Origin: Solitalea lacus
Lineage (GTDB): Bacteria; Bacteroidota; Bacteroidia; Sphingobacteriales; Sphingobacteriaceae
Length of the DNA stretch: 64,000 bases
Assembly (NCBI RefSeq): GCF_022014595.1
Contig: NZ_CP091740.1
Location: 3,336,200 to 3,400,199 of the forward strand
Direction of reading: 5' to 3'
Below the pieces are notes generated by a model. That model was not told the origin of the DNA, made no database searches, and was given only the letters and a program-made list of their open reading frames with translations. Shown here in pieces: positions 1 through 64,000 of the stretch. A program made the translations under genes and the position numbers. Numbering within the stretch: position 1 is the stretch's first letter; each line of letters begins with the position of its first letter.

Positions 1-3000
1 GCTGAAAGGAGGTTCCAGGTCTTCACCAAGTTTCGTACTTCCCTGGAAGAACTCTACTTTGTCTACCGTACCTTCCGCATCACTGGCAGTAGCCGCAATG
101 GTAATCGTTGCCGGTGCATTAAAGCTGACAGCGTTTGCCGGCGAGGTAATCGCTACAGCCGGAGGAGTAGAACAATAGCCTACATTTAATTCTGCAGCCG
201 ATGTAAATTGCTGGCCGGCTGCCTCCGACAAGGCTTTGAAGCGAACGAACTTACCTGGCTTTTCAGGGAAAATCACCACTTTTTCAGTCGCATTTTTTTC
301 AAAGGTGCCGGTAGCTACCGGAGCTCCCCATGACAACGAATCTAAGGTTACATAGATTTGATACTGAGCAACTGTTCCGTTACCTGCATTTGAGGTAGGT
401 AAATATTTAAACCGGTTCACGTTATACGTATTCCCCAGCGATAATTGAATTTCGTGCGGCAGCTGTGCAACCGTAGGACTCCACAGTGAATGCCAGATAG
501 TGGCAGGGTTGCCATCAATGGCGTTGATGGCAGGAGAACTTGATTGTTGACTATCAAAATAAATCACTTTTAAGTTTGCCTGTGGAATATCCGCTGCACC
601 AATACAGTTAACAGCCACGTTTATGGTTGCCGAAGTTGTTACATCACCACTATTGTCTGTAGCCTTAGCCGTAAGGGCATAACTGCCTATTGCTACATTA
701 TTCCATTCAAAACTGTATGGCGCACTAAGGTCTTCACCTAACTTGGTGGCACCTGAAAAGAATTCCACTTTGCTTACCGTTCCATCCGCATCAGCTGCAT
801 TGGCGTTGATGGTAACGGATGACCCGCCGGTAAAGTTTTCATTATTAACAGGCGAAGTGATCGCTACTGTCGGAGCTATACGTACTTTATAGGTAATCTG
901 AGGTCTCAAGCCAACCGAGCCAATTTCACGAGAGGTAAACGTTACATTGGTAGCCCCGCCAAGAACAGTTGAAACAATCTTTAACGACAAGATTTTATCT
1001 CCGGCCAGTTCCGCCAGCGCCTGCGCTTTAATATCCCATTCTGCCCATCCGGAACTTTTGCCCTGAATAGTTCCTAATAACGTTGTGGCAGCTGGCTTGG
1101 CGTTCCAGGTAATATTCGTTTCCGTCCAGCTATCATCGGGAACATAATACAATTGCCAAGTTGTGGTGTTAGTTGCAGTATTACTAGAAGCAATATTCAA
1201 CCTTAACTTGACAGTATCAAGAGCCGTAGGTATACCAGTAAGGTCATACTTCAAGAATACTTCACGAGAAAATCCGGCACCATCTTTTTTCAAATCAAGA
1301 CCCGCTGCAGTACCAAAGTTTTTCGTGGCATCACCACCATCTCTTACGTAAGCATCTGCAGTTGCCGTTTTGGTATTTACCAGGATAGCAATCGGGTCAG
1401 AATCTGCAGTGGCTCCGGCATTATCCGTTGCACGCGCAGTGAGCAGGTAACTGCCTGCCGGTGCATTATTCCAGGTAAAGCTATAAGGAGCGGAAAGGTC
1501 CTCCCCCAGCTTGTTGTTGCCTTCAAAAAACTCCACCTTCGTTACAGAGCCTTCTTGGTCACTGGCATTGGCATTAATTATAATGGTTGATGATATTGAA
1601 GCGTTGAACGCCGGTGAAGTAATGGAAACAGCAGGGGCCGTATTTTCATTTCTGAATGAAAGCTGCGGACTCAGGGTAGCACTTGCTTCCCTTGAATTAA
1701 ACGTTACATCCATTGTGTTTCCCAAAACCGTTGAAACCAGTTTCAAGGACAGCGTCTTATCCCCTGCCAGTTCTGCCAGCGCCTGCTGGGTTATATTCCA
1801 TTCTGCCCAGCCTGAGCTTTTTCCTGAAACGGTTCCCAACAGCGTAGTAGCAGCCGGTTTGTTGCTCCAATTGATACCGGTTTCTGTCCAGCTGTCGTCC
1901 GGAACGTAATACACCTGCCAGGTGGTACCGCTGATCCCTGTACCTGCTGAGGCTATATTCAGCCTCAAGAAGGCATAATTATCGGGACTAATCGAGGAAA
2001 GATCGAACTTTAAGTATATTTCCCGGCTAAAACCGGCACCATCCTTTTTCACGATAAGTCCGGTTGCCGTACCAAAATTGGCAGTGGCGCTTCCACCATC
2101 CCGCACATAGCTATCGGCAATAGCAACGGTTGTATTTACCAGAACTGACACGGGAGCTGCAACACCCTGGTTACCTTGATCATCCGTTACCCTGGCCGTA
2201 ATTGCATACGCACCATCGGTCACATTGTTCCAGGTGCAGCTGTAAGGCGCCGCAGCATCTTCGCCTATTTTAACGTTACCCTGATAGAACTCCACTTTGC
2301 TCACCGTTCCGTCAGCATCACTGGCCGTGGCCTCAATAGTAATAGTGGATCCGGCAGCAAAAGACGCATTGCTCGAAGGACTGATGATTGTTACGACAGG
2401 GGCTGTTCCCACAAGTGTACGCGCAGGCGTTTCCCAGATCCCTCTTCCGAAAGTACACACACGTAATAAACTATTAAGCGGATTGAGAGGATCTGCCGCC
2501 AGCTCCATGCCATTTAAGTTGGCGGTAGTAGGCAAATTGATACCTACATAAGCCCAGTCGGCAAGGGTATTGTTAATATAATAAACACCCTCGCGGGTAT
2601 AAGCAAATACCGTTTCTGTAGAAGCCTGCAAGGTATCGGCGATCATTTTCTTAATTTTCTGGCTTTTCAGGATAGTACTTACCGGACCGGCACCTACCGC
2701 CGCCCAGGAAGCCCCTTGATTTGCAGAACGGTACACATAACCATCACTCGACATGTACACTACTCCATTGCGGAACACCGCCAACGCACCATTGGTCGGC
2801 TGACCGGTTGGCATGGGGGCTGGGGCAGCAGCGGTAAAGGTAGCGGCACCCAGCGCATTGGTACTGCGCATGACCGTTTTATTCTGTGACAGCACATACA
2901 GCACGTTGGCATCGGCAGGGGAAACCTCCATGGCCAAGGGCTGAGTAGTGGGCTTAAAACTGTTCAAGGCCGACCATACAGGGTTGGCCGATTGCAAATT

Positions 3001-4488
3001 GATCGTTTTAAAGATACCTGACCCTAAATTGGCATAGAAGGCAATATTAGCATTCTGGTGTGAAGCAGTATATTGATCACTATTGCCGGCAACTGCCGGA
3101 AGATTGATGGAAGCATCAGATCCTGTAGGGTTATTCAGCAAATCCCTTCGCTTACCACTCTCTCCATAATAAGCATAATTGGATGCATTATCAAAAAAGT
3201 ACTTGGAAGTAAAATCTCCTCCACGGTTAGTTTTCCAGGCGCCATCTTTATAATACACCTCACCATTATCCTGGGTACCGCCGCCTACCAAATTTTTATA
3301 GCTGCGGCTATTGCCAAAGTTATAAAACTCCGTAGCGGCCAGTCCGTCAGAAGTCGGCACCCACGTATTGGTGGTTACACGATTGGTGTTAATCCAAACA
3401 CCGCCGTCATTAGCGTTGAATAATTTATTGGGATCATTCGGATGGAAAAGAAATTGGTGCTCATCGGTATGCAGCACTGCCCCCCAACTCGTTTGCGATT
3501 GGATCCAGTTAGCGCCACCATCGGTGCTTTTCCAGACCAAGTGACCGCAGGAATACAGGATATTCGGATCCAGGGGGTCTGCCTCAATATCGTAATTATA
3601 ACCGCCCTGACCACTGGTAGTACCTGAGTACCCATTTAAGTTAGGCAGCACATCCCCTTTCTTAAGGGTGAACGTAACACCGCCATCTGCAGAACGGTAG
3701 ACAATCCCCCCTCCTATAGTATTGTTGGAGCCTACATAAGAAACATACACCACATTGGGGTCAGCCGACGTAATGGCGACACGGCCGCCATTGGAAGGTG
3801 TAACGCCAAGGGTGGTCGTTGTCCAGGTGCTGCCAAAATCGGCTGAGGAATAAAAATTCTGATTATCAGAAGACACGGCAAAAAGCTTAGTGCTGGCCCC
3901 AGCTTTCATACACATATCAGTGATCTTGGTCACCGCAGAAGTCAGCGTCCAGGAAGATCCGCCGTTGGTACTTTTATAAATACCGGCATTGGTACTGGCC
4001 ACCAGGACGTTGTGATCATCCGGCGACATCAGGATGTCATCTACCAGTTTATTACCCATTCCGGTATTGCTCAGGGCAAAGGTTTGCCCGCCATCGGTCG
4101 ATTTCCAAACCCCACTGGCATTGCTGGCGCTATAATAGTCAGCATCTCCCGTTCCTAAATACAAAATATTGGTATTGGTATAATCAATACAAATGGAGGC
4201 AAGATTGGTTCCCGCAGGGAAATCATCTGTACCAGGCATGATGCTCCAGCTTGTGGCCAGATTGTCGCTTACAAACACGCTATGCGGGGCAACCGCATAC
4301 ATGCGGTTGAGGTTAAGCGGATCGAACTTCAGTTGCGATACCCGACCGATGCCGTTGATCTGAGAGGAAGCATTAACCGGGAACGGAGTGGGACCAACCG
4401 GTTTCCATTCCGATGTCTGGCCCCAGGCCGTTAAGCAGGAAACCAGAATGGCTGTTAATGTAAGTGTTAAATTGTAAAGTTTTTTCAT
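1..4488 (-). CDS. Large secreted BNR/Ig/DNRLRE/F5-8C multidomain protein (3' end off the window)
   Basis: Open frame of 1496 codons from the ATG at 4488 to the left edge with no stop, so the C-terminus is missing. A signal peptide (MKKLYNLTLTLTAILVSC...) precedes a sortilin/BNR-type beta-propeller at about residues 20-690, with repeated STDGGxxF/W Asp-box motifs (STDGGQTF, STNGGSSW, SADGGVTF, STDGGANW). Then come an Ig-like domain (~695-780), a DNRLRE/CBM96-like domain (~786-930, motif PDDSWTETGINW), a second Ig plus DNRLRE pair (~949-1193), a third Ig, an F5/8-type-C (discoidin-like) domain (~1293-1436) and the start of a fourth Ig. Proteins of this shape in Bacteroidota are exported, often by type IX secretion, and bind or act on surface glycans; the sorting domain would lie beyond the edge. 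No catalytic residues can be assigned. It probably shares a transcript with the small gene 24 bp upstream. Confidence 0.85.
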   Translation of the reverse strand, partial: MKKLYNLTLTLTAILVSCLTAWGQTSEWKPVGPTPFPVNASSQINGIGRVSQLKFDPLNLNRMYAVAPHSVFVSDNLATSWSIMPGTDDFPAGTNLASICIDYTNTNILYLGTGDADYYSASNASGVWKSTDGGQTFALSNTGMGNKLVDDILMSPDDHNVLVASTNAGIYKSTNGGSSWTLTSAVTKITDMCMKAGASTKLFAVSSDNQNFYSSADFGSTWTTTTLGVTPSNGGRVAITSADPNVVYVSYVGSNNTIGGGIVYRSADGGVTFTLKKGDVLPNLNGYSGTTSGQGGYNYDIEADPLDPNILYSCGHLVWKSTDGGANWIQSQTSWGAVLHTDEHQFLFHPNDPNKLFNANDGGVWINTNRVTTNTWVPTSDGLAATEFYNFGNSRSYKNLVGGGTQDNGEVYYKDGAWKTNRGGDFTSKYFFDNASNYAYYGESGKRRDLLNNPTGSDASINLPAVAGNSDQYTASHQNANIAFYANLGSGIFKTINLQSANPVWSALNSFKPTTQPLAMEVSPADANVLYVLSQNKTVMRSTNALGAATFTAAAPAPMPTGQPTNGALAVFRNGVVYMSSDGYVYRSANQGASWAAVGAGPVSTILKSQKIKKMIADTLQASTETVFAYTREGVYYINNTLADWAYVGINLPTTANLNGMELAADPLNPLNSLLRVCTFGRGIWETPARTLVGTAPVVTIISPSSNASFAAGSTITIEATASDADGTVSKVEFYQGNVKIGEDAAAPYSCTWNNVTDGAYAITARVTDDQGNQGVAAPVSVLVNTTVAIADSYVRDGGSATANFGTATGLIVKKDGAGFSREIYLKFDLSSISPDNYAFLRLNIASAGTGISGTTWQVYYVPDDSWTETGINWSNKPAATTLLGTVSGKSSGWAEWNITQQALAELAGDKTLSLKLVSTVLGNTMDVTFNSREASATLSPQLSFRNENTAPAVSITSPAFNASISSTIIINANASDQEGSVTKVEFFEGNNKLGEDLSAPYSFTWNNAPAGSYLLTARATDNAGATADSDPIAILVNTKTATADAYVRDGGDATKNFGTAAGLDLKKDGAGFSREVFLKYDLTGIPTALDTVKLRLNIASSNTATNTTTWQLYYVPDDSWTETNITWNAKPAATTLLGTIQGKSSGWAEWDIKAQALAELAGDKILSLKIVSTVLGGATNVTFTSREIGSVGLRPQITYKVRIAPTVAITSPVNNENFTGGSSVTINANAADADGTVSKVEFFSGATKLGEDLSAPYSFEWNNVAIGSYALTAKATDNSGDVTTSATINVAVNCIGAADIPQANLKVIYFDSQQSSSPAINAIDGNPATIWHSLWSPTVAQLPHEIQLSLGNTYNVNRFKYLPTSNAGNGTVAQYQIYVTLDSLSWGAPVATGTFEKNATEKVVIFPEKPGKFVRFKALSEAAGQQFTSAAELNVGYCSTPPAVAITSPANAVSFNAPATITIAATASDAEGTVDKVEFFQGSTKLGEDLEPPFS

Positions 4489-4512
4489 GCTCAATTTCTT
4501 TACTCTTACTGA

Positions 4513-5037
4513 TTAATTCTTTTTCTCTGGTTTAGGTGATATCTTTTCTTGTTTTTCACCCTTGGTGTGCTTATGCTGTTTCTGGACCTTCCACTCCGCT
4601 ATTCTTTCATCCATGCTCTTTATCCGTCCGTCAGGCAACACAAAAGGTTCTACCTGTTCTTTCCACCAAAGAAAACGCTTGTATTCAAAGGCATAGAGTT
4701 TGGCTGGATCATCCTCTCTTAGTCGTTCCCGCTTTCTTTCCAGCTTTTCTTCCTTCTCTTTATCTTCAACTGATTCAAACAATTCATTTTCTTCCACCGG
4801 CTTTTCCTTGTGTTTCCAGTACAAGTTAAAGGCCTTTACTGCCGCAAAATAGTTCACATTCGGATCGTCCATCAACGCAATCCAGCTCGGCGGCTGAGAT
4901 TTTGACTTTTTTTGCGCCATCGATAGCGAACTTATAAACAGGCTTAGTAGTATGACTACTCCTGTTAAAACCCGAATATGTTTCAGACTCCTCAACTGAA
5001 ACTTCGGCATCTTTGATTGAGTGTGTATCATATACAA
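4513..5037 (-). CDS. Small secreted charged protein, partner of the BNR protein
   Basis: 174 residues, with a hydrophobic export segment at about residues 22-40 (VLTGVVILLSLFISSLSMAQ) followed by a highly charged Lys/Glu-rich body. The stretch DDPNVNYFAAVKAFNLYWK resembles, from memory, a recurrent DPNVNFxxVxKAFxxYW motif in small secreted Bacteroidota proteins encoded directly before large BNR or type-IX-secreted proteins. The later YKRFLWWKEQVEPFVLPDGR would match that family's conserved 'KRWE' block. It ends 24 bp before the large gene on the same strand, so the two are probably co-expressed. Function unknown; a dedicated partner or chaperone role is only an inference. Met3 or Met10 could be the true start. 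Confidence 0.7.
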   Translation of the reverse strand: MYMIHTQSKMPKFQLRSLKHIRVLTGVVILLSLFISSLSMAQKKSKSQPPSWIALMDDPNVNYFAAVKAFNLYWKHKEKPVEENELFESVEDKEKEEKLERKRERLREDDPAKLYAFEYKRFLWWKEQVEPFVLPDGRIKSMDERIAEWKVQKQHKHTKGEKQEKISPKPEKKN

Positions 5038-5193
5038 TTGAATTAAGGTTTCATTTCTATAAATAGGGGGATGGATAATTTTCTTTAACGGTCCTGACCT
5101 TGGCTAGGTGGTAATAATTTGATTCATGTAATATTCTATGTGTGAATTTTATTGAAGTAAAATGACATTTACCGCAGCATATCCGACTGCAAG

Positions 5194-6597
5194 CTAGTTT
5201 GAAATGGGTTTATTATCATAAACTGCAGGTATCTGTTGCTGTAACCAAATGGTCATCCATGCTGACCCCATTCGGGTGGCAATGGCTTCTTCTTTGCCCG
5301 GATAACTGTTTTCCTTGTCATTGGCATAGGTGTGCCTGTCAGCAAAACGTTTCTGTTGCTCCAGCACTTTGGCAGTATGCAGTTTTGCCCAATATTTCCC
5401 ATTATGTTTTTGCGCCCGATTATCCCATCCATATGTAGAGGCTGCAATATCAAGATTAGCATAGGTATCATAAACACCAAAGCCCCAGTCTGAACCTTCT
5501 GGATAATAAACCTCAGGTGAGCCCACCTGGTACATCGTACCGCCCGGTGCTTTATAAGGAGGTGCTGAAAACTGATGTGAAGTGATGGAATAGTAAATTT
5601 TGTCAAGATTAAAGCGCGCGGCTTCCGGCGTTGCTTTTCCAACCAGGGAGAATACGATCGGCGCATTGATCATCGAGGCAAGTGCATTATACATTGGATG
5701 GATAATGCCGTGGTTGATTACAAAACCTGGCTCTTCTATATTGTAGCCATTCAGCCAACTGCTTACAGGACGGCCATGTAAAATTCTGGCATTGTTTAAA
5801 TCAGATGGCAAAGAAGTTGCCGCGATTAAATACTCAGCAGCTTTATATAACCACTTATTTGCATTAGGATGATTTGGTAGCATTACGGCTGCCAGATATA
5901 ACAATTCAGCGTTCCAGGCATCTTCTTCAATTTTAGAATCGCCGGGAAACAATACTTTCCCTGTACTGTCTTTATAATACGGAGGAGCAACTGAAAGAAA
6001 ACGATTAGCTTCCGCAATTATCATCTGGACCAAATAAACTTGATCCTTTGCTGAAAAATCATCCCATAAGAGCCAAGCTGCATATCCGGCATCATAGGCC
6101 CAATGTGCTGCCTGCCAATCACCACCCCAAACCTTGCGGGTATTATTGGCTTTATGATCATAAGCCACAGAACTAAGCATCAGGATAGCTTTATCTTTAG
6201 CTTCTTGTAAGGACACTCCTGTTACAGAAGGATCATAAATTCCTGTTTTAATAGCGATAGCTATACCGAATGACATTGCCGCCGGAAAACGGTACCGGTA
6301 TTCATTTATCTTTGATTTGCTTTTCAGGTCGAGGTACCCGGTTGAATCAATCCGGTATTTTTTTACATTATGGTACCACGCAGTAAGCGCAAACCTGTTT
6401 GCATTAAGCAAGGTAGCTTTTACAGTAGTTGCTAATTTATCCTTGGGTGCTTTTTTTTGAAATTGACTCCAATTAATCGGCATCACCATGGTTGCACTAT
6501 CTGCCTTAATAACTGTACTCGCTTGGCTCTTTCCTGAATTAGCTAATATTATGATGAACAATAAAATAATTGCTCCTATTCGTAATTGACATTTCAT
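5194..6597 (-). CDS. Secreted helical-toroid-like protein of the polysaccharide locus, unknown activity
   Basis: 467 residues with a signal peptide (residues 1-26, ending SGKSQA). I do not recognise the family. Regularly spaced Trp/Tyr-rich helical segments (WQAAHWAYDAGYAAWLLWDD; EEDAWNAELLYLAAVMLPNH) suggest an alpha/alpha-toroid like polysaccharide lyases and GH88/GH105 enzymes. The block EEPGFVINHGIIHPMYNAL recalls the Asn-His-Gly...His-Pro-x-Tyr segment of some toroid lyases, which would supply Asn/His/Tyr catalytic residues; PEGSDWGFGVYDTYANLDI is a second conserved-looking block. It is the last gene of the GH105/DUF2264 run and follows the broken sulfatase. A lyase making the unsaturated uronides that GH105 consumes would fit, but this is inference. 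An inactive glycan-binding toroid is the alternative. Confidence 0.75.
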   Translation of the reverse strand: MKCQLRIGAIILLFIIILANSGKSQASTVIKADSATMVMPINWSQFQKKAPKDKLATTVKATLLNANRFALTAWYHNVKKYRIDSTGYLDLKSKSKINEYRYRFPAAMSFGIAIAIKTGIYDPSVTGVSLQEAKDKAILMLSSVAYDHKANNTRKVWGGDWQAAHWAYDAGYAAWLLWDDFSAKDQVYLVQMIIAEANRFLSVAPPYYKDSTGKVLFPGDSKIEEDAWNAELLYLAAVMLPNHPNANKWLYKAAEYLIAATSLPSDLNNARILHGRPVSSWLNGYNIEEPGFVINHGIIHPMYNALASMINAPIVFSLVGKATPEAARFNLDKIYYSITSHQFSAPPYKAPGGTMYQVGSPEVYYPEGSDWGFGVYDTYANLDIAASTYGWDNRAQKHNGKYWAKLHTAKVLEQQKRFADRHTYANDKENSYPGKEEAIATRMGSAWMTIWLQQQIPAVYDNKPISN

Positions 6598-6608
6598 TTT
6601 ATTAAATA

Positions 6609-6826
6609 CTATTTTCGAAAGAATTGGTCAGTCTGCCGAATTAAATCATCTACAATCTTCGTATACTTTGTATCCTGGGCAAAATTCTTTAGTTCTTTAC
6701 TTTCAACTGTGATCATATAATTCTATCTCGTTTAATGTCATGAGGATTCCAGTGGATCAAATGATATTACCGGCGAAAAGAATAACCCATTAGTTTACCT
6801 CTTGGATATTGGCTCACAGCATAGCC
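6609..6826 (-). pseudogene. 3' remnant of an iduronate-2-sulfatase-like sulfatase
   Basis: Between the DUF2264 gene and the 467-residue gene, reading from 6826 downwards gives GYAVSQYPRGKLMGYSFRR, a stop, YHLIHWNPHDIKRDRII. After frame changes near 6715 it continues YDHS and then VESKELKNFAQD...IVDDLIRQTDQFFRK, stop at 6609. This follows the C-terminal order of iduronate-2-sulfatase-type sulfatases (SQYPR, MGYSxRT.RY, ELYDH, then a 'xELxNxA' helix and a terminal helix). The catalytic N-terminal half with the formylglycine motif is absent. At least one in-frame stop and two frame changes make it a relic. Only the last piece, 6609-6716, is an open 35-codon frame. It indicates that a sulfatase once belonged to this locus. 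Confidence 0.72.
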
Positions 6827-6892
6827 TTAAGAACTATTCTACGTTTCATTGAGCATACACAAGCTAGTATAAAAGGCATATCTAAACTATTT

Positions 6893-8161
6893 TTAATATT
6901 CAACATGATAATCTTTCGTAAACGGTTGGCTATTCCAAGCCTTTTTTGAAGTCCAGTCAGCAGCAGGATCGGTCCAGAATTTATTATCGGCCGATAAGCC
7001 CAGCGGTAAAAATCCCAAGGTGGCCATATATAAGCTTCCGGTAGAAGTATAACCATCGGCGATCATCGGTTGCGAGCCGCAAAAGCCCAAGACCAGCCAA
7101 CCATTACTGTCGAAATTATCGCATTGGTCATACATGCGATGCATCACCGCGCTTAAGGCACAGCGCACCTGCGCAGGCTGAATGTATTCAGGCAATTTTT
7201 CCATGAGTGCTACTTGCGCCAAGGCCTGAAAGGCTGCTGTACGATAGGTAATGGAGCGCCCAAATGCAGGATATGTACCATCAGGAGCAATAAAACGCTC
7301 TGAGAATTCTGAATAACGGATCATGCGTTTCAGAGCTTTATCATACTCCTCAGGTTTAAGTCGTTTTTTGTCAACCAATACCTTGAAGAAATCCACAAGC
7401 ATAGGGTGAATAACATAACTATTATAATAATCGAGGCTAAAGCTAGGTCCATCACTATACCATCCATCTCCTACATACCATTCATTAATTTTCTTTTGTG
7501 CGTATTGAATACGTACCGGATCAGCCTTTTCGCCAATGTTCATTAAAAAAGCTTCATTGATACCTGCAAACAACAACCAGTTGTTGTAAGCCCCGGTCAT
7601 GGTACGAAGGGCTTTAAACTCTTCGGTCACTCTTTTCTTGGTTAAAGAATCCAAAGGTTCCCACAAGGCTTTCGGCGCTCTTAAAAATGCCTGTGCCATA
7701 TATGCAGCATCAACAATAGGTTGGGCGTCTGTTCTGAAATTCAGATAATCTGGATTATTGGGATCAACAGCATTGACAATACCTTTCAATAAGGCGGCAC
7801 GCAACTCCTTACGCATCTTCCCTTCTTTAGTATTGTCATCAGGTAAAGCCAGCCAGGGAGCCACTCCCGCCATTGTACGCCCAACAGCTTCCAGATGAGT
7901 GACTTTTTTGTATGAATCCGGTTTTGCTCCAGGAGGAACTTCTACGGGCATATTTTTTCTCAGCGTTCCATTGGCCAGGTTGAAAATGACAGGTGAAGCC
8001 ATTTTATATAATAAATTGCTCCAGTATTCCCGGTCCTGAAGTCCGGTGTTTATAACAGTTTTCTCGCTTTTTTTCTTTTGAGCATAAACCGAAGTATTGC
8101 TAAAGCCAAGCAAAACAAGCAAAATAAGCATCATTCCGCTTGTTCTTTTAATTAATACCAT
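6893..8161 (-). CDS. DUF2264 domain protein
   Basis: 422 residues, signal peptide at 1-27 (...NTSVYAQ). The body matches the DUF2264 family along its length: WSNLLYKMASPVIFNLANG near the start, HLEAVGRTMAGVAPWLAL (~residues 88-106), NNWLLFAGINEAFL, and YVGDGWYSDGPSFSLDYYN (~230). The family is an all-helical toroid found in polysaccharide utilisation loci next to GH88/GH105, sulfatases and lyases; its reaction is not established to my knowledge. Length is normal. It lies 26 bp after the GH105 gene on the same strand and is probably co-transcribed. Confidence 0.9.
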   Translation of the reverse strand: MVLIKRTSGMMLILLVLLGFSNTSVYAQKKKSEKTVINTGLQDREYWSNLLYKMASPVIFNLANGTLRKNMPVEVPPGAKPDSYKKVTHLEAVGRTMAGVAPWLALPDDNTKEGKMRKELRAALLKGIVNAVDPNNPDYLNFRTDAQPIVDAAYMAQAFLRAPKALWEPLDSLTKKRVTEEFKALRTMTGAYNNWLLFAGINEAFLMNIGEKADPVRIQYAQKKINEWYVGDGWYSDGPSFSLDYYNSYVIHPMLVDFFKVLVDKKRLKPEEYDKALKRMIRYSEFSERFIAPDGTYPAFGRSITYRTAAFQALAQVALMEKLPEYIQPAQVRCALSAVMHRMYDQCDNFDSNGWLVLGFCGSQPMIADGYTSTGSLYMATLGFLPLGLSADNKFWTDPAADWTSKKAWNSQPFTKDYHVEY

Positions 8162-8187
8162 ATTAATAATGAATAAAAGAATTTAGG

Positions 8188-9546
8188 TTAATTACTGGTC
8201 CTTTTAATTTTAAAAATCTTGTTTCCCCCCGGAGTTAATGACGTTTGAAAAACAATCGATTTAGGCTTTTGCTGATCAGTGTAAATTACCTCAAAAGGAA
8301 TTTGCTGGCCTGATACAGCATCTTCTACCACAAGACCTTTTACTTTCGCTTTTTTGATTTGCGCTGTTACAGAAGACCATTCCACCGTTATTTTCTCATT
8401 CCTTTCAGATGCAGCAGGATTAACTGCCTCCACCATAGCTGTATTTTTTTCCTGATCAACGGTCATGCGTAACATTTCAGTACCCGCTAATAAAAATGCT
8501 CCAACACCATACACATCAGTATCGTCGTAGGTTACTTTATCTGGAGCTGCACCCTGTGCCTGTACAAAACCAAGTTTACCATTAGGATGCATAGACGTTG
8601 TGAGGGCATCCCAGGCTTTAGCAACTACTGTTGAGTATTTTTTATATGGCAAAATACCTTGATTAATTCCCCAGGTTAAGGCGTAACAAAAGAAACCTGT
8701 GCCGCTGGTTTCCTTAACAGGATATGTAGCCGGATCTAGTAAACTGGCATGCCAGCTCCCATCAGCTTGCTGTATGCTGGCAACTTTAGCCGACATATCT
8801 TTGAACAATTGGACAAATTTTTCTCTATCGGGATGATTTTTAGGCATTACGGAAAGAACTCTTACCAGTCCGCCCATTACCCAACCATTACCACGACTCC
8901 AAAACACTTTTGCTCCGTTCTTCTCTTTTTTATTGAAATAACGGCTATCTCTATAATAAAGGTGTTCATCTTTATCGTACAAGTACTCCGTTGATTTCCA
9001 CCATAACTTTGAGGTACAATCCAAATATTTCATATCGCCTGTGGCTTCAGCCAAATAAGCTAATGCTGGAGGTCCCATAAACAAGGCATCACACCATGCC
9101 CATTCGCGCATATGAATTCCTTTTTTCCATTCCAGACCTTCTGTATGAGGCAACATAGCAATGGTATCTGCTAGGGTCTTGAAGTCTTCAATATACCTTG
9201 GGTCTTTATAAATGGTGTAAAGTTGTGAGTAAAGCTGTCCAACACAATAATCGTCGGCAAAGTGACGGTACTTACCCACTTTCCATTTATTGTCTTCTCC
9301 AACCTGTATCAATTTTTTGAAATAAGTTTCGTCATTAGCCACCTTAGCCCAGGCCACCATACCTGCATACATCGCTCCACTGGTCCAATCCTTTTTAGGA
9401 TTTCTCCAGCCCTCGGTTTCTAAGGTTTTCCATTGCCAATCGGCCACCTTTTTCATTTGATGAAAAATACTATCGGCTCGCAATTGGGCTAGAGCCGAAC
9501 AAAATGTTACAAGCACTAACAGTAGCGAAAATGTAAGTTTGCGCAT
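8188..9546 (-). CDS. GH105 unsaturated uronyl hydrolase (YteR-like)
   Basis: 452 residues with signal peptide (MRKLTFSLLLVLVTFCSALAQ). Hallmarks of the GH88/GH105 toroid: FADDYCVGQLYSQLY (~96-110), WAWCDALFMGPPALAYLA (~149-166; Asp153 corresponds by pattern to the catalytic Asp143 of YteR), FWSRGNGWVMGGL, QQADGSWHASLLDP and ETSGTGFFCYALTWGINQG. These enzymes hydrate the double bond of 4,5-unsaturated galacturonyl or glucuronyl ends left by polysaccharide lyases and release the sugar, acting in the periplasm or outside the cell. A short C-terminal beta-rich tail follows residue ~370. The gene implies that a lyase acts upstream, yet none is recognisable in the window. Confidence 0.92.
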   Translation of the reverse strand: MRKLTFSLLLVLVTFCSALAQLRADSIFHQMKKVADWQWKTLETEGWRNPKKDWTSGAMYAGMVAWAKVANDETYFKKLIQVGEDNKWKVGKYRHFADDYCVGQLYSQLYTIYKDPRYIEDFKTLADTIAMLPHTEGLEWKKGIHMREWAWCDALFMGPPALAYLAEATGDMKYLDCTSKLWWKSTEYLYDKDEHLYYRDSRYFNKKEKNGAKVFWSRGNGWVMGGLVRVLSVMPKNHPDREKFVQLFKDMSAKVASIQQADGSWHASLLDPATYPVKETSGTGFFCYALTWGINQGILPYKKYSTVVAKAWDALTTSMHPNGKLGFVQAQGAAPDKVTYDDTDVYGVGAFLLAGTEMLRMTVDQEKNTAMVEAVNPAASERNEKITVEWSSVTAQIKKAKVKGLVVEDAVSGQQIPFEVIYTDQQKPKSIVFQTSLTPGGNKIFKIKRTSN

Positions 9547-9650
9547 TTGATTTTAAGATTAATTTTTTCAATCCACACCTTGTGTTAATTCTCCTTTACA
9601 CAAGATAAGAATCAATAGGGTTTAGAACGAGAGGTACCCATCCCTCAAGA

Positions 9651-9713
9651 ATTTTGTCATTCTGATTTCAGAAATACCTCTATTCATTTCTTTTTTATTC
9701 AGAATGACAAAAA
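9651..9713. repeat. Inverted repeat between susD and the GH105 gene
   Basis: ATTTTGTCATTCTGA at 9651-9665 is mirrored by TCAGAATGACAAAAAT ending at 9713, about 14 pairs with one extra A, around a 33-bp loop. It lies in the 192-bp gap after susD (stop at 9739) and before the GH105 start (9546). It could limit read-through or stabilise the susCD message. The arm GTCATTCTGA also resembles a dispersed intergenic motif in Bacteroidota. No long T run follows it on the minus strand. Confidence 0.55.
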
Positions 9714-9738
9714 TCAATTCAGAAAATTCGGGTTTATT

Positions 9739-11475
9739 TTACCAGCCTGGGTTTTGTTTTAAATTTGAAGAAATATTGATTTGTGACTGAGGAATCGGTA
9801 ACAAATACATATTATCATTATACGGACAAGGAGGCTTAACAAAATCTCTTTCCTCGTAAGTATAATTAGTACCTAATGGGGTAATAGTACCACTTTTGGG
9901 GGTAACTACCATCATTCGTAATGGTTTACAATATGTATCAGGAAGAATTTTCCAACGTCTGATATCATAGAAACGATGTTCTTCGAATGCCAATTCAATA
10001 CGACGTTCATCGCGAATATAAGTCCGCATTTGATCTTGCGTCAAACCTGTAGGAAGATTAAACGGATTTAAACCAGCTCTTTTGCGAATTTCAGCCATAG
10101 GAGCATAAGCTTCAGCAGTTTGTCCATTCTCGTTCAGGGCTTCTGCATAGTTCAAGAGCACCTCTGCATATCTTAAGAATGGGAAGTAATGCTCAGCGCC
10201 ACCGGTAGAACCGGTAACATCTTCACTCATCATTTTACGGTTAAAGTAACCACTTTGCGTACCAACGCTAGCAAACGGAATGGTTAATCCATCTGTTGGA
10301 GCATTTAAATACGTATATACCGGACCGAAAGTACCAGAAGTAGTTTTCCAAGTAGCTCCATTATAAATAACAGAACGGTAAAAACGAGGATCACGACCTA
10401 CATATGGATTTTGCGGATTATAGCCCGAGGTTGGATCTGTAATCGGCTTACCATTAGCCATAGGGAAGGCATTTACATAATTGCCATTAGGGGAAGTATG
10501 AAGCGCTCCACCACGGCTTTTAGGCAAATGTGAAGCTTCATAACTACGATTACTACCTGAAAGACGCATGAAAATCATTTCCGGATTATTACGCGTTAAA
10601 AACACTTTATAAAAACCTTCGGCAGTGCTGTTATCATTATTTGTTCCTTGCATTAGTGAGTACACCCCCATATCAATTACGGCTTTTGCTGCATCTCGAG
10701 CTAAAACCCAACGATTTGGTGAACCCTCTTTGTATCCGTATATCGCATCTTTATTTGCTGCCAGTTGACCTCCATTAAACAAAGGGCTTGCTGCAAATAG
10801 TAGAACCCTGGCCTTCAAAGCTAGGCAAGCACCCTTAGTGGCGCGCCCATAATCCTGTCCAACATACCTGATCGGAAGATCAGCAGCTGCTGCATCCAGA
10901 TCTTGGATCATAAAATTCACACATTCTTCGTAAGTATTACGCGGTAAATTAAGATCCTCATTGACACCCCAAGTTCTATCCAGAATAGGAACTCCACCAT
11001 AGGTTTTTGTTAAAATATGATAAAACCATGCACGTAAAAAACGAGCTTCAGCTTTCATTCTTTTTTTCCCTATGGCCGATAAAGGAGATTCATCTACACG
11101 AGCAATAAATAAATTAATTTTACGAATAGTTTTATAAGTGTCGCTCCAATGATTAGTAAATGGCAAAGGTATTGAGCTAGCCGTATATGCACCCTGTTGG
11201 AAAGTCCAACCGGAAAGGGTAGTAGACCAGCGCTCGTCTGATTCGTCAGAAAATTCCGATAAGGTATTCGAGGTGTTGATACGAGTCATATAATTTTCCG
11301 GCCCCACACCACTATAAGCACTTGTTAATACCTGAACAGTTTTGATACTATCGGACCAAACAGCTGCATCAAATATATCTGTTTGTGTATCATTGGTTAA
11401 CAAACCCTCTTTCTGACAAGCTAATAAAGCCAAAGCAGAAAAAGCCGGTAAGATTAAATATTTAGAGATTTTCAT
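9739..11475 (-). CDS. SusD/RagB-family glycan-binding lipoprotein
   Basis: 578 residues from the preferred ATG at 11475, which gives the lipoprotein signal MKISKYLILPAFSALALLAC with Cys20 as lipidation site. A longer frame from 11508 would overlap the susC stop and bury the signal. SusD features: TPR helices with RFLRAWFYHILTKTYGGVPI, the RATKGACLALKARVLLFAASPLFNG block, HYFPFLRYAEVLLNYAEALNENG, RDERRIELAFEEHRFYDIRRWK, and a typical end with NPGW. It sits on the cell surface as the lid of the SusC channel encoded just before it. The gene begins 19 bp after susC. Confidence 0.95.
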   Translation of the reverse strand: MKISKYLILPAFSALALLACQKEGLLTNDTQTDIFDAAVWSDSIKTVQVLTSAYSGVGPENYMTRINTSNTLSEFSDESDERWSTTLSGWTFQQGAYTASSIPLPFTNHWSDTYKTIRKINLFIARVDESPLSAIGKKRMKAEARFLRAWFYHILTKTYGGVPILDRTWGVNEDLNLPRNTYEECVNFMIQDLDAAAADLPIRYVGQDYGRATKGACLALKARVLLFAASPLFNGGQLAANKDAIYGYKEGSPNRWVLARDAAKAVIDMGVYSLMQGTNNDNSTAEGFYKVFLTRNNPEMIFMRLSGSNRSYEASHLPKSRGGALHTSPNGNYVNAFPMANGKPITDPTSGYNPQNPYVGRDPRFYRSVIYNGATWKTTSGTFGPVYTYLNAPTDGLTIPFASVGTQSGYFNRKMMSEDVTGSTGGAEHYFPFLRYAEVLLNYAEALNENGQTAEAYAPMAEIRKRAGLNPFNLPTGLTQDQMRTYIRDERRIELAFEEHRFYDIRRWKILPDTYCKPLRMMVVTPKSGTITPLGTNYTYEERDFVKPPCPYNDNMYLLPIPQSQINISSNLKQNPGW

Positions 11476-11494
11476 GTTTAAATAATTTGTTGGA

Positions 11495-14400
11495 TTAAAA
11501 ATTAGCATTTAAACCAAAGCTAAATACTCGCTGTTGTGGATAATTTTCACCGCGACCTGATGGAGACTCAGGGTCAACAATTTTTACCTTATCCCAGGTA
11601 AAAATGTTAGAAGCATTAGTATATAGACGTAAACTTTGAATACCAACACGCTTAATAACCGCAGGAGTAAAAGTGTATCCCATTTCAACATTTTTTAGGC
11701 GAAGGTAATCACCTGAATATTGCCAAAATGATGATGCCACTCTGTTAACTCCATTTGAAAAGTGTAAGGTAGGATAAGTAGCAGTAGCTGCCGTTTCAGG
11801 AGTCCATCGGCCTAAATGGAATTCCTGGAATTTACCCAAGTTATCATAAACAAGCTCACTATTTAATGTAAGGCTACTGTTCTTTGATCCTTGCAGCAAG
11901 AAGCTAAAATCAAATCCTTTATAGTTAGCTCCAGCTGAGAAGCCAAAAGTGGTATTAGGAATTATCGGATATCCAATTGGGCCTTTATCATTATCGTTAA
12001 TAACACCGTCGTTATTTAAATCTTTATATCTAATATCACCCGGCGATAAAACTCCTGTCTGCCTTGCGTTATTAGCATCTGCAAGTTCTTCTGCTGTCCA
12101 GAATCCTATAGCTGTCCATCCAAAGGGTTGGTTAACCGATTGACCAGTAGCCCTTAAATAATCAAAGGATTTTGGAGCTTCATCACGCTCTAGCACCTTA
12201 TTTTTAGCATAAGCCACATTGGCTTTCAGAAAATAGCCAACCTTTCCAATGTTATTGTTGTGGCCAATCTCTAATTCAAAACCTTTATTACTTACTTTAC
12301 CCATGTTCATTTCAGGCAAGTCAACCCCAATAATTTGGCCCACGGTAGCACGAGTAGTAATAATATCGTAACGGTAGTTATCAAAGTAATCTGCCGTAAT
12401 GTTCAACTTTGATTTAAACAATTGAGTTTCAAAACCAATGTTTGATTTTCTCTCTTTTTCCCAGGTAAGGTTTGGATTACCAATTTTACCTTCTGCCAAA
12501 CCGGAATAAGTTGCATTACTTTCGCCAAAATTATAAGACCCCGAGCTAACGTAAGTGCTTAAATAAGCATAGGTCTCTAAAGCAATACCAATATCATCAT
12601 TACCTACTATACCATAAGAACCACGAATTTTCATGAAATCAATAAACTTCGCGTGTTTTTTAATGAATGGCTCTTCACTTAAAACCCAACCTGCTGAAAC
12701 GGCAGGGAAAAACCCGAAATGATTTTGTTTATTAAATGAGTTTGAGCCATTATATCCGGCATTCAACTCTAATAGATAGCGCTGGTTATAATTATAAGTC
12801 ATACGACCAACATATCCTAAATAACTAATAGGTCTATTAGGTCCTACAAGCTTTGTATTTTGATTGTATAATGCTAATACACTAAGATTATGCTTACCAA
12901 ACGTATTTGTATAATTCAATGATGTTTGGATATCAGTAATTGTTTTAGGAGCCTGATTGCCTGTAGTTAATAGATAAGGTCTCAATACAGGGGCTTCCGG
13001 TTTATATAGTAAATAAGTATCGTTAGTTGCATTATAACGATAAGTAGGATAATCGTCTCTGTATAAACTTTTTAAGGAATACTGATTATTTGAAAAAGCC
13101 ATTTGTGCTTTAGCTGACAATCCTTTTAGCAGAAAATCTAACTTATGAGTGGCACTAACAGTAGTAGAAAGATCGGTTTGATAACTTCTGTCATAACCGG
13201 CTAAGGTTAATTGCGCTACCATATTCGGGTGCATAGTAGCATCAACTGGAGCACCATAAGAACCATCAGGATTGTAAATTGGGAACGCATAAGGAGCAGC
13301 ACCAAGACGCATCAACTGGTTAAATACAGAGCGACCGGCCTCTCTAGGATGCGGTTGATTTACATTTTGTAATTGAGAAGAAAGGTTAAGCGTTAAATCA
13401 AGATTCTTATTAACATTAATATCAACGTTTGAACGGAAGTTATAGCGTTTAAAATAATAACCATTATCCGTTTCACTTTCTTTAAAGTCTTTAAAAATAC
13501 CACCTTGGTTTAAATAGCCCGCAGATACGAAATACTTAACGCGATCAGTACCTCCTGATATATTGGCATTATACTGAGTTTGCACCGAGGCTTTGTTCAT
13601 CAACTCCTTATACCAATCTACATTAGGGTATACGTCAGGCATGTCTCCATTTTTGAAATGCTCCATAGCCGCTTCAGAATAAGGGAAATTGGCGCCTATT
13701 TTGTCATTTACATAACTCTCCTTTAATAAGGTAAGGGCATTATAAGAATCTAAAAATTCAGGCATTCGATGAACCATATTTACCCCAGACTGAGCACTAA
13801 AGCTCACTTTAGGTTCACCAGTTTTTCCGCGACGGGTAGTAATAATAATAACACCGTTAGCACCTTTCACCCCATAGACAGCAGTGGCAGAAGCATCTTT
13901 TAAGATAGAGATATTTTCTACCTCATTCATATCAATTTGACCGATACTTTCTTGTTGTATTCCATCAACAATAAATAAGGGACTCGTTCCTCCTCTGAAA
14001 GAACTTACTCCCCTGATTTGAAGATTAGCTGCATCTTTACCTGGTTGTCCGCTATTTTGTTGAGAAAAAAGACCCGGCAAACGACCAGCCAATGCATTGG
14101 TTAAGTTAGCTGTAGGGCTTTGTCTAAGCTCCTTTCCGCTTACAGAGGCAATAGCTCCGGTTACTGTAGGCTTCTTTTGCACACCAAAAGCAACTACAAC
14201 AACTTCTCCTAAGTCTTGAGCAGCCTCCTGAAGGGTTACATTATAAACTGTTTTTTTATCCAGTACTAATTCTCTAGTATTAAAACCGATTGCTTTGAAA
14301 ATTAATTTTCCGCTAGCAGGAGCATTTTTAATAGAGAACTTACCATCTGCATCAGTTGCAGCTCCATTAGTTGTACCTTCAATGATCACACTTACCCCTG

Positions 14401-14506
14401 GCAAAGGACCAATTTTATCATAAACAGTACCACTAACTGTTCGATTCTGTGCCATTACCTGTATTACAGCTAATAAACACACTATTAGTAAATATATCTT
14501 CTTCAT
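11495..14506 (-). CDS. SusC/RagA TonB-linked outer-membrane channel
   Basis: 1003 residues: signal peptide 1-19 (...AVIQVMAQ), a carboxypeptidase-regulatory-like domain (~22-95, DADGKFSIKNAPASG), then a plug with LTNALAGRLPGLFSQQNSG, LQIRGVSSFRGG, PLFIVDGI, ISILKDASATAVYGVKGANG and VIIITTRRGKTGEP, and a large beta-barrel ending in NANF with the aromatic terminal residue used for barrel insertion. Normal length. Energised by TonB, it imports glycan fragments captured with its SusD. It lies between two susD genes and pairs with the downstream one (19-bp gap to its start). Confidence 0.96.
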   Translation of the reverse strand: MKKIYLLIVCLLAVIQVMAQNRTVSGTVYDKIGPLPGVSVIIEGTTNGAATDADGKFSIKNAPASGKLIFKAIGFNTRELVLDKKTVYNVTLQEAAQDLGEVVVVAFGVQKKPTVTGAIASVSGKELRQSPTANLTNALAGRLPGLFSQQNSGQPGKDAANLQIRGVSSFRGGTSPLFIVDGIQQESIGQIDMNEVENISILKDASATAVYGVKGANGVIIITTRRGKTGEPKVSFSAQSGVNMVHRMPEFLDSYNALTLLKESYVNDKIGANFPYSEAAMEHFKNGDMPDVYPNVDWYKELMNKASVQTQYNANISGGTDRVKYFVSAGYLNQGGIFKDFKESETDNGYYFKRYNFRSNVDINVNKNLDLTLNLSSQLQNVNQPHPREAGRSVFNQLMRLGAAPYAFPIYNPDGSYGAPVDATMHPNMVAQLTLAGYDRSYQTDLSTTVSATHKLDFLLKGLSAKAQMAFSNNQYSLKSLYRDDYPTYRYNATNDTYLLYKPEAPVLRPYLLTTGNQAPKTITDIQTSLNYTNTFGKHNLSVLALYNQNTKLVGPNRPISYLGYVGRMTYNYNQRYLLELNAGYNGSNSFNKQNHFGFFPAVSAGWVLSEEPFIKKHAKFIDFMKIRGSYGIVGNDDIGIALETYAYLSTYVSSGSYNFGESNATYSGLAEGKIGNPNLTWEKERKSNIGFETQLFKSKLNITADYFDNYRYDIITTRATVGQIIGVDLPEMNMGKVSNKGFELEIGHNNNIGKVGYFLKANVAYAKNKVLERDEAPKSFDYLRATGQSVNQPFGWTAIGFWTAEELADANNARQTGVLSPGDIRYKDLNNDGVINDNDKGPIGYPIIPNTTFGFSAGANYKGFDFSFLLQGSKNSSLTLNSELVYDNLGKFQEFHLGRWTPETAATATYPTLHFSNGVNRVASSFWQYSGDYLRLKNVEMGYTFTPAVIKRVGIQSLRLYTNASNIFTWDKVKIVDPESPSGRGENYPQQRVFSFGLNANF

Positions 14507-14540
14507 TAGAATTCTGTCTAAACTAAATCATTCATTTTCG

Positions 14541-16184
14541 CTAGTTCCATCCTTGATTTTGATCTAATTGATTATTTCTCATTATCTCCGAAAAAGGAAC
14601 TGGATAGAGATTCATTTTTTGATCATATGTAACATCTTGCACCTTCACGATCTGATACGTTAAAGCTGAGGTTACAGGATCTTTGGTAATTTTCATACCT
14701 CTCAAACTACCGTTTAACACATCTTTGGCAATATTCCATCGGCGGATATCCCAAAATCTGTGCTCCTCAAAGGCCAACTCACAACGGCGCTCATTACGGA
14801 TAATATCGCGCATTTGGGCTTGTGTTAAGCTTCCTGCAGCTAGTGGAGTTGTAAAACCTGCACGGGTACGAATAAGATTGATGGCTGTATAAACAGAAGC
14901 ATCAGGGCTTGCTAAAGCTTCATTTTGTGCTTCAGCATAGTTTAATAAAACTTCAGCATATCTAAAGAGTGGGAAGTTATGTGTAGCACTTGTGAAAGAA
15001 GCTGCAGATCCTGTGGTAGTCATAAACTTACGCATATAATACCCGGTCTTTGTTCCGCTGCCTACACCTGGTTTCAAATTATGTTTACCTCCGTCGAACA
15101 ATTCTAAAGGGGTACTTAACCAGCTCATCCCGTTATAAAAGATAGTAAGGGCAAAACGAATATCCCTATTTGTAGCAGGAGCTGCCTGGCTATATCCGGA
15201 AGTAGGGTCAGTAATACTTTTGCCGTTCTTCATCTTGAAAGCTTCCACTAAATCCTGGGTAGGATTGGTATAACCTTTACCTGCACGCTGAAAGCCAGGC
15301 GGCTCATTGAATGACTCCACTGAAGTATTATCAGCTTGTTGATATGCTAAAATAAATTCGGTGTTATTACGGGTTGTGAACATAGTTCCAAAGCTGGCTG
15401 ATGCTACAAGCTGGTAAGCACCCATGTCCATAAGTTCCTTAGCCGCAGCTGCTGCCGCTTGCCATTTAGTGATGTCATTGGTTGGATTGTATAATGGGCT
15501 CGCATCATATAACAATAAGCGGGCTTTTAAGGCTAAGACAGCACCCTTGCTAATGCGACCAATCTCATAGGTAGCATCAGTAGTGAGCAGTACCTTACCT
15601 TTAATTGCATCACACTCGCTCACGATATAGTTTACACACTCTTGGCGGGTATTGCGTGCTAATGATAAGTTATCATCTACGGCAAAAACCTTATCACCCA
15701 CCAATGGAACATTTCCCCAACGTTTTACCAACTCAAAATAAAACATAGCTCTTAAAAAACGTACTTCAGCTTTAATAGCATCTTTACGAACCTGAGGTAT
15801 TCCTGAGTTGTCTATATTAGCAAGTAATACATTAACACGTCTAATTGCAGCATAATTACTTGCCCATGGATTTTCAGGTAAATCCGTAGGACTCACTTGA
15901 CCTATTTTAAACTTATCTACTTCAACAGTTGTTGAGCTTGCACTAACCGCATCATCAGTAGCTGCATCTAAAACATTACTACCAATACGGTTAAAGCCAC
16001 GCGGCAGCTGCGCATAAATACTTGCAACATACTCATTTATCATATTACCCTCTTTATCTTTCGGGCTAAAAATATCGGTAATATCCGTACGATCTACAGG
16101 TAGCTGCGTCATTACATCTTTCTCACAAGAAGAAAGTAACAACGAAAAAAACAAACAGCTAATTAATGTATAGTTTCTTTTCAT
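14541..16184 (-). CDS. SusD/RagB-family glycan-binding lipoprotein
   Basis: 547 residues; signal and lipobox MKRNYTLISCLFFSLLLSSC put the lipidated cysteine at residue 20. SusD markers are EVRFLRAMFYFELVKRWGNVP, RISKGAVLALKARLLLYDASP, NFPLFRYAEVLLNYAEAQN, RNERRCELAFEEHRFWDIRRW and a C-terminal NQGWN. It starts 22 bp after the divergent susC and ends 34 bp before the next susC, so the two pairs form one tight unit. It shares the RagB/SusD fold with the other SusD here but differs clearly in sequence, suggesting a different ligand rather than a recent duplicate. Confidence 0.95.
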   Translation of the reverse strand: MKRNYTLISCLFFSLLLSSCEKDVMTQLPVDRTDITDIFSPKDKEGNMINEYVASIYAQLPRGFNRIGSNVLDAATDDAVSASSTTVEVDKFKIGQVSPTDLPENPWASNYAAIRRVNVLLANIDNSGIPQVRKDAIKAEVRFLRAMFYFELVKRWGNVPLVGDKVFAVDDNLSLARNTRQECVNYIVSECDAIKGKVLLTTDATYEIGRISKGAVLALKARLLLYDASPLYNPTNDITKWQAAAAAAKELMDMGAYQLVASASFGTMFTTRNNTEFILAYQQADNTSVESFNEPPGFQRAGKGYTNPTQDLVEAFKMKNGKSITDPTSGYSQAAPATNRDIRFALTIFYNGMSWLSTPLELFDGGKHNLKPGVGSGTKTGYYMRKFMTTTGSAASFTSATHNFPLFRYAEVLLNYAEAQNEALASPDASVYTAINLIRTRAGFTTPLAAGSLTQAQMRDIIRNERRCELAFEEHRFWDIRRWNIAKDVLNGSLRGMKITKDPVTSALTYQIVKVQDVTYDQKMNLYPVPFSEIMRNNQLDQNQGWN

Positions 16185-16206
16185 ATTAATATCCTTCTAT
16201 CTATTG

Positions 16207-19200
16207 TTAAAACTTAGCACTAATTCCTACTGTATAACTTTTGTACAGAGGATAGAAATTGAATAATGCTTCCGGGTCCATATCCTTAAGCTTGGTAATG
16301 GTTAATGGATTATATGCATTAACAAATACTCTCAAATTTGAAAGATGGATTTTATTTGACGCAGAAGATGGTAACGTATATCCTAACTCTACATTCTTCA
16401 CACGCAGATAATCGCCATCTTTGATCCAATAAGTAGAAGTACGATGATTGTTAACATTGGTTCCGTAAGTTAAACGCGGATAAGTAGCAGTAGCAGCAGT
16501 TTCCGGCGTCCAACGGTTTAAGTGTAAATTTTGTACCGTACCAGATGATACTCCATTATTCTGAAACTCCCATGCATTGCTTCCGGTAAAGAAGAAATCT
16601 TTATTAGCAACACCTTGCACCACGGCAGAGAAATCAAAACCTTGGTATTTCAAGCCTAATGACCCCGAGTAGTAAATTGGAGCCGATTTTTTTCCGATTG
16701 CAGTTACATCATTATCATCAATTACCTTATCACCGTTCAAATCTTTATACTTAATATCACCTGGCTGCAGGGCTACACCAAACTGAGTTGGACTAGTAGC
16801 GATTTCTGCTTGTGATTGGAATAAACCTAAAGCAACTAAGCCAAACGGCTGGCCAACACGCTGACCGGTTCTGTATTGATAATCATACGGACGGTTTACC
16901 TCATCTTGGAAAATCACTTTATTATCAAACAACTGAGCATTGGCAGCTAAACTTAGGTCAACTTTACCTAAACGAACGCTATAATCAGAACCTAACTCAA
17001 TACCTTCATAACGATATTTACCCAAGTTTTCATCAGGATAGCTTAATCCTAAAAGAGTGTTTGAGGAGCCTGGCGCTTGCAATACATCATATCTGTATTT
17101 GTTAAAGTATTCAACCGTTACTCCCAATTTATTGTCAAGCATGCGGGCCTGGATACCGGCATTAAACACTTTAGATTTCTCCCAAGTAATATTAGGATTT
17201 GCAATAGCGGCTTCATTCCATCCACCCAAAGCTGTTCCTGAGTTACCAAAATAATAAACATTGCTACTAGAAGTATAATACGGTTGGTATGCATAATTTG
17301 ATGCTCGGTCAAAACCTAACAAACCACCTGATACCTTAAATTTCAACTGATTAATACCAGAGGTTTTTAAGAAATCTTCTTTAGCAAGGTCATAGCCAAC
17401 AGACATAGCAGGGAAGAATCCATATCGGCTTCCTTTTACGTACTGTTCTGTACCTTGGTAGCTGAATGCCACATCAGCAAAAAGCTTTTCATTATAATCA
17501 TAGCTTACACGACCCATAACACCTTTATAAGCATGGGTTAGCGACGTGCCAATATCATACTGATCCCATGTATAGCGTACAGTTGCATCAATTCCATGTT
17601 TATCAAAAGAATGGTTATAAGACAAGCCTCCATCCAAACTCAAACGTCTCGAAAAACTGTTGTCATAACTATCAGAACTTGAGTAATTTGCATTCGTTCC
17701 GAATTGCTGGTAAGTTTTATTTGCTGTAGCCGGGTCAACCGTTAACTGGTAAACGGCAAAGTTAGAACGACTTCTAAAAACTGTATTGCTATAATAAGAA
17801 GTATAATGAACTGAACCTGTAGCTGAAAGGCCTTCAGTAATAAAATTAAGTTTGCGGTTAAGGTCAGCATCTACAAATGCTATTCTTCTGCTTTCACGAT
17901 TAAAGCCGGTTTTGTTAATTAATCCATAGATATTAGCTTTATATAATGAATTACCGCCTAATAATGTAGTATCGGGAATAAATACCGGGTATGCATTTGC
18001 AGGAGTACTTTTTAACGCACTCATGATAGAACCGATACCTGCACCAGGAGAATTGGCCTTTTCAAATTTACCGGCAAGGCGTAATCCTACACTCGTATTC
18101 TTATCAATATCAATATCTACATTTGAACGAAATGCATATCTGTTGTAATCGTTATTAGTATTATAATCTTGTGAGCCAACATTAAACATCCCCCCCTGAT
18201 TCATATTTTCAAGAGATACGAAATAACGAGCAGAAGCATTTCCTCCTGTTGCATTAAAATTATATCGGGTAAAGTTATATGTAGGTTTTAAGGCCAATTT
18301 GAACCAATCTACATTTGGATGCCCGTTAGGATCAGTTCCATTTTTATATGCATCCAAATCAGCTTGTGTATAAGGCTCTGTGCTACCATCATTCCTTGCT
18401 GCTTCGTTTGACAGAACAGCATAATTATAAGAATCAAGGTACTTGGGCAGATACGTAGGTTGTTGAAGCGCCCCTTGAGCAGAAAAACTGATCGTTTGCT
18501 TTTTAGCAGATCCGCTCTTGGTTTTCACAACAATTATCCCATCTGAACTACGCATACCAAATGGAGCCAGGGAAGCCGGATCTTTTAAAACACTGATCTC
18601 AGCAATTTCACTTGTGTTGATTTGATCAATATCACGTACTTGACCATCAACAATAATTACCGGAGAAAAATTTCTAAGCGAGAAATTGGAACCGTCATTT
18701 CCAAAAGAAATAGATTGGGAAGAAATTAAGCCTAACAATCTACCTGCAAGAGCATTACTGGCCGATGGTGAACCTACGGTATTAATGTCATCACCTTTAA
18801 TAGTTGCAACTGCTCCTGAAAAGGTTTTAGCCTTATGGGTTCCGTAAAGAAACTGAATGGTTTCTGATGTTAAATCACTTGGATCCAATTTAACATTAAA
18901 CCTCGTTTTGTTTTTTACACTAACCTGAAATGGCTGAAAGTTTGGCGCCGTAAAAACAAGAATATCATTTTCACCGGCCTTAATACTAAACTCTCCAGCC
19001 GCATCGGTTTGAGTACTGCGTTTGGTACCTTTAACAGCCACAACTACTCCCAGTAGCGGCAGTTTAGCATCATCTACTACAGTTCCTGTTACTGGAGTTG
19101 TCTGAGCTTTCAGCATGCTGTAAGGCAACAAAACCAGTAAGATCAAAACAAGTGATAACCACGTTTTGCAGCGGTCAGTTTTTGAGATGTCTTTGGACCA

Positions 19201-19233
19201 AACACCTCCGGGGTTTACGTAAACTTTTATCAT
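16207..19233 (-). CDS. Divergent SusC-type TonB-linked outer-membrane protein
   Basis: 1008 residues. A ~20-residue charged lead precedes the hydrophobic signal WLSLVLILLVLLPYSMLKAQ (~25-44). A carboxypeptidase-regulatory-like domain (~48-118) is followed by a plug and barrel ending in the aromatic SAKF. The plug departs from the usual motifs: the IRG block is SLRN, the VLIDG block is VIIVDG, and the YGxRAANGVIxITTK block is FGMRSSDGIIVVKTK. Many Bacteroidota loci carry such a second, atypical SusC beside a classical pair. First gene of the transport unit; palindromic operator candidates lie 92-133 bp upstream of its ATG. Confidence 0.93.
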   Translation of the reverse strand: MIKVYVNPGGVWSKDISKTDRCKTWLSLVLILLVLLPYSMLKAQTTPVTGTVVDDAKLPLLGVVVAVKGTKRSTQTDAAGEFSIKAGENDILVFTAPNFQPFQVSVKNKTRFNVKLDPSDLTSETIQFLYGTHKAKTFSGAVATIKGDDINTVGSPSASNALAGRLLGLISSQSISFGNDGSNFSLRNFSPVIIVDGQVRDIDQINTSEIAEISVLKDPASLAPFGMRSSDGIIVVKTKSGSAKKQTISFSAQGALQQPTYLPKYLDSYNYAVLSNEAARNDGSTEPYTQADLDAYKNGTDPNGHPNVDWFKLALKPTYNFTRYNFNATGGNASARYFVSLENMNQGGMFNVGSQDYNTNNDYNRYAFRSNVDIDIDKNTSVGLRLAGKFEKANSPGAGIGSIMSALKSTPANAYPVFIPDTTLLGGNSLYKANIYGLINKTGFNRESRRIAFVDADLNRKLNFITEGLSATGSVHYTSYYSNTVFRSRSNFAVYQLTVDPATANKTYQQFGTNANYSSSDSYDNSFSRRLSLDGGLSYNHSFDKHGIDATVRYTWDQYDIGTSLTHAYKGVMGRVSYDYNEKLFADVAFSYQGTEQYVKGSRYGFFPAMSVGYDLAKEDFLKTSGINQLKFKVSGGLLGFDRASNYAYQPYYTSSSNVYYFGNSGTALGGWNEAAIANPNITWEKSKVFNAGIQARMLDNKLGVTVEYFNKYRYDVLQAPGSSNTLLGLSYPDENLGKYRYEGIELGSDYSVRLGKVDLSLAANAQLFDNKVIFQDEVNRPYDYQYRTGQRVGQPFGLVALGLFQSQAEIATSPTQFGVALQPGDIKYKDLNGDKVIDDNDVTAIGKKSAPIYYSGSLGLKYQGFDFSAVVQGVANKDFFFTGSNAWEFQNNGVSSGTVQNLHLNRWTPETAATATYPRLTYGTNVNNHRTSTYWIKDGDYLRVKNVELGYTLPSSASNKIHLSNLRVFVNAYNPLTITKLKDMDPEALFNFYPLYKSYTVGISAKF

Positions 19234-19324
19234 ATAAATTGAATTGGGTTGAAATATTATTTGGTTTATTCTGATTTCCTTGAAACTATGGATTTCAAAA
19301 CCTTCCAGAAGCGAATATACTTTT

Positions 19325-19366
19325 ATAATTTGTAATCGATTACAAATTATCTATGCAAACGTTTGC
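19325..19366. promoter_or_regulatory. Two palindromic operator candidates upstream of the first susC
   Basis: 19325-19350 is a perfect 26-bp palindrome centred on TGTAATCGATTACA. 19355-19366 is a second perfect palindrome, GCAAACGTTTGC, whose form is classic for LacI-family operators (central CG dyad). The centres are 23 bp apart. The AATCGATT core recurs in front of the LacI-type gene at 20729-20742, which points to that protein as the ligand (inference). The rest of the 415-bp gap (19367-19648) shows no gene or hairpin. Confidence 0.7.
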
Positions 19367-19648
19367 GTAATTTTCAAAAACCTATTTAAGTGTATTCAAA
19401 CGGCTTTTTAGCCTAGAGATTTAGTAGCGGAGATGAGGACAAACAAGAAAAGGATTGCATTGTAGTGTTGAACAAGCTGGTTAATGAATTTTGAACTGGG
19501 TGGATTAGGGTCTACAGAAAAGTGAATACTTGCCTTAAGGTCATTTTACAATGCCTTAGCTGATGTAAAAAATAAAGGGGCATGGTTAAGGTTTAAGCCA
19601 CAGGGCTGTCCAAAGTTGGATAGTTGATAGAGTGTGCCGGAACAGAAA

Positions 19649-20671
19649 CTATTGCCGTTTGCTCGATTCCCTTTCAATCAGGTTAACACCCACTACCTGC
19701 TTTCTTGGTAGAATCAGTGATTCAACTGGATTCATTTGTTGATGCAAGGTTTGAAATGCTAAGCGTCCCAATTCATACGCAGCTTGATCAACAGAAGTAA
19801 TGGATGGAGTAAAAATCTCAGTGAGCGGGTCATTGGAATACCCTACAATTGCGAAATCATCTGGTATCACTAAACCTTTATCTTTTGCTATTTGGGCAGC
19901 TACAATTGCTGATAAATCATTTGAAGCAAATAAAGCGTCTGGCAATTCTTGCAAGGCAAACATCTTTTCACAGACTTCTACCGAAGATTCTTTGGTTAAT
20001 AAGTGCTCAAAAATAATCATATCGTCTACCGGTAAGTTATGCTTTATCAGCGCATCTTTATAACCCGCTAATCGATTCTTATAGATATTCACGCCGGTAG
20101 GCCCAGTGAAATGGGCTATTCGTTTACAACCATTCACAATCAAGTGTTCAGTTGCCATAAAACCACCCAGATAATCATCCCCTTCAATTACAGGCCCTGT
20201 ATAATTTTGAGGTACCCTGTCAAAAAAAACCAGTGGAATCTTTTTCTTAATGAAAGAATCTAATGATGAGCTATCCTTTGTAAACATCGTTGTGGACAGC
20301 ATCAATCCATCTACCCTGCTTAAGAACATGGTATTTACCAACTCCTTCTCCATATTAATTTCTTCATTTGACTGGGAAACGAGTAAATTGTAGCCATATT
20401 CGTGCGCCTTATCTTGCACTCCGCTAATTACCATGGAATGAAAAAACATGTTGATACGTGGCACTATCAAACCAACCGTTTTGGTTTCTTTTTTTCGAAG
20501 GCTCGATGCGACTGTATTCAGGCGATATCCCATCTGACTGGCAGTTTCCATAACCAAGTCAATAGTTTCCTTTTTATTTCCCTTGCCTCCATTTAAAGCC
20601 CTGGAAACCGTCGCTGAAGAAAGCCCTAACTTCTCCGCTATATCATAAATTGTAATTTCTTTTTCCTTCAT
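19649..20671 (-). CDS. LacI-family transcriptional regulator
   Basis: 340 residues from the preferred ATG at 20671; a frame from 20698 would add nine residues before the conserved start. The helix-turn-helix is ITIYDIAEKLGLSSATVSRAL, with hinge region YRLNTVASSLRKKETKTVGL. A periplasmic-binding-like sensor domain follows (VDGLMLSTT, LVFFDRVP, GCKRIAHFTGP, DALFASNDLSA, AIVGYSNDPLTEIFTPSITSV). Such proteins bind palindromic operators and respond to a sugar. It is encoded upstream of, and on the same strand as, the polysaccharide locus, with matching palindromes before itself and before susC. It is probably the local repressor or activator; the inducer is unknown. Confidence 0.93.
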   Translation of the reverse strand: MKEKEITIYDIAEKLGLSSATVSRALNGGKGNKKETIDLVMETASQMGYRLNTVASSLRKKETKTVGLIVPRINMFFHSMVISGVQDKAHEYGYNLLVSQSNEEINMEKELVNTMFLSRVDGLMLSTTMFTKDSSSLDSFIKKKIPLVFFDRVPQNYTGPVIEGDDYLGGFMATEHLIVNGCKRIAHFTGPTGVNIYKNRLAGYKDALIKHNLPVDDMIIFEHLLTKESSVEVCEKMFALQELPDALFASNDLSAIVAAQIAKDKGLVIPDDFAIVGYSNDPLTEIFTPSITSVDQAAYELGRLAFQTLHQQMNPVESLILPRKQVVGVNLIERESSKRQ

Positions 20672-20708
20672 TTTACAGAAACAAATATATGGAAACACAA
20701 ACTACAAA

Positions 20709-20742
20709 TAATCGACGATTAAAATTACTGCAATCGATTGCA
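20709..20742. promoter_or_regulatory. Palindromes upstream of the LacI-type gene (putative autoregulatory operators)
   Basis: TAATCGACGATTA (20709-20721) is an odd perfect palindrome and TGCAATCGATTGCA (20729-20742) an even one. Both lie 38-71 bp before the ATG at 20671. On the minus strand a TATATTTG box (20682-20689), matching the Bacteroidota -7 pattern TAnnTTTG, lies between them and the start codon. The TGxAATCGATTxCA core is shared with the susC upstream site. The remainder up to 21019 holds nothing recognisable. Confidence 0.62.
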
Positions 20743-21019
20743 TTACTTGTAACCTTAAATTTCTTAACTGCCGGCTACCTGTCCTTTACGAAACTCCTGA
20801 ATACTTATAACGGGTATGAAACTATTCAACATCACTGCAACTAAAAACTATTATTGCAAGCGATCTAAAAACATATATTTTTCACAAGATGTAATTGTCT
20901 TTCACGTATATAACGATTATGCTCAATGAGCAGCGACAATAGATGATGGTTCGTTCCCTATTTTTTAAGGGATTTTATTCGTTCTTCATAAGATTCAAGC
21001 AATATAACTCCACACCCTG

Positions 21020-21268
21020 CTATACATCAGATGTATTAACAGATTTATCGGAAATAGCCTCCTCAAAGTTTTCCTTAATGAACTCCCATTCTTTAATTCT
21101 CAGGCATATTGGATCGAAATCCACATCTGCTGATGAGAAGTCTTTAAAATTCTTAAATATTTCAGCTTCGTAATGGGTCCATTCGAAACGTAACTTATGC
21201 AGATCAAGCTCGCAAAAATGCAGTAGGCTTTCTTTTAAAAGATCATTTACAGTGTTCCAGTATAGCAT
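21020..21268 (-). pseudogene. AbiEii-type nucleotidyltransferase toxin, catalytic core deleted
   Basis: An 82-codon frame whose ATG directly abuts the stop of the antitoxin-like gene. The first ~27 residues (MLYWNTVNDLLKESLLHF...) match the N-terminus of AbiEii/AbiGii toxins. The last ~50 (FKDFSSADVDFDPICLRIKE..., WEFIKENFEEAI) match their C-terminus, where DP(I/V)CLK...W is typical. The intervening ~120-200 residues, including the LVGGTALxLQxGHRxSxDIDLF nucleotidyltransferase core, are missing. It therefore looks like an in-frame internal deletion that removed activity. A genuinely short unrelated protein cannot be excluded. Confidence 0.6.
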
Positions 21269-21783
21269 TTATTTGTTTTTACCTGTGTTTAAAAGAAGGA
21301 TTCTATTGCCAGTGACCTTATCACTACCGGTAATTTCTCTTATTTTTTCTTTTCCATAAAACCTAAGAATCTCCTTCTTCTCTACATCATTCCCTCTCTC
21401 AAAAATATGCTGAATTATAGGTTTATACTGTTTTTGCCAATCGATTTTATTTATTTCAGTGTCCCAGAAAAGTATTTTCCTGAACTTTTTCAAGTCAGGT
21501 TGTAGAGATTTTAGCTCTTTTTGTTTTTCCATTTTAATCTCATAAAAAGCCTGAAGTATAAGCATTGTTCCTCCTTCATATCCAAGCGCCTTATCAATTT
21601 TCAAAGAAATCGCTGGAGTCATTCCTCTTTTCCCTTTAGCAATACTTGTAAGTGTCTGAGGATAGACTTCTAATGAAAGCGCAAAAGGACCTTTTTGATA
21701 TTCCGTTTCTTTAACTCCCTCTCTAGAATCATACCAGGGTGTATTCCTTTATATTTTTCAAAGAATATCTGTTTTATATCTAT
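21269..21783 (-). pseudogene. XRE/HigA-type antitoxin with C-terminal DUF6922-like domain, frameshifted
   Basis: The 3' frame encodes GPFALSLEVYPQTLTSIAKG, then KRGMTPAISLKIDKALGY and an extension with FWDTEINKIDWQKQ and EKKEILRFYGKEKI, as in Bacteroidota HigA-like antitoxins carrying a DUF6922-type tail. The matching N-terminal part, YKGIHPGMILERELKKRNIKK, lies in another frame just upstream. The two join if one A is restored in the A5 run (minus strand) at 21692-21696. The N-terminal frame has no ATG, GTG or TTG before GIHPGM and is preceded by a stop at 21787-21789. An ATG-initiated fragment of 117 codons (from 21622) remains but lacks most of the helix-turn-helix. Programmed frameshifting or a homopolymer sequencing error are the alternatives. 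Confidence 0.7.
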
Positions 21784-21878
21784 AAATTAAAATAAGTCAC
21801 ACTGTTCTACAATTTCAATTCTCTTACCCTTAAAATAAGTTCTAATTTGATACTTATTTCCGTCTATTTACTTCTGAT

Positions 21879-22202
21879 TTAACTATCCGCTTCTACATAA
21901 ACAATTACCCCAGAGCATCCATTAGCTCTCTTTTCTATAATAGCACTGTTGATGGGATATACGACTGGATAAGGGAGATTGTCGAAATCTGTGAACTTAT
22001 CGACGTACTCATCAAAAGAAGGCATAAGCAAGAATGCAATCATTTCTCCATAAGTTCTAATATATTCTAAGTATGTCATGTCTTCGTTGCTTTCAATTAC
22101 GGTTACAGCAATGGTTTTATAGCCTTTCTGTTTAAACTGATTAAGAATCTCTGGTGTAAATTCTATGAGGTTGTCTGTTGTTATGCTCTTTTCCATATCC
22201 AC
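21879..22202 (-). CDS. Hypothetical cytosolic protein
   Basis: 107 residues, no signal peptide or membrane segment, acidic. Patterns such as GYKTIAVTVIESNEDMTYLEYI and the ending GCSGVIVYVEADS suggest a small alpha/beta fold. I do not recognise a family. It lies upstream of, and on the same strand as, the decayed toxin-antitoxin pair with a 95-bp gap; a link is possible but not shown. Met3 may be the true start. Confidence 0.5.
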   Translation of the reverse strand: MDMEKSITTDNLIEFTPEILNQFKQKGYKTIAVTVIESNEDMTYLEYIRTYGEMIAFLLMPSFDEYVDKFTDFDNLPYPVVYPINSAIIEKRANGCSGVIVYVEADS

Positions 22203-22604
22203 ATCTTTTACTATGCTACTATTACCTACTTTTATTTAATGCCTAGTTTTAAAAACTCTTTATCAGTTCAAACTAAACCTACTGAATTACTTCATAAACT
22301 GTTCGATTATAGACTTTTCCTTTATTTTCAAATTCAATTTTGCGAAACACAATTACTAATATTATTAGTAAATATGAGCACATTTTTTTAGCAAAACAAG
22401 AACTATTTCAAAATTTATGGGACCTTTCATTATGGGATGGGCAAATCCGACTTGAGTATATTTTGGGTTGGCACTGTAAGCCCCTGCGGCGTAGGTTAGC
22501 ACTACCCCCATCACATTCAGTCCACGTTAGGAATCCTTCAGGCTGCCCCTCCCTAATAGCGGTAGTTTTGAGCGTATCACTTGAGAAGGTATTAGGCAAG
22601 TCAA
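22203..22604. other. Gene-free stretch with a GC-rich island
   Basis: The left part is AT-rich with no convincing gene. About 22460-22600 is visibly more GC-rich than its surroundings and contains short frames on both strands (63 and 90 codons). Neither has a domain or an export signal. The island ends exactly where the DoxX relic begins. It may be a dispersed non-coding repeat or a scar of insertion; sequence alone cannot say. Confidence 0.4.
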
Positions 22605-22880
22605 TTATGTAGCCATTTTTTCTCCCCGATGGAACAGCAGGTGATCGAGGCTGTAAAGCATAGGCCAGAAAGGAGGATAATCAATGAGCTGATTATCAAA
22701 CTAAATGGATAGAAAGCTCCACCCACAATAAATCCTTTAGGCATCATGGTGATGGTTGCTACCAACATATTAATGAAAACGGCGATGGCTACGGGGTGGA
22801 TGATCAACCCCACCATGAGTTGTAAGCCACCAATAAGTTCGGTGTAAATAGAGCTGGATATTTTTTTACCGAACCAATGA
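22605..22880 (-). pseudogene. DoxX-family membrane protein, 5' truncated and frameshifted
   Basis: The minus-strand frame reads SSSIYTELIGGLQLMVGLII, then HPVAIAVFINMLVATITM and ISSLIILLSG, i.e. the second half of a DoxX four-helix membrane protein (AELIGGLxLxxGLxxRPAA... is the family pattern). After LLSG the expected ending continues in another frame as PMLYSLDHLLFHRGEKMAT with stop at 22605, matching the family ending GPGxYSLDxLLF. One base is missing near 22663. The N-terminal half is absent. Two independent defects make it a pseudogene. Confidence 0.68.
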
Positions 22881-22966
22881 TTGGTTAACTAAAAACAGCA
22901 TGATCCATTGGTTACCTATTAAATGATGGAACAAACGGATCATGCCATTTCAGTTCTATTTTTTTA

Positions 22967-23809
22967 TTATTTCTCCCTCACTATTGAACTTATCGAACGC
23001 ACTAACGAAGCCCCGAAATATCCTACGGCTTTTTTAGGCGATTGTGGATTCACATTTTGCACATTCGTACGAACATTGGCAGGAGGATTGGCAAAGATCC
23101 CTCCATTCATTACTTGTATATGCAGCTCGTCATAAAAATGGTAGTCATCCATTGTAATCGACCAGGTTTCTACTGTCACCAAATCTTTTAATTGGAATGG
23201 CTTTTCAGAGAAAAGTTCCAGATCCTGCAATTTATTACCATCCACATATTGATCATTCATAAAGTTCAGATCCGCAACTTTAGAAAGGTAATTGCCATTT
23301 TTGCGCAGCTTGATCCTGCACGCATCCCCCAAACCCTTAGTTTCTTGCCCGTAAAACTTTACAATATATCCATCTTCATCTCTGTACAAAGATTTTTCCT
23401 TGTATTCAAAGGCTAAAGAATCAATATTAAATCCCTGGCGAGCTGTTTGAGTTTTCGCTTCATATACTTCATTATCATATTCAATTCTGAGTGTATATTT
23501 TTCGCCCTCAATGCTCCTGATATTTTTGACCAAATATTTACCTGGAGACACCTCCGTTAGCAATTCAACAGCTCCGCTGGCCGCACTCAGCACTAACTTC
23601 GCACCAACAACAGCTGGAGCAGGACTATTGGAAAAATAGGGTGCCGTGTGTGATAGCTTGATCGTGTCCGGTATCGGGCGATTGGTAATCCAACCATCTA
23701 CTGATAATAAAGCAGGGCCATCATCTAATTTTACATCAATGACATCTTCGCAAGAGCTTAGCGAAAGCATGCAAATTGAGAGTATATAAAATAGTTTAAG
23801 GTATTTCAT
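22967..23809 (-). CDS. DUF4249 lipoprotein
   Basis: 280 residues; the lipoprotein signal ends LSLSSC (Cys20). Matches DUF4249 by order of features: LLSVDGWITN near the start, DTIKLSHTAPYF, GAKLVLS... SPGKYLV...EGEKYTLRIEYDNEVYEA, and the C-terminal block NPPANVRTNVQN...AVGYFGAS. DUF4249 genes almost always follow a TonB-dependent receptor, as here (13-bp gap). The pair probably forms an outer-membrane uptake or binding unit analogous to SusC/SusD; substrate unknown. Confidence 0.9.
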   Translation of the reverse strand: MKYLKLFYILSICMLSLSSCEDVIDVKLDDGPALLSVDGWITNRPIPDTIKLSHTAPYFSNSPAPAVVGAKLVLSAASGAVELLTEVSPGKYLVKNIRSIEGEKYTLRIEYDNEVYEAKTQTARQGFNIDSLAFEYKEKSLYRDEDGYIVKFYGQETKGLGDACRIKLRKNGNYLSKVADLNFMNDQYVDGNKLQDLELFSEKPFQLKDLVTVETWSITMDDYHFYDELHIQVMNGGIFANPPANVRTNVQNVNPQSPKKAVGYFGASLVRSISSIVREK

Positions 23810-23822
23810 AAAGTCTTATGGT

Positions 23823-26201
23823 CTATTTAAAATTGAAATTATACGTAACTGCAGGAATTGCAGAACCGATGATAGACAAACGAGTTGCCTCCGTTACTTG
23901 TGGATTATCTTTATTGGGCTGAAAATAAACCGTGTATGGATTTTTTCGAAAATAAAGATTATAGATAGAGAATACCCAAGTACTGCTGAACTTGCTACCC
24001 GGTTTATGATGTGTATACAGCGTCGCCGAAAGGTCTAAACGATTATAAGAAGGAATACGGTAATTGTTTCTTGTCCCGTTTGTGTTATTAGGAACCACAA
24101 TGCCATCTACTTCATATCTTCCATTCGGGAACGTTGTATTAACACCCGTAGAATAGGTAAAAATAGCAGAGAAGCTCCAGCGATTACTCATATCGTAAAT
24201 ACCAACTACAGAAAGATTATGCGTTTTATCATACTTACTGTTATAGTATTGATTATTGTTGATGCCATCGATCTTGCGTTCTGATTTTGATAAGGTGTAG
24301 CTGACCCAACCGTTTAGCTTTCCTTCATTCTTCTTCAGATAAAATTCAAGGCCGTAAGCGCGGGCTTTGCCATAAAGTAATTCGCCTTCGAGGTTACTGT
24401 TTAAAAATATCTGGGCACCATCAATATAATCTATCTGGTTTTGCATGTTTTTATAAAAGCCTTCAACGGATGCTTCAAACATATTGTTCTTGAAATTCCT
24501 GAAATAACCCAAAGCAACTTGATCGGCTAACTCAGGCTGCATGTTATTGGTTGTTGGCTGCCAAACATCCAATGGAGTAGCGGCAGTAGTATTAGAAATT
24601 AAATGCAGATATTGTGTTGTACGGTTATAACTGGCCTTTAATGACGATTCGTCGTTTAGAATATAACGTAATGATAATCGAGGCTCCAAGTTAAAATAAC
24701 GCTTAATAAGATCACCTTTGGCATATGTTTTCGGGTTTACCGGATCTTTCTTTTTGCCTGTTTCGCCTTCGTATTCGTAAACAGTAAAGTTGTTTTGGCC
24801 GCTCACATAGTCAAACGCAGACAAGCGAAGACCATATTGTGCTGACAAACGCTCCGAAATTTGCTGTTCATTATCAAGGTAAAGAGCATATTCGCGACCG
24901 TGCTGGGTATTCAGTTTTATGTCATTAAAGGTAACATTACCTCCAAATGGGCGAGCCTCTCCTGGCATAAACTGATAAAAGGTTACGTTCGTACCAAAGC
25001 TAAGTCTGTTGTTCGAATTGATGTAATAAGTAAAGTCCCCTTTTAAAGTCTGATTGATAATTTTTGACCGCCATTCAAAAGCATTGGTTCCACTTGGCCG
25101 GCCCAGCGAATAATCATAATTGCTATACACTCCTGTAAAGTTTACAAAGAGGCTAGGATTAAAGGTATGATTCCATCGAAGTGTTCCGGTGGCGTTAGCC
25201 CAATCCATTCCAAACTCATCGCGGAAATTAAATTTATCCTTACCGAAATAACCCGAAAGATACAGGCGATTATTTTGATTAATCGTGTAGTTGGCCTTAC
25301 CACTTAAATCGTAGAAGTATGCCTGGTTGCCTCTCACTTTTTCATCCGGAGAAAGTTTCAGAAAAAGATCTGCATATGACCTTCGACCTGCAATAATAAA
25401 AGAGCCTTTGTTTTTTACAATGGGAGCCTCAACGAGTGCACGTGCTGACACGGTTCCTATTCCGCCCGAAGTACTGAAATTATTGACATTCCCCTCTTTC
25501 ATCCTTACATCGAGAATAGACGAAAGTCGGCCGCCATAAGTAGCAGGAATCCCACCTTTGATCAGCTTTACATCTTTTACTGCATCAGGATCAAAAACAG
25601 AGAAGAAGCCGAATAAGTGCGAGCTGTTATATACCGGCGATTCATCCAATAGAATCAGATTCTGATCCACACTACCTCCGCGAACATTAAACCCGGAGGA
25701 ACCTTCGCCGACGGTGCTGATGCCGGGCAATAATTGTATGCTTCGCACAATGTCAACCTCTCCCATTAATGCCGGCATTTTTTTCATGGAACGCATTTCC
25801 AATTTATTAATACCCATTTCCATGCTGGTAACATTCTTTTTTACTCCAGCAGCAGAAACGGTGACTTCATCCATCTGTTTTTCTTCAGATTCCAGACTGA
25901 TATTTAATGTTGAGGGTTCAATGATTTTTAGTTTTCGTTCAATGGACTTGTAACCCAAGTATTGAAATACTACTGTGTATTCACCAGGAGTAACACTCAT
26001 TGAATAAAAACCGTAATTATTCGTTTCGGTTCCCTTTCCACTTTCTTTCAAAAAAACAGAGACACCAATAAGACTCTCACCATTGCCGGCCTGCTTGACA
26101 TAACCGCTAATAGTCGTTTTCTCTTTGGTTTGGGCATTTACAGAAAAAGAAATAAGTAGCGAAAGAAAAAGACAAATCTTTCTTCGCACAGATTTAAGCA
26201 T
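23823..26201 (-). CDS. TonB-dependent receptor (DUF4249-associated type)
   Basis: 792 residues from the preferred Met at 26201 (MLKSVRRKICLFLSLLISFS...VNAQ); the frame opens six codons earlier at 26219. A carboxypeptidase-regulatory-like domain (~30-110: TISGYVKQAGNGESLIGVSV, YGFYSMSVTPGEYTVVFQYLGY) precedes a plug with MGEVDIVRSIQLLPGISTVGEG, SGFNVRGGSVDQNLILLDE and KDVKLIKGGIPATYGGRLSS, then the barrel ending in TYNFNFK. Size and motifs fit the receptors paired with DUF4249 proteins. Transported ligand not predictable. Confidence 0.93.
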   Translation of the reverse strand: MLKSVRRKICLFLSLLISFSVNAQTKEKTTISGYVKQAGNGESLIGVSVFLKESGKGTETNNYGFYSMSVTPGEYTVVFQYLGYKSIERKLKIIEPSTLNISLESEEKQMDEVTVSAAGVKKNVTSMEMGINKLEMRSMKKMPALMGEVDIVRSIQLLPGISTVGEGSSGFNVRGGSVDQNLILLDESPVYNSSHLFGFFSVFDPDAVKDVKLIKGGIPATYGGRLSSILDVRMKEGNVNNFSTSGGIGTVSARALVEAPIVKNKGSFIIAGRRSYADLFLKLSPDEKVRGNQAYFYDLSGKANYTINQNNRLYLSGYFGKDKFNFRDEFGMDWANATGTLRWNHTFNPSLFVNFTGVYSNYDYSLGRPSGTNAFEWRSKIINQTLKGDFTYYINSNNRLSFGTNVTFYQFMPGEARPFGGNVTFNDIKLNTQHGREYALYLDNEQQISERLSAQYGLRLSAFDYVSGQNNFTVYEYEGETGKKKDPVNPKTYAKGDLIKRYFNLEPRLSLRYILNDESSLKASYNRTTQYLHLISNTTAATPLDVWQPTTNNMQPELADQVALGYFRNFKNNMFEASVEGFYKNMQNQIDYIDGAQIFLNSNLEGELLYGKARAYGLEFYLKKNEGKLNGWVSYTLSKSERKIDGINNNQYYNSKYDKTHNLSVVGIYDMSNRWSFSAIFTYSTGVNTTFPNGRYEVDGIVVPNNTNGTRNNYRIPSYNRLDLSATLYTHHKPGSKFSSTWVFSIYNLYFRKNPYTVYFQPNKDNPQVTEATRLSIIGSAIPAVTYNFNFK

Positions 26202-26219
26202 AAAAATAAAGGAGATCAT

Positions 26220-26554
26220 TAGAATGTATACTTTTTACAGGTGTTTGTTATTTAATAGTTAATTTAATTTCAATAATAAAGAAAGGTAGAATGTTGGGTC
26301 AGATAGACGCAGCCGGTTTGGTACAAAACCTTTTAGTTTTTTTCATTATTTCTATTCTTTGGTTGGAACCTTAATAATTGAGCAAAAGTCCTATACCGAA
26401 ACCCATTTGACCTCTTTCAACATCTTCCAAGGGAATATAAAGTTTCTTAATTGTTAGTTTCCATAATCTTGTTATTTCTTGTTATAAGGCATGGCAAAAT
26501 TCTCAATAAAAGTAACAGAAGCTATTGTGGAATTATGGAATTGATTTGTAAGAT
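26220..26554. other. Intergenic region, nothing firm
   Basis: 335 bp upstream of the TonB receptor and downstream of the AraC-type gene. On the minus strand a stop-bounded frame without a start codon (about 26371-26481) ends IPLEDVERGQMGFGIGLLLNY. It might be a relic of an exported protein but is too short to assign. No hairpin or repeat was noticed. Confidence 0.3.
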
Positions 26555-27118
26555 TTATACTTTATCGAGTGGTTTTCTTTTATCTTCCCTGATCTGCTTG
26601 AAATGGCTTGGTGTTAATCCTGTTACTTTTTTGAACTGATTACTTAGATAAGCTACACTTGAGTAGTTTAGACGGAAGGCTATCTCACTTAACGATAGTT
26701 CATCATAGACTAATAATTCTTTAACCTTTTCTATCTTCTGGGCAATAAAATACTTTTCAATGGTGGTGCCTTCCACTTCGGAAAACAGATTTGAAAGATA
26801 GTTATACTCATGATGAAGTTCATTACTCAACACTTCCGACAGATTAGCTTTGACATCATTGTCCTGATAGTGCACAAGCTCAATGATCACATTTTTTATC
26901 TTCTCAATAATTCGGCTCTTTCTATCACCAATTACCTGAAAGCCCATTGGAACTAATACGTCTTCCAACTTCTTTTTTTCTTCTGGTGCAGGTTCCTTAT
27001 CGAGTGTAACCTCGCCCAGCTTAATATACTTTACAGCTAGACCCAGTTTATCCAGTTCGTTTTGCACCACCATAATACAGCGGTTGCAGACCATATTTTT
27101 AATAAAAAGTGTACTCAT
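26555..27118 (-). CDS. AraC-family regulator with N-terminal CxxC domain
   Basis: 187 residues. Residues 1-70 resemble a small heavy-metal-associated ferredoxin-like fold: KNMVCNRCIMVV places Cys11 and Cys14 where HMA domains bind Cu or Zn. Residues ~85-180 form the AraC/XylS double helix-turn-helix (IAQKIEKVKELLVYDELSLS, EIAFRLNYSSVAYLSNQFKK, VTGLTPSHFKQIRE). This fused type is common in Bacteroidota, often near metal-efflux or thiol genes; no such gene is adjacent here. A metal- or redox-sensing role is inference. The target is unknown. Confidence 0.85.
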   Translation of the reverse strand: MSTLFIKNMVCNRCIMVVQNELDKLGLAVKYIKLGEVTLDKEPAPEEKKKLEDVLVPMGFQVIGDRKSRIIEKIKNVIIELVHYQDNDVKANLSEVLSNELHHEYNYLSNLFSEVEGTTIEKYFIAQKIEKVKELLVYDELSLSEIAFRLNYSSVAYLSNQFKKVTGLTPSHFKQIREDKRKPLDKV

Positions 27119-27337
27119 GCCTTTCCCATTTCATATTTGTCGATAGAGTGCGACGTCTTAATCCGCCGTGGTCGTAAAGATATTAATGATTTTGTATTTC
27201 CTAGGTTGTGTGCTACTCGCGCTCATATCATTGTCAAGTATTTAATCAGCTCAGCAAAAGAGGAATCATTACCGGGCTAGAAAAGTGAATACAGTTTCAT
27301 AAGTATTTTAAATCCATTGCAATAAGCTTTAAAAGCG

Positions 27338-27370
27338 AAAAACTCCATAGCGATTAATTACGGAGTTTTT
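27338..27370 (-). terminator. Hairpin terminator candidate after the small secreted gene
   Basis: AAAAACTCC (27338-27346) pairs with GGAGTTTTT (27362-27370) around a 15-nt loop. Read on the minus strand the stem ends in a T5 run, 23 bp beyond the stop of the gene at 27393. The symmetry would also allow termination in the other direction. Confidence 0.6.
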
Positions 27371-27392
27371 GATGGATAAAAAATTAAGACTC

Positions 27393-27797
27393 TTATAACT
27401 TCAAATAGATATCAAAAGCTTTAAGATAGTTGTCTGTCACTTTTTCAACTATTGACACGCGTGTGCTTGCTTTTATAATGTCTCCATTCTCATTTCGCTT
27501 AATATTCAGGTTTCCGCCAATATAATTATATAGTTCAGTGCTCCTTCCATCATCAAGCAGACTACCGGTTTCAAACCGCATAGCAACTACCTTATTATCA
27601 CTAATTTGAACCATTAATTGAATCATGTCCGGCTTATCGTTAAAAACGAATGCTGGATACCATCCATCCTTTAGAACGGCTTCTAAGGATTTTTCTTTAG
27701 AAGACGGGGATAGTTCATGATTTAAACTTTGAGCATTTGTTTTAAATAAACAATTGAAGGCAAAAAGTGTAAGAATCAATACTAATTTTCTTTTCAT
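27393..27797 (-). CDS. Small secreted protein, unknown function
   Basis: 134 residues from the ATG at 27797, which starts a clean signal peptide (MKRKLVLILTLFAFNCLFKTNAQ). An upstream in-frame ATG at 27845 would add 16 residues before it and is less likely. The mature part is ~110 residues, mixed alpha/beta by appearance, with no Cys and no recognised domain (EAVLKDGWYPAFVFNDKPDM, DGRSTELYNYIGGNL). Monocistronic: its own terminator lies downstream and no same-strand neighbour is close. Confidence 0.65.
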   Translation of the reverse strand: MKRKLVLILTLFAFNCLFKTNAQSLNHELSPSSKEKSLEAVLKDGWYPAFVFNDKPDMIQLMVQISDNKVVAMRFETGSLLDDGRSTELYNYIGGNLNIKRNENGDIIKASTRVSIVEKVTDNYLKAFDIYLKL

Positions 27798-28066
27798 AGC
27801 TAAATAAATTTTTATGCAGCTAAATAAGGCATTGATTCTAATCATTTAATTAACTGCATTTTATCTTTACTTTAAGCTTTAAAAAGAATTATGTTAAGCT
27901 CTTATTACCCCATCATACAATCTAGCCCTGTTAGCATTGAAATCCTTTTTGGGCCGTTGGGGATTTTGCATGCACTATTAGAGTTCGGCACTTAATTATC
28001 ATTTGTTTTTGCGTATATTTTAGTTTTTAGCAGTCTGTCGAAGACTAAAACTTAAAAGCATTTTCT

Positions 28067-28675
28067 ATGAGAAAAATAACTGTCTTATCAATGATTACAT
28101 TAGATGGAGTAATGCAAGCTCCCGGGGAACCTAAGGAGGATAAATCTGGCGGTTTCAAATACGGCGGTTGGGTAGCACCCTATTTTGACGAAGTTTATGA
28201 TAAGGTGGTTCAACAAGAACTGAAACCTGCAGATTATCTTTTGGGCAGAAAAACATATGAAATTTGGGCCGACTACTGGCCTGAACATGGAGACTTTTGG
28301 CCGGGTATTAATGAAGGCACAAAATACGTGTTTTCCAAAAGTATGAAAAAGTCGGACCCGATAGTTACCGGGTGGAAAAACTCAGTAGTAATAAAAAAAT
28401 TAACAGATATCCAAAAGCTCAAAAATTCAAAAGGTTCAGACATTCAAGTTTGGGGTAGTAGTGAACTCGTTCAGCTGCTGCTTAAAAAAGACCTTGTAGA
28501 CGAACTCAAACTCAAAATTCACCCCTTGACTTTAGGAAAGGGAAAAAAGCTTTTTGACAATGGAACGATTCCGGCAGCATTTACATTAATAGAGAGTATT
28601 GTTACACCAAGTGGAGTTATTATCGCCAATTACAAGCGAGCTGGAAAAGTTAAGACGGGCACTGTTGGAGCTTAG
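28067..28675 (+). CDS. Dihydrofolate-reductase-like (RibD C-terminal domain) protein
   Basis: 202 residues, cytosolic. RibD_C/DHFR-fold markers: MRKITVLSMITLDGVMQAPG at the N-terminus, ADYLLGRKTYEIWADYWP (~63-80), KYVFSKSMKKSD, IQVWGSSELVQLLLKKDLVDELKLKIHPLTLG (~130-160) and GKKLFDNG. The family comprises NADPH-dependent reductases related to RibD and DHFR, often stand-alone with unknown substrate and not required for riboflavin synthesis. Single gene on the plus strand. A hairpin (TGCCTGT/ACAGGCA, 28685-28703) without a T run follows its stop. Confidence 0.88.
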   Translation: MRKITVLSMITLDGVMQAPGEPKEDKSGGFKYGGWVAPYFDEVYDKVVQQELKPADYLLGRKTYEIWADYWPEHGDFWPGINEGTKYVFSKSMKKSDPIVTGWKNSVVIKKLTDIQKLKNSKGSDIQVWGSSELVQLLLKKDLVDELKLKIHPLTLGKGKKLFDNGTIPAAFTLIESIVTPSGVIIANYKRAGKVKTGTVGA

Positions 28676-29257
28676 GATTAAACCTGCCTGTTGAAGACAG
28701 GCATTGAACGGCTTCAAAAAATTAAAGAATTCAGTCCATAAATACGGGAATTTATAAGAGAAAAATGACCCATCTGAATACCTTCACCATAAGGATTTCC
28801 CGAATTTATTAAATATTCATTCAGATGTTTAATAATAAACAATATTGAATCTTCGATTTATAATAGGTCATTACTGTTTGTTCTTTTCCTTTAAGCTCTT
28901 GAAAACATAAACTAATGAAAACCCAATATTTATTATTATCACAAAAAAGGCACTACAATGCACTTTTTTCAATCACATTACAGCCACAATGATAAAACAC
29001 ATTAAAAAGTGCATTTTAAAACACTTTTAATTGTAATCATTAGTGAAAAACTCCCATCTCCTTCCACCCGAAAGCCCACAAAACCCTAAGTTCTCACATT
29101 TAATAACAAGAGAATATTTCACCTAACTCTGAATTTTCAAAATAATCCAATACATCATGCTAATATGATACAAGAAGCTATCAATTCTTCAATAGCATAA
29201 CAATCATTGCAAAAATAATTTTGCAACCGGGCTAAATACTAAATAATTTTTAGTTCT
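28676..29257. other. AT-rich gap with an inverted repeat upstream of the S9 peptidase
   Basis: 582 bp without a gene. AATGCACTTTTT (28957-28968) is mirrored by AAAAAGTGCATT (29004-29015), a perfect 12-bp inverted repeat with a 35-nt spacer; a weaker AAAAGTG/CACTTTT pair overlaps the right arm. TAATTTTG at 29216-29223 fits the -7 pattern TAnnTTTG and could serve the peptidase gene. Confidence 0.4.
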
Positions 29258-29302
29258 ATGCTTATCCCTAAAATCTGTAAAAATCAAACAACCATATTAT
29301 AC

Positions 29303-31613
29303 ATGTACGGCAGAAAGTTTTTTTTCACACTAAGTTTTGTTATGGCCTTATTTTGCTATATCAAAGCACAACCAGTACCTTCAAAACCAATTCCCTTATC
29401 ACCCTACAAACCAACCCACTCAGAAGTGATAGAACGCTATCAAAAGGCTGCTTTATTAGACAGTATGGTTAAAAACACTGTCTTTAAAATGAATATACAG
29501 CCCAACTGGCAGGCCGATGGCAATAGCTTCTGGTATCGCAATTATTCAAAAGACAGTACCACCGAGTACATTTACGTAGATGCAGTTAACGGAAAAAGGC
29601 AACTCGCTTTTGATCAAAGTCGATTGGCCGAGGCTATCAGCAAAGTATCCGGAAAACCTATTGATGCCCGTCGGATGCAAATCACAACTATGAAATTTGA
29701 AAGCTCCAACAAAATATCCCTTCAGTTTAATGGCCAATACTGGCAATGTGACCTGTCTACTTATAACTGTACTCCTTCTGTTCAATCTATTACTGAATCG
29801 GCATTAAAATATCGTTTTAACTCTTACAATCGCTGGACGCTCCAGCATATTCAAAGCGATAGTATTTCACCTGATAAAAAATGGTTTGCCTTTATTAAAA
29901 ACCACAATGTTTACATGCGTCCTGTAAACGGCGGCGCAGAAGTGGTTTTTACTTCCGATGGTACACAGCAACAGCCGTATGGAGAGATCAAATGGTCTCC
30001 CGACAGTAAATATTTTATAGCTTACAAAATCAACCCTAAAGAATTTAAAGAAGTATATTATGTATTAAGTTCTGTAGAAAACACCACCCGTGGTCTACTA
30101 AAATCACAACAATATCCACAACCTGGTGATGAATTTACTAACTATGAAATGTTTGTATTTCATGTAGACAACAAACAGCCTATTAAAGTTAATACCGAAA
30201 AATACGACTTTTTAGGGATGCCTTATCCAAGATGGAATAAAATACAACAGTCGGTATTTCACATACGAAAAAACAGACCGCGGGCATCAACGTTTTCGTA
30301 TCATTGAAGTAGATGCAGTAAACGGCAATACCCGAAATATTGTTGATGAACAAACAAACACCTTCATTTACGAAAACCGCATTTATACCAATTATCTTCA
30401 GAATAGTAATGAAATTCTGTGGGCTACTGAAAAAGACGGATGGCGTCAGTTATATTTAGTGGATGCATCCAAAGCAAATGTTAAACCCATAACAAAAGGC
30501 GAATGGGTGGTACGCGGAGTTGATAGTGTGGATGAAAAAAAACGGGAAATATGGTTTAGCGCCAGCGGCATGAACAAAAACGAAGACCCCTATAACATTC
30601 ATTACTATCGTATTGGATTAGATGGAAAAGGATTAATTCAGCTAACCCCTGCCGAAGGTAATCACCAGGTGATTTTTTCACCCGATAGAAGATACTTTAT
30701 TGATACTTACTCACAGCCTCATGTGCCACCTGTAACGGAGTTACACCGCACTTCAGACGGCAAATTAATTATGGAATTGGAAAAGGCGGATATTTCTGCC
30801 TATCTGGCTACCGGTATCCGTTTACCGGAAGTGCTTCATGCTAAGGCAAGAGATAGTAAAACTGATATTTGGGGTGTAATGTTCCGCCCGCGAAATTTTG
30901 ACCCAAATAAACGTTACCCGGTCATTGAAAATATTTATGCAGGTCCGCATGACGCTTTTTCTCCTAAAAACTTTTTGCCCTATGGTGAAATGCAAAGCAT
31001 AGCAGAATTAGGATTCATTGTAGTGCAAATCGACGGTATGGGAACTGCTAACCGCTCAAAAGCCTTTCACGATGTGTGCTGGAAAAATTTAGCCGATGCA
31101 GGATTCCCCGACCGCATTCTTTGGATCAAAGCACTTGCGGCAAAATATCCGTATGTTGACACCACAAGGGTAGGCTTATACGGCACTTCAGCAGGCGGGC
31201 AAAATGCTTTGGGCGCCCTGTTATTTCATCCCGATTTTTACAAAGCAGCCGTTTCCTCATGCGGTTGCCACGATAACCGTATAGATAAACAGTGGTGGAA
31301 CGAACAGTGGATGGGTTATCCGGTAGGTAAACATTACGATGAGCAATCCAATGTGACCAATGCCCATAAACTGCAAGGCGATCTATTGTTGATTGTTGGT
31401 GAAGCAGATACAAATGTTCCTCCTGAATCAACCTACCGCGTGGCCGATGCACTGATAAAAGCCGGTAAAACCTTTGATTTCTTACCCATACCTGGTTTGG
31501 GCCATAGTGATGGAGGTCCTTACGGAAGAAAACGAAAAAGGGATTTCTTTATAAAGAGTTTTTTCGGGGTTGATCCGCCAAACCGTAACAAAAATGAATT
31601 GAGCTGCAATTAA
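29303..31613 (+). pseudogene. S9 prolyl oligopeptidase, DPP-IV-like, split by a +1 frameshift
   Basis: The first frame runs from ATG 29303 (signal peptide MYGRKFFFTLSFVMALFCYIKAQ; a longer start exists at 29258) to a premature stop at 30307. The family sequence continues in another frame as [20 protein letters not shown]... to 31613. One extra A at 30263 (CAC-A-TAC) explains the break; it is not in a long homopolymer. The N-terminal part is a DPP-IV beta-propeller (WQADGNSFWYRNYSKDS). The C-terminal part is the alpha/beta hydrolase with nucleophile motif GTSAGG, Asp in [12 protein letters not shown] and His in PGLGHSDGG. Repaired, it would encode about 770 residues, normal for a secreted peptidase cleaving N-terminal X-Pro dipeptides. 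As written, the catalytic domain is lost unless an internal start (e.g. 30459) is used. Confidence 0.9.
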
Positions 31614-31800
31614 TATTATAAAGTCAGACATTTTCTTTTAACAAAGCATTTTCTCTCATTTCAACCAAAGATTCGAATATTTTGTGGGTGAATAATATGG
31701 AGAATAGAAAAACTACCTTTATTCAGGTATTGCTCAAAAAGATTGCTTAACAATTTATTTTTCGGACTTTTTTAAATTCTCATTAAGATAAACAGTATTA

Positions 31801-31840
31801 AATCAAAAAGACCCGAGATATTTTCGGGTCTTTTTTGATT
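31801..31840. terminator. Bidirectional terminator between convergent genes
   Basis: AAAAAGACCCGA (31805-31816) pairs with TCGGGTCTTTTT (31824-31835), extended by AATC/GATT with one bulge. It is A-flanked on one side and T-flanked on the other, so it can stop both the plus-strand peptidase transcript and the minus-strand giant gene, whose stop is at 31849. Confidence 0.85.
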
Positions 31841-31848
31841 TAATGTTT

Positions 31849-34800
31849 CTATCGAAGAATTAGAACATAGGATGAGTAGGTTTTCCAAACACCTTCTTCC
31901 TTCACTTTAAGTGCGTAATAATAGGTACCACTAGGAATTCCCCCTCCGTTCCAATTATTTGAGTAATTCATGGCCTTGTAGACTACCTTACCTCTTGTAT
32001 CATAAATCTCCAAACTATTGTCAAGTTGTTCTATTCCTGAAATCGTGAAACTATCGTTAATTCCATCACCATTTGGAGTGAATACGTTAGGAATTTTCAA
32101 ACCGCCCTTTAATTCATCTTTTTTCTCATTTTTGTCAATTAATTCATTGGAATTAACTGCTTCTAATGATAATCCTTGCGCGGTAATACTACTGTTCGAA
32201 TTCACATTAAATCCGCTGTGAACCACTATATTTCCTCCCCCTAATTTCATTTCCAGAGTTTTACTGTTGTCCCAATTACTTGATAAAAGTAGGTTTGAAA
32301 GCACATTCGGATTTACATCTCCATCCACTAGGGCAAATGATATCCAGTCATTGGTTCCAGGTTCTCCATTATCGGTCATAGTTACGTGCAAGTATTTGTT
32401 TCCGCCCATTGCAACCGGTGCCAATGGATTGGTGATGTCGGTTATGTTTGTTTTAGAAACATAATTAGCAGTCTGATGACTTAGATTGCTTGCATTTACT
32501 CCCAAGGACTGCATCGCATTGGCTTTAATCTGATAAATATGCACCTTTCCGTCACTTTCAGTCCGTTGGAAGATGATGTTCATACTACCTTTTAAACTAG
32601 TAGCCTTTTTATTAAACTTCACATTAAACCCAAAGTGCATTTTTTTACCAGCATCACAACTCATGCTTCCCACAGAATTGGTCGGAACAATAAATCCACC
32701 CCCGGTAATAAAATCACCATCAGGTCTGTAAAGAGTCACCACAACATTATCATTGGATTCACTTCCTTTGTAATGACCATTGTCTGTAGCACCACCTTTA
32801 TCTACAATTATTCCAATCGTAAATTGTTTTGACGCTTCGGTAGCTGCAATTGGCACATTCAACCAATTAAATGAAACAGATCCAATTCGTGAATCATTAT
32901 TATTAACAAGTGTTACTGGAAGCCAATTTGATATATCTGTGCTTGTGCCATTATCTCTCAAAACAAACTTAACCCTAGCTTTACTTATGTCACCTGGTAG
33001 AGCATCGTTAGTTGAGGTTACTGATATATCTAAAATATTTGCCCTCAAAGTAATATTTGCTGAGGTAGCAGTAGCCGTTGGTGTGGCCACAAGTTGCATT
33101 CCAGTATAATCTATAGTTGCATCTTCCTGTTTAACCGTTAAAATACTACTATTGTTAACAGTTGAAGCCGTAAAATTCGATGAATTAGGAGTGAATGTAG
33201 CAACTATAGTATAGGTACCCGGCGCTTGAGTAATCGTATAAGCTTTTGTTACCTTTCCTGACCCTCCAACAACCGACCAATTTGTTGCATCAGTTTCCCC
33301 GAGGTACACATAAGCCCCCCCAATTGGCTGTAAACCAAACAATACTTTACCTCCGGTGGCATTTAAGTCTGCCTGACCTGAAGAAGCCGTAATAGTAGCA
33401 TGTAAAGTCACCTGATCTGAATATTGCACTTGATAAGGATTGATGGAAACAGAAGTAAGTGCTGCATTTATGGTAAAGGCTTTGTTGTCTTGAGAACTCA
33501 AATGATTGGCGCTTTCTTCATAAGTAGCTCTGGCGTTATAGTTTCCTGCATCCGTAGGTGCAGTAGTGCTGTTATAGGTAGCACCTCCTAGCGTTGTACC
33601 GCTATAAATAACTGTCAAAGTCTGATTCAAACCGCCTGCTCCGGTTACGGAAGCCGTGCCGCCATGAACACTTCCATCATAAGAAGCATTGGCAATGGAA
33701 ACAATAGTTGTAGTAGGCGCCTTGCCGATTACGTTATTAACCGTACCACTAGCCTCGTTGTAGTTGCCGTTGCCCGCAAAGCTCCATGCATCGCCAGAGT
33801 ATGTACCCGCATTAGTATGCGTGGTGCCGCTCACTGTCAACAGGCCCACAAGATTCACTGGAGTAGCCTCTACGCCTACAGCTGTGAAGGTCGATGTATG
33901 TGCGTTTCCATCATAAGTGACACTGTATGGAATAACGGTTATCACGGCATTAGCCCTACCGATCTCAAAATTCTTGCTATCGCTAGAACCCAAATGATTG
34001 ATATCCCCTTCAAAATTATAGCTTGATGTAGCCATGCCTGCATTGATATTATTTGCATAAGCCGCAGCCGGGGTCAAATTCAAGCCGCCAGCTCCGGTCA
34101 CACTTACTGTCGCCGGGGTCTGAGCCGAACCGGTATAAGTGAATGGTCCGCCGTTGATCGTAACCACGGTGGTGGTTGCTGCTTTGCCGATGGCAAAGGT
34201 CTCGCTGCCACTGCTGCCTAAGTAGTTGGCAGTTTCCGCGTAGGTATAACTTGCCGTGGCTGTTCCCGCATCGGTGTTATTCGCATACGAAGCTGCCGGG
34301 GTCAAATTCAAGCCGCCAGCTCCGGTCACACTTACTGTCGCCGGGGTCTGAGCCGAACCGGTATAAGTGAATGGTCCGCCGTTGATCGTAACCACGGTGG
34401 TGGTTGTTGCTTTGCCGATGGCAAAAGTCTCGCTGCCACTGCTTCCTAAGTAGTTGGCAGTTTCCGCGTAGGTATAACTTGCCGTGGCTGTTCCCGCATC
34501 GGTGTTATTCGCATACGAAGCTGCCGGGGTCAAATTCAAGCCGCCAGCTCCGGTCACACTTACTGTCGCCGGGGTCTGAGCCGAACCGGTATAAGTGAAT
34601 GGTCCGCCGTTGATCGTAACCACGGTGGTGGTTGCTGCTTTGCCGATGGCAAAGGTCTCGCTGCCGCTGGAGCCTAAGTAGTTGACAGTTTCTGCGTAGG
34701 TATAACTTGCCGTGGCCGTTCCCGCATCGGTGTTATTCGCATATGAAGCTGCCGGGGTCAAATTCAAGCCGCCAGCTCCGGTCACACTTACTGTCGCTGG

Positions 34801-37800
34801 GGTCTGAGCCGAACCGGTATAAGTGAATGGTCCGCCGTTGATCGTAACCACGGTGGTGGTTGCTGCTTTGCCGATGGCAAAGGTCTCGCTGCCGCTGGAG
34901 CCTAAGTAGTTGGCAGTTTCTGCGTAGGTATAACTTGCCGTGGCCGTTCCCGCATCGGTGTTATTCGAATACGAAGCTGCCGGTGTTTCGTTCAATCCGC
35001 CTGCACCCGTAACGCTAACGGTCGCCGGGGTCTGAGCCGAACCTGTGTAAGTGAACGGTCCGCCGTTGATCGTAACCACAGTAGTCGACGAGGCTTTGCC
35101 GATTTCAAATGGCTTGCTGTCGCTGCTTGGTTCGTGGTTGGCATCCCCCGCGTAGCTGTAGCTCGCTGTGGCTGTGCCCGCATTGGTGTTATTTGCATAA
35201 GCAGCATCCAGTGTTTCGTTCAATCCGCCTGCACCCGTTACGCTAACGGTCGCCGGGGTCTGAGCCGAACCTGTGTAAATGAACGGTCCGCCGTTAATCG
35301 TAACCACGGTAGTCGACGAGGCCTTGCCGATTTCAAATGGCTTGCTGTCGCTGCTTGGTTCGTGGTTGGCATCCCCCGCGTAGCTGTAGCTCGCTGTGGC
35401 TGTGCCCGCATTGGTGTTGTTTGCATAAGCAGCATCCGGTGTTTCGTTCAATCCGCCTGCACCCGTTACGCTAACGGTCGCCGGGGTCTGAGCCGAACCA
35501 GTGTAAGTGAACGGTCCGCCGTTAATCGTAACCACAGTGGTCGACGAGGCTTTGCCGATTTCAAATGGCTTGCTGTCGCTGCTTGGTTCGTGGTTGGCAT
35601 CCCCCGCGTAGCTGTAGCTCGCTGTGGCTGTGCCCGCATTGGTGTTGTTTGCATAAGCAGCATCCGGTGTTTCGTTCAATCCGCCTGCACCCGTTACGAT
35701 AACGGTCGCCGGGGTCTGAGCCGAACCTGTGTAAGTGAACGGTCCGCCGTTAATCGTAACCACAGTAGTCGACGAGGCTTTGCCGATTTCAAATGGCTTG
35801 CTGTCGCTGCTTGGTTCGTGATTGGCATCCCCCGCGTAGCTGTAGCTCGCTGTGGCTGTGCCCGCATTGGTGTTGTTTGCATAAGCAGCATCCGGTGTTT
35901 CGTTCAATCCGTCTGCACCCGTTACGCTAACGGTCGCCGGGGTCTGAGCCGAACCTGTGTAAGTGAACGGTCCGCCGTTGATCGTAACCACGGTAGTCGA
36001 CGAGGCTTTGCCGATTTCAAATGGCTTGCTGTCGCTGCTTGGTTCGTGGTTGGCATCCCCCGCGTAGCTGTAGCTCGCTGTGGCTGTGCCCGCATTGGTG
36101 TTGTTTGCATAAGCAGCATCCGGTGTTTCGTTCAATCCGCCTGCACCCGTTACGCTAACGGTCGCCGGGGTCTGAGCCGAACCTGTGTAAATGAACGGTC
36201 CGCCGTTGATCGTAACCACGGTAGTCGACGAGGCTTTGCCGATTTCAAATGGCTTGCTGTCGCTGCTTGGTTCGTGGTTGGCATCCCCCGCGTAGCTGTA
36301 GCTCGCTGTGGCTGTGCCCGCATTGGTGTTGTTTGCATAAGCAGCATCCGGTGTTTCGTTCAATCCGCCTGCACCCGTTACGCTAACGGTCGCCGGGGTC
36401 TGAGCCGAACCTGTGTAAATGAACGGTCCGCCGTTGATCGTAACCACGGTAGTCGACGAGGCTTTGCCGATTTCAAATGGCTTGCTGTCGCTGCTTGGTT
36501 CGTGGTTGGCATCCCCCGCGTAGCTGTAGCTCGCTGTGGCTGTGCCCGCATTGGTGTTGTTTGCATAAGCAGCATCCGGTGTTTCGTTCAATCCGCCTGC
36601 ACCCGTTACGCTAACGGTCGCCGGGGTCTGAGCCGAACCTGTGTAAATGAACGGTCCGCCGTTGATCGTAACCACGGTAGTCGACGAGGCTTTGCCGATT
36701 TCAAATGGCTTGCTGTCGCTGCTTGGTTCGTGGTTGGCATCCCCCGCGTAGCTGTAGCTCGCTGTGGCTGTGCCCGCATTGGTGTTGTTTGCATAAGCAG
36801 CATCCGGTGTTTCGTTCAATCCGCCTGCACCCGTTACGCTAACGGTCGCCGGGGTCTGAGCCGAACCTGTGTAAGTGAACGTTCCGCCGTTAATCGTAAC
36901 CACAGTAGTCGACGAGGCTTTGCCGATTTCAAATGGCTTGCTGTCGCTGCTTGGTTCGTGGTTGGCATCCCCCGCGTAGCTGTAGCTCACTGTGGCTGTG
37001 CCCGCATTGGTGTTGTTTGCATAAGCAGCATCCGGTGTTTCGTTCAATCCGCCTGCACCCGTTACGCTAACGGTCGCCGGGGTCTGAGCCGAACCTGTGT
37101 AAGTGAACGGTCCGCCGTTAATCGTAACCACGGTAGTCGACGAGGCTTTGCCGATTTCAAATGGCTTGCTGTCGCTGCTTGGTTCGTGATTGGCATCCCC
37201 CGCGTAGCTGTAGCTCGCTGTGGCTGTGCCCGCATTGGTGTTGTTTGCATAAGCAGCATCCGGTGTTTCGTTCAATCCGCCTGCACCCGTTACGCTAACG
37301 GTCGCCGGGGTCTGAGCCGAACCTGTGTAAATGAACGGTCCGCCGTTAATCGTAACCACGGTAGTAGTTGTGGCTTTATTAATTGTTAACGTTATAAGTG
37401 TTCTATTAGCACTTACACAACCAGTACTTGTATTTCTGGCTTCTGCATATGCCATATAAGTGCCGGCATTGGTGCCTGTGGGTGCAGAAGCTGTTGTGGT
37501 GCCAGTAGCTGCAGCATACCAATCAATAACTTCTCCGGCTCCTACACTTGAATTTGCCGTTTTCGCCGTGCCATCATATGAGTAGGTATTTTCATCTGCT
37601 GCCGGAGCATTTGGCATTGGATTAATCTTAAATTCCGTAGCAGTACGGCAACCCGGGTTGATTGAACATTCTGCGAAGAATGTGTAGGTGCCTGGTGTAT
37701 TGGTATTGCCGTCCGGCAAAGATGCAACCGGATTAAATGGAGAGCCTGTACCAATTGGCAAACCGCCTGAAGATGCAGTATACCATTGAATAACTCCATT

Positions 37801-40188
37801 AACTGTATAGGTTACCGTGACTTGGATATAGTCTACAGATGCTGTATAAGATTGGCCAAATTGAGTAGCATTCAATACTGATAATACAACTCCAAAATTA
37901 GATTTTATATCATTTGCAGTCCAGGTTGTTCCCCAAAGATCTGATACCCCCCCATATGTAAAAGCCTCTTCACTTGAAGGCCAGTCTACACCCAAATTAG
38001 CTTTATTGGATCCAACTATAGATCCTGCTTTTACTAATTTAACTTCATTGTCTCGAGTACGAACATTACTGCTGACATTACTTGAAAATCTACCAATTGT
38101 TACTTGAATACCATTAATATTCGCATTATTAGGAATTATATCAAACGCGAAGTTTGAGGCCTGTAAATAATTACTTATCGCACTTGAATTTGGCAAGGTA
38201 ACAGTTGCATAGGAGTTATTATCACTTACAATATTACCAACTGTTGCGCCCCCCCACGACGTATTTCCTATACTGGTTATGTTAGCACCTCCTCCAGCAT
38301 AAATAGCTCCAGAACCAGTCAAGCTACCTGAAGGACAAACTGTTGAAGTTATCATCTCGCCGTTTCCACCCGGGCAAATGGTAACTCCTGTTGTAGTTGG
38401 GGGTATACTAGTTGTCACCGCCAAAGTTCTGGCAGTTCCGTTTCCGCAACTATTGGAAGGTGTTACGGTTATATTTCCAGAACCGGAACCCACAGTAACG
38501 GCTATGCTATTACTAGTACTTGTACCCGTCCAACCTGAAGGCAAGTTCCATACATAAGTTACACCTGACACATTAGTTACAGTGTAGGTTTGTGAAGAAC
38601 CTAGACAAGGAGTTGTGCTGCTACCTGTAATTGTACTGGGTTGGGCAGGTACTGTCATTGGAGAAACGGCCAAAGTTCGTGCGGCCCCGTTTCCACAACT
38701 ATTGGAAGGTGTCACTGTTATATTTCCTGAGCCGGAACCTACATTAACTGTAATACTGTTTGTAGTGTTTGAACCTGTCCAGCCTGAAGGCAAAGTCCAT
38801 GCATAAGTTACCCCAGCCACATTGCTTACACTGTATGTTTGGGACGATCCTTGACATGGAGTAGCATTTCCTGAAACAACTGATGTTTGGGCTGGAACGC
38901 CAGGAGTCGGAGTAACTGCTAGTGTTCTGGCAGTTCCGTTCCCACAACTATTAGAAGGTGTCACAGTTATATTTCCAAAGCCAGAACCAACGGTAACTGT
39001 TATACTATTAGTTGTACTTGTGCCTATCCAGCCAGATGGTAAAGTCCAGTTGTAAGTTACTCCGGTAACATTCGTTACGCTGTAAGTCTGGGATGATCCT
39101 TGACATGGAGTAGCATTTCCTACAACAGCTGATGGTTGAGATGGAACGGTAGTCGTCGGAGTAACTGCTAGCGATCTGGCAGTTCCGTTTCCGCAAGCAT
39201 TAGAAGGAGTTACCTGAACACTTCCTGAGCCAGAACCCACCGTTACTGTTATACTGTTAGTTGTGCTTGTACCTGTCCAACCGGAAGGCAATATCCATGT
39301 ATATATTACACCTGGCACATTGGCTACACTATAGGTTTGTGAAGAACCTAGGCAAGGATTTGTGATGCCTGTAATTGTACTGGGTTGAGAAGGAACAGCA
39401 CAAGTGTACGTAATTGTTACTTGACCATTTCCTCCGTTCCCACCTTTGAAATTATTCCCCCCGTCACTATTTAACCTTGCACCTCCTCCTCCTGCACCAG
39501 GAGAACTAGCATCGTTGCCTGCTCCATCACCGCTTGAAACACCATCAGCTCCATCAATACCACCATTTGATCCTCCAGAGCCACCATTTGATCCACTTGC
39601 ATCTGCTCCATTACCACCGGCGCCAGCACTTCCACCACCGCCACCACCATTATCATTATTACCTGCATTTGCTCCATCACCACCATACCAGTTAGCTTGA
39701 GAAGTTCCATTTACAGTATTTCCTGAAATCGGAGCAGTTCCTTTTAAACCCCATTGGCTGAAATTATTTCCAACCTTTCCACCAGGACCTCCTAGGGCGA
39801 TAATACTAGTACCAAATGAACTACTAGCTCCATTGGTACCATCTAATCCAACTTGCCCAACTCCTCCTGCACCAATAGTAATAGTATAAGTTGTTCCCGG
39901 TGTAACAGAAAGTGTTCCTCCTGCAAATGAACCTCCAGCCCCTCCGCCGCCACCTCTACGTGATGACGATGATGCAACCCCCCCACCAGCACCACCACCA
40001 CCCCAAGCAGAAACAGAAACACTAGTAACACCCGGAGGAACTATAAAAGTACCTGATGATGTAAATGTTTGAGTTTGAGTTTGCCCCAACACACTCCCCA
40101 CCCCCACCAGATTCAACAGTAAAATTATAGTCAGAAAAGCTCTTGGTTTCCTAAAAACCGTTCCAAGAAAGCGTAAAAAATTGTTCAT
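31849..40188 (-). CDS. Giant type IX-secreted repeat protein (Gly-rich, PKD-like and MBG repeats, type B sorting domain)
   Basis: 2779 residues from the ATG at 40188, which opens a signal region (MNNFLRFLGTVFRKPRAFLT... to VLGQTQTQ). The frame is open from 40410, but that start would bury the signal behind 74 residues. Order: Gly/Ser-rich low-complexity segment (~45-260 of the mature numbering); five PKD-like repeats (QTYSV..NVxGVTYxWxLPSGWTG); a beta-sandwich region; fifteen 76-residue MBG-like repeats (TTVVTINGGPFTYTGSAQTP, SYAGDANHEPSSDSKPFEIG) plus two diverged ones; two further Ig-like segments; and at the end VFTPNGDGINDSFTISGIEQ...IPSGTYYYALK...YVLILR, the gliding-motility-associated type B T9SS signal. 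It is likely a surface-attached or released adhesin or matrix protein. The repeats are strongly GC-rich compared with the window. Confidence 0.92.
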   Translation of the reverse strand: MNNFLRFLGTVFRKPRAFLTIILLLNLVGVGSVLGQTQTQTFTSSGTFIVPPGVTSVSVSAWGGGGAGGGVASSSSRRGGGGGAGGSFAGGTLSVTPGTTYTITIGAGGVGQVGLDGTNGASSSFGTSIIALGGPGGKVGNNFSQWGLKGTAPISGNTVNGTSQANWYGGDGANAGNNDNGGGGGGSAGAGGNGADASGSNGGSGGSNGGIDGADGVSSGDGAGNDASSPGAGGGGARLNSDGGNNFKGGNGGNGQVTITYTCAVPSQPSTITGITNPCLGSSQTYSVANVPGVIYTWILPSGWTGTSTTNSITVTVGSGSGSVQVTPSNACGNGTARSLAVTPTTTVPSQPSAVVGNATPCQGSSQTYSVTNVTGVTYNWTLPSGWIGTSTTNSITVTVGSGFGNITVTPSNSCGNGTARTLAVTPTPGVPAQTSVVSGNATPCQGSSQTYSVSNVAGVTYAWTLPSGWTGSNTTNSITVNVGSGSGNITVTPSNSCGNGAARTLAVSPMTVPAQPSTITGSSTTPCLGSSQTYTVTNVSGVTYVWNLPSGWTGTSTSNSIAVTVGSGSGNITVTPSNSCGNGTARTLAVTTSIPPTTTGVTICPGGNGEMITSTVCPSGSLTGSGAIYAGGGANITSIGNTSWGGATVGNIVSDNNSYATVTLPNSSAISNYLQASNFAFDIIPNNANINGIQVTIGRFSSNVSSNVRTRDNEVKLVKAGSIVGSNKANLGVDWPSSEEAFTYGGVSDLWGTTWTANDIKSNFGVVLSVLNATQFGQSYTASVDYIQVTVTYTVNGVIQWYTASSGGLPIGTGSPFNPVASLPDGNTNTPGTYTFFAECSINPGCRTATEFKINPMPNAPAADENTYSYDGTAKTANSSVGAGEVIDWYAAATGTTTASAPTGTNAGTYMAYAEARNTSTGCVSANRTLITLTINKATTTTVVTINGGPFIYTGSAQTPATVSVTGAGGLNETPDAAYANNTNAGTATASYSYAGDANHEPSSDSKPFEIGKASSTTVVTINGGPFTYTGSAQTPATVSVTGAGGLNETPDAAYANNTNAGTATVSYSYAGDANHEPSSDSKPFEIGKASSTTVVTINGGTFTYTGSAQTPATVSVTGAGGLNETPDAAYANNTNAGTATASYSYAGDANHEPSSDSKPFEIGKASSTTVVTINGGPFIYTGSAQTPATVSVTGAGGLNETPDAAYANNTNAGTATASYSYAGDANHEPSSDSKPFEIGKASSTTVVTINGGPFIYTGSAQTPATVSVTGAGGLNETPDAAYANNTNAGTATASYSYAGDANHEPSSDSKPFEIGKASSTTVVTINGGPFIYTGSAQTPATVSVTGAGGLNETPDAAYANNTNAGTATASYSYAGDANHEPSSDSKPFEIGKASSTTVVTINGGPFTYTGSAQTPATVSVTGADGLNETPDAAYANNTNAGTATASYSYAGDANHEPSSDSKPFEIGKASSTTVVTINGGPFTYTGSAQTPATVIVTGAGGLNETPDAAYANNTNAGTATASYSYAGDANHEPSSDSKPFEIGKASSTTVVTINGGPFTYTGSAQTPATVSVTGAGGLNETPDAAYANNTNAGTATASYSYAGDANHEPSSDSKPFEIGKASSTTVVTINGGPFIYTGSAQTPATVSVTGAGGLNETLDAAYANNTNAGTATASYSYAGDANHEPSSDSKPFEIGKASSTTVVTINGGPFTYTGSAQTPATVSVTGAGGLNETPAASYSNNTDAGTATASYTYAETANYLGSSGSETFAIGKAATTTVVTINGGPFTYTGSAQTPATVSVTGAGGLNLTPAASYANNTDAGTATASYTYAETVNYLGSSGSETFAIGKAATTTVVTINGGPFTYTGSAQTPATVSVTGAGGLNLTPAASYANNTDAGTATASYTYAETANYLGSSGSETFAIGKATTTTVVTINGGPFTYTGSAQTPATVSVTGAGGLNLTPAASYANNTDAGTATASYTYAETANYLGSSGSETFAIGKAATTTVVTINGGPFTYTGSAQTPATVSVTGAGGLNLTPAAAYANNINAGMATSSYNFEGDINHLGSSDSKNFEIGRANAVITVIPYSVTYDGNAHTSTFTAVGVEATPVNLVGLLTVSGTTHTNAGTYSGDAWSFAGNGNYNEASGTVNNVIGKAPTTTIVSIANASYDGSVHGGTASVTGAGGLNQTLTVIYSGTTLGGATYNSTTAPTDAGNYNARATYEESANHLSSQDNKAFTINAALTSVSINPYQVQYSDQVTLHATITASSGQADLNATGGKVLFGLQPIGGAYVYLGETDATNWSVVGGSGKVTKAYTITQAPGTYTIVATFTPNSSNFTASTVNNSSILTVKQEDATIDYTGMQLVATPTATATSANITLRANILDISVTSTNDALPGDISKARVKFVLRDNGTSTDISNWLPVTLVNNNDSRIGSVSFNWLNVPIAATEASKQFTIGIIVDKGGATDNGHYKGSESNDNVVVTLYRPDGDFITGGGFIVPTNSVGSMSCDAGKKMHFGFNVKFNKKATSLKGSMNIIFQRTESDGKVHIYQIKANAMQSLGVNASNLSHQTANYVSKTNITDITNPLAPVAMGGNKYLHVTMTDNGEPGTNDWISFALVDGDVNPNVLSNLLLSSNWDNSKTLEMKLGGGNIVVHSGFNVNSNSSITAQGLSLEAVNSNELIDKNEKKDELKGGLKIPNVFTPNGDGINDSFTISGIEQLDNSLEIYDTRGKVVYKAMNYSNNWNGGGIPSGTYYYALKVKEEGVWKTYSSYVLILR
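33952..37371 (-). repeat. Fifteen in-frame 228-bp tandem repeats
   Basis: Fifteen consecutive units of exactly 228 bp (76 codons, 3420 bp in total) inside the giant gene. Ten N-terminal units form one subfamily (NETPDAAYANNTNAG ... DANHEPSSDSKPFEIG, linker KASS) and differ by only a few bases. Four C-terminal units form a second (LTPAASYANNTDAG ... ETANYLGSSGSETFAIG, linker KAAT or KATT), with the last one mixed. Unit 11 is a chimera: first half of the first type, second half of the second. The near-identity implies recent homogenisation by recombination or slippage, so copy number may vary between cells and assemblies may be collapsed. Confidence 0.93.
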
Positions 40189-40410
40189 TGCAGATTTTTT
40201 TAAGTGTATAGATGGATTAAGTAAAATATCCGGAGAAGGAGGGCCAGGGGGATGATTTCGGAACTTGCTTTTGCCTATGATATGTGGAACCTTGAAAGTG
40301 GCCTTTCGTTTTGTGTTTGTGTGTGTGATTAAGGTTTCACCCATTTGTGGTGTTCCGTTAAAAGCATGAGAAATGCTGTCCACGGCGAAAGCGTAGTTGA
40401 CTTTTATCAT

Positions 40411-40873
40411 AAGATTGAACTTAAATTAAAAGAATGTGGAGGTCTATTTCGAGGAAACTATTTCACAGTAGAAATAATTTCCCAATACATTAAAAATTTA
40501 CCATGAATCATGCCAAAAAATTCATTTAAATAACAGTTAGTTAGACGATTAAATTTACAAGCAAACCCAGTCACAGTTAAACATATTGATTTTCAATGAG
40601 TTATATCTAAAAAACAATCGTCTTTTTAGCATAAATTCTTAAATTTTAGAAGCCCAGCCTTTAACATCAAATAACCTATAAATGAGCACCTTACCTTAAT
40701 TTCAATACACCTGTCTCTTCTATATTCAAAAAACTATTTTAGAAAGAATGAGTATAATAAAGTGCAGATAGTTATAGTAGAGAATTCATAATCTTATTTT
40801 CAGAAATATGAACATAGTATTGGCTTCAGCATATTAGTTCAAACAGGTACCTAAATGCATTATTTAACTTAAA
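40411..40873. other. Upstream region of the giant gene
   Basis: AT-rich gap of 463 bp between the longest possible start of the giant gene (40410) and the left end of the insertion sequence. The minus-strand promoter of the giant gene should lie here or in 40189-40410. I see no hairpin, palindrome or small gene. The last five bases, TTAAA at 40869-40873, are the left copy of the IS target duplication. Confidence 0.5.
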
Positions 40874-42266
40874 CCTGAATTATGCAATAGATTATTAAAG
40901 TAATCGATAAGTGTCTTTATATTAGTCACCCAAAGCGATTTACAACTTCACCCTGATGGTTAATTTGCCCATAGAGTATTCAGACAAACCCGTAACCCCA
41001 TTTGGCGGGATGAGTTTACTAAAGCGCATGCTTGATAAGACCCAGATTTATGAACAGCTTAATAAACTGGCACTGCCTGTTGCAGGCTCCAATCGGGGAT
41101 ATTTACCATCGGATATTGTTCGGTCCTTTTGGTTAGGTATTTGGACGGGGGCCAGTCGTTACATTCATTGCGACTGGGTAAGATACGATACGGTTCTTCA
41201 AGACATTTTCGGTCTGAAGCAGATGCCTTCTCAGAGCACCTATAGTCGATTTTTCAATAAATTCAATCAAGCCAAAAATACAGAAGTCTTCCCTGCCCTG
41301 CAGCAGTGGTTCATGGAGCAGCTGGAAATCAACACAATTACGGTTGATTTTGACAGTACCGTTATTACCCGGTATGGAGAACAGGAAGGCAGTGCCGTAG
41401 GTTATAATCCCAATAAAAAGGGCAGGAACTCCCATCATCCCCTGATGGCTTTTATCAGTCAAACCAGAATGGTGGCCAATGCCTGGTTGCGACCCGGAAA
41501 TACCGCGGCCAGTTCTAATTGCGTAGCATTTATGCAGGAAACCTTTGATTGTTGTCTGCAGGGGAAGAAAGTGGGTTTGGTTCGTGGAGATAGTGGCTTC
41601 TATACCGAAGAAATCCTTGATTACCTTGAGCAAAAGCGGCTAAACTACGTGGTAGCCGTCAGAATGTATCCCAATATAAAAAGCGAAGTACTCTGCCGGA
41701 GCGCATGGATTACCCTTAGCAAAGGAATAGAGTTGAGTGAAATGACTTTCAGCCATTCACAAGGTAAGCCAAGGCGGTATATTATTGTCAAAAAACGGGT
41801 AGAGGATCGGCCTAATTGCACAGGTAAACTTCTTTTTGAGGATATGCCAGGGTATCGGTTTAGTTGCTATGTGACCAATTTGGATTTACCTCTTGACCAG
41901 GTATGGAACATTTATAATTCAAGGGCCGATTGCGAGAATCGGATTAAAGAGCTCAAACAAGATTTTGGTCTGGAAAACTTCTGCATGCAAAACTTTTGGG
42001 CAACAGAAGCCTCCTTCCGGTTCATCATGGTAGCCTATAACCTGATTAGTCTTTTTAGACACTTTGCTTTAAATGAACACAATAAAGCTACCCACCAAAC
42101 ACTAAAATCCTATTGCTTTGCATTAGGAGCCTGGACTGCAACTCATGCCAACAGAAAAGTGCTAAAAATCTCATTGCCCCTCAAAAAGCGGCAATGGATG
42201 GATGGATTATTTGCTAAAATTGACCTGCTGGATGGTAAGTTCTCCTATTCTAATGCATAATTCAGG
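40874..42266 (+). mobile_element. Intact IS1380-family insertion sequence
   Basis: 1393 bp bounded by perfect 13-bp terminal inverted repeats: CCTGAATTATGCA at 40874-40886 and its complement at 42254-42266; similarity continues imperfectly inward for several more bases. It is flanked by 5-bp direct repeats TTAAA (40869-40873 and 42267-42271), the target duplication. The single transposase gene is intact and its stop codon lies inside the right terminal repeat. Clean duplications and perfect ends suggest recent insertion. It sits between the divergent giant gene and the M16 peptidase gene. Confidence 0.93.
40956..42260 (+). CDS. IS1380-family DDE transposase
   Basis: 434 residues, normal length for the family. 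The DDE triad is visible: first Asp in TVDFDSTVITRYGEQEG (~130), followed by the family-typical GYNPNKKGRNSHHPLMAF; second Asp in GLVRGDSGFY (~209); and Glu in NSRADCENRIKELKQDFG (~330, the YREK-like region). It catalyses cut-and-paste movement of the element through the terminal repeats. The frame is complete, so the element may be active. Confidence 0.95.
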   Translation: MVNLPIEYSDKPVTPFGGMSLLKRMLDKTQIYEQLNKLALPVAGSNRGYLPSDIVRSFWLGIWTGASRYIHCDWVRYDTVLQDIFGLKQMPSQSTYSRFFNKFNQAKNTEVFPALQQWFMEQLEINTITVDFDSTVITRYGEQEGSAVGYNPNKKGRNSHHPLMAFISQTRMVANAWLRPGNTAASSNCVAFMQETFDCCLQGKKVGLVRGDSGFYTEEILDYLEQKRLNYVVAVRMYPNIKSEVLCRSAWITLSKGIELSEMTFSHSQGKPRRYIIVKKRVEDRPNCTGKLLFEDMPGYRFSCYVTNLDLPLDQVWNIYNSRADCENRIKELKQDFGLENFCMQNFWATEASFRFIMVAYNLISLFRHFALNEHNKATHQTLKSYCFALGAWTATHANRKVLKISLPLKKRQWMDGLFAKIDLLDGKFSYSNA

Positions 42267-42339
42267 TTAAAGTGGAGTGCATTTGCAAAACATAACCTAT
42301 TGTAACCAAAATAATATCTCAACTAACAAATACGAAGTA

Positions 42340-42347
42340 TATTTTTG
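42340..42347 (+). promoter_or_regulatory. Candidate -7 box for the M16 peptidase
   Basis: TATTTTTG matches the Bacteroidota -7 pattern TAnnTTTG and lies 36 bp before the ATG at 42384, outside the insertion sequence. No clear -33 TTTG is seen, so this is a weak call. If correct, the IS insertion would have left the core promoter intact and displaced only sequence further upstream. Confidence 0.35.
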
Positions 42348-42383
42348 GCCTGATTTAATCTTTAACCAAATTTTTATACCCTT

Positions 42384-45320
42384 ATGAGAATTAGAGTATT
42401 GCTACTGTTTGTAGCATTTACCTGTACCTTTCAAGTTGCTTTTTCGCAAGGTAAGTATGAATGGAAACAGGCTTCGGCAGCCGGTTACACGTATAAGTAT
42501 GTAACCAATGATCCCATGCAAACACGCTTTTATACACTTAAAAATGGTTTGCGTGTTATTTTAAGCGTTAACAAGAAAGAACCGCGTATTGCTACCAAAA
42601 TTGCAGTAAGGGCTGGTAGTAATACCGATCCGAAAGACCATACCGGTTTGGCACATTACCTTGAGCATTTATTGTTTAAGGGTACTGACAAATATGGCTC
42701 ATTAGACTGGGCTAAAGAAAAACCCTTACTAGATAAGATTGAGGGGTTGTATGAGCAGTACAATACCACCACAGATGAAGCTAAGCGTAAGGAAATTTAC
42801 AAAGAAATTGACCGTGTATCAGGAGAGGCTTCAAAGTATGCCATCGCCAATGAGTACGATAAACTAATGGCCTCAATGGGATCGCAGGGAACTAACGCTC
42901 ATACCTGGGTTGAAGAAACAGTTTACGAAGAAGATATTCCGGCCAATGCATTGGATAAGTTTTTAACCGTGCAGGCTGAGCGCTTCCGTTATCCGGTGTT
43001 TCGTATTTTTCATACGGAACTTGAAGCTGTATATGAAGAGAAAAACCGTGGTTTAGATAATGATGGCAACAAAATGAGTGAGGCCATGCATTACAATCTC
43101 TTTCCTACACATAATTACGGACAGCAAACTACAATTGGTACTATTGAGCATCTTAAAAATCCTTCGCTAAAGGCCATTCGTGAATACTATAATAAGTACT
43201 ATGTGCCTAATAACATGGCTATTATAATGGCCGGTGATTTTAATCCGGATGAAGTGGTAAAAAAAGTTGCTCAGTATTTCGCTTATATGCAGCCTAAGCC
43301 AATCACTGAATATAAGCCAGCTCTAGAAAAGCCAATCGCAGCTCCTATTGTTAAAGATATTTATGGCCCAAGCGCTGAAAACATGCGCATTTGTTACAGA
43401 ACACCGGCCGAAGGCACACATGATGCTCTAATGCTTGACTTAATTTCCAGCATTTTAAGTAATGGCAAAGCTGGTTTAATGGATCTGAATCTTAATAAAC
43501 AGCAAAAATTACAAAGTTCAGGATCCGGACTGAACCAGTACAAAGATTACGGTATTTTCATTTTGACTGGAACTCCCAAACAAGGACAAACACTTGAACA
43601 GGTAAAAGAATTGTTAATGGGTCAGTTAGAACAACTGAAGAAAGGTAATTTTGATGAATCGCTGATTAAAGCGGTAATTGCGAATGCAAAATTGGGTGAA
43701 ATCCAAGGGCTTGAAGGCAATGGAAATAGAGCCGAGGCACTAATGACAACTTTCATCCAAAACAAGGGAGAAGGATGGAATAAGAGCGTTTCGTGGTTAG
43801 ATGATGAGGCTAAAATTACCAAACAACAGGTGGTTGAGTTTGCTAATAAGTTTTTTGCCAATAACTACGTAGTACTGTACAAACGCAAAGGTGAAGACAA
43901 AAACGTTGTGAAAGTTGATAAACCAACAATTACTCCTGTTGAAACCAATGCAGGTAAACAGTCAGCTTTTGTAGCGATGGTTAACAATATGCCTGCAACT
44001 GCGGTTATTCCTCAATGGATGAATTTTGAAAAAGACATTCAAAAAGGAAAACTTGGAAATGCAAGCGTTCTATACACTCAAAACAAAGATAACCAGCTAT
44101 ATCGCTTGTACTATAAGTTTGATATGGGCGGTTGGAACAACAAATTATTGCCACTGGCATTTTCATACCTTTCGTTCTTAGGAACGGATAAATATTCTTC
44201 AGAACAAATCAGCAAGGAATATTACAATATTGCAAGCAGCTTTAATGCAGGAGCCGGAAATGAAGAAAGCACGGTAACCATTACCGGCTTACAAGAAAAC
44301 TTTGGCAAAGCCGTTTCGCTGTTTGAGCATATTATTGCAAACTGTAAAGCCGATGATGCAGCCTTTGCCGCCTTCAAAGGTCGTATTATGAAGGTTCGTG
44401 CCGATGCCAAATTAAATAAAGGCAATATCATGAAAGGCTTATCGAGCTATGCTTCTTACGGGGCTAAAAATCCGTTTAATAATGCGTTGAGTGATCAGGA
44501 AATTGCCAATATCACAGCTCAGCAACTGGTTGATATTCTGCATGATTTGATGAATTATAAACATACGGTAATTTACTACGGCCCTGAGCCGTTAGCTAAG
44601 GTTACAACTACGTTAGCGGGTCTGCATAAATTACCAGCCACCTTCAAAGATGCAGCTCCTGCTATTAAATTTGCTCGCACTACCCAAAACTCAAATCAAG
44701 TATTGTTTGCCAATTACGACATGGTGCAATCGGAAGTTAATTGGTTACGCAACACTTCAACTTATAATGCCGATAAACAACCTGTAATTGATTTATTCAA
44801 TGGTTATTTTGGCGGAGGGATGGGTTCCATTGTTTTCCAAACCATTCGTGAATCAAAAGCATTGGCTTATTCAACTTATGCCAACTACGCAACTCCTGCT
44901 AAAAAAGACGAACCTTATACCATTATGGCCTATGTAGGTTGCCAGGCTGATAAAATGAATGATGCTTTAAAAGGCATGAACGAGTTATTGAATAACTTAC
45001 CTCAAGTAAATAAAAACTTTGAAGCAGCTAAACTTAGTGAGAAAAAAGACATCGAAACCCAGCGCATCACTCAGGATGGTGTAATCTTCTCCTATCTTGC
45101 TGCTCAGAAAAAAGGGTTAAACTACGATCCTCGTAAAAAAGAATACGAAGCACTGGATAAAATTAATCTGGAAGATATTATCAAGTTCCACCAACAGGAG
45201 CTGGCTAATAAATCCTATACCTATTGTGTAGTAGCTTCTGATAAAAAAATTAAGATGGATGACTTGAAAAAAGTAGGTGATCTGAAAACATTAACATTAG
45301 AAGAAATTTTTGGCTATTAA
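42384..45320 (+). CDS. M16-family (pitrilysin/insulinase) zinc metallopeptidase, secreted
   Basis: 978 residues with signal peptide (MRIRVLLLFVAFTCTFQVAFSQ). The inverted zinc motif HxxEH is present as HYLEH (His91, Glu94, His95), with the downstream Glu in the LEAVYEEKNRG segment (~217-227). Two M16 halves are visible: the N-terminal catalytic domain, PNNMAIIMAGDFNPDEVVKK (~278), and a second inactive-type half in which FGGGMGSIVFQTIRESKALAYS (~810-835) carries the typical R/Y residues. Such periplasmic or surface two-domain peptidases degrade oligopeptides. Monocistronic, with a terminator downstream. Confidence 0.94.
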   Translation: MRIRVLLLFVAFTCTFQVAFSQGKYEWKQASAAGYTYKYVTNDPMQTRFYTLKNGLRVILSVNKKEPRIATKIAVRAGSNTDPKDHTGLAHYLEHLLFKGTDKYGSLDWAKEKPLLDKIEGLYEQYNTTTDEAKRKEIYKEIDRVSGEASKYAIANEYDKLMASMGSQGTNAHTWVEETVYEEDIPANALDKFLTVQAERFRYPVFRIFHTELEAVYEEKNRGLDNDGNKMSEAMHYNLFPTHNYGQQTTIGTIEHLKNPSLKAIREYYNKYYVPNNMAIIMAGDFNPDEVVKKVAQYFAYMQPKPITEYKPALEKPIAAPIVKDIYGPSAENMRICYRTPAEGTHDALMLDLISSILSNGKAGLMDLNLNKQQKLQSSGSGLNQYKDYGIFILTGTPKQGQTLEQVKELLMGQLEQLKKGNFDESLIKAVIANAKLGEIQGLEGNGNRAEALMTTFIQNKGEGWNKSVSWLDDEAKITKQQVVEFANKFFANNYVVLYKRKGEDKNVVKVDKPTITPVETNAGKQSAFVAMVNNMPATAVIPQWMNFEKDIQKGKLGNASVLYTQNKDNQLYRLYYKFDMGGWNNKLLPLAFSYLSFLGTDKYSSEQISKEYYNIASSFNAGAGNEESTVTITGLQENFGKAVSLFEHIIANCKADDAAFAAFKGRIMKVRADAKLNKGNIMKGLSSYASYGAKNPFNNALSDQEIANITAQQLVDILHDLMNYKHTVIYYGPEPLAKVTTTLAGLHKLPATFKDAAPAIKFARTTQNSNQVLFANYDMVQSEVNWLRNTSTYNADKQPVIDLFNGYFGGGMGSIVFQTIRESKALAYSTYANYATPAKKDEPYTIMAYVGCQADKMNDALKGMNELLNNLPQVNKNFEAAKLSEKKDIETQRITQDGVIFSYLAAQKKGLNYDPRKKEYEALDKINLEDIIKFHQQELANKSYTYCVVASDKKIKMDDLKKVGDLKTLTLEEIFGY

Positions 45321-45362
45321 CATTAGCTAGTATCAAGATTGTCAAAAATCTTGAAAATCAAG

Positions 45363-45395
45363 AGAGGGTGAGTTGTTTTAATTCACCCTCTTTTA
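45363..45395 (+). terminator. Terminator of the M16 peptidase gene
   Basis: AGAGGGTGA (45363-45371) pairs with TCACCCTCT (45383-45391), followed by TTTT. It lies 42 bp after the stop at 45320. The rest of the gap to 45675 (about 280 bp) shows no gene or other structure. Confidence 0.88.
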
Positions 45396-45675
45396 TTATC
45401 CTATTTTTCTGTTGGATATTCAGGGTAGTAAGATTTATAACTACTTCACAAAAGATTCCAATCCCATGTCCCTCTCTCCACGACTTATCATGCTACCATG
45501 TAGCTTACTGTTAGCAAGCATATATTAAAAAAATATTCACCTGATTACCAGGTAGTTATTGAAGGTTAGTGATTTTTCTATTAAGTGGAGTCATTGTTTT
45601 ATGGACTAGCTGTGTATTAGTTATCAATTAAAAGAAAATGGAGCAGTCACAATAATCAACCCAAAAGAAATAAAG

Positions 45676-46791
45676 ATGAGAATACTTACAACATTATTAT
45701 TAGCACTTCCATGCTCTCTATTTGCACAAGAGTCGACTTATACTGTAAAGGGGAAAATTGAAGGTATAAAGACACCTGCAAAAGCATATTTGTTTTATGC
45801 TTCGAAGGGGAAAAGGGTGATTGATTCTACAGTTTTAAAGAGCGGTTCATTTGCTTTTACAGTGGCTGGCCCAAGAAGCGCAAAAGTTTTAATTGATCAT
45901 GATGGGAAAGGCTTCCAATCGAAAGGGGATGAGCTATTTTTTTATGTAGCTGAAGGTGGTGTAGAGTTAATTGCAAAAGACTCCATTAAAAATGCATTGA
46001 TAAAAGGCTCAAAGGTAAATGATGATTATATTAAGTATCAAAAGCTATTGGCTGAGCAAAAAGGAATTATTAATGGATTAAGATCCCAATGGGACAAAGC
46101 TACAGATGCACAAAGAAAAGATCCAGCCTATAGGGCTAGTTTGAAAAAGATCGGCGACCCTGCGGAAGCTGAAATAGCAAAGCTTCAGAAACAATTTATC
46201 AAAGAAAACCCAGATAGTTACATAAGTCTGATTGCGTTAAATGAAGTTGCCGGTAATGATATAGATCTCAACATTATGGAACCGTTGTTCAATTCTTTGT
46301 CTGCGGAAAATAGAAATAGTGAGGCAGGTATAGATTTTGCTGGCCGTATAGCTACTGTAAAAGCCACTGCAGTAGGTGCTATGGCTCCAGAATTTACGCA
46401 AGCCGATACAACAGGAAAGCCTGTGAAACTCAGTGATTTTAGAGGGAAATATGTATTAATTGATTTCTGGGCATCATGGTGTAGCCCTTGTAGAGCTGAA
46501 AATCCAAATGTTGTCAAGGCTTATGAGAAGTTTAAAGATAAAAACTTCACTGTTCTTGGTGTTTCATTAGATTTTCCAAAGGGTAAAACGAATTGGTTAA
46601 ATGCAATTAAAAAGGATAACTTAACCTGGACTCAAGTTTCAGACCTCAATGGCTGGCAAAATGAGGTTGCATTGCTTTACGGCGTTCATTCCGTTCCTGC
46701 TAATTGGTTAATTGATAAAGACGGTAAAATCGTTGCAAAAAACCTAAGAGGCGAGAATTTGGAGAAGAAACTGGCTGAACTATTAAATTAA
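45676..46791 (+). CDS. TlpA-like thioredoxin-fold protein with DUF4369 N-terminus
   Basis: 371 residues with signal peptide (MRILTTLLLALPCSLFAQ). Residues ~20-120 form the DUF4369 beta-domain (YTVKGKIEGIKTPAKAYLFY). After a helical linker comes the AhpC/TSA-thioredoxin domain (~228-371) with active site WASWCSPCRAENP (Cys269-Cys272) and the cis-Pro loop HSVPANWLIDKDGKIV. Extra-cytoplasmic proteins of this architecture are common in Bacteroidota and act as thiol-disulfide reductases, or in some cases as subunits of uptake systems; the partner is unknown. Confidence 0.92.
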   Translation: MRILTTLLLALPCSLFAQESTYTVKGKIEGIKTPAKAYLFYASKGKRVIDSTVLKSGSFAFTVAGPRSAKVLIDHDGKGFQSKGDELFFYVAEGGVELIAKDSIKNALIKGSKVNDDYIKYQKLLAEQKGIINGLRSQWDKATDAQRKDPAYRASLKKIGDPAEAEIAKLQKQFIKENPDSYISLIALNEVAGNDIDLNIMEPLFNSLSAENRNSEAGIDFAGRIATVKATAVGAMAPEFTQADTTGKPVKLSDFRGKYVLIDFWASWCSPCRAENPNVVKAYEKFKDKNFTVLGVSLDFPKGKTNWLNAIKKDNLTWTQVSDLNGWQNEVALLYGVHSVPANWLIDKDGKIVAKNLRGENLEKKLAELLN

Positions 46792-46832
46792 TGTGACTTT
46801 AAATAAGAACTTTTCTTCATAGTACCTAAATA

Positions 46833-46867
46833 AAAGGGGGGCGAATATCGTCCTCCTTTGTTTTTTT
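46833..46867 (+). terminator. Terminator of the TlpA-like gene
   Basis: AAAGGGGGGCGA (46833-46844) pairs with TCGTCCTCCTTT (46848-46859), including two G·U pairs, with a 3-nt loop and a following GTTTTTTT. It is 41 bp after the stop. This is a strong rho-independent form. Confidence 0.88.
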
Positions 46868-47033
46868 CCCAATATGAGAATAGGTTAAAATCTGGTCTAG
46901 AGCATGTCGAATACAACCTGTTACATATGAAGAAACCACCCTTCATATGATGCAATTGAGTCCTTTTGTAAAGCTTAACGACAACGCAATTCTCCTTCGA
47001 ACATGATAAATTTACAGACCTATGGTCCTATAA

Positions 47034-47069
47034 AAAAACGCTGCCTAGTGTGTATAAGACAGTGTTTTT
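47034..47069. terminator. Hairpin terminator downstream of the MutS-like gene
   Basis: AAAAACGCTG (47034-47043) pairs with CAGTGTTTTT (47060-47069) with one G·U pair around a 16-nt loop. On the minus strand the stem is followed by a T-rich run, suiting the gene ending at 47148. The stretch between this and the TlpA terminator shows nothing certain. Confidence 0.65.
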
Positions 47070-47147
47070 GTTGCTATTAAATTTCACAAGGCACTTTTAA
47101 AGGCTTTTTGAAGTTCAAACCTTTTCAATTTTCACCCCAATTTCCAG

Positions 47148-48509
47148 CTAAGAGGCCTCTCTCCCTTCAATAATCTCTAAAATCCTTTCATTTTCAATGA
47201 TCATCATGCCTTGTCGGTCGTTGGCAATACCTTCTTTCAATTGATAGGTATACTTTGGAACAGACCCTTCCATCACTGTGGGCAGGTATCTAAACTGAAT
47301 ATTCTCGCAGCGTTCCCCCAATGCTTCACCTACTTCATTAATATGCGTGGAGATCACAAACAGGCAATTCGTATAACCGGAAAATGCCTGAGAAACGGCA
47401 AGGGTTGCATCATAGGCATCCTTGACATTGGTTCCCTTAAACAACTCATCAAAAAGGACCAAAAGATTTTTGCCGGCACTTACTTGCAGTGCCACATCTT
47501 TCACCCGAAGCACTTCGGCATAGAAATGACTATAACCCATATTCAGGTTATCTGGAATATTAATTGATGAATAGATTCCTTCGAATATGGAAAACTCAAA
47601 ACTATCAGCAGCAATCGGAAAACCCAAATGCGCAATGTACATGCTTAAACCGATCGTTTTCATCCAGGTTGATTTGCCTGCCATGTTCGCTCCGGTTAAA
47701 AAAAGCACATTTTCATCCCGGCTTAATGAAATCGAATTAGAAATAGCTTTATCTAAAGCCGGATGCCTAAGCCCCTTGGCATTTAAACAGCTTGCAGAGG
47801 CAGGTAATGCTTTTGCATACCCCATACCCTTTGCCCTGGCTACACCCGAAACAGCAACATAAACATCAAGCTCATAAAGGGCTTTAAAAACAAACTTCAA
47901 CTCTTCCTGCAAAGTACTAGTAAGCAGGAAATGATAGCGGTTTATCCTAAAGAATGGGATGCTGTTGTTATCCCCATCACTATTCCCTTTCATGAGACTG
48001 TTTTCTTTTAACAGATTGACCAACCGTTGATCTTTGAAGACCTGCTTTAACTTCCCGATCTCAGATTTATAAGGATGATTCACTGCGTCATTTAGTTGCA
48101 GTAGATATTGGGACAAATCCTCAAGCAGATCAATGGTGGTTTTTACTCCATTTATTAACCGCTCGTATTCTTCCGAATGAACGGCGATATCGAGTGATTT
48201 AAATTTTAGTAAACGAATAGTGGATCGTAGAAAACTATCATCATGACCTTCGTTCAGGTATTTTTCCGACATGTCCACCATTTCTTTACTAAAAGGGAAC
48301 TTCAGATTTTGTTGTTGAAAATACTGAAAAATCGCACTACGCTTGTTGATCTTGCCAGGATCTGACAATGGAGTATTAAATATAGTCTCCAAAAGCTTCT
48401 CTCCACCTAAAGTCTTAACCTGATTGTACAGGCTAAGCATCGAGTTGGGATTATCTTTCCTTATCAGGTTTAGGTCTTCCAGACTCTGTTTATCAACTAT
48501 AAAACTCAT
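47148..48509 (-). CDS. Short MutS-family ATPase lacking the mismatch-binding domain
   Basis: 453 residues. The N-terminal ~250 are helical core/lever sequence (LSLYNQVKTLGGEKLLETIF, then INKRSAIFQYF). The C-terminal MutS ATPase has Walker A TGANMAGKST (~272-281), LGFPIAADSFEFSIFEGIYS, MGYSHFYAEV, Walker B NLLVLFDELFKGTN and VISTHINEVGEAL. The MutS domain I that reads mismatches is absent, and there is no Smr nuclease tail as in MutS2. The function of such short MutS homologues is unknown; a branched-DNA or recombination role is inference. Its ATG overlaps the stop of a decayed paralogue (ATGA). Confidence 0.9.
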   Translation of the reverse strand: MSFIVDKQSLEDLNLIRKDNPNSMLSLYNQVKTLGGEKLLETIFNTPLSDPGKINKRSAIFQYFQQQNLKFPFSKEMVDMSEKYLNEGHDDSFLRSTIRLLKFKSLDIAVHSEEYERLINGVKTTIDLLEDLSQYLLQLNDAVNHPYKSEIGKLKQVFKDQRLVNLLKENSLMKGNSDGDNNSIPFFRINRYHFLLTSTLQEELKFVFKALYELDVYVAVSGVARAKGMGYAKALPASASCLNAKGLRHPALDKAISNSISLSRDENVLFLTGANMAGKSTWMKTIGLSMYIAHLGFPIAADSFEFSIFEGIYSSINIPDNLNMGYSHFYAEVLRVKDVALQVSAGKNLLVLFDELFKGTNVKDAYDATLAVSQAFSGYTNCLFVISTHINEVGEALGERCENIQFRYLPTVMEGSVPKYTYQLKEGIANDRQGMMIIENERILEIIEGREAS

Positions 48510-48616
48510 ATCTTCACTTCTTCTCTTTTCTTATTCAATATATCCTAAATCCCTTCATTGCTTACAATGATCATCCCATAACGATCAGCCGTAATCCCCT
48601 ATTCCAATCGGCAGTA
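48506..48616 (-). pseudogene. C-terminal relic of a second, tandem MutS-like gene
   Basis: Directly upstream of the intact MutS-like gene the minus strand reads YCRLE, a stop, GITADRYGMIIVSNEGI, a stop, DILNKKREEVKI and a final TGA at 48506-48508. This aligns with the intact neighbour's ending YTYQLKEGIANDRQGMMIIE then NERILEIIEG. The final TGA overlaps the neighbour's ATG as ATGA, the usual form of translational coupling. Two in-frame stops and loss of everything upstream show that the paralogue was deleted, leaving about 110 bp. Confidence 0.72.
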
Positions 48617-48621
48617 GAATA

Positions 48622-48651
48622 GCAAAAGCCGCACTGAAGCGCGACTTTTGC
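48622..48651 (-). terminator. Hairpin downstream of the ABC transporter operon
   Basis: GCAAAAGCCGC (48622-48632) pairs with GCGACTTTTGC (48641-48651) with one G·U pair and an 8-nt loop. It lies between the permease stop (48780) and the MutS relic. The T-tract on the minus side is poor (GCTATTCT), so termination is plausible but not certain. Confidence 0.5.
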
Positions 48652-48779
48652 CACTTAAATATAAATATCTAATTGATAAATAGCATGGAGGCAAATCTGG
48701 ATTTCATCCCTACCTACTTAAAGCAAATATGCCTTTGTCGACACTCCCTTTTCCCTAAATGCCATTAAACATAATATCA

Positions 48780-51149
48780 TTATTTGTTTCTGCGTCTTAT
48801 TAACAAAACAGATCCAAAACTCAATAATGCTCCGGGTAATAGGTAAATCCAAATCAATTTCACTATGGAAAGTCCATTATCCGTTAAGTTAAGCTTGGTA
48901 TCCTTACTTCCTGGTATCGAGGTATCAATCGGGTATTCTCCTTGGCTCAACCAACCAAACGTAGCCAGGGCAAAACCAAAGTTGTTGGTTATCGCTCCAT
49001 CGAGCTTTCGAACATTTGATACTTCTGAATTGCTCATAAAATCCGCATCACTTGATACCATGATTCGTTGCTCTTTACCGTTTATTTTCCGAGAAAGTGC
49101 CAAGGCTGTAGGAAATGAACCTTTCTCATCGCCATCAGTAGCAACAAAGGCAACATCATTTTTTCCCTGTGGCTCATTTACTGAGTTGCCGATACTGGCA
49201 GTCAATTGAATATCTTTATCCAGTTCAGCTTTTTTAAGCCAGCCCTTTTTGATATTGGTTGTCAGCAATGGTTCAATTGTAAAAATTCCTTCTTTATACC
49301 TTAATCCGGTTGCCCCATTCATGATAACCTTAGCACTATCATATACGCTCTTGGCAATTGTGTTCGAAAATTTAATTGCGTTTTTAGTAAAATCGGCCAA
49401 TATCAGTTCCGGTGCCAAATTAGTTCCCGGTTGCACAAGCAAACCATCTGTTAATTCCACGCCTAATGGCTTCAACACAGGGTTCAATACCTCCTGTTTA
49501 CCCGGTTCACCGGCAATCAGCAGATTCCCTCCTCTATCAATATATTCACGGATATTTTCAAGAGCTTGGGAAGAAAAACTTACACGCGGGTCTGCAATTA
49601 CAAGTACAGATATATAGGATGGTATCTTTTGGTTTGAAGAAACCGTTTCCACATCGAATCCCTGGTTGATAAGCGAATGCCTGAATGAACCTTTACTGGT
49701 TAAATATCCATATTCTTTATCCCCTTCGCGGTTATCAGAACTACGCTCCTGTTGACCTTGTAAAAAACCAACTTTTGGAAACTTATCTTCTCCCAGCCGT
49801 TTAAGAGCTGCCAACGTTTCTGTTTCAGATGGAAAAGTCTGCATGTCATCGTAAATCCTTAAAAAAGTACTTTTGCCATCGCATTTTATTTGCATCACAT
49901 ATCTATTCTCCTCAGATCTTAAATCAATGACTTTTCTTATTTCCTCAGGCGTTTTAAAATCGCTTAAGTTAACCTTATTTGCCCTGGCATTTTTTTCAGC
50001 AAATGCTTTAATTGTTGTGCCCTTGGGTTCATATTTAAACCGTGAGTATGCCCCAAAAGTGGTATCATAATAATATACGTAGTTCAGTTTAATATCAGGT
50101 TTGAATCTTATATAATTCTGCCACCTGCCAAGGTCTCTCATCCTTTCACTTGGGTGCCCCACTCCGAAATAAGCATCATTGAGGTTGATATAACTTGTCA
50201 CCTCAACGGTCCCCTCCTTCATTTTTCCAATAATGGCTTGCCCATTGAGTGAAAGTGTATTCCTGTCATTCCGGGTAGTATCAAAATAACCTATTAAAGT
50301 TGGCCTTGATGATACATATGTCATTGTGATCACAATAACGAATGCACCTATGTATCTTCCTACTCTTACAACCACAGGCTTCGATTCTCTTGTTGCAAGC
50401 AACTTGAAATAACTAAAACATAAAAACAAGGAAATAATAAGCAGGAAATACAAAATATCATTCGTCATAACCATACCCCCGATCATACTTGCTGCACGTC
50501 CTGTAAAAGAAAGATAGTAAGTAAGCTCCCTGACAAAATCTAAATTCTGTCCTATTTTATCGATATATCCAAGCATTGCAAACACTACAAATGTGCCCGT
50601 AGCAGCAACAATCTGGTGATTGGTAAGGCAGGACATGAACAGTCCAATAGCAGAATAAGCACAAAGCAGCAAAAAAATACCCAATAAACCTGATAAAATC
50701 TGCCCATAATCGGCAAACGGAATAGTGGCTATAGCAGTGGCTCCAAAGCAGGCAAGTATAAAAACCAGCACAAAACTGAAGATAGCCATGGCCGTAAACT
50801 TACCCAGAATAATGTCCCTGATTTTTAAAGGCGAAGAGTATAACAATTTAATAGTTCCACTACTGGTTTCGCGGCTCATAAGCCCCATAGTTAACAATGG
50901 AAGATAGAAATATAGCTTACCAGCCATATATGAAAACAGTCCTTCTGCGGTTCTGCCAAAAGAAAAAATACCACTAGTTAAAGAATGCGTTGAACTACCA
51001 TTAGTAATTTGAGCAGAAACATAGGCCTCCATAATTTCTGCATACCGTATTCCACACTGAATCACGAAGATGATTAGTATAAGCCATGCTATTGGAGAAT
51101 AAAACATTGTACTTAGCTCTATTCTCGCTATTCTTATAATCTTTTTCAC
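48780..51149 (-). CDS. GldF-GldG fusion: ABC-2 permease joined to Gldg/auxiliary domain
   Basis: 789 residues. Residues ~1-245 form an ABC-2 type permease with six membrane helices, like GldF (starts MKKIIRIARIELSTMFYSPIAWLILIIF; SSPLKIRDIILGKF). A further helix (~260-285) leads to an extracytoplasmic GldG/ABC_transp_aux region (~290-745: TRNDRNTLSLNGQAII, YISVLVIADPRVSFSSQALE, NIREYIDRGGNLLIAGEPGK). A final helix ends RRRNK. In Flavobacterium, GldF and GldG are separate and with GldA form an ABC transporter linked to gliding; here they are one chain. The ATPase gene lies 23 bp upstream on the same strand. The substrate is unknown. Confidence 0.9.
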   Translation of the reverse strand: MKKIIRIARIELSTMFYSPIAWLILIIFVIQCGIRYAEIMEAYVSAQITNGSSTHSLTSGIFSFGRTAEGLFSYMAGKLYFYLPLLTMGLMSRETSSGTIKLLYSSPLKIRDIILGKFTAMAIFSFVLVFILACFGATAIATIPFADYGQILSGLLGIFLLLCAYSAIGLFMSCLTNHQIVAATGTFVVFAMLGYIDKIGQNLDFVRELTYYLSFTGRAASMIGGMVMTNDILYFLLIISLFLCFSYFKLLATRESKPVVVRVGRYIGAFVIVITMTYVSSRPTLIGYFDTTRNDRNTLSLNGQAIIGKMKEGTVEVTSYINLNDAYFGVGHPSERMRDLGRWQNYIRFKPDIKLNYVYYYDTTFGAYSRFKYEPKGTTIKAFAEKNARANKVNLSDFKTPEEIRKVIDLRSEENRYVMQIKCDGKSTFLRIYDDMQTFPSETETLAALKRLGEDKFPKVGFLQGQQERSSDNREGDKEYGYLTSKGSFRHSLINQGFDVETVSSNQKIPSYISVLVIADPRVSFSSQALENIREYIDRGGNLLIAGEPGKQEVLNPVLKPLGVELTDGLLVQPGTNLAPELILADFTKNAIKFSNTIAKSVYDSAKVIMNGATGLRYKEGIFTIEPLLTTNIKKGWLKKAELDKDIQLTASIGNSVNEPQGKNDVAFVATDGDEKGSFPTALALSRKINGKEQRIMVSSDADFMSNSEVSNVRKLDGAITNNFGFALATFGWLSQGEYPIDTSIPGSKDTKLNLTDNGLSIVKLIWIYLLPGALLSFGSVLLIRRRNK

Positions 51150-51172
51150 TTATTTTCTTTTAAGGTTCGTAT

Positions 51173-52102
51173 CTAATTCTTTCTATGGTTTGACAAATGG
51201 GCAAATACTTCAGTGAGCGAAGTTTTTTCCAGGTTTATCTCCCTTAAGCGCCATTTATTATGCACACAGGTCTCAATAATTCTTTCAGAGATCTCTGTGT
51301 TTCCGTTAAAGAAGAGTCTTATCTGTTTTTCCGTAAGAAATTCTGCAGAACTCACTCCTTCAATAGCCAATAATTCTTCCGATTTTGGCGGATTTTCCAT
51401 AGTCATCAATATACTGTGAGGCTCTATATAGTTATTGAATGCATCCATAGTATCTGCAAATACAATTCTTCCATGTTCAATCATTCGGATGTTATGACAT
51501 AACAGCTGCACTTCAGATAACACATGAGAAGAAAGAATAACAGCACGTTCTGAAGCCAGATCCTTAATTAAGGCTCTCAATTCTATTACTTGGTTAGGAT
51601 CCAATCCGGTATTAGGTTCATCCAGCACCACTAACTTGGGAAGGTGTATAATTGATTGAGCAATGCTTACCCGCTGGCGGTATCCACCGGATAAATTACT
51701 TAGCAGTCTATTCCTAAAATGAGGTATCTTACAACGTTCCATCGCATCGTTAACCGCCTTTTTAATATTGCCCTTTTCAATAAGTCGAAGATGTGCGCAA
51801 TGCGTAAGGTATTCTTCCACCGTTAGATCAAGATAAAGCGGTGGGTATTGTGGCATAAAACCAATTAATCTCTTGGCCTCTTCTGGATTTTCCCGCATAT
51901 CAATTCCATCAATGACCACTTTTCCTTCCGTTGGATTCAATGCACCGCAAAGTATGTTCATCGTGGTGGACTTGCCTGCTCCATTGGAACCAAGCAGTCC
52001 TACAATTCCTTTGGAATCAATCTCCAGGTTAATATCCCTGATGGCCCAATTCTCAGTATATTTATGAGATAGACCTTCAATTTTAACTAATGGATTATGC
52101 AT
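51173..52102 (-). CDS. gldA: ABC transporter ATP-binding protein, GldA-like
   Basis: 309 residues. Walker A GSNGAGKST (~38-46), Q-loop FMPQYPPLYLDLTVEEYLTH, signature LSGGYRQRVSIAQSI (~137-151), Walker B KLVVLDEPNTGLDPNQ (~156-171) and the H-loop Ser-His in VILSSHVLSEVQ. A ~90-residue C-terminal extension is typical of GldA/CcmA-type exporters. It powers the GldFG fusion encoded next. The gldA symbol is by analogy of context and family and is not proven orthology. Confidence 0.88.
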   Translation of the reverse strand: MHNPLVKIEGLSHKYTENWAIRDINLEIDSKGIVGLLGSNGAGKSTTMNILCGALNPTEGKVVIDGIDMRENPEEAKRLIGFMPQYPPLYLDLTVEEYLTHCAHLRLIEKGNIKKAVNDAMERCKIPHFRNRLLSNLSGGYRQRVSIAQSIIHLPKLVVLDEPNTGLDPNQVIELRALIKDLASERAVILSSHVLSEVQLLCHNIRMIEHGRIVFADTMDAFNNYIEPHSILMTMENPPKSEELLAIEGVSSAEFLTEKQIRLFFNGNTEISERIIETCVHNKWRLREINLEKTSLTEVFAHLSNHRKN

Positions 52103-52133
52103 ATTTCTGTTATTTTAAAAAAAAGATAGCAAG

Positions 52134-52155
52134 GGGCTGTGTAAAAACACAGCCC
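52134..52155 (-). terminator. Terminator of the SusC/SusD operon
   Basis: GGGCTGTGT (52134-52142) pairs perfectly with ACACAGCCC (52147-52155), loop AAAA. On the minus strand a T8 run follows about 10 nt later. It lies between the susD stop (52195) and the ATPase start (52102). Confidence 0.78.
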
Positions 52156-52194
52156 AAGCATTTTAACTATATAAAAATTAAAGGAGTTTCTCTA

Positions 52195-53622
52195 TTAATA
52201 TCCAGGATTTTGCACAAGAGTAGAATTAGTATTCAACTCAGACAATGCAACTGGGTATAATGCATCTTCTGGCTGCCACTTTGCTGATTTCATTCCTCCT
52301 AATACGGTATTGGCAGTACCGCTTCGTTTTAAGTCAAACCAGCGGTTTCCTCGTTCACAAAAAAGCTCAATCCGTCGTTCTTGCATTATTGCATTTAATA
52401 AACTTTCCTGTGTTTCCGGATTAATAGTTGGCAGGCCGGCACGAGTACGTACCTGATTGAGGTAAACCAAAGCATCTGTCAATTTACCCTGGTGGGCAAG
52501 CGCTTCTGCCAATATTAAATATTGCTCCGACAACCTGAACAACATATAATCCTCGCGCGGTGTGGTTCCAGCATCAAGGTTTTTGTACTTAAACGGATAG
52601 TAATAGGTATTCCCATTCAATGTAAATGCTTTTAACCATTTTGTCTTTCTCAGATCGTTAGGCTCAAAAGCATTTATTAATGTTTGGGTTAGATAATACG
52701 TTGGAATCACACCGAACCTAATAGGATAAAATGCAAATGTATACGCCTCGGCTGTTTGTTGATAATTACCTCCAACTGTTGGCAACTGCCAGATGGCTTC
52801 GGTATTAGTAAAAGTACTGCTCGTGCCTAAAAAAACTTTATCAGGATCAGTTACCAGACTGTATACTCCCGAATTGGATACTTCTTTTGCCATTTTTTCC
52901 GCCTCAACCCAGTTTTGCTGATATAAATAAACTTTCGCCAGCAAAGCGGTTGCTGTGTAAAGATTAGGTCTTGCACGCCCAGCTGATGGATAGGTTGCTT
53001 TTAATACATTCCGGGCCTCCTTAAGATCAGCAATGATCAGCTGATAAACCTCATTCTCCGACGCACGCGGAAGTCTGGCGTTAGCGGCATATTCTGTCGT
53101 TGTAACAATTGGCACACCACCATACAGATTAACCAAGTTAAAATAATAAAGGGCACGTGCCACCTTTATTTCACCTATAAACCTGTCCTTGAGTTCTTTG
53201 CGAACCCCATTGCTTTTAGTGATCCCTTCAATGCATGCATTTATTCTGTATATTCCTTCATAGCCTGTTCTCCAAAAAGCTGATACAGTAGAATTTTCCG
53301 GTCTGAGGCCATTGTCTTCAAATTGCTTAACATACGAACCAGGTGAACTTGCTGAAAGTTCATCCGAAGAAAGTGCTGGATATATAGTGAGGTACTCGCC
53401 ATTTATTCCTCCCATACCCGTATAATTATAATATCCAAAATTGGCATAAACACCATCTATTGCAGCAACGATTGTGGTACTGTCAGAAAAAGCAACTTCT
53501 GACTCAATCTTATCTATGGGAGCTGGTATTTCGATCCATTTTTTGCAAGAAAAGCACGATAAACAAACCAAAATGGCAACCACATAGAGTTTACTATTTT
53601 TTATTAGAAGAATATTTTTCAT
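52195..53622 (-). CDS. SusD/RagB-family lipoprotein (short form)
   Basis: 475 residues with lipoprotein signal (...VVAILVCLSCFSC, Cys near residue 26). SusD markers: GEIKVARALYYFNLVNLYGG, PSAGRARPNLYTATALLAKV, EDYMLFRLSEQYLILAEALA, QERRIELFCERGNRWFDLKR and a C-terminal VQNPGY. It is about 100 residues shorter than the SusDs at 9.7-16 kb. It starts 9 bp after the susC stop and is the surface binding partner of that channel. The substrate is not predictable; no glycan enzyme is adjacent, so it could serve peptides or other oligomers. Confidence 0.95.
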   Translation of the reverse strand: MKNILLIKNSKLYVVAILVCLSCFSCKKWIEIPAPIDKIESEVAFSDSTTIVAAIDGVYANFGYYNYTGMGGINGEYLTIYPALSSDELSASSPGSYVKQFEDNGLRPENSTVSAFWRTGYEGIYRINACIEGITKSNGVRKELKDRFIGEIKVARALYYFNLVNLYGGVPIVTTTEYAANARLPRASENEVYQLIIADLKEARNVLKATYPSAGRARPNLYTATALLAKVYLYQQNWVEAEKMAKEVSNSGVYSLVTDPDKVFLGTSSTFTNTEAIWQLPTVGGNYQQTAEAYTFAFYPIRFGVIPTYYLTQTLINAFEPNDLRKTKWLKAFTLNGNTYYYPFKYKNLDAGTTPREDYMLFRLSEQYLILAEALAHQGKLTDALVYLNQVRTRAGLPTINPETQESLLNAIMQERRIELFCERGNRWFDLKRSGTANTVLGGMKSAKWQPEDALYPVALSELNTNSTLVQNPGY

Positions 53623-53631
53623 GATTTTTTT

Positions 53632-56600
53632 TTAAAAGGTTAATGAAGTACCGAAAGCAACAGTCCGTTGAGGTGGAATCCCATACAAATTCCCGTTCAT
53701 TTCAGGATCTCCTAATTTATATCCTGTAATTGTTAACAGGTTCTGGGCATTCACATACACACGTAAATTCTGAACCTTTACTTTTTCAAGCCAAGAGCCC
53801 CTGAATGCGTAAGACAATGACACATTCTTTAATCTGATATAGGAAGCATCTCCAAAGGCCGCAGTAGAATTTCGGAAATAATAAGCAGAACCTCCATTAT
53901 TGCCCAATCTTTGCAAGTCTGCATTCTTATCACCAGGTTTCTGCCAACGGTTAAGGTCGAGCAAGGCTGCAGGTTTATTTGCATTAGTTAAAGGGTAATC
54001 CTCTGTAACAAGATTATACAAGTGATTATACCCCATCTGTTTTACAAACTGGAATAAAAAAGACAAATCAAAACCTTTATAAGTAAAACTATTTGAAAAT
54101 CCACCAGTGAACTTTGGTTGAAGATCCACCATAGCCACTTTATCGTCAGGGTTTGCGGGATTAGAGGTTGGAGTTTTCCCATCGGCCTTATAATACTCAA
54201 AAACACCGGTTGTTTCATTTACTCCTTTATATTGAAATACCTTCATTGTACTGGTGGAGCGACCAATCGTATAAGTATCCTTGTACGAAGAGTTTGCAAG
54301 ATTGTTGTACTCAATCAGTTTATTTCGATTGACAGAAACATTGAGGGATGATCTCCATGAAAAGTCTTTGCTCCTCACATTTTCTGACGAAATTAAAATC
54401 TCCCAACCTTTATTTTCTACAGTTGCATCAAGGTTTTGGAACACAGAAGACATACCAACTTGCGATGGTAACGGGGTCCATGTTAGCTGGTTGCTGGTTC
54501 TGTTTTGGTACCAAGAAAGATTCAGGTTTATCCGGTTATCAAGAGCAGCAAATTCTGATGTAATATTCCACATTTTCTTAAGCCCCCAGCTAAAATCCGG
54601 GTTATAAAGTTTATTGGGTTGATAAGGAGTTACCCCCTGGAAAACGACATTGGTATTTCTTGTCCAATAGTCCTGGAAGAGGTAAGGACCTATACCATCA
54701 GAACCCACTGTACCATAGTTAGCTGAAACTTTTGCAAAATTGATAAAGGGTACTGCTTTCTTAAAGAATGCTTCCTCTGAGAATATCCAACCTAAACCTG
54801 CTGAACCAAAATTACCAAACTGTCGGTTAGGTCCAAAATTGCTGGAACCATCTCTTCTACCGGTAATGTTAATAATATACTTATCATCATAAACATAATT
54901 CACTCTTCCAAATGCTGCAATATACTTGTAAGGAGAAATACTATTGTTAAGATAGGTTTGGTTCTTATCTCCTCCATTTGGTGAATTTATAAACGCATCA
55001 TTTGCATAGTTATATGCTTGTATACCATTTACAGAATTAATTTGATTCTTATAGGTACCTCCAAGCAATACGGTCAAATTTCCTTTGGAGATTTTTTTCC
55101 GATATTCAGCTTGTGGCTCTACATTCAATGTTTGATTTATATCATCATTAAACATAGCATTCGAAGAGCTAGCTTGTGATGGCGGATAAGAACTTCTGGG
55201 GGCTTGCATAGTTCGGTCTGAATAAAAATAACTATAACCCAAATTAGTGCTAATATTCAATCCGGGTAATAGCTTGTAAGCAAGCCTTAATGAGCTGTTA
55301 AGACCTTTATTTACAATCTCTGAACGTGTAAGTAACTGCGCTTGCATCTGATAAGGACTAAAGTCTTTTCCTTTGTAATTCCACACAAGGCTACCATCAG
55401 AATTTAACATGTCTGGCAGATTGGGCGGCAGAAGTAAAGCTTTAGTAAATTCAGCAGTAGCCGACTTATCTGTATTGTAGGAAAAATCAGTACCAAAATC
55501 CACAGAAATCTTACTGTTAGCAGGATTGTAACTAAAACCGGAATGAATGCTAACCCTTTCATTCTTGAAATCGCCAGGGAAATTGTAAGTAGCCTTCGTT
55601 AATCCGGTGGATATAAGATAGGTAACATCTGCATTTCCTCCGGATAGACTTGCATTTACCGTCTTATTAATTGCCGTTCCGCCATAAAATTTTTGGAACC
55701 AGTTCGTGTATTTTGTAGAATCAAAAGCAGACAACTCTTGATAAGGAGTGAAATTGGTAACGCCGTCATTCTTCAGGGCTTCCTTCCTTAAGGAAAGATA
55801 TTGCTGGGTATTTAGCATTTCAACAACTCTTGTTGCCTTTTCCGGAGCTGTGAAAGCATCAATTTTCAGACTCGGTTTGCCTGCTTTTCCTTTTTTTGTA
55901 GTAATTAGTATTACCCCATTCAACCCTTGCGACCCATATATAGAAGTAGCATCAGCATCTTTAAGGGCAGTTATGCTTTCGATATCTGCAGGGTTCAGGC
56001 TGTTCAATGGACTTACGCCGTTTCCACCTAATTTTGTACTCCCTAAACTATTATTCTGTGGTGCGAACGGAATGCCATCGATAAGAATCAAGGGCTGATC
56101 AAACGGATTAATACCACCAGCATAAGATGCACTTTGGATAGTATTTTGGCCCCTCAACTGAAGTTTTTGCTGTGCACCCGGAGCACCTCCTGATGTGCTT
56201 ACAATAAGACCTGGCATCAGGCCTTGCATCATCAGTGCGACATTCATCACAGGTTGTTTTTCTATTTCCGAGGATTTTAGTGTGCTGACACTTCCAATTT
56301 GAAATCGTTTTGCTGCTGTTCCATAAGCTATTGTCACCACTTCATTCAGTTGCATCGATTCCTCTTCCATAACGATGTTCATGGTAGTACTTTTGCCTAC
56401 AGTTACCTCTTTCTTCTTAAAACCTATAAAAGAAAAAACCAAAACATCATTTTGATTCGCACTTAGTGAAAAGCCCCCATTTACGTTTGTTTGAGTGCCT
56501 TTAGTGCTACCTTTTATCTGTACGTTTACTCCTGGAAGCGGCAAGCCAGCTTTGTCAATAATAGTTCCGTTGATGATTTCATCATTTAAATTGTCGCTTT

Positions 56601-56976
56601 TCTGTTTCCCACTTTTCGCCTTTTCAGTAACGACAATAGTTTTATTTGCTATTGCATAGGCAACCGGCTGATTTTTAAATACTTCATCAAGAGCATCTTT
56701 TAAAGAAAGATTTTTAATAGATACCGTTACAGGATTTGCTTTAGCAACTTGGCCCTGATTGTAAAAAAATTTGTACCCTGATTGTTTACTTACTGATTCA
56801 AGTACGCTTTCTAAAGAAGCATTTGCGCTATTAAGCGTAATAGCCTGAGAATAAACACTTTCACTAATTAATAATGCTAAAACAATAATTAACCCTGAAG
56901 TTAATTTGCTTAAACTTGATTTAGCCTTAATTGGAATTAGGCGTGAAGATTTTTTAAATAGTAATTTTAACTGCAT
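53632..56976 (-). CDS. SusC-type TonB-dependent channel with N-terminal STN signalling domain
   Basis: 1114 residues. Signal segment ~22-44, then a secretin/TonB N-terminal (STN) domain (~46-118: LESVLESVSKQSGYKFFYNQ, LSLKDALDEVF). A carboxypeptidase-like domain (~133-212) follows, then the plug (LMMQGLMPGLIVSTSGGAPG, LILIDGIPFAPQN, ITALKDADATSIYGSQGLNG, VILITTKKGKAG) and the barrel ending FGTSLTF. The STN domain is the part that contacts a FecR-type anti-sigma factor in trans-envelope signalling; fecR lies directly upstream and an ECF sigma gene beyond it. The channel therefore probably reports substrate binding to its own sigma factor. Confidence 0.96.
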   Translation of the reverse strand: MQLKLLFKKSSRLIPIKAKSSLSKLTSGLIIVLALLISESVYSQAITLNSANASLESVLESVSKQSGYKFFYNQGQVAKANPVTVSIKNLSLKDALDEVFKNQPVAYAIANKTIVVTEKAKSGKQKSDNLNDEIINGTIIDKAGLPLPGVNVQIKGSTKGTQTNVNGGFSLSANQNDVLVFSFIGFKKKEVTVGKSTTMNIVMEEESMQLNEVVTIAYGTAAKRFQIGSVSTLKSSEIEKQPVMNVALMMQGLMPGLIVSTSGGAPGAQQKLQLRGQNTIQSASYAGGINPFDQPLILIDGIPFAPQNNSLGSTKLGGNGVSPLNSLNPADIESITALKDADATSIYGSQGLNGVILITTKKGKAGKPSLKIDAFTAPEKATRVVEMLNTQQYLSLRKEALKNDGVTNFTPYQELSAFDSTKYTNWFQKFYGGTAINKTVNASLSGGNADVTYLISTGLTKATYNFPGDFKNERVSIHSGFSYNPANSKISVDFGTDFSYNTDKSATAEFTKALLLPPNLPDMLNSDGSLVWNYKGKDFSPYQMQAQLLTRSEIVNKGLNSSLRLAYKLLPGLNISTNLGYSYFYSDRTMQAPRSSYPPSQASSSNAMFNDDINQTLNVEPQAEYRKKISKGNLTVLLGGTYKNQINSVNGIQAYNYANDAFINSPNGGDKNQTYLNNSISPYKYIAAFGRVNYVYDDKYIINITGRRDGSSNFGPNRQFGNFGSAGLGWIFSEEAFFKKAVPFINFAKVSANYGTVGSDGIGPYLFQDYWTRNTNVVFQGVTPYQPNKLYNPDFSWGLKKMWNITSEFAALDNRINLNLSWYQNRTSNQLTWTPLPSQVGMSSVFQNLDATVENKGWEILISSENVRSKDFSWRSSLNVSVNRNKLIEYNNLANSSYKDTYTIGRSTSTMKVFQYKGVNETTGVFEYYKADGKTPTSNPANPDDKVAMVDLQPKFTGGFSNSFTYKGFDLSFLFQFVKQMGYNHLYNLVTEDYPLTNANKPAALLDLNRWQKPGDKNADLQRLGNNGGSAYYFRNSTAAFGDASYIRLKNVSLSYAFRGSWLEKVKVQNLRVYVNAQNLLTITGYKLGDPEMNGNLYGIPPQRTVAFGTSLTF

Positions 56977-57046
56977 AGATTTGCGAATAGATTGAAAATT
57001 GTAAAAATGATCTCTTAACGGTTGTTATGCATTTTAATCTGCATTC

Positions 57047-57083
57047 AGCCGGAAGCAGTGCGAATGCTTCTGGCTTTTTTTTG
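57047..57083 (+). terminator. Stem-loop with T-run between fecR and susC
   Basis: AGCCGGAAGCA (57047-57057) pairs with TGCTTCTGGCT (57065-57075), one G·U pair, followed by a T run on the plus strand. It has the form of a plus-strand terminator, but both neighbours are on the minus strand; read there, the A run comes first and no T run follows. It may block antisense transcription or act as a processing or attenuating element between fecR and susC. Confidence 0.55.
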
Positions 57084-57088
57084 GTCTA

Positions 57089-58264
57089 TTATTGATATAC
57101 TGTTATTGTTTTTCCCTCCGCTTTAAATTTGATACCACTTAATTCAAGTACTTTTAACACTTCTGATAGATTTTCATTCCTAAATGTACTACCACCAAAG
57201 CTGTATTTATCGAAATTACCCTGATACTTAACTTCGATTGAATACCATCGCTCTAGTTGGCGCATTATGGTTTTTAAATCATTATTTTGAAAGTTGAATT
57301 CACCCTTTTTCCAGGCTATTTGGCCCTCAGCATCCACATTTTTCACTTGTATATCATTACTAAATACTGCTTGCTGGTTAGGCTGAAGTACAACTTGTTT
57401 ATTATTTCCAGAAACCCTTACCCTACCTTCAAGTAAAGTAGTTTTGATATTGGCTTCATCGCCATAAGCATTAATATTAAAATGTGTACCCAGTACTTCC
57501 ACCTCCTGATTATTGGTCGTTACCACAAAAGGATGTTTTTTATCCTTAGCTACTTCAAAATAGGCCTCGCCGGTAAGTTCAACTTTACGTGTTTTAAGAG
57601 AAGCAAAGCTTACAGGATATTTAAGCGATGAGGCTGCGTTCAGAGTTACATTTGTACCATCAGGCAAACGAACGCTATAGGTTTCTCCTCTTGCAGTCGA
57701 AAGTGTATTTAATTCATTTGAAGAAGAAGCGATATCCTTAACCTCGTATACAATCTGACCATCAGCCGTTTTAGATATACTTATACCTGCTTCTTTTGCC
57801 AACTCGCCTTTTACCGCATCTGACAAAATAATTTTTTTGCCATTAGTCAATATTAATGTTGCTGTGTTTTTACCAGGAGCAATATCATTTGCATAGAGGG
57901 AGGGCTGAGGCTGTTCAAAGGGTTGTTTCAGGTTATTAAAATATATGTAACCTCCAACTGTAACAGCTAAAGCAATGGCAGCAGCTACCGAAATACGAGG
58001 CCATAATCTAATCGTGCGAACATTTGACTGGTTATTCTGCTTTATATGTGATTTTACATTTGCATAGATCACATCCAAGCGCAGATCAACATCAGGTAAA
58101 TCAGAATCAAGTATTTCCTCCTGGCTTAACTCGGCTAATATGAGTTGCTTTAAAACAGCTTCATCTTCTGAAACTTTGAAGTGTTTCAGTAGTACCAATA
58201 TCTCCTGCTCCGAACAACGATCTTCCAGGTACTTATTAAATAATGAATATAATGATTGTTCCAT
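57089..58264 (-). CDS. FecR-family anti-sigma factor
   Basis: 391 residues: cytoplasmic N-terminal region (~1-87) that would bind the sigma factor, one membrane helix (~90-110, ISVAAAIALAVTVGGYIYF), then a periplasmic FecR domain (TARGETYSVRLPDGTNVTLN, AASSLKYPVSF, GEAYFEVAKDKKHPFVV, EVLGTHFNINAYGDE, ~185-300) and a C-terminal DUF4974 domain (FNFQNNDLKTIMRQLERWYS). It holds the ECF sigma factor inactive until the SusC STN domain signals. The gene is divergent from the sigma gene and 112 bp before susC. Confidence 0.94.
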   Translation of the reverse strand: MEQSLYSLFNKYLEDRCSEQEILVLLKHFKVSEDEAVLKQLILAELSQEEILDSDLPDVDLRLDVIYANVKSHIKQNNQSNVRTIRLWPRISVAAAIALAVTVGGYIYFNNLKQPFEQPQPSLYANDIAPGKNTATLILTNGKKIILSDAVKGELAKEAGISISKTADGQIVYEVKDIASSSNELNTLSTARGETYSVRLPDGTNVTLNAASSLKYPVSFASLKTRKVELTGEAYFEVAKDKKHPFVVTTNNQEVEVLGTHFNINAYGDEANIKTTLLEGRVRVSGNNKQVVLQPNQQAVFSNDIQVKNVDAEGQIAWKKGEFNFQNNDLKTIMRQLERWYSIEVKYQGNFDKYSFGGSTFRNENLSEVLKVLELSGIKFKAEGKTITVYQ

Positions 58265-58393
58265 TTTCTATGTAATTGATAGCTAATACACTGCTAATCA
58301 AAAAAACAATGAGTCCAATTGTAAAAAAATTACAATTATTTAATAATCACCTAATATTCAGCTAAATAAATTTTCATTTAATCTGATTTTTTA

Positions 58394-58401
58394 TATGTTT
58401 G
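58394..58401 (+). promoter_or_regulatory. Candidate -7 box overlapping the longest sigma-factor start
   Basis: TATGTTTG fits the Bacteroidota -7 pattern TAnnTTTG. It overlaps the TTG at 58399 that begins the longest sigma-factor frame. If functional, transcription starts downstream of that codon and the true start is more likely the in-frame TTG at 58426. The 134-bp divergent region 58265-58398 holds no other clear signal. Confidence 0.4.
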
Positions 58402-59088
58402 CACACGAGAAAAGATAAAACGAAGTTGAAGATTCTGGAAGACGACATACTACAGCAATTGCTTATCAAGCTAAAAGAAGGCGATGAGTCTGCCTTTACT
58501 GCTTTGTATAAAGCTTATAGTAAGCCTCTGTACTTGCGTATTTTAAGAATGGTAAAAAATGCTGAAGATGCAGAAGAGTTGTTACAAGAACTTTTCATTA
58601 AATTATGGAATAACCGTGAAACGATTGATTTAGAAAAATCTTTTCAATCTTACATGTATACCATTGCCCAAAACCTTGTTTATAACTTTTTCCGAAAGGT
58701 AGCGAATGACCAAACGCTAATAAATTCCTTAGTAGCGAACACGATGGATTATTGCCTGGATGCTCAAGAGCTGCTTGAAAACAAGGAAAAATCGTTACTG
58801 TTGCAGCGCGCCATCGATCAGCTAACAACACAACAAAAACGGGTATTCCAGCTCTGCAAAATTGAGGATAAAAGCTATGCAGAGACTGCAGAATTGTTGG
58901 GCATTTCTATTGCTACAGTAAATAGCCATATGACCAAATCATTACAGTCTATTAAGGATTTTGTCCTTGAGCATCGGAATGTTTTGGCATTACTATTTAC
59001 AATTTATTTGGTACATGGGAACAATAATTCCACTGCCGTTTCTTCTACTTCTTTTGAACACTTACACATCGTGAAGAAAGGTATGTAG
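58399..59088 (+). CDS. ECF sigma-70 factor with C-terminal hydrophobic tail
   Basis: Up to 229 residues. There is no in-frame ATG near the beginning; starts are TTG at 58399 or, better placed, TTG at 58426 (then MKILEDDILQQLLIKLKEGD). Region 2: AFTALYKAYSKPLYLRILRM, DAEELLQELFIKLWNNRETI, SYMYTIAQNLVYNFFRK. Region 4: LTTQQKRVFQLCKIEDKSYA, ETAELLGISIATVNSHMTKS. After region 4 a hydrophobic segment (NVLALLFTIYLVHG) and a 25-residue tail extend it beyond the usual ~190 residues, suggesting membrane attachment. It likely drives the fecR/susCD locus on the opposite strand. Confidence 0.92.
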   Translation: MHTRKDKTKLKILEDDILQQLLIKLKEGDESAFTALYKAYSKPLYLRILRMVKNAEDAEELLQELFIKLWNNRETIDLEKSFQSYMYTIAQNLVYNFFRKVANDQTLINSLVANTMDYCLDAQELLENKEKSLLLQRAIDQLTTQQKRVFQLCKIEDKSYAETAELLGISIATVNSHMTKSLQSIKDFVLEHRNVLALLFTIYLVHGNNNSTAVSSTSFEHLHIVKKGM

Positions 59089-59381
59089 CCCTCGGCCGGC
59101 AATATGGCCAGCCATCAGATCATCATATTAGAGGATAAACCGAAAAGATCTTATCTGAAAACAATTTGGGTATACGCTTGCTACAAGCATTTTGACTTAC
59201 AGCGCAGAAGACATACTACTTGATTCTTCCACCAAATCAATCTATTTTAGCCACGGGTTGATTATAAAGCCAAAGTTTTCTTTGCGCCGATAGGCAATCC
59301 TAGAAACGTTTGCGGCAGCATTTCTGCCTTTATTACTTAAACCAATGTCAGCGAAGCATGATTTTTTCGCACTTATCTAAG

Positions 59382-60524
59382 ATGAACAAAGAAAATCCAA
59401 ACGAAAATATTTTAAATACGAAAAAACATTTTGAGATTCTTGATGGATTAAGAGGTATTGCCGCGCTGGCTGTTGTCATTTTCCACTTTATGGAATGGGT
59501 TTTCACCGATGTCAACAAAAACTTTATTGGTCATGGTTTTTTAGCCGTTGATTTCTTCTTCTGCTTATCCGGATTTGTAATAGGATATGCCTATGATAAC
59601 CGTATCCGGAATTTGGGAGTGAAGGAGTTTTTCAAGTTAAGACTGATAAGATTACACCCTTTAGTGATCTTGGGTACTGCATTGGGTTTATTGGGCTTTC
59701 TTTTTGATCCCTTCGCAACAAGCATAGCTTATGACACAGGCAAACTTGTTTTGTTATTTGTCTGCTCGCTTCTTCTTATTCCGCTTCCCCTGATGGAAGA
59801 ACGTTTTTATAACCTCTTTGCCTTCAATGCACCATCCTGGTCACTTTTTTGGGAATATGTTGCCAATCTATTTTATGCTTTTGTCCTTTATAAGGTGGGC
59901 CGTCGCTCCTTGGCACTATTGACTTTGCTGGCTGCCGTTGGTATTTGTATAGTTAGTTACCGGGCAGGAAACCTTCTGGGCGGATGGTCAAAAGATAACT
60001 TTTTAGATGGAGGAGCCCGTGTTGCTTATTCCTTTTTAGCAGGGCTCTTTCTTTACCGTTCGAATTGGATTATTAAAAACAAGCTTGGGTTTATAGGCCT
60101 TGCCATATTGTTGTTTTTAGCCTTTATTATGCCCGGATCTAAGTGGAACTGGCTGACGGAGCCGCTAGTTGTACTCTTCTATTTTCCACTGATCGTTTCT
60201 CTCGGAGCCGGCTCGAGCCTGTCGCCTCAATGGAAAAAAATTTGTCGGTTTTCCGGCAACATATCCTACCCTCTTTACATGACGCATTATGCAGTCATAT
60301 GGATTTTTGGAAATTATTATACAAATGAAAAGCCGCCAATTGGGGCACTACCCTATATTATCATACCGGGAATCATTTTAATAGTCGTCATTGCCTATTT
60401 CGCAATGGTATTCTATGATATACCAGTCAGGAGATACCTGGCAAAAAAAACCGTCAGAACGCAAAGCCCGAAAACGTTAGCGAATACCATTGATAACAGT
60501 GCAGACTCAGTACGACGTTCATAA
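59382..60524 (+). CDS. Acyltransferase-3 family membrane protein
   Basis: 380 residues from the preferred ATG at 59382 (MNKENPNENILNTKKHFEIL); the frame opens at 59310 without extra conserved sequence. Acyl_transf_3 hallmarks: FEILDGLRGIAALAVVIFHF (with DGLRG), FLAVDFFFCLSGFVIGYAYD and KEFFKLRLIRLHP, then about ten membrane helices. The family transfers acetyl or other acyl groups to surface sugars (O-antigen, exopolysaccharide, peptidoglycan). No glycan gene is adjacent, so the acceptor is unknown. Single-gene unit. Confidence 0.92.
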   Translation: MNKENPNENILNTKKHFEILDGLRGIAALAVVIFHFMEWVFTDVNKNFIGHGFLAVDFFFCLSGFVIGYAYDNRIRNLGVKEFFKLRLIRLHPLVILGTALGLLGFLFDPFATSIAYDTGKLVLLFVCSLLLIPLPLMEERFYNLFAFNAPSWSLFWEYVANLFYAFVLYKVGRRSLALLTLLAAVGICIVSYRAGNLLGGWSKDNFLDGGARVAYSFLAGLFLYRSNWIIKNKLGFIGLAILLFLAFIMPGSKWNWLTEPLVVLFYFPLIVSLGAGSSLSPQWKKICRFSGNISYPLYMTHYAVIWIFGNYYTNEKPPIGALPYIIIPGIILIVVIAYFAMVFYDIPVRRYLAKKTVRTQSPKTLANTIDNSADSVRRS

Positions 60525-60564
60525 TTAAAGGAAATAAACTTAACGAAATTGCTTAATAACCCAC

Positions 60565-60626
60565 TGCAATTGCAGGTATTGGCAATATCCAATACCTGCA
60601 ATTGCAACATTGAATTCAACAATGTT
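60565..60626. repeat. Perfect 18-bp stem-loop plus adjacent smaller stem-loop
   Basis: 60565-60582 (starts TGCAATTGCAGGTATTGG) pairs perfectly with 60589-60606 around a 6-nt loop. A second hairpin, AACATTG/CAATGTT (60606-60626), abuts it. No T run follows the first. They lie 40 bp after the acyltransferase stop. The perfect arms suggest a selected RNA structure or a REP-like element. The rest of the 297-bp gap shows nothing else. Confidence 0.7.
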
Positions 60627-60821
60627 TCTCCGGCTGTTCCTGCTTTAATCTCATCATTTCCCGCCTCCTCCAAATCATATCGTCTGCAACAACATAGAGT
60701 TATAACTTGATATTAAGTTTTATTTCTTAAATTAGGTTGACTCTACTTTCTATAAGATCTTCCGCCGAATTACTAAGAACCGAAAATCCCAAAGAGTAGG
60801 ACTTACAAAAAATAAATACAT

Positions 60822-61268
60822 ATGTCAAACACTGTATCATTACACAGAGTGCTTAAAGCAACTCCTGAAAAACTTTATCGAGCCTTTACAGACAGTAACG
60901 CTATTGCATCTTGGCTTCCACCTTATGGATTTTTATGTGTTGTTCATAATATGGAAGTGAAAGTAGGCGGTCGTTATAAAATGTCCTTTATCAATTTCTC
61001 CACCGGAAACGGACATTCCTTTGGCGGAGAATTTATGGAACTCAAAACCAATGAGTTCATCAAATACACAGATCAATTTGACGATCCTAACTTGCCTGGA
61101 GTAATGATGACCTCGATCTGGCTCACGAAGGTTTCTTGCGGCACGGAGCTTAAAATCGTTCAGGAAGGCATTCCTTCTTTAATTCCTGTAGAAATGTGTT
61201 ATTTAGGCTGGCAGGAGTCACTGGATAAATTGACAAAATTAGTTGAACCTGTAATTCCGGATGCATAA
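60822..61268 (+). CDS. SRPBCC/AHSA1-family protein
   Basis: 148 residues, cytosolic. Typical AHSA1-like START/Bet v1 fold: LHRVLKATPEKLYRAFTDSN, AIASWLPPYGF, VKVGGRYKMSF, GGEFMELKTNEFIKYTDQF, SIWLTKVSCGTELKIVQEGI and C-terminal GWQESLDKLTKLVEP. These proteins bind hydrophobic ligands or act in stress responses; the exact role is unknown and the annotation is at family level. A strong terminator follows. Confidence 0.9.
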   Translation: MSNTVSLHRVLKATPEKLYRAFTDSNAIASWLPPYGFLCVVHNMEVKVGGRYKMSFINFSTGNGHSFGGEFMELKTNEFIKYTDQFDDPNLPGVMMTSIWLTKVSCGTELKIVQEGIPSLIPVEMCYLGWQESLDKLTKLVEPVIPDA

Positions 61269-61320
61269 TTTTTTCTTGAAGACAAAAACCATCTCGGTAT
61301 TGTCAGGGTAAAATATAAAC

Positions 61321-61352
61321 AAAAGGCTTTTAGATTGCTCTAAAAGCCTTTT
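61321..61352. terminator. Perfect 14-bp terminator hairpin, left copy
   Basis: AAAAGGCTTTTAGA (61321-61334) pairs perfectly with TCTAAAAGCCTTTT (61339-61352), loop TTGC. A- and T-flanks make it bidirectional. It ends the SRPBCC gene. A copy differing in one loop base lies at 63490-63521, on the other side of the histidine kinase gene. Confidence 0.92.
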
Positions 61353-61425
61353 CATTCAAGGGTCATTCGTAATACATATGAGAACATATAACACCCCATA
61401 ACCAGACAAAATCACCATCTTCTAT

Positions 61426-61433
61426 TATATTTG
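61426..61433 (+). promoter_or_regulatory. Candidate -7 box of the histidine kinase gene
   Basis: TATATTTG matches TAnnTTTG and lies 85 bp before the preferred ATG (61518). It covers the TTG at 61431 from which the longest frame would begin, supporting the downstream ATG. No convincing -33 element was seen. Confidence 0.4.
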
Positions 61434-61517
61434 ATTTGTAATCAAAAACTACATCTACAACAAAAATGTATTATAGCGTTCATCATCAAACTGAAGCCTT
61501 ATTTTTATTTGAAAAGC

Positions 61518-63482
61518 ATGCGATTTAAGAAAATATTCTACCTAAATATATTGTGCTGGTTGGTTTTGTCGACTATATCTAAGACTAATGCTCAGCAATC
61601 TAAACCCGATAGTAATACGGTTAAGAAGCTGCTCGATTCTGCCTATGCATTAGAAAGCAGGGATAAAACAACCGCATTAATTGTTTATCGGAAAGCATAC
61701 GAAATAAGCCTGCAATTGAATTACATTTTAGGGCAGGCAAGAGCGCTGCATTACAGTGGGATTGTTTATTCGGATAGAAGCCAATATCAACAGGCCTTGG
61801 CAATGTATCGCAAATCATTAAACTTATATCACAAAATAAGGTATCCTTTTGGAGAAGGAGCCTGTTACACTAACATAGGAAATGTTTATCAGTTCCAAAG
61901 TAAGTTAGATAGTGCTTTATCATATTATCAACTGGCCCTTAATGTTTTCAAGAGATTTTCGCAATTAGATGCATTATCACAAGCAAATAGCAACGTTGGT
62001 GCAATATTTCAACAAATGCAGCAATTTGAAAAAGCTTATTCCTACCATTTGCAAGCTGTTAATTATGCCGAACATGGGAATGACTCAACAGTCTTATGCA
62101 ACTCATTAATCAATTTAGGAACTGTTTTAAATGATTTAAAAAAAACTGAACAATCCTTTGCAATACAAAAGAAAGCATTGCATATAGCAAAGTTGATTGA
62201 TAATTATTATTGTCTTCAGGTTACCAATATTAACATCTCAGATTATTATAAAACCCAAAAGGAATACGAGAAAGCTATTGAATATGGTTTAAAAAGTCTT
62301 CAGTATGCCTTAAAACAAACCACTCCTTTTGATATTGCTGATATAAAAAAACGGGTAGGCGACTTATATTTATTAACTGGTAAATATAATACTGCAAAGA
62401 ACTACTATATCGATGCACTAAACCTTTCTCGTTCGTTAAAAACAACTGAGATTTCGGGCAATATTTACAGTTCATTAACTAAATTGTATGCTGCTATTGG
62501 CAATTATAAACAGGCTTACAATTGTTATGTTTTAGCACAGCAATACAAAGACAGTGTTTTAGGCGAAAAACAGATTAAAACTATAAATGAACTCGAAATT
62601 AAGTACCAAACCGCGCAAAAAGACCAGCAACTTACGCAAAAACAACTTCAGATAGCTCAGAAAGACTTAGCCATAAAGCAAAAAACACGTTTGTTAATGG
62701 TACCTATTGCCGGGATTGTACTTATCCTAATAATTTCATCTTTCATTTTCACTAATTATCGCAACAAGATAATGCTGCAGAATCAAAACCTTCAATTACT
62801 GGAGAAGGAAAAAGAGATAAACAGTTTGGAGGCAATGATAAGAGGCGAGGAAAAAGAACGCAATCGCATTGCTAAGGAATTACACGATGGCGTTGGAGGT
62901 TTGCTTTCTGCAACAAAAATGCACTTCAGCGTGCTTAAAGCAAAAAGTTTGGAACTGCAAAATGACAAGAGTTTTGAACATGCCCTAAGCTTATTGGATG
63001 AATCGGCGAGCGAAATACGCAAAACGGCTCATAATTTAATGCCTGAATTATTGGTAACACACGGACTTGTTGTGGCACTAGCGAATTTTTGTAAACGAAT
63101 CAACAGTGCTGCTATCAGTGTAGAATTTGTTACGCTTGGTGATGTACCCAAGTTTAAGCAAGGTTTTGAGCTTTCGGTTTATCGCATTGTGCAGGAATTA
63201 GTCAATAATGTGATCAAACATTCAGGAGCAAGCGAAGCTATTGTTCAGATTAGCTGCCATGATCATTTATTGACCATGACCGTTGAAGATAATGGAAAAG
63301 GTTTTGATTATAATGATGAGATCAAAAACGGAATGGGGCTCTCAAGCCTGCATTCAAGAGTCGAATCATTTAATGGCAACATGAAGGTTGAGTCAGAAGA
63401 AAAACATGGCACCAGTATCTATCTTGAGTTTGATATTCAAAAATTAACTGTATTAGCCAATTCACAATCAGTACAAGTATAA
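61518..63482 (+). CDS. TPR-containing sensor histidine kinase (HisKA_3 type)
   Basis: 654 residues from the ATG at 61518, which starts a signal peptide (MRFKKIFYLNILCWLVLS...). Extracytoplasmic TPR repeats fill ~25-360 (ARALHYSGIVYSDRSQYQQA, GACYTNIGNVYQFQSKLDSA, NSNVGAIFQQMQQFEKAYSY). A coiled coil, a membrane helix (~395-415, VPIAGIVLILIISSFIF) and a second coiled coil follow. The kinase has the HisKA_3 phospho-acceptor ERNRIAKELHDGVGG and an ATPase domain with N-box QELVNNVIKHSG, VEDNGKGFDYN and GMGLSSLHSR. Such kinases normally phosphorylate a LuxR/NarL-type regulator; none is adjacent before the convergent gene, so its partner is elsewhere. Confidence 0.93.
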   Translation: MRFKKIFYLNILCWLVLSTISKTNAQQSKPDSNTVKKLLDSAYALESRDKTTALIVYRKAYEISLQLNYILGQARALHYSGIVYSDRSQYQQALAMYRKSLNLYHKIRYPFGEGACYTNIGNVYQFQSKLDSALSYYQLALNVFKRFSQLDALSQANSNVGAIFQQMQQFEKAYSYHLQAVNYAEHGNDSTVLCNSLINLGTVLNDLKKTEQSFAIQKKALHIAKLIDNYYCLQVTNINISDYYKTQKEYEKAIEYGLKSLQYALKQTTPFDIADIKKRVGDLYLLTGKYNTAKNYYIDALNLSRSLKTTEISGNIYSSLTKLYAAIGNYKQAYNCYVLAQQYKDSVLGEKQIKTINELEIKYQTAQKDQQLTQKQLQIAQKDLAIKQKTRLLMVPIAGIVLILIISSFIFTNYRNKIMLQNQNLQLLEKEKEINSLEAMIRGEEKERNRIAKELHDGVGGLLSATKMHFSVLKAKSLELQNDKSFEHALSLLDESASEIRKTAHNLMPELLVTHGLVVALANFCKRINSAAISVEFVTLGDVPKFKQGFELSVYRIVQELVNNVIKHSGASEAIVQISCHDHLLTMTVEDNGKGFDYNDEIKNGMGLSSLHSRVESFNGNMKVESEEKHGTSIYLEFDIQKLTVLANSQSVQV

Positions 63483-63489
63483 TATTGTA

Positions 63490-63521
63490 AAAAGGCTTTT
63501 AGATTCCTCTAAAAGCCTTTT
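63490..63521. terminator. Perfect 14-bp terminator hairpin, right copy
   Basis: AAAAGGCTTTTAGA (63490-63503) and TCTAAAAGCCTTTT (63508-63521), loop TTCC. It lies between the histidine kinase stop (63482) and the convergent PorP/SprF gene stop (63544) and can serve both. The arms are identical to those at 61321-61352. Confidence 0.92.
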
Positions 63522-63543
63522 CTTATAAAATCTTGTAAAGTCC

Positions 63544-64000
63544 CTATTTCGTCTTGTGCAGTAACACCCTGAGATTTAACGACAGGTTTCCATCTGTATA
63601 ACGTCTAGTATCTTTCGTTTCAGATGTATAAAATGCCATTATTTTAAAGCGCGACCATGCATCTATCCCTAAACCCACTGTGTAGTTTGATGAGCTATGA
63701 TAAATAGTCTGAATTGAAGCTAAATTATTGGCACAACGAGCTTCTAATCCAAAATCCCAAAGGTCGCTATTACCTTTGATTTGAGTATAACACAACTTTG
63801 GCTCTACACTGTTAAACTCTTTACCAAAATTAAATTTATACGAAGCCGAAGTAAAAAGCGTAGGACGATCCACTGTATGATATACCTCTTTAACAATATA
63901 GTTCCGAATGGTTGGTAGAGAAGCTTGTACATTCAATCCTTTAACTGTATATGCTAGCCCGAAATCACCATCAACATATGACCCTCTGGAGTTATAGTCC
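63544..64000 (-). CDS. PorP/SprF-family type IX secretion membrane protein (5' end off the window)
   Basis: Frame open from the right edge to the stop at 63544, about 152 residues seen. It begins YNSRGSYVDGDFGLAYTVKG and continues LNVQASLPTIRNY, LFTSASYKFNFGK, VEPKLCYTQI and YHSSSNYTVGLGIDAW, the C-terminal half of the outer-membrane PorP/SprF fold. A TTG at 63936 could look like a start but lies inside the conserved fold, so the gene continues beyond 64000. Members of this family help anchor or export type IX secretion substrates such as the giant protein at 31.8-40.2 kb, but many paralogues exist and no link is shown. Confidence 0.85.
   Translation of the reverse strand, partial: DYNSRGSYVDGDFGLAYTVKGLNVQASLPTIRNYIVKEVYHTVDRPTLFTSASYKFNFGKEFNSVEPKLCYTQIKGNSDLWDFGLEARCANNLASIQTIYHSSSNYTVGLGIDAWSRFKIMAFYTSETKDTRRYTDGNLSLNLRVLLHKTK

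Follow-up and report, generated by a model that had tools for sequence, protein, structure and literature searches.

Locus organisation

The window analysed here is a 64,000-nucleotide stretch of the Solitalea lacus genome (contig NZ_CP091740.1). Near one end it contains three open reading frames, all on the minus strand and separated by gaps of 295 and 26 bases, which form the end of a polysaccharide-utilisation locus (PUL) with two SusC/SusD pairs. An earlier note, made from the letters alone, had described three secreted enzymes in a row, one of them without a known family; the reading frames, their order and a hydrophobic signal-type N-terminus on each protein (judged by eye) were confirmed. 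The features are listed below, those from 9739 onwards as identified with Pfam and NCBIfam.

5194..6597, minus: 467-residue protein, secreted and without a named family; (alpha/alpha)6 toroid by prediction, and candidate endo-acting polysaccharide lyase or hydrolase (no family match; based on model, fold and relatives)
5689..5715, minus: motif NHGIIHPMY, residues 295-303 of the 467-residue protein, directly preceding helix 304-318; N295, H296 and Y303 invariant in 30/30 aligned rows
5914..5940, minus: motif DSKIEEDAW, residues 220-228 of the same protein, at the start of helix 223-239; D220, E224, E225 and W228 invariant in 30/30 rows
6893..8161, minus: DUF2264 (former GH154) protein, 422 residues, predicted secreted beta-D-glucuronate 4,5-dehydratase (identity to BcGDH and active-site residues)
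8188..9546, minus: GH105-type unsaturated uronyl hydrolase, 452 residues (GH88/105 domain; D153 aligned to YteR D143)
9739..11508, minus: SusD-like outer-membrane sugar-binding protein
11495..14506, minus: SusC-like TonB-dependent transporter
14541..16184, minus: second SusD-like protein
16207..19233, minus: second SusC-like transporter
19649..20698, minus: LacI-family regulator adjoining the PUL

The two neighbouring enzymes

The 422-residue protein carries a DUF2264 domain (Pfam, E 2e-122), scoring 409 bits where 25 is the cut-off, and is 64% identical to the published beta-glucuronate dehydratase BcGDH across 386 aligned residues. All ten BcGDH residues mutated in published work are kept (10/10), and its likeness to BcGDH and the former GH154 structures (PDB 9o4u, 9nwf) consists of this identity and these active-site residues, compared in sequence only. 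Former GH154 (DUF2264) proteins have been shown to dehydrate the glucuronate at the non-reducing end, which supplies a GH88 enzyme; dehydration by BcGDH creates an unsaturated end, which the GH88 enzyme later removes (PMC12269599). The 422-residue protein is thus a predicted beta-glucuronate dehydratase, which explains its place in the locus.

The 452-residue protein contains a Glyco_hydro_88 domain (Pfam, E 2.2e-87), and its best solved relative is the GH105 structure 4ce7. With GH105 unsaturated uronyl hydrolases (4ce7, 5noa) it has in common the family domain and the aspartate D153, which aligns with YteR D143, the position mutated in structure 2gh4; it differs from them in having about 90 C-terminal residues past the GH105 domain. 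The only GH154 gene of the genome and its only strong GH88/105 gene lie at this locus; two weaker GH88 matches lie elsewhere.

These assignments bear on two claims of the earlier note, that GH105 implies a missing lyase and that the DUF2264 protein is a candidate for it. The second fails: the identity to BcGDH and the ten retained dehydratase residues rule this protein out as the lyase. The first does not follow, since the neighbouring dehydratase family can supply the GH88 substrate (PMC12269599). Where GH105 and DUF2264 genes are neighbours, the easy inference that a lyase is needed therefore fails; because the former GH154 enzyme makes unsaturated ends, a lyase is possible in the locus but unneeded.

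The note's further statement that the window has no recognisable lyase agrees with our Pfam scan, in which 26 of the 27 open reading frames of at least 200 residues, together with two others, matched no lyase family (E<=1 for one protein set, E<=0.001 for the rest); outside the scan were the frame at 35134-37389 on the plus strand, nested in a 2853-residue frame of the opposite strand, and most shorter frames. As for the lyase families Lyase_8_N, Hepar_II_III_N and DUF4962 only, none was matched in the whole genome.

A protein family without a name

None of the protein libraries searched has a name for the family of the 467-residue protein. Its best Pfam match had an E-value of 0.086 and a score of 12.8 bits, below the cut-off of 27, neither NCBIfam nor PHROGs gave a match at E<=1, and the best PDB sequence reached E 0.37. 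A 12-row profile of the family retrieved no PDB sequence at E<=10, PL35 chains included. No Pfam match at E<=1 was obtained to Lyase_8 (PL8), to Hepar_II_III or DUF4962 (PL12, PL15 and PL21), to the alginate lyase domain, which we take to be the family domain of PL5, or to GH88/GH105, GH76 or GH154.

Profile comparisons with hhalign against seven targets (GH105, GH154, PL8, Hepar_II_III, GH76, DUF4962 and GH95) and three controls (SusD, GH43 and LacI) gave nothing significant; seven of the ten were rerun under other settings. The highest probabilities were 2.9% for GH154 (alignment A3) and 2.8% for PL8 (alignment A6), with insignificant E-values of 0.015, the lowest, and 0.016, from profiles of 1 to 11 rows with which weak kinship could be missed. 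The C-terminal parts of 12 longer family members likewise gave no match to PL8, Hepar_II_III and other families.

Predicted fold

The AlphaFold model (pLDDT 86.8, pTM 0.87) is a single-domain (alpha/alpha)6 toroid, in line with the toroid-like helical spacing that the earlier note had read from the sequence. Its last helix ends at residue 455 of 467, leaving no second domain. The highest Z-score was obtained with 9o3q, titled chondroitinase, which we take to be BcPL35 (Z 21.7, rmsd 3.3 A, 297 aligned residues), followed by the PL35 enzyme GAGase VII (8khw; Z 20.9, 3.4 A, 301 aligned) and dermatan sulfate epimerase (6hzn; Z 20.6, 3.6 A, 314 aligned); GH105 YteR (2gh4) reached 20.0 and cellobiose 2-epimerase 19.7. 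Foldseek placed a GH76 mannanase (6shm) first at E 0.0094, with nothing below 0.001. With scores so nearly alike, comparison of the predicted fold does not separate lyases, GH105/GH88 hydrolases and epimerases. In the viral fold library nothing matched at E<=0.001; the best entries were an unnamed protein (0.043) and a structural protein of a Cellulophaga phage (0.053).

A second model, of a 648-residue Flavobacterium paralog, was aimed at a toroid plus beta-sandwich in the longer members. Its mean pLDDT was 59.3 and fell below 50 over residues 417-648, so that the C-terminal third is unpredicted. For its toroid part two epimerases came first (Z 21.2 and 21.0) with PL35 just below (20.9), and PL5 structures were also among the matches.

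Relatives and their neighbourhoods

Relatives of the 467-residue protein were found in Bacteroidota, on Halocatena plasmids and on phage-like contigs, and the family is present in 119 of 399 searched genomes of one bacterial family. One relative lies within a tail-spike-like protein of Klebsiella prophages, the anchor of which is also found on esterase and beta-helix proteins. Among 50,697 phage records there was no match to the 467-residue protein, the toroid domain matched no PHROG, and viral contigs scanned with the 648-residue paralog and with a profile of longer members from genome family f33 (A4) yielded no relative.

GH154 or GH88/105 genes flank 10 of 29 loci, 7 of 13 in the first relative set and 3 of 16 others, in a count made with GH154 and GH105 profiles only, which missed a GH88 gene seen by Pfam in L129. 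The remaining loci (6/13 and, in genome family f33, 13/16) have neither within the available stretch; the 16 were hand-picked from the 119 genomes, and several loci end at contig ends. In five loci (L005, L007, L008, L010 and L012) the relative, GH154 and GH88/105 are all adjacent, and L008 adds GH123 and a sulfatase. Comparable arrangements appear in two reports: a chondroitin PUL in which the toroid lyase PL35 is paired with GH88, GH109 and a dehydratase (PMC12269599), and haloarchaeal glycosaminoglycan loci in which a lyase is paired with GH88 and GH154 (PMC13260240). BcPL35 occupies a PUL slot like that of the 467-residue protein, beside a dehydratase and an unsaturated uronyl hydrolase.

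Such neighbours could also be incidental, with the protein acting on non-uronides, for instance as a side-chain glycosidase. Consistent with this, a relative is fused to GH43 in L006, GH43 adjoins in L012 and lies two genes off in L131, and L002, where the relative sits behind two SusC/SusD pairs, has no uronide gene in its 10-kb flanks, as most of the f33 loci also lack GH154 and GH88/105. Against the uronide enzymes near 10 of the 29 loci and the five adjacent trios, we consider this improbable. The PUL and the spike-like gene together make a polymer-facing role likely, and since the protein lies beside two enzymes that finish glucuronic acid and has a relative in a tail-spike-like gene, acidic sugar polymers are most likely what it cuts.

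Conserved residues

Of 17 columns checked, 11 are invariant in all 30 aligned rows. The NHG...HPxY block that the earlier note had compared with catalytic segments of some toroid lyases is real, and its N295, H296 and Y303 are among the invariant positions, but the remaining ones are not invariant (H300, for example, is kept in 26/30). H148 is kept in 29/30 rows and R103 in 26/30 (two gaps, two Met); two further candidate acids, D370 and E99, are missing from the Klebsiella rows. Conserved columns lie near the N-ends of alternate helices in 10 of 14 cases against a background of 26.5%, equalled by 6 of 406 shifts, in a post hoc test for which the inner helices were picked after the conserved columns had been seen and 12 main helices were taken from 18 listed (the signal helix and short helices were left out and two adjacent helices joined). 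The model supports a position of the invariant N-H...Y set at the toroid rim, with most other conserved residues. Such invariance and clustering argue against a non-catalytic binding or structural protein, as do the esterases and beta-helices borne elsewhere by the same spike anchor; we found no reported activity for any family member, yet regard that role as very improbable and a polysaccharide-cutting enzyme as very likely.

Toroid lyases tabulated in PMC12088678 usually rely on Asn, His and Tyr for catalysis, with a His-to-Tyr spacing of 9 residues in PL8 and 8 in PL23; H296 and Y303 are 7 apart. The PL5 lyase Smlt1473 likewise uses an adjacent Asn-His pair and a Tyr in catalysis, as PMC8511899 describes, but there the Tyr lies 54-55 residues past the pair rather than 7-8. 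More broadly, Asn or His precedes Tyr by 53-57 residues in PL5, 12, 15, 17, 33 and 35. PL35, which gives the highest Z through its toroid (9o3q, 8khw), differs in the spacing of catalytic candidates, in the lack of detectable sequence similarity and in a second beta-sheet domain (PMC12269599) absent from our model; in PL33 a second domain bears the catalytic H444.

The carboxylates D220, E224 and E225 are as invariant as the N-H...Y set, and these adjacent acids resemble the Asp pair mutated in the GH76 enzyme 6shm. They would suit an endo-acting toroid glycoside hydrolase whose saturated glucuronate ends pass to the dehydratase and then to GH105 for removal, the three jointly replacing a lyase. 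This would explain the presence of the dehydratase, as three enzymes could suffice if it uses saturated ends, and a toroid hydrolase scores less than 2 Z below the best lyase. The strict invariance of N295, H296 and Y303 is, however, commoner in lyases, the acids D370 and E99 are lost in the Klebsiella rows, and sequence comparison did not connect the protein with GH76, GH88/105 or GH95. We hold a hydrolase possible and rank it behind the lyase.

The GH154 active site contains an E-x3-R pair (E91/R95), for which the family has E99/R103. This pair, the third place of dermatan sulfate epimerase by Z and the insignificant GH154 E-value with A3 might point to a polymer-level uronate dehydratase or C5-epimerase that leaves the chain uncut. 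That comparison is far off significance, with PL8 equal using A6; the locus already possesses a dehydratase, and epimerising a capsule would be of little use to a phage spike. We judge such an activity quite unlikely, slightly more so than action on non-uronides.

A proposed endo-acting lyase

Our preferred reading, with a probability of about 0.45, is a secreted toroid enzyme that cleaves a glucuronate-containing polysaccharide inside the chain by beta-elimination. The carboxylate charge would be neutralised by N295, or else by E224/E225 where an earlier inner helix begins; H296 and Y303 would be the base and the acid, and the uronate may be gripped by R103 and H148. Fragments would enter through SusC/SusD, and GH105 would strip the unsaturated ends produced by the cut; the former GH154 protein would remove water from saturated glucuronate ends, making these removable by GH105 as well.

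Counted for the lyase were the toroid model, the top Z of PL35, the N295/H296/Y303 invariance, the clustering, the uronide neighbours, the spike placement and the PUL parallels. Counted against it were fold scores that do not single lyases out, the epimerases first for the paralog, the equal invariance of D220/E224/E225, the Tyr spacing, the missing second domain, the lack of a sequence link to the lyase families tested and the uronide-free loci.

The broader picture of an undescribed toroid family common to sugar-uptake loci of bacteria, plasmids of haloarchaea and phage spikes, acting here as a hydrolase in a relay of hydrolysis, dehydration and GH105 cleavage, is rather doubtful. If true, a three-enzyme relay would arrive at what a lyase pathway yields with no lyase involved. 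Independently of the relay, the family in those 119 genomes and in the Klebsiella prophage spike-like protein would gain a name and a likely role. The toroid of that protein is shared with alpha/alpha toroid phage depolymerases, which are rare: 11 toroids among 984 fold hits, as given in PMC11326577.

Locus layout and the predicted DUF2264 dehydratase

By computation, the 467-residue protein belongs to an unnamed family that has a predicted toroid fold and a single cluster of conserved residues, and whose members occur both in sugar-uptake loci and within a spike-like protein of a prophage. Its gene is one of three that come after two SusD/SusC pairs and a LacI regulator, and 5194-20698 therefore looks like a polysaccharide-utilisation locus.

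5194-6597, minus strand: 467-residue protein (open reading frame, no family match)
6893-8161, minus strand: DUF2264 protein (open reading frame, Pfam)
8188-9546, minus strand: GH105-type protein (open reading frame, Pfam)
9739-19233, minus strand: two SusD/SusC pairs (Pfam, NCBIfam)
19649-20698, minus strand: LacI regulator (Pfam, NCBIfam)

The run of three genes (5194-9546), one lacking a known family, is thus present as the earlier note described it, all on the minus strand. The 467-residue gene is the last in the direction of transcription, preceded by a 295-base gap, and all three products carry signal-type N-termini as judged by eye. Searches of the 467-residue protein against the Pfam, NCBIfam and PHROGs families and against PDB chains all came back without a match. 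The tandem SusC/SusD doubling also precedes the relative in a Pedobacter locus (L002), and probably those in two further loci (L005, L012) whose ends truncate the first SusC.

According to excerpts of PMC12269599, a former GH154 (DUF2264) enzyme takes water off saturated non-reducing-end glucuronate, and the resulting unsaturated end is then cut by a GH88 enzyme; the authors describe former GH154 genes as frequent neighbours of GH88 or GH105. When ten residues of their glucuronate dehydratase, BcGDH, were mutated, activity was not measurable for any of the ten mutants with the substrate used, which is called relatively poor. All ten (E91, R95, N193, N194, W195, F198, Y246, R302, Y306 and Y371) are kept in the DUF2264 protein, which is 64% identical to the published dehydratase across 386 positions and matches PDB entries 9o4u (E 3.5e-171) and 9nwf (E 2e-170), named glucuronic acid or glucuronate dehydratase. 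In ulvan degradation, an unrelated dehydratase is paired with GH105 in a similar way (part of PMC8511951). A search of the whole genome (4.4 Mb, one contig) returned the window gene as the single DUF2264 match and three GH88-domain matches, all above cut-off: the GH105 of the window, strong at 294.8 bits, and two others at 37.1 and 26.7 bits. Because the DUF2264 protein appears from its sequence to be of the dehydratase type, with all ten residues kept, the GH105 enzyme would have a source of substrate that requires no lyase. The proposal that GH105 implies a missing lyase is therefore not supported, nor is the DUF2264 protein's candidacy for that role.

Predicted fold and conserved residues

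The earlier description of the 467-residue protein as toroid-like is borne out by its model, a predicted toroid (pLDDT 86.8, pTM 0.87). The structural matches obtained with VIA-align included 9o3q, which we take to be BcPL35, a published PL35 lyase.

Structural matches of the 467-residue model (VIA-align): Z score, rmsd, residues aligned
Chondroitinase (9o3q): 21.7, 3.3 A, 297
PL35 GAGase VII (8khw): 20.9, 3.4 A, 301
Human dermatan sulfate epimerase: 20.6, 3.6 A, 314
YteR, GH105: 20.0, 3.6 A, 293
Cellobiose 2-epimerase: 19.7, 3.8 A, 309
PL39 lyase: 19.1, 4.2 A, 309

On this model the scores come close to ties across lyases, epimerases and GH105, and Foldseek returned nothing below 0.001 (first match a GH76 mannanase, 0.0094), so that the toroid appears settled at the level of prediction, but the chemistry does not.

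We checked 17 columns in an alignment of 30 rows, nine of them close relatives and two nearly identical prophage rows. Eleven were unchanged throughout (W157, W161, E196, D220, E224, E225, W228, N295, H296, Y303 and W371); the others were kept in 29 (H148), 28 (D370), 26 (R103, H300), 25 (E99) and 19 (N229) rows. In a post hoc comparison, 10 of the 14 columns that reached a weighted conservation of 0.9 lay near N-ends of alternate helices (background 26.5%), equalled by 6 of 406 cyclic shifts; at 0.8 or above it was 16 of 26 columns (8 of 406 shifts). Judged on the model, such clustering is how the site of a toroid enzyme looks. Catalytic sets given in extracts of the literature are N192, Y246 and H401 for PL35, and Tyr, His and an Asn/Asp/Glu/Arg/His neutraliser for PL8, 12, 15, 17, 21, 23 and 39 (PMC12088678); N238, Y291 and H444 for PL33, with R103 and H154 binding sugar (PMC11848413); and N167, H168 and Y222 for one PL5 enzyme (PMC8511899). 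By helix order and spacing, Y303 could occupy the position of the lyase tyrosines and E224/E225 that of the neutraliser. We infer that the 467-residue protein cuts an acidic polysaccharide within the chain. We put the probability that it does so as a lyase at roughly 45%; a hydrolase is a possible, somewhat less probable reading.

Distribution and gene neighbours of the family

A scan of bacterial and archaeal genomes found relatives in 13 loci, 12 at 75-81% identity (Pedobacter, Flavobacterium, Paraflavisolibacter) and one at 30% (a Beckwithbacteria bin). Among 60 related genomes including its own, the protein occurs in its own only, and its spread is therefore patchy. Of 395 genomes from the class, a profile search picked out the protein family in 4, own included; of 399 genomes from one bacterial family (f33, possibly Bacteroidaceae), it did so in 119. 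Plasmid searches added one Klebsiella and two Halocatena records; the Halocatena member is surrounded by three sulfatase genes, a family-78 glycosidase, a xylanase and an L-rhamnose mutarotase. The domain is fused to a GH43 enzyme in Pedobacter planticolens (L006, 8414-11323, plus strand) and to a sialic-acid-type acetylesterase in another locus (L015). In Flavobacterium fluvii (L003, 14443-16389, minus strand) a second member of 648 residues, with an extra C-terminal part, adjoins DUF4861, with GH154 nearby. Within the open papers searched, we found no earlier description of the family.

GH154 or GH88/105 was present in the fetched stretches of 7 of the 13 loci. Of the 16 f33 stretches, 3 contain such a gene, and one of these stretches (L129) also has GH88 by Pfam. 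One locus (L008) combines the relative with sulfatase, GH88/105, GH154 and GH123, a set much like the chondroitin locus in the excerpts of PMC12269599; a lyase is likewise grouped with GH88 and GH154 in haloarchaeal GAG loci (part of PMC13260240). The Pedobacter relative behind two SusC/SusD pairs (L002) has neither GH154 nor GH105 in its 10-kb flanks, which suggests that the family member makes the first cut.

Prophage and viral members

In the Klebsiella record the family gene lies downstream of a TipJ-type tail protein gene, and the family forms only the second half of the product; the first ~115 residues are a common anchor. PHROG matches were restricted to residues 1-137, two being tail fiber families. 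Of the 71 phage records that this protein matched, 67 carry the name Klebsiella, and no match covered 80% of its length; the 467-residue protein matched none of 50,697. The record is a 727-kb sequence labelled plasmid, with prophage genes alongside housekeeping genes (lepA, lepB, rnc, era, recO, pdxJ, acpS).

Among viral contigs the Klebsiella protein matched 215 stretches, from which 79 loci were retained. The complete protein is present in three of them (L048-L050), and the other 76 match only up to residue 155. Pfam scans of 40 anchor proteins (that of L048 and 39 non-redundant of 72 complete) gave esterases of GDSL_2 (10) and Lipase_GDSL (8; double counting possible), beta-helix (4), SASA esterase (3), BNR (1) and BNR_2 (1); at least 13 of the 40 matched none of these. 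Given the esterase, beta-helix and BNR matches, the slot behind the anchor would often hold sugar-acting enzymes.

Four more viral contigs (L044-L047) carry the family domain: after tail genes in L044, and close to helicase and exonuclease genes in L046, where no tail gene was seen. For L045 and L047, two proteins per contig were scanned, and none of them had a PHROG match. A quick tree places the viral rows together with the Klebsiella record (support 0.89), beside single-domain bacterial rows. Behind the spike gene of L048, the stretch 9779-12306 encodes a beta-helix protein and a membrane protein whose Wzy/O-antigen-ligase matches are weak and fall under the Pfam cut-offs, an arrangement that would fit a prophage also changing the surface sugar of its host.

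Other features of the window

1-4494, minus strand: large protein, truncated by the window edge, with sortilin/Vps10-type repeats, CBM96 (two stretches), bacterial Ig (four stretches) and a discoidin-type domain
29258-31613, plus strand: dipeptidyl-peptidase IV type gene in two frames, possibly a frameshifted gene; the first has DPPIV_N, the second the DPPIV_N end and S9
31849-42260: 2853-residue PKD protein that carries a type IX secretion signal, adjoining a DDE transposase gene
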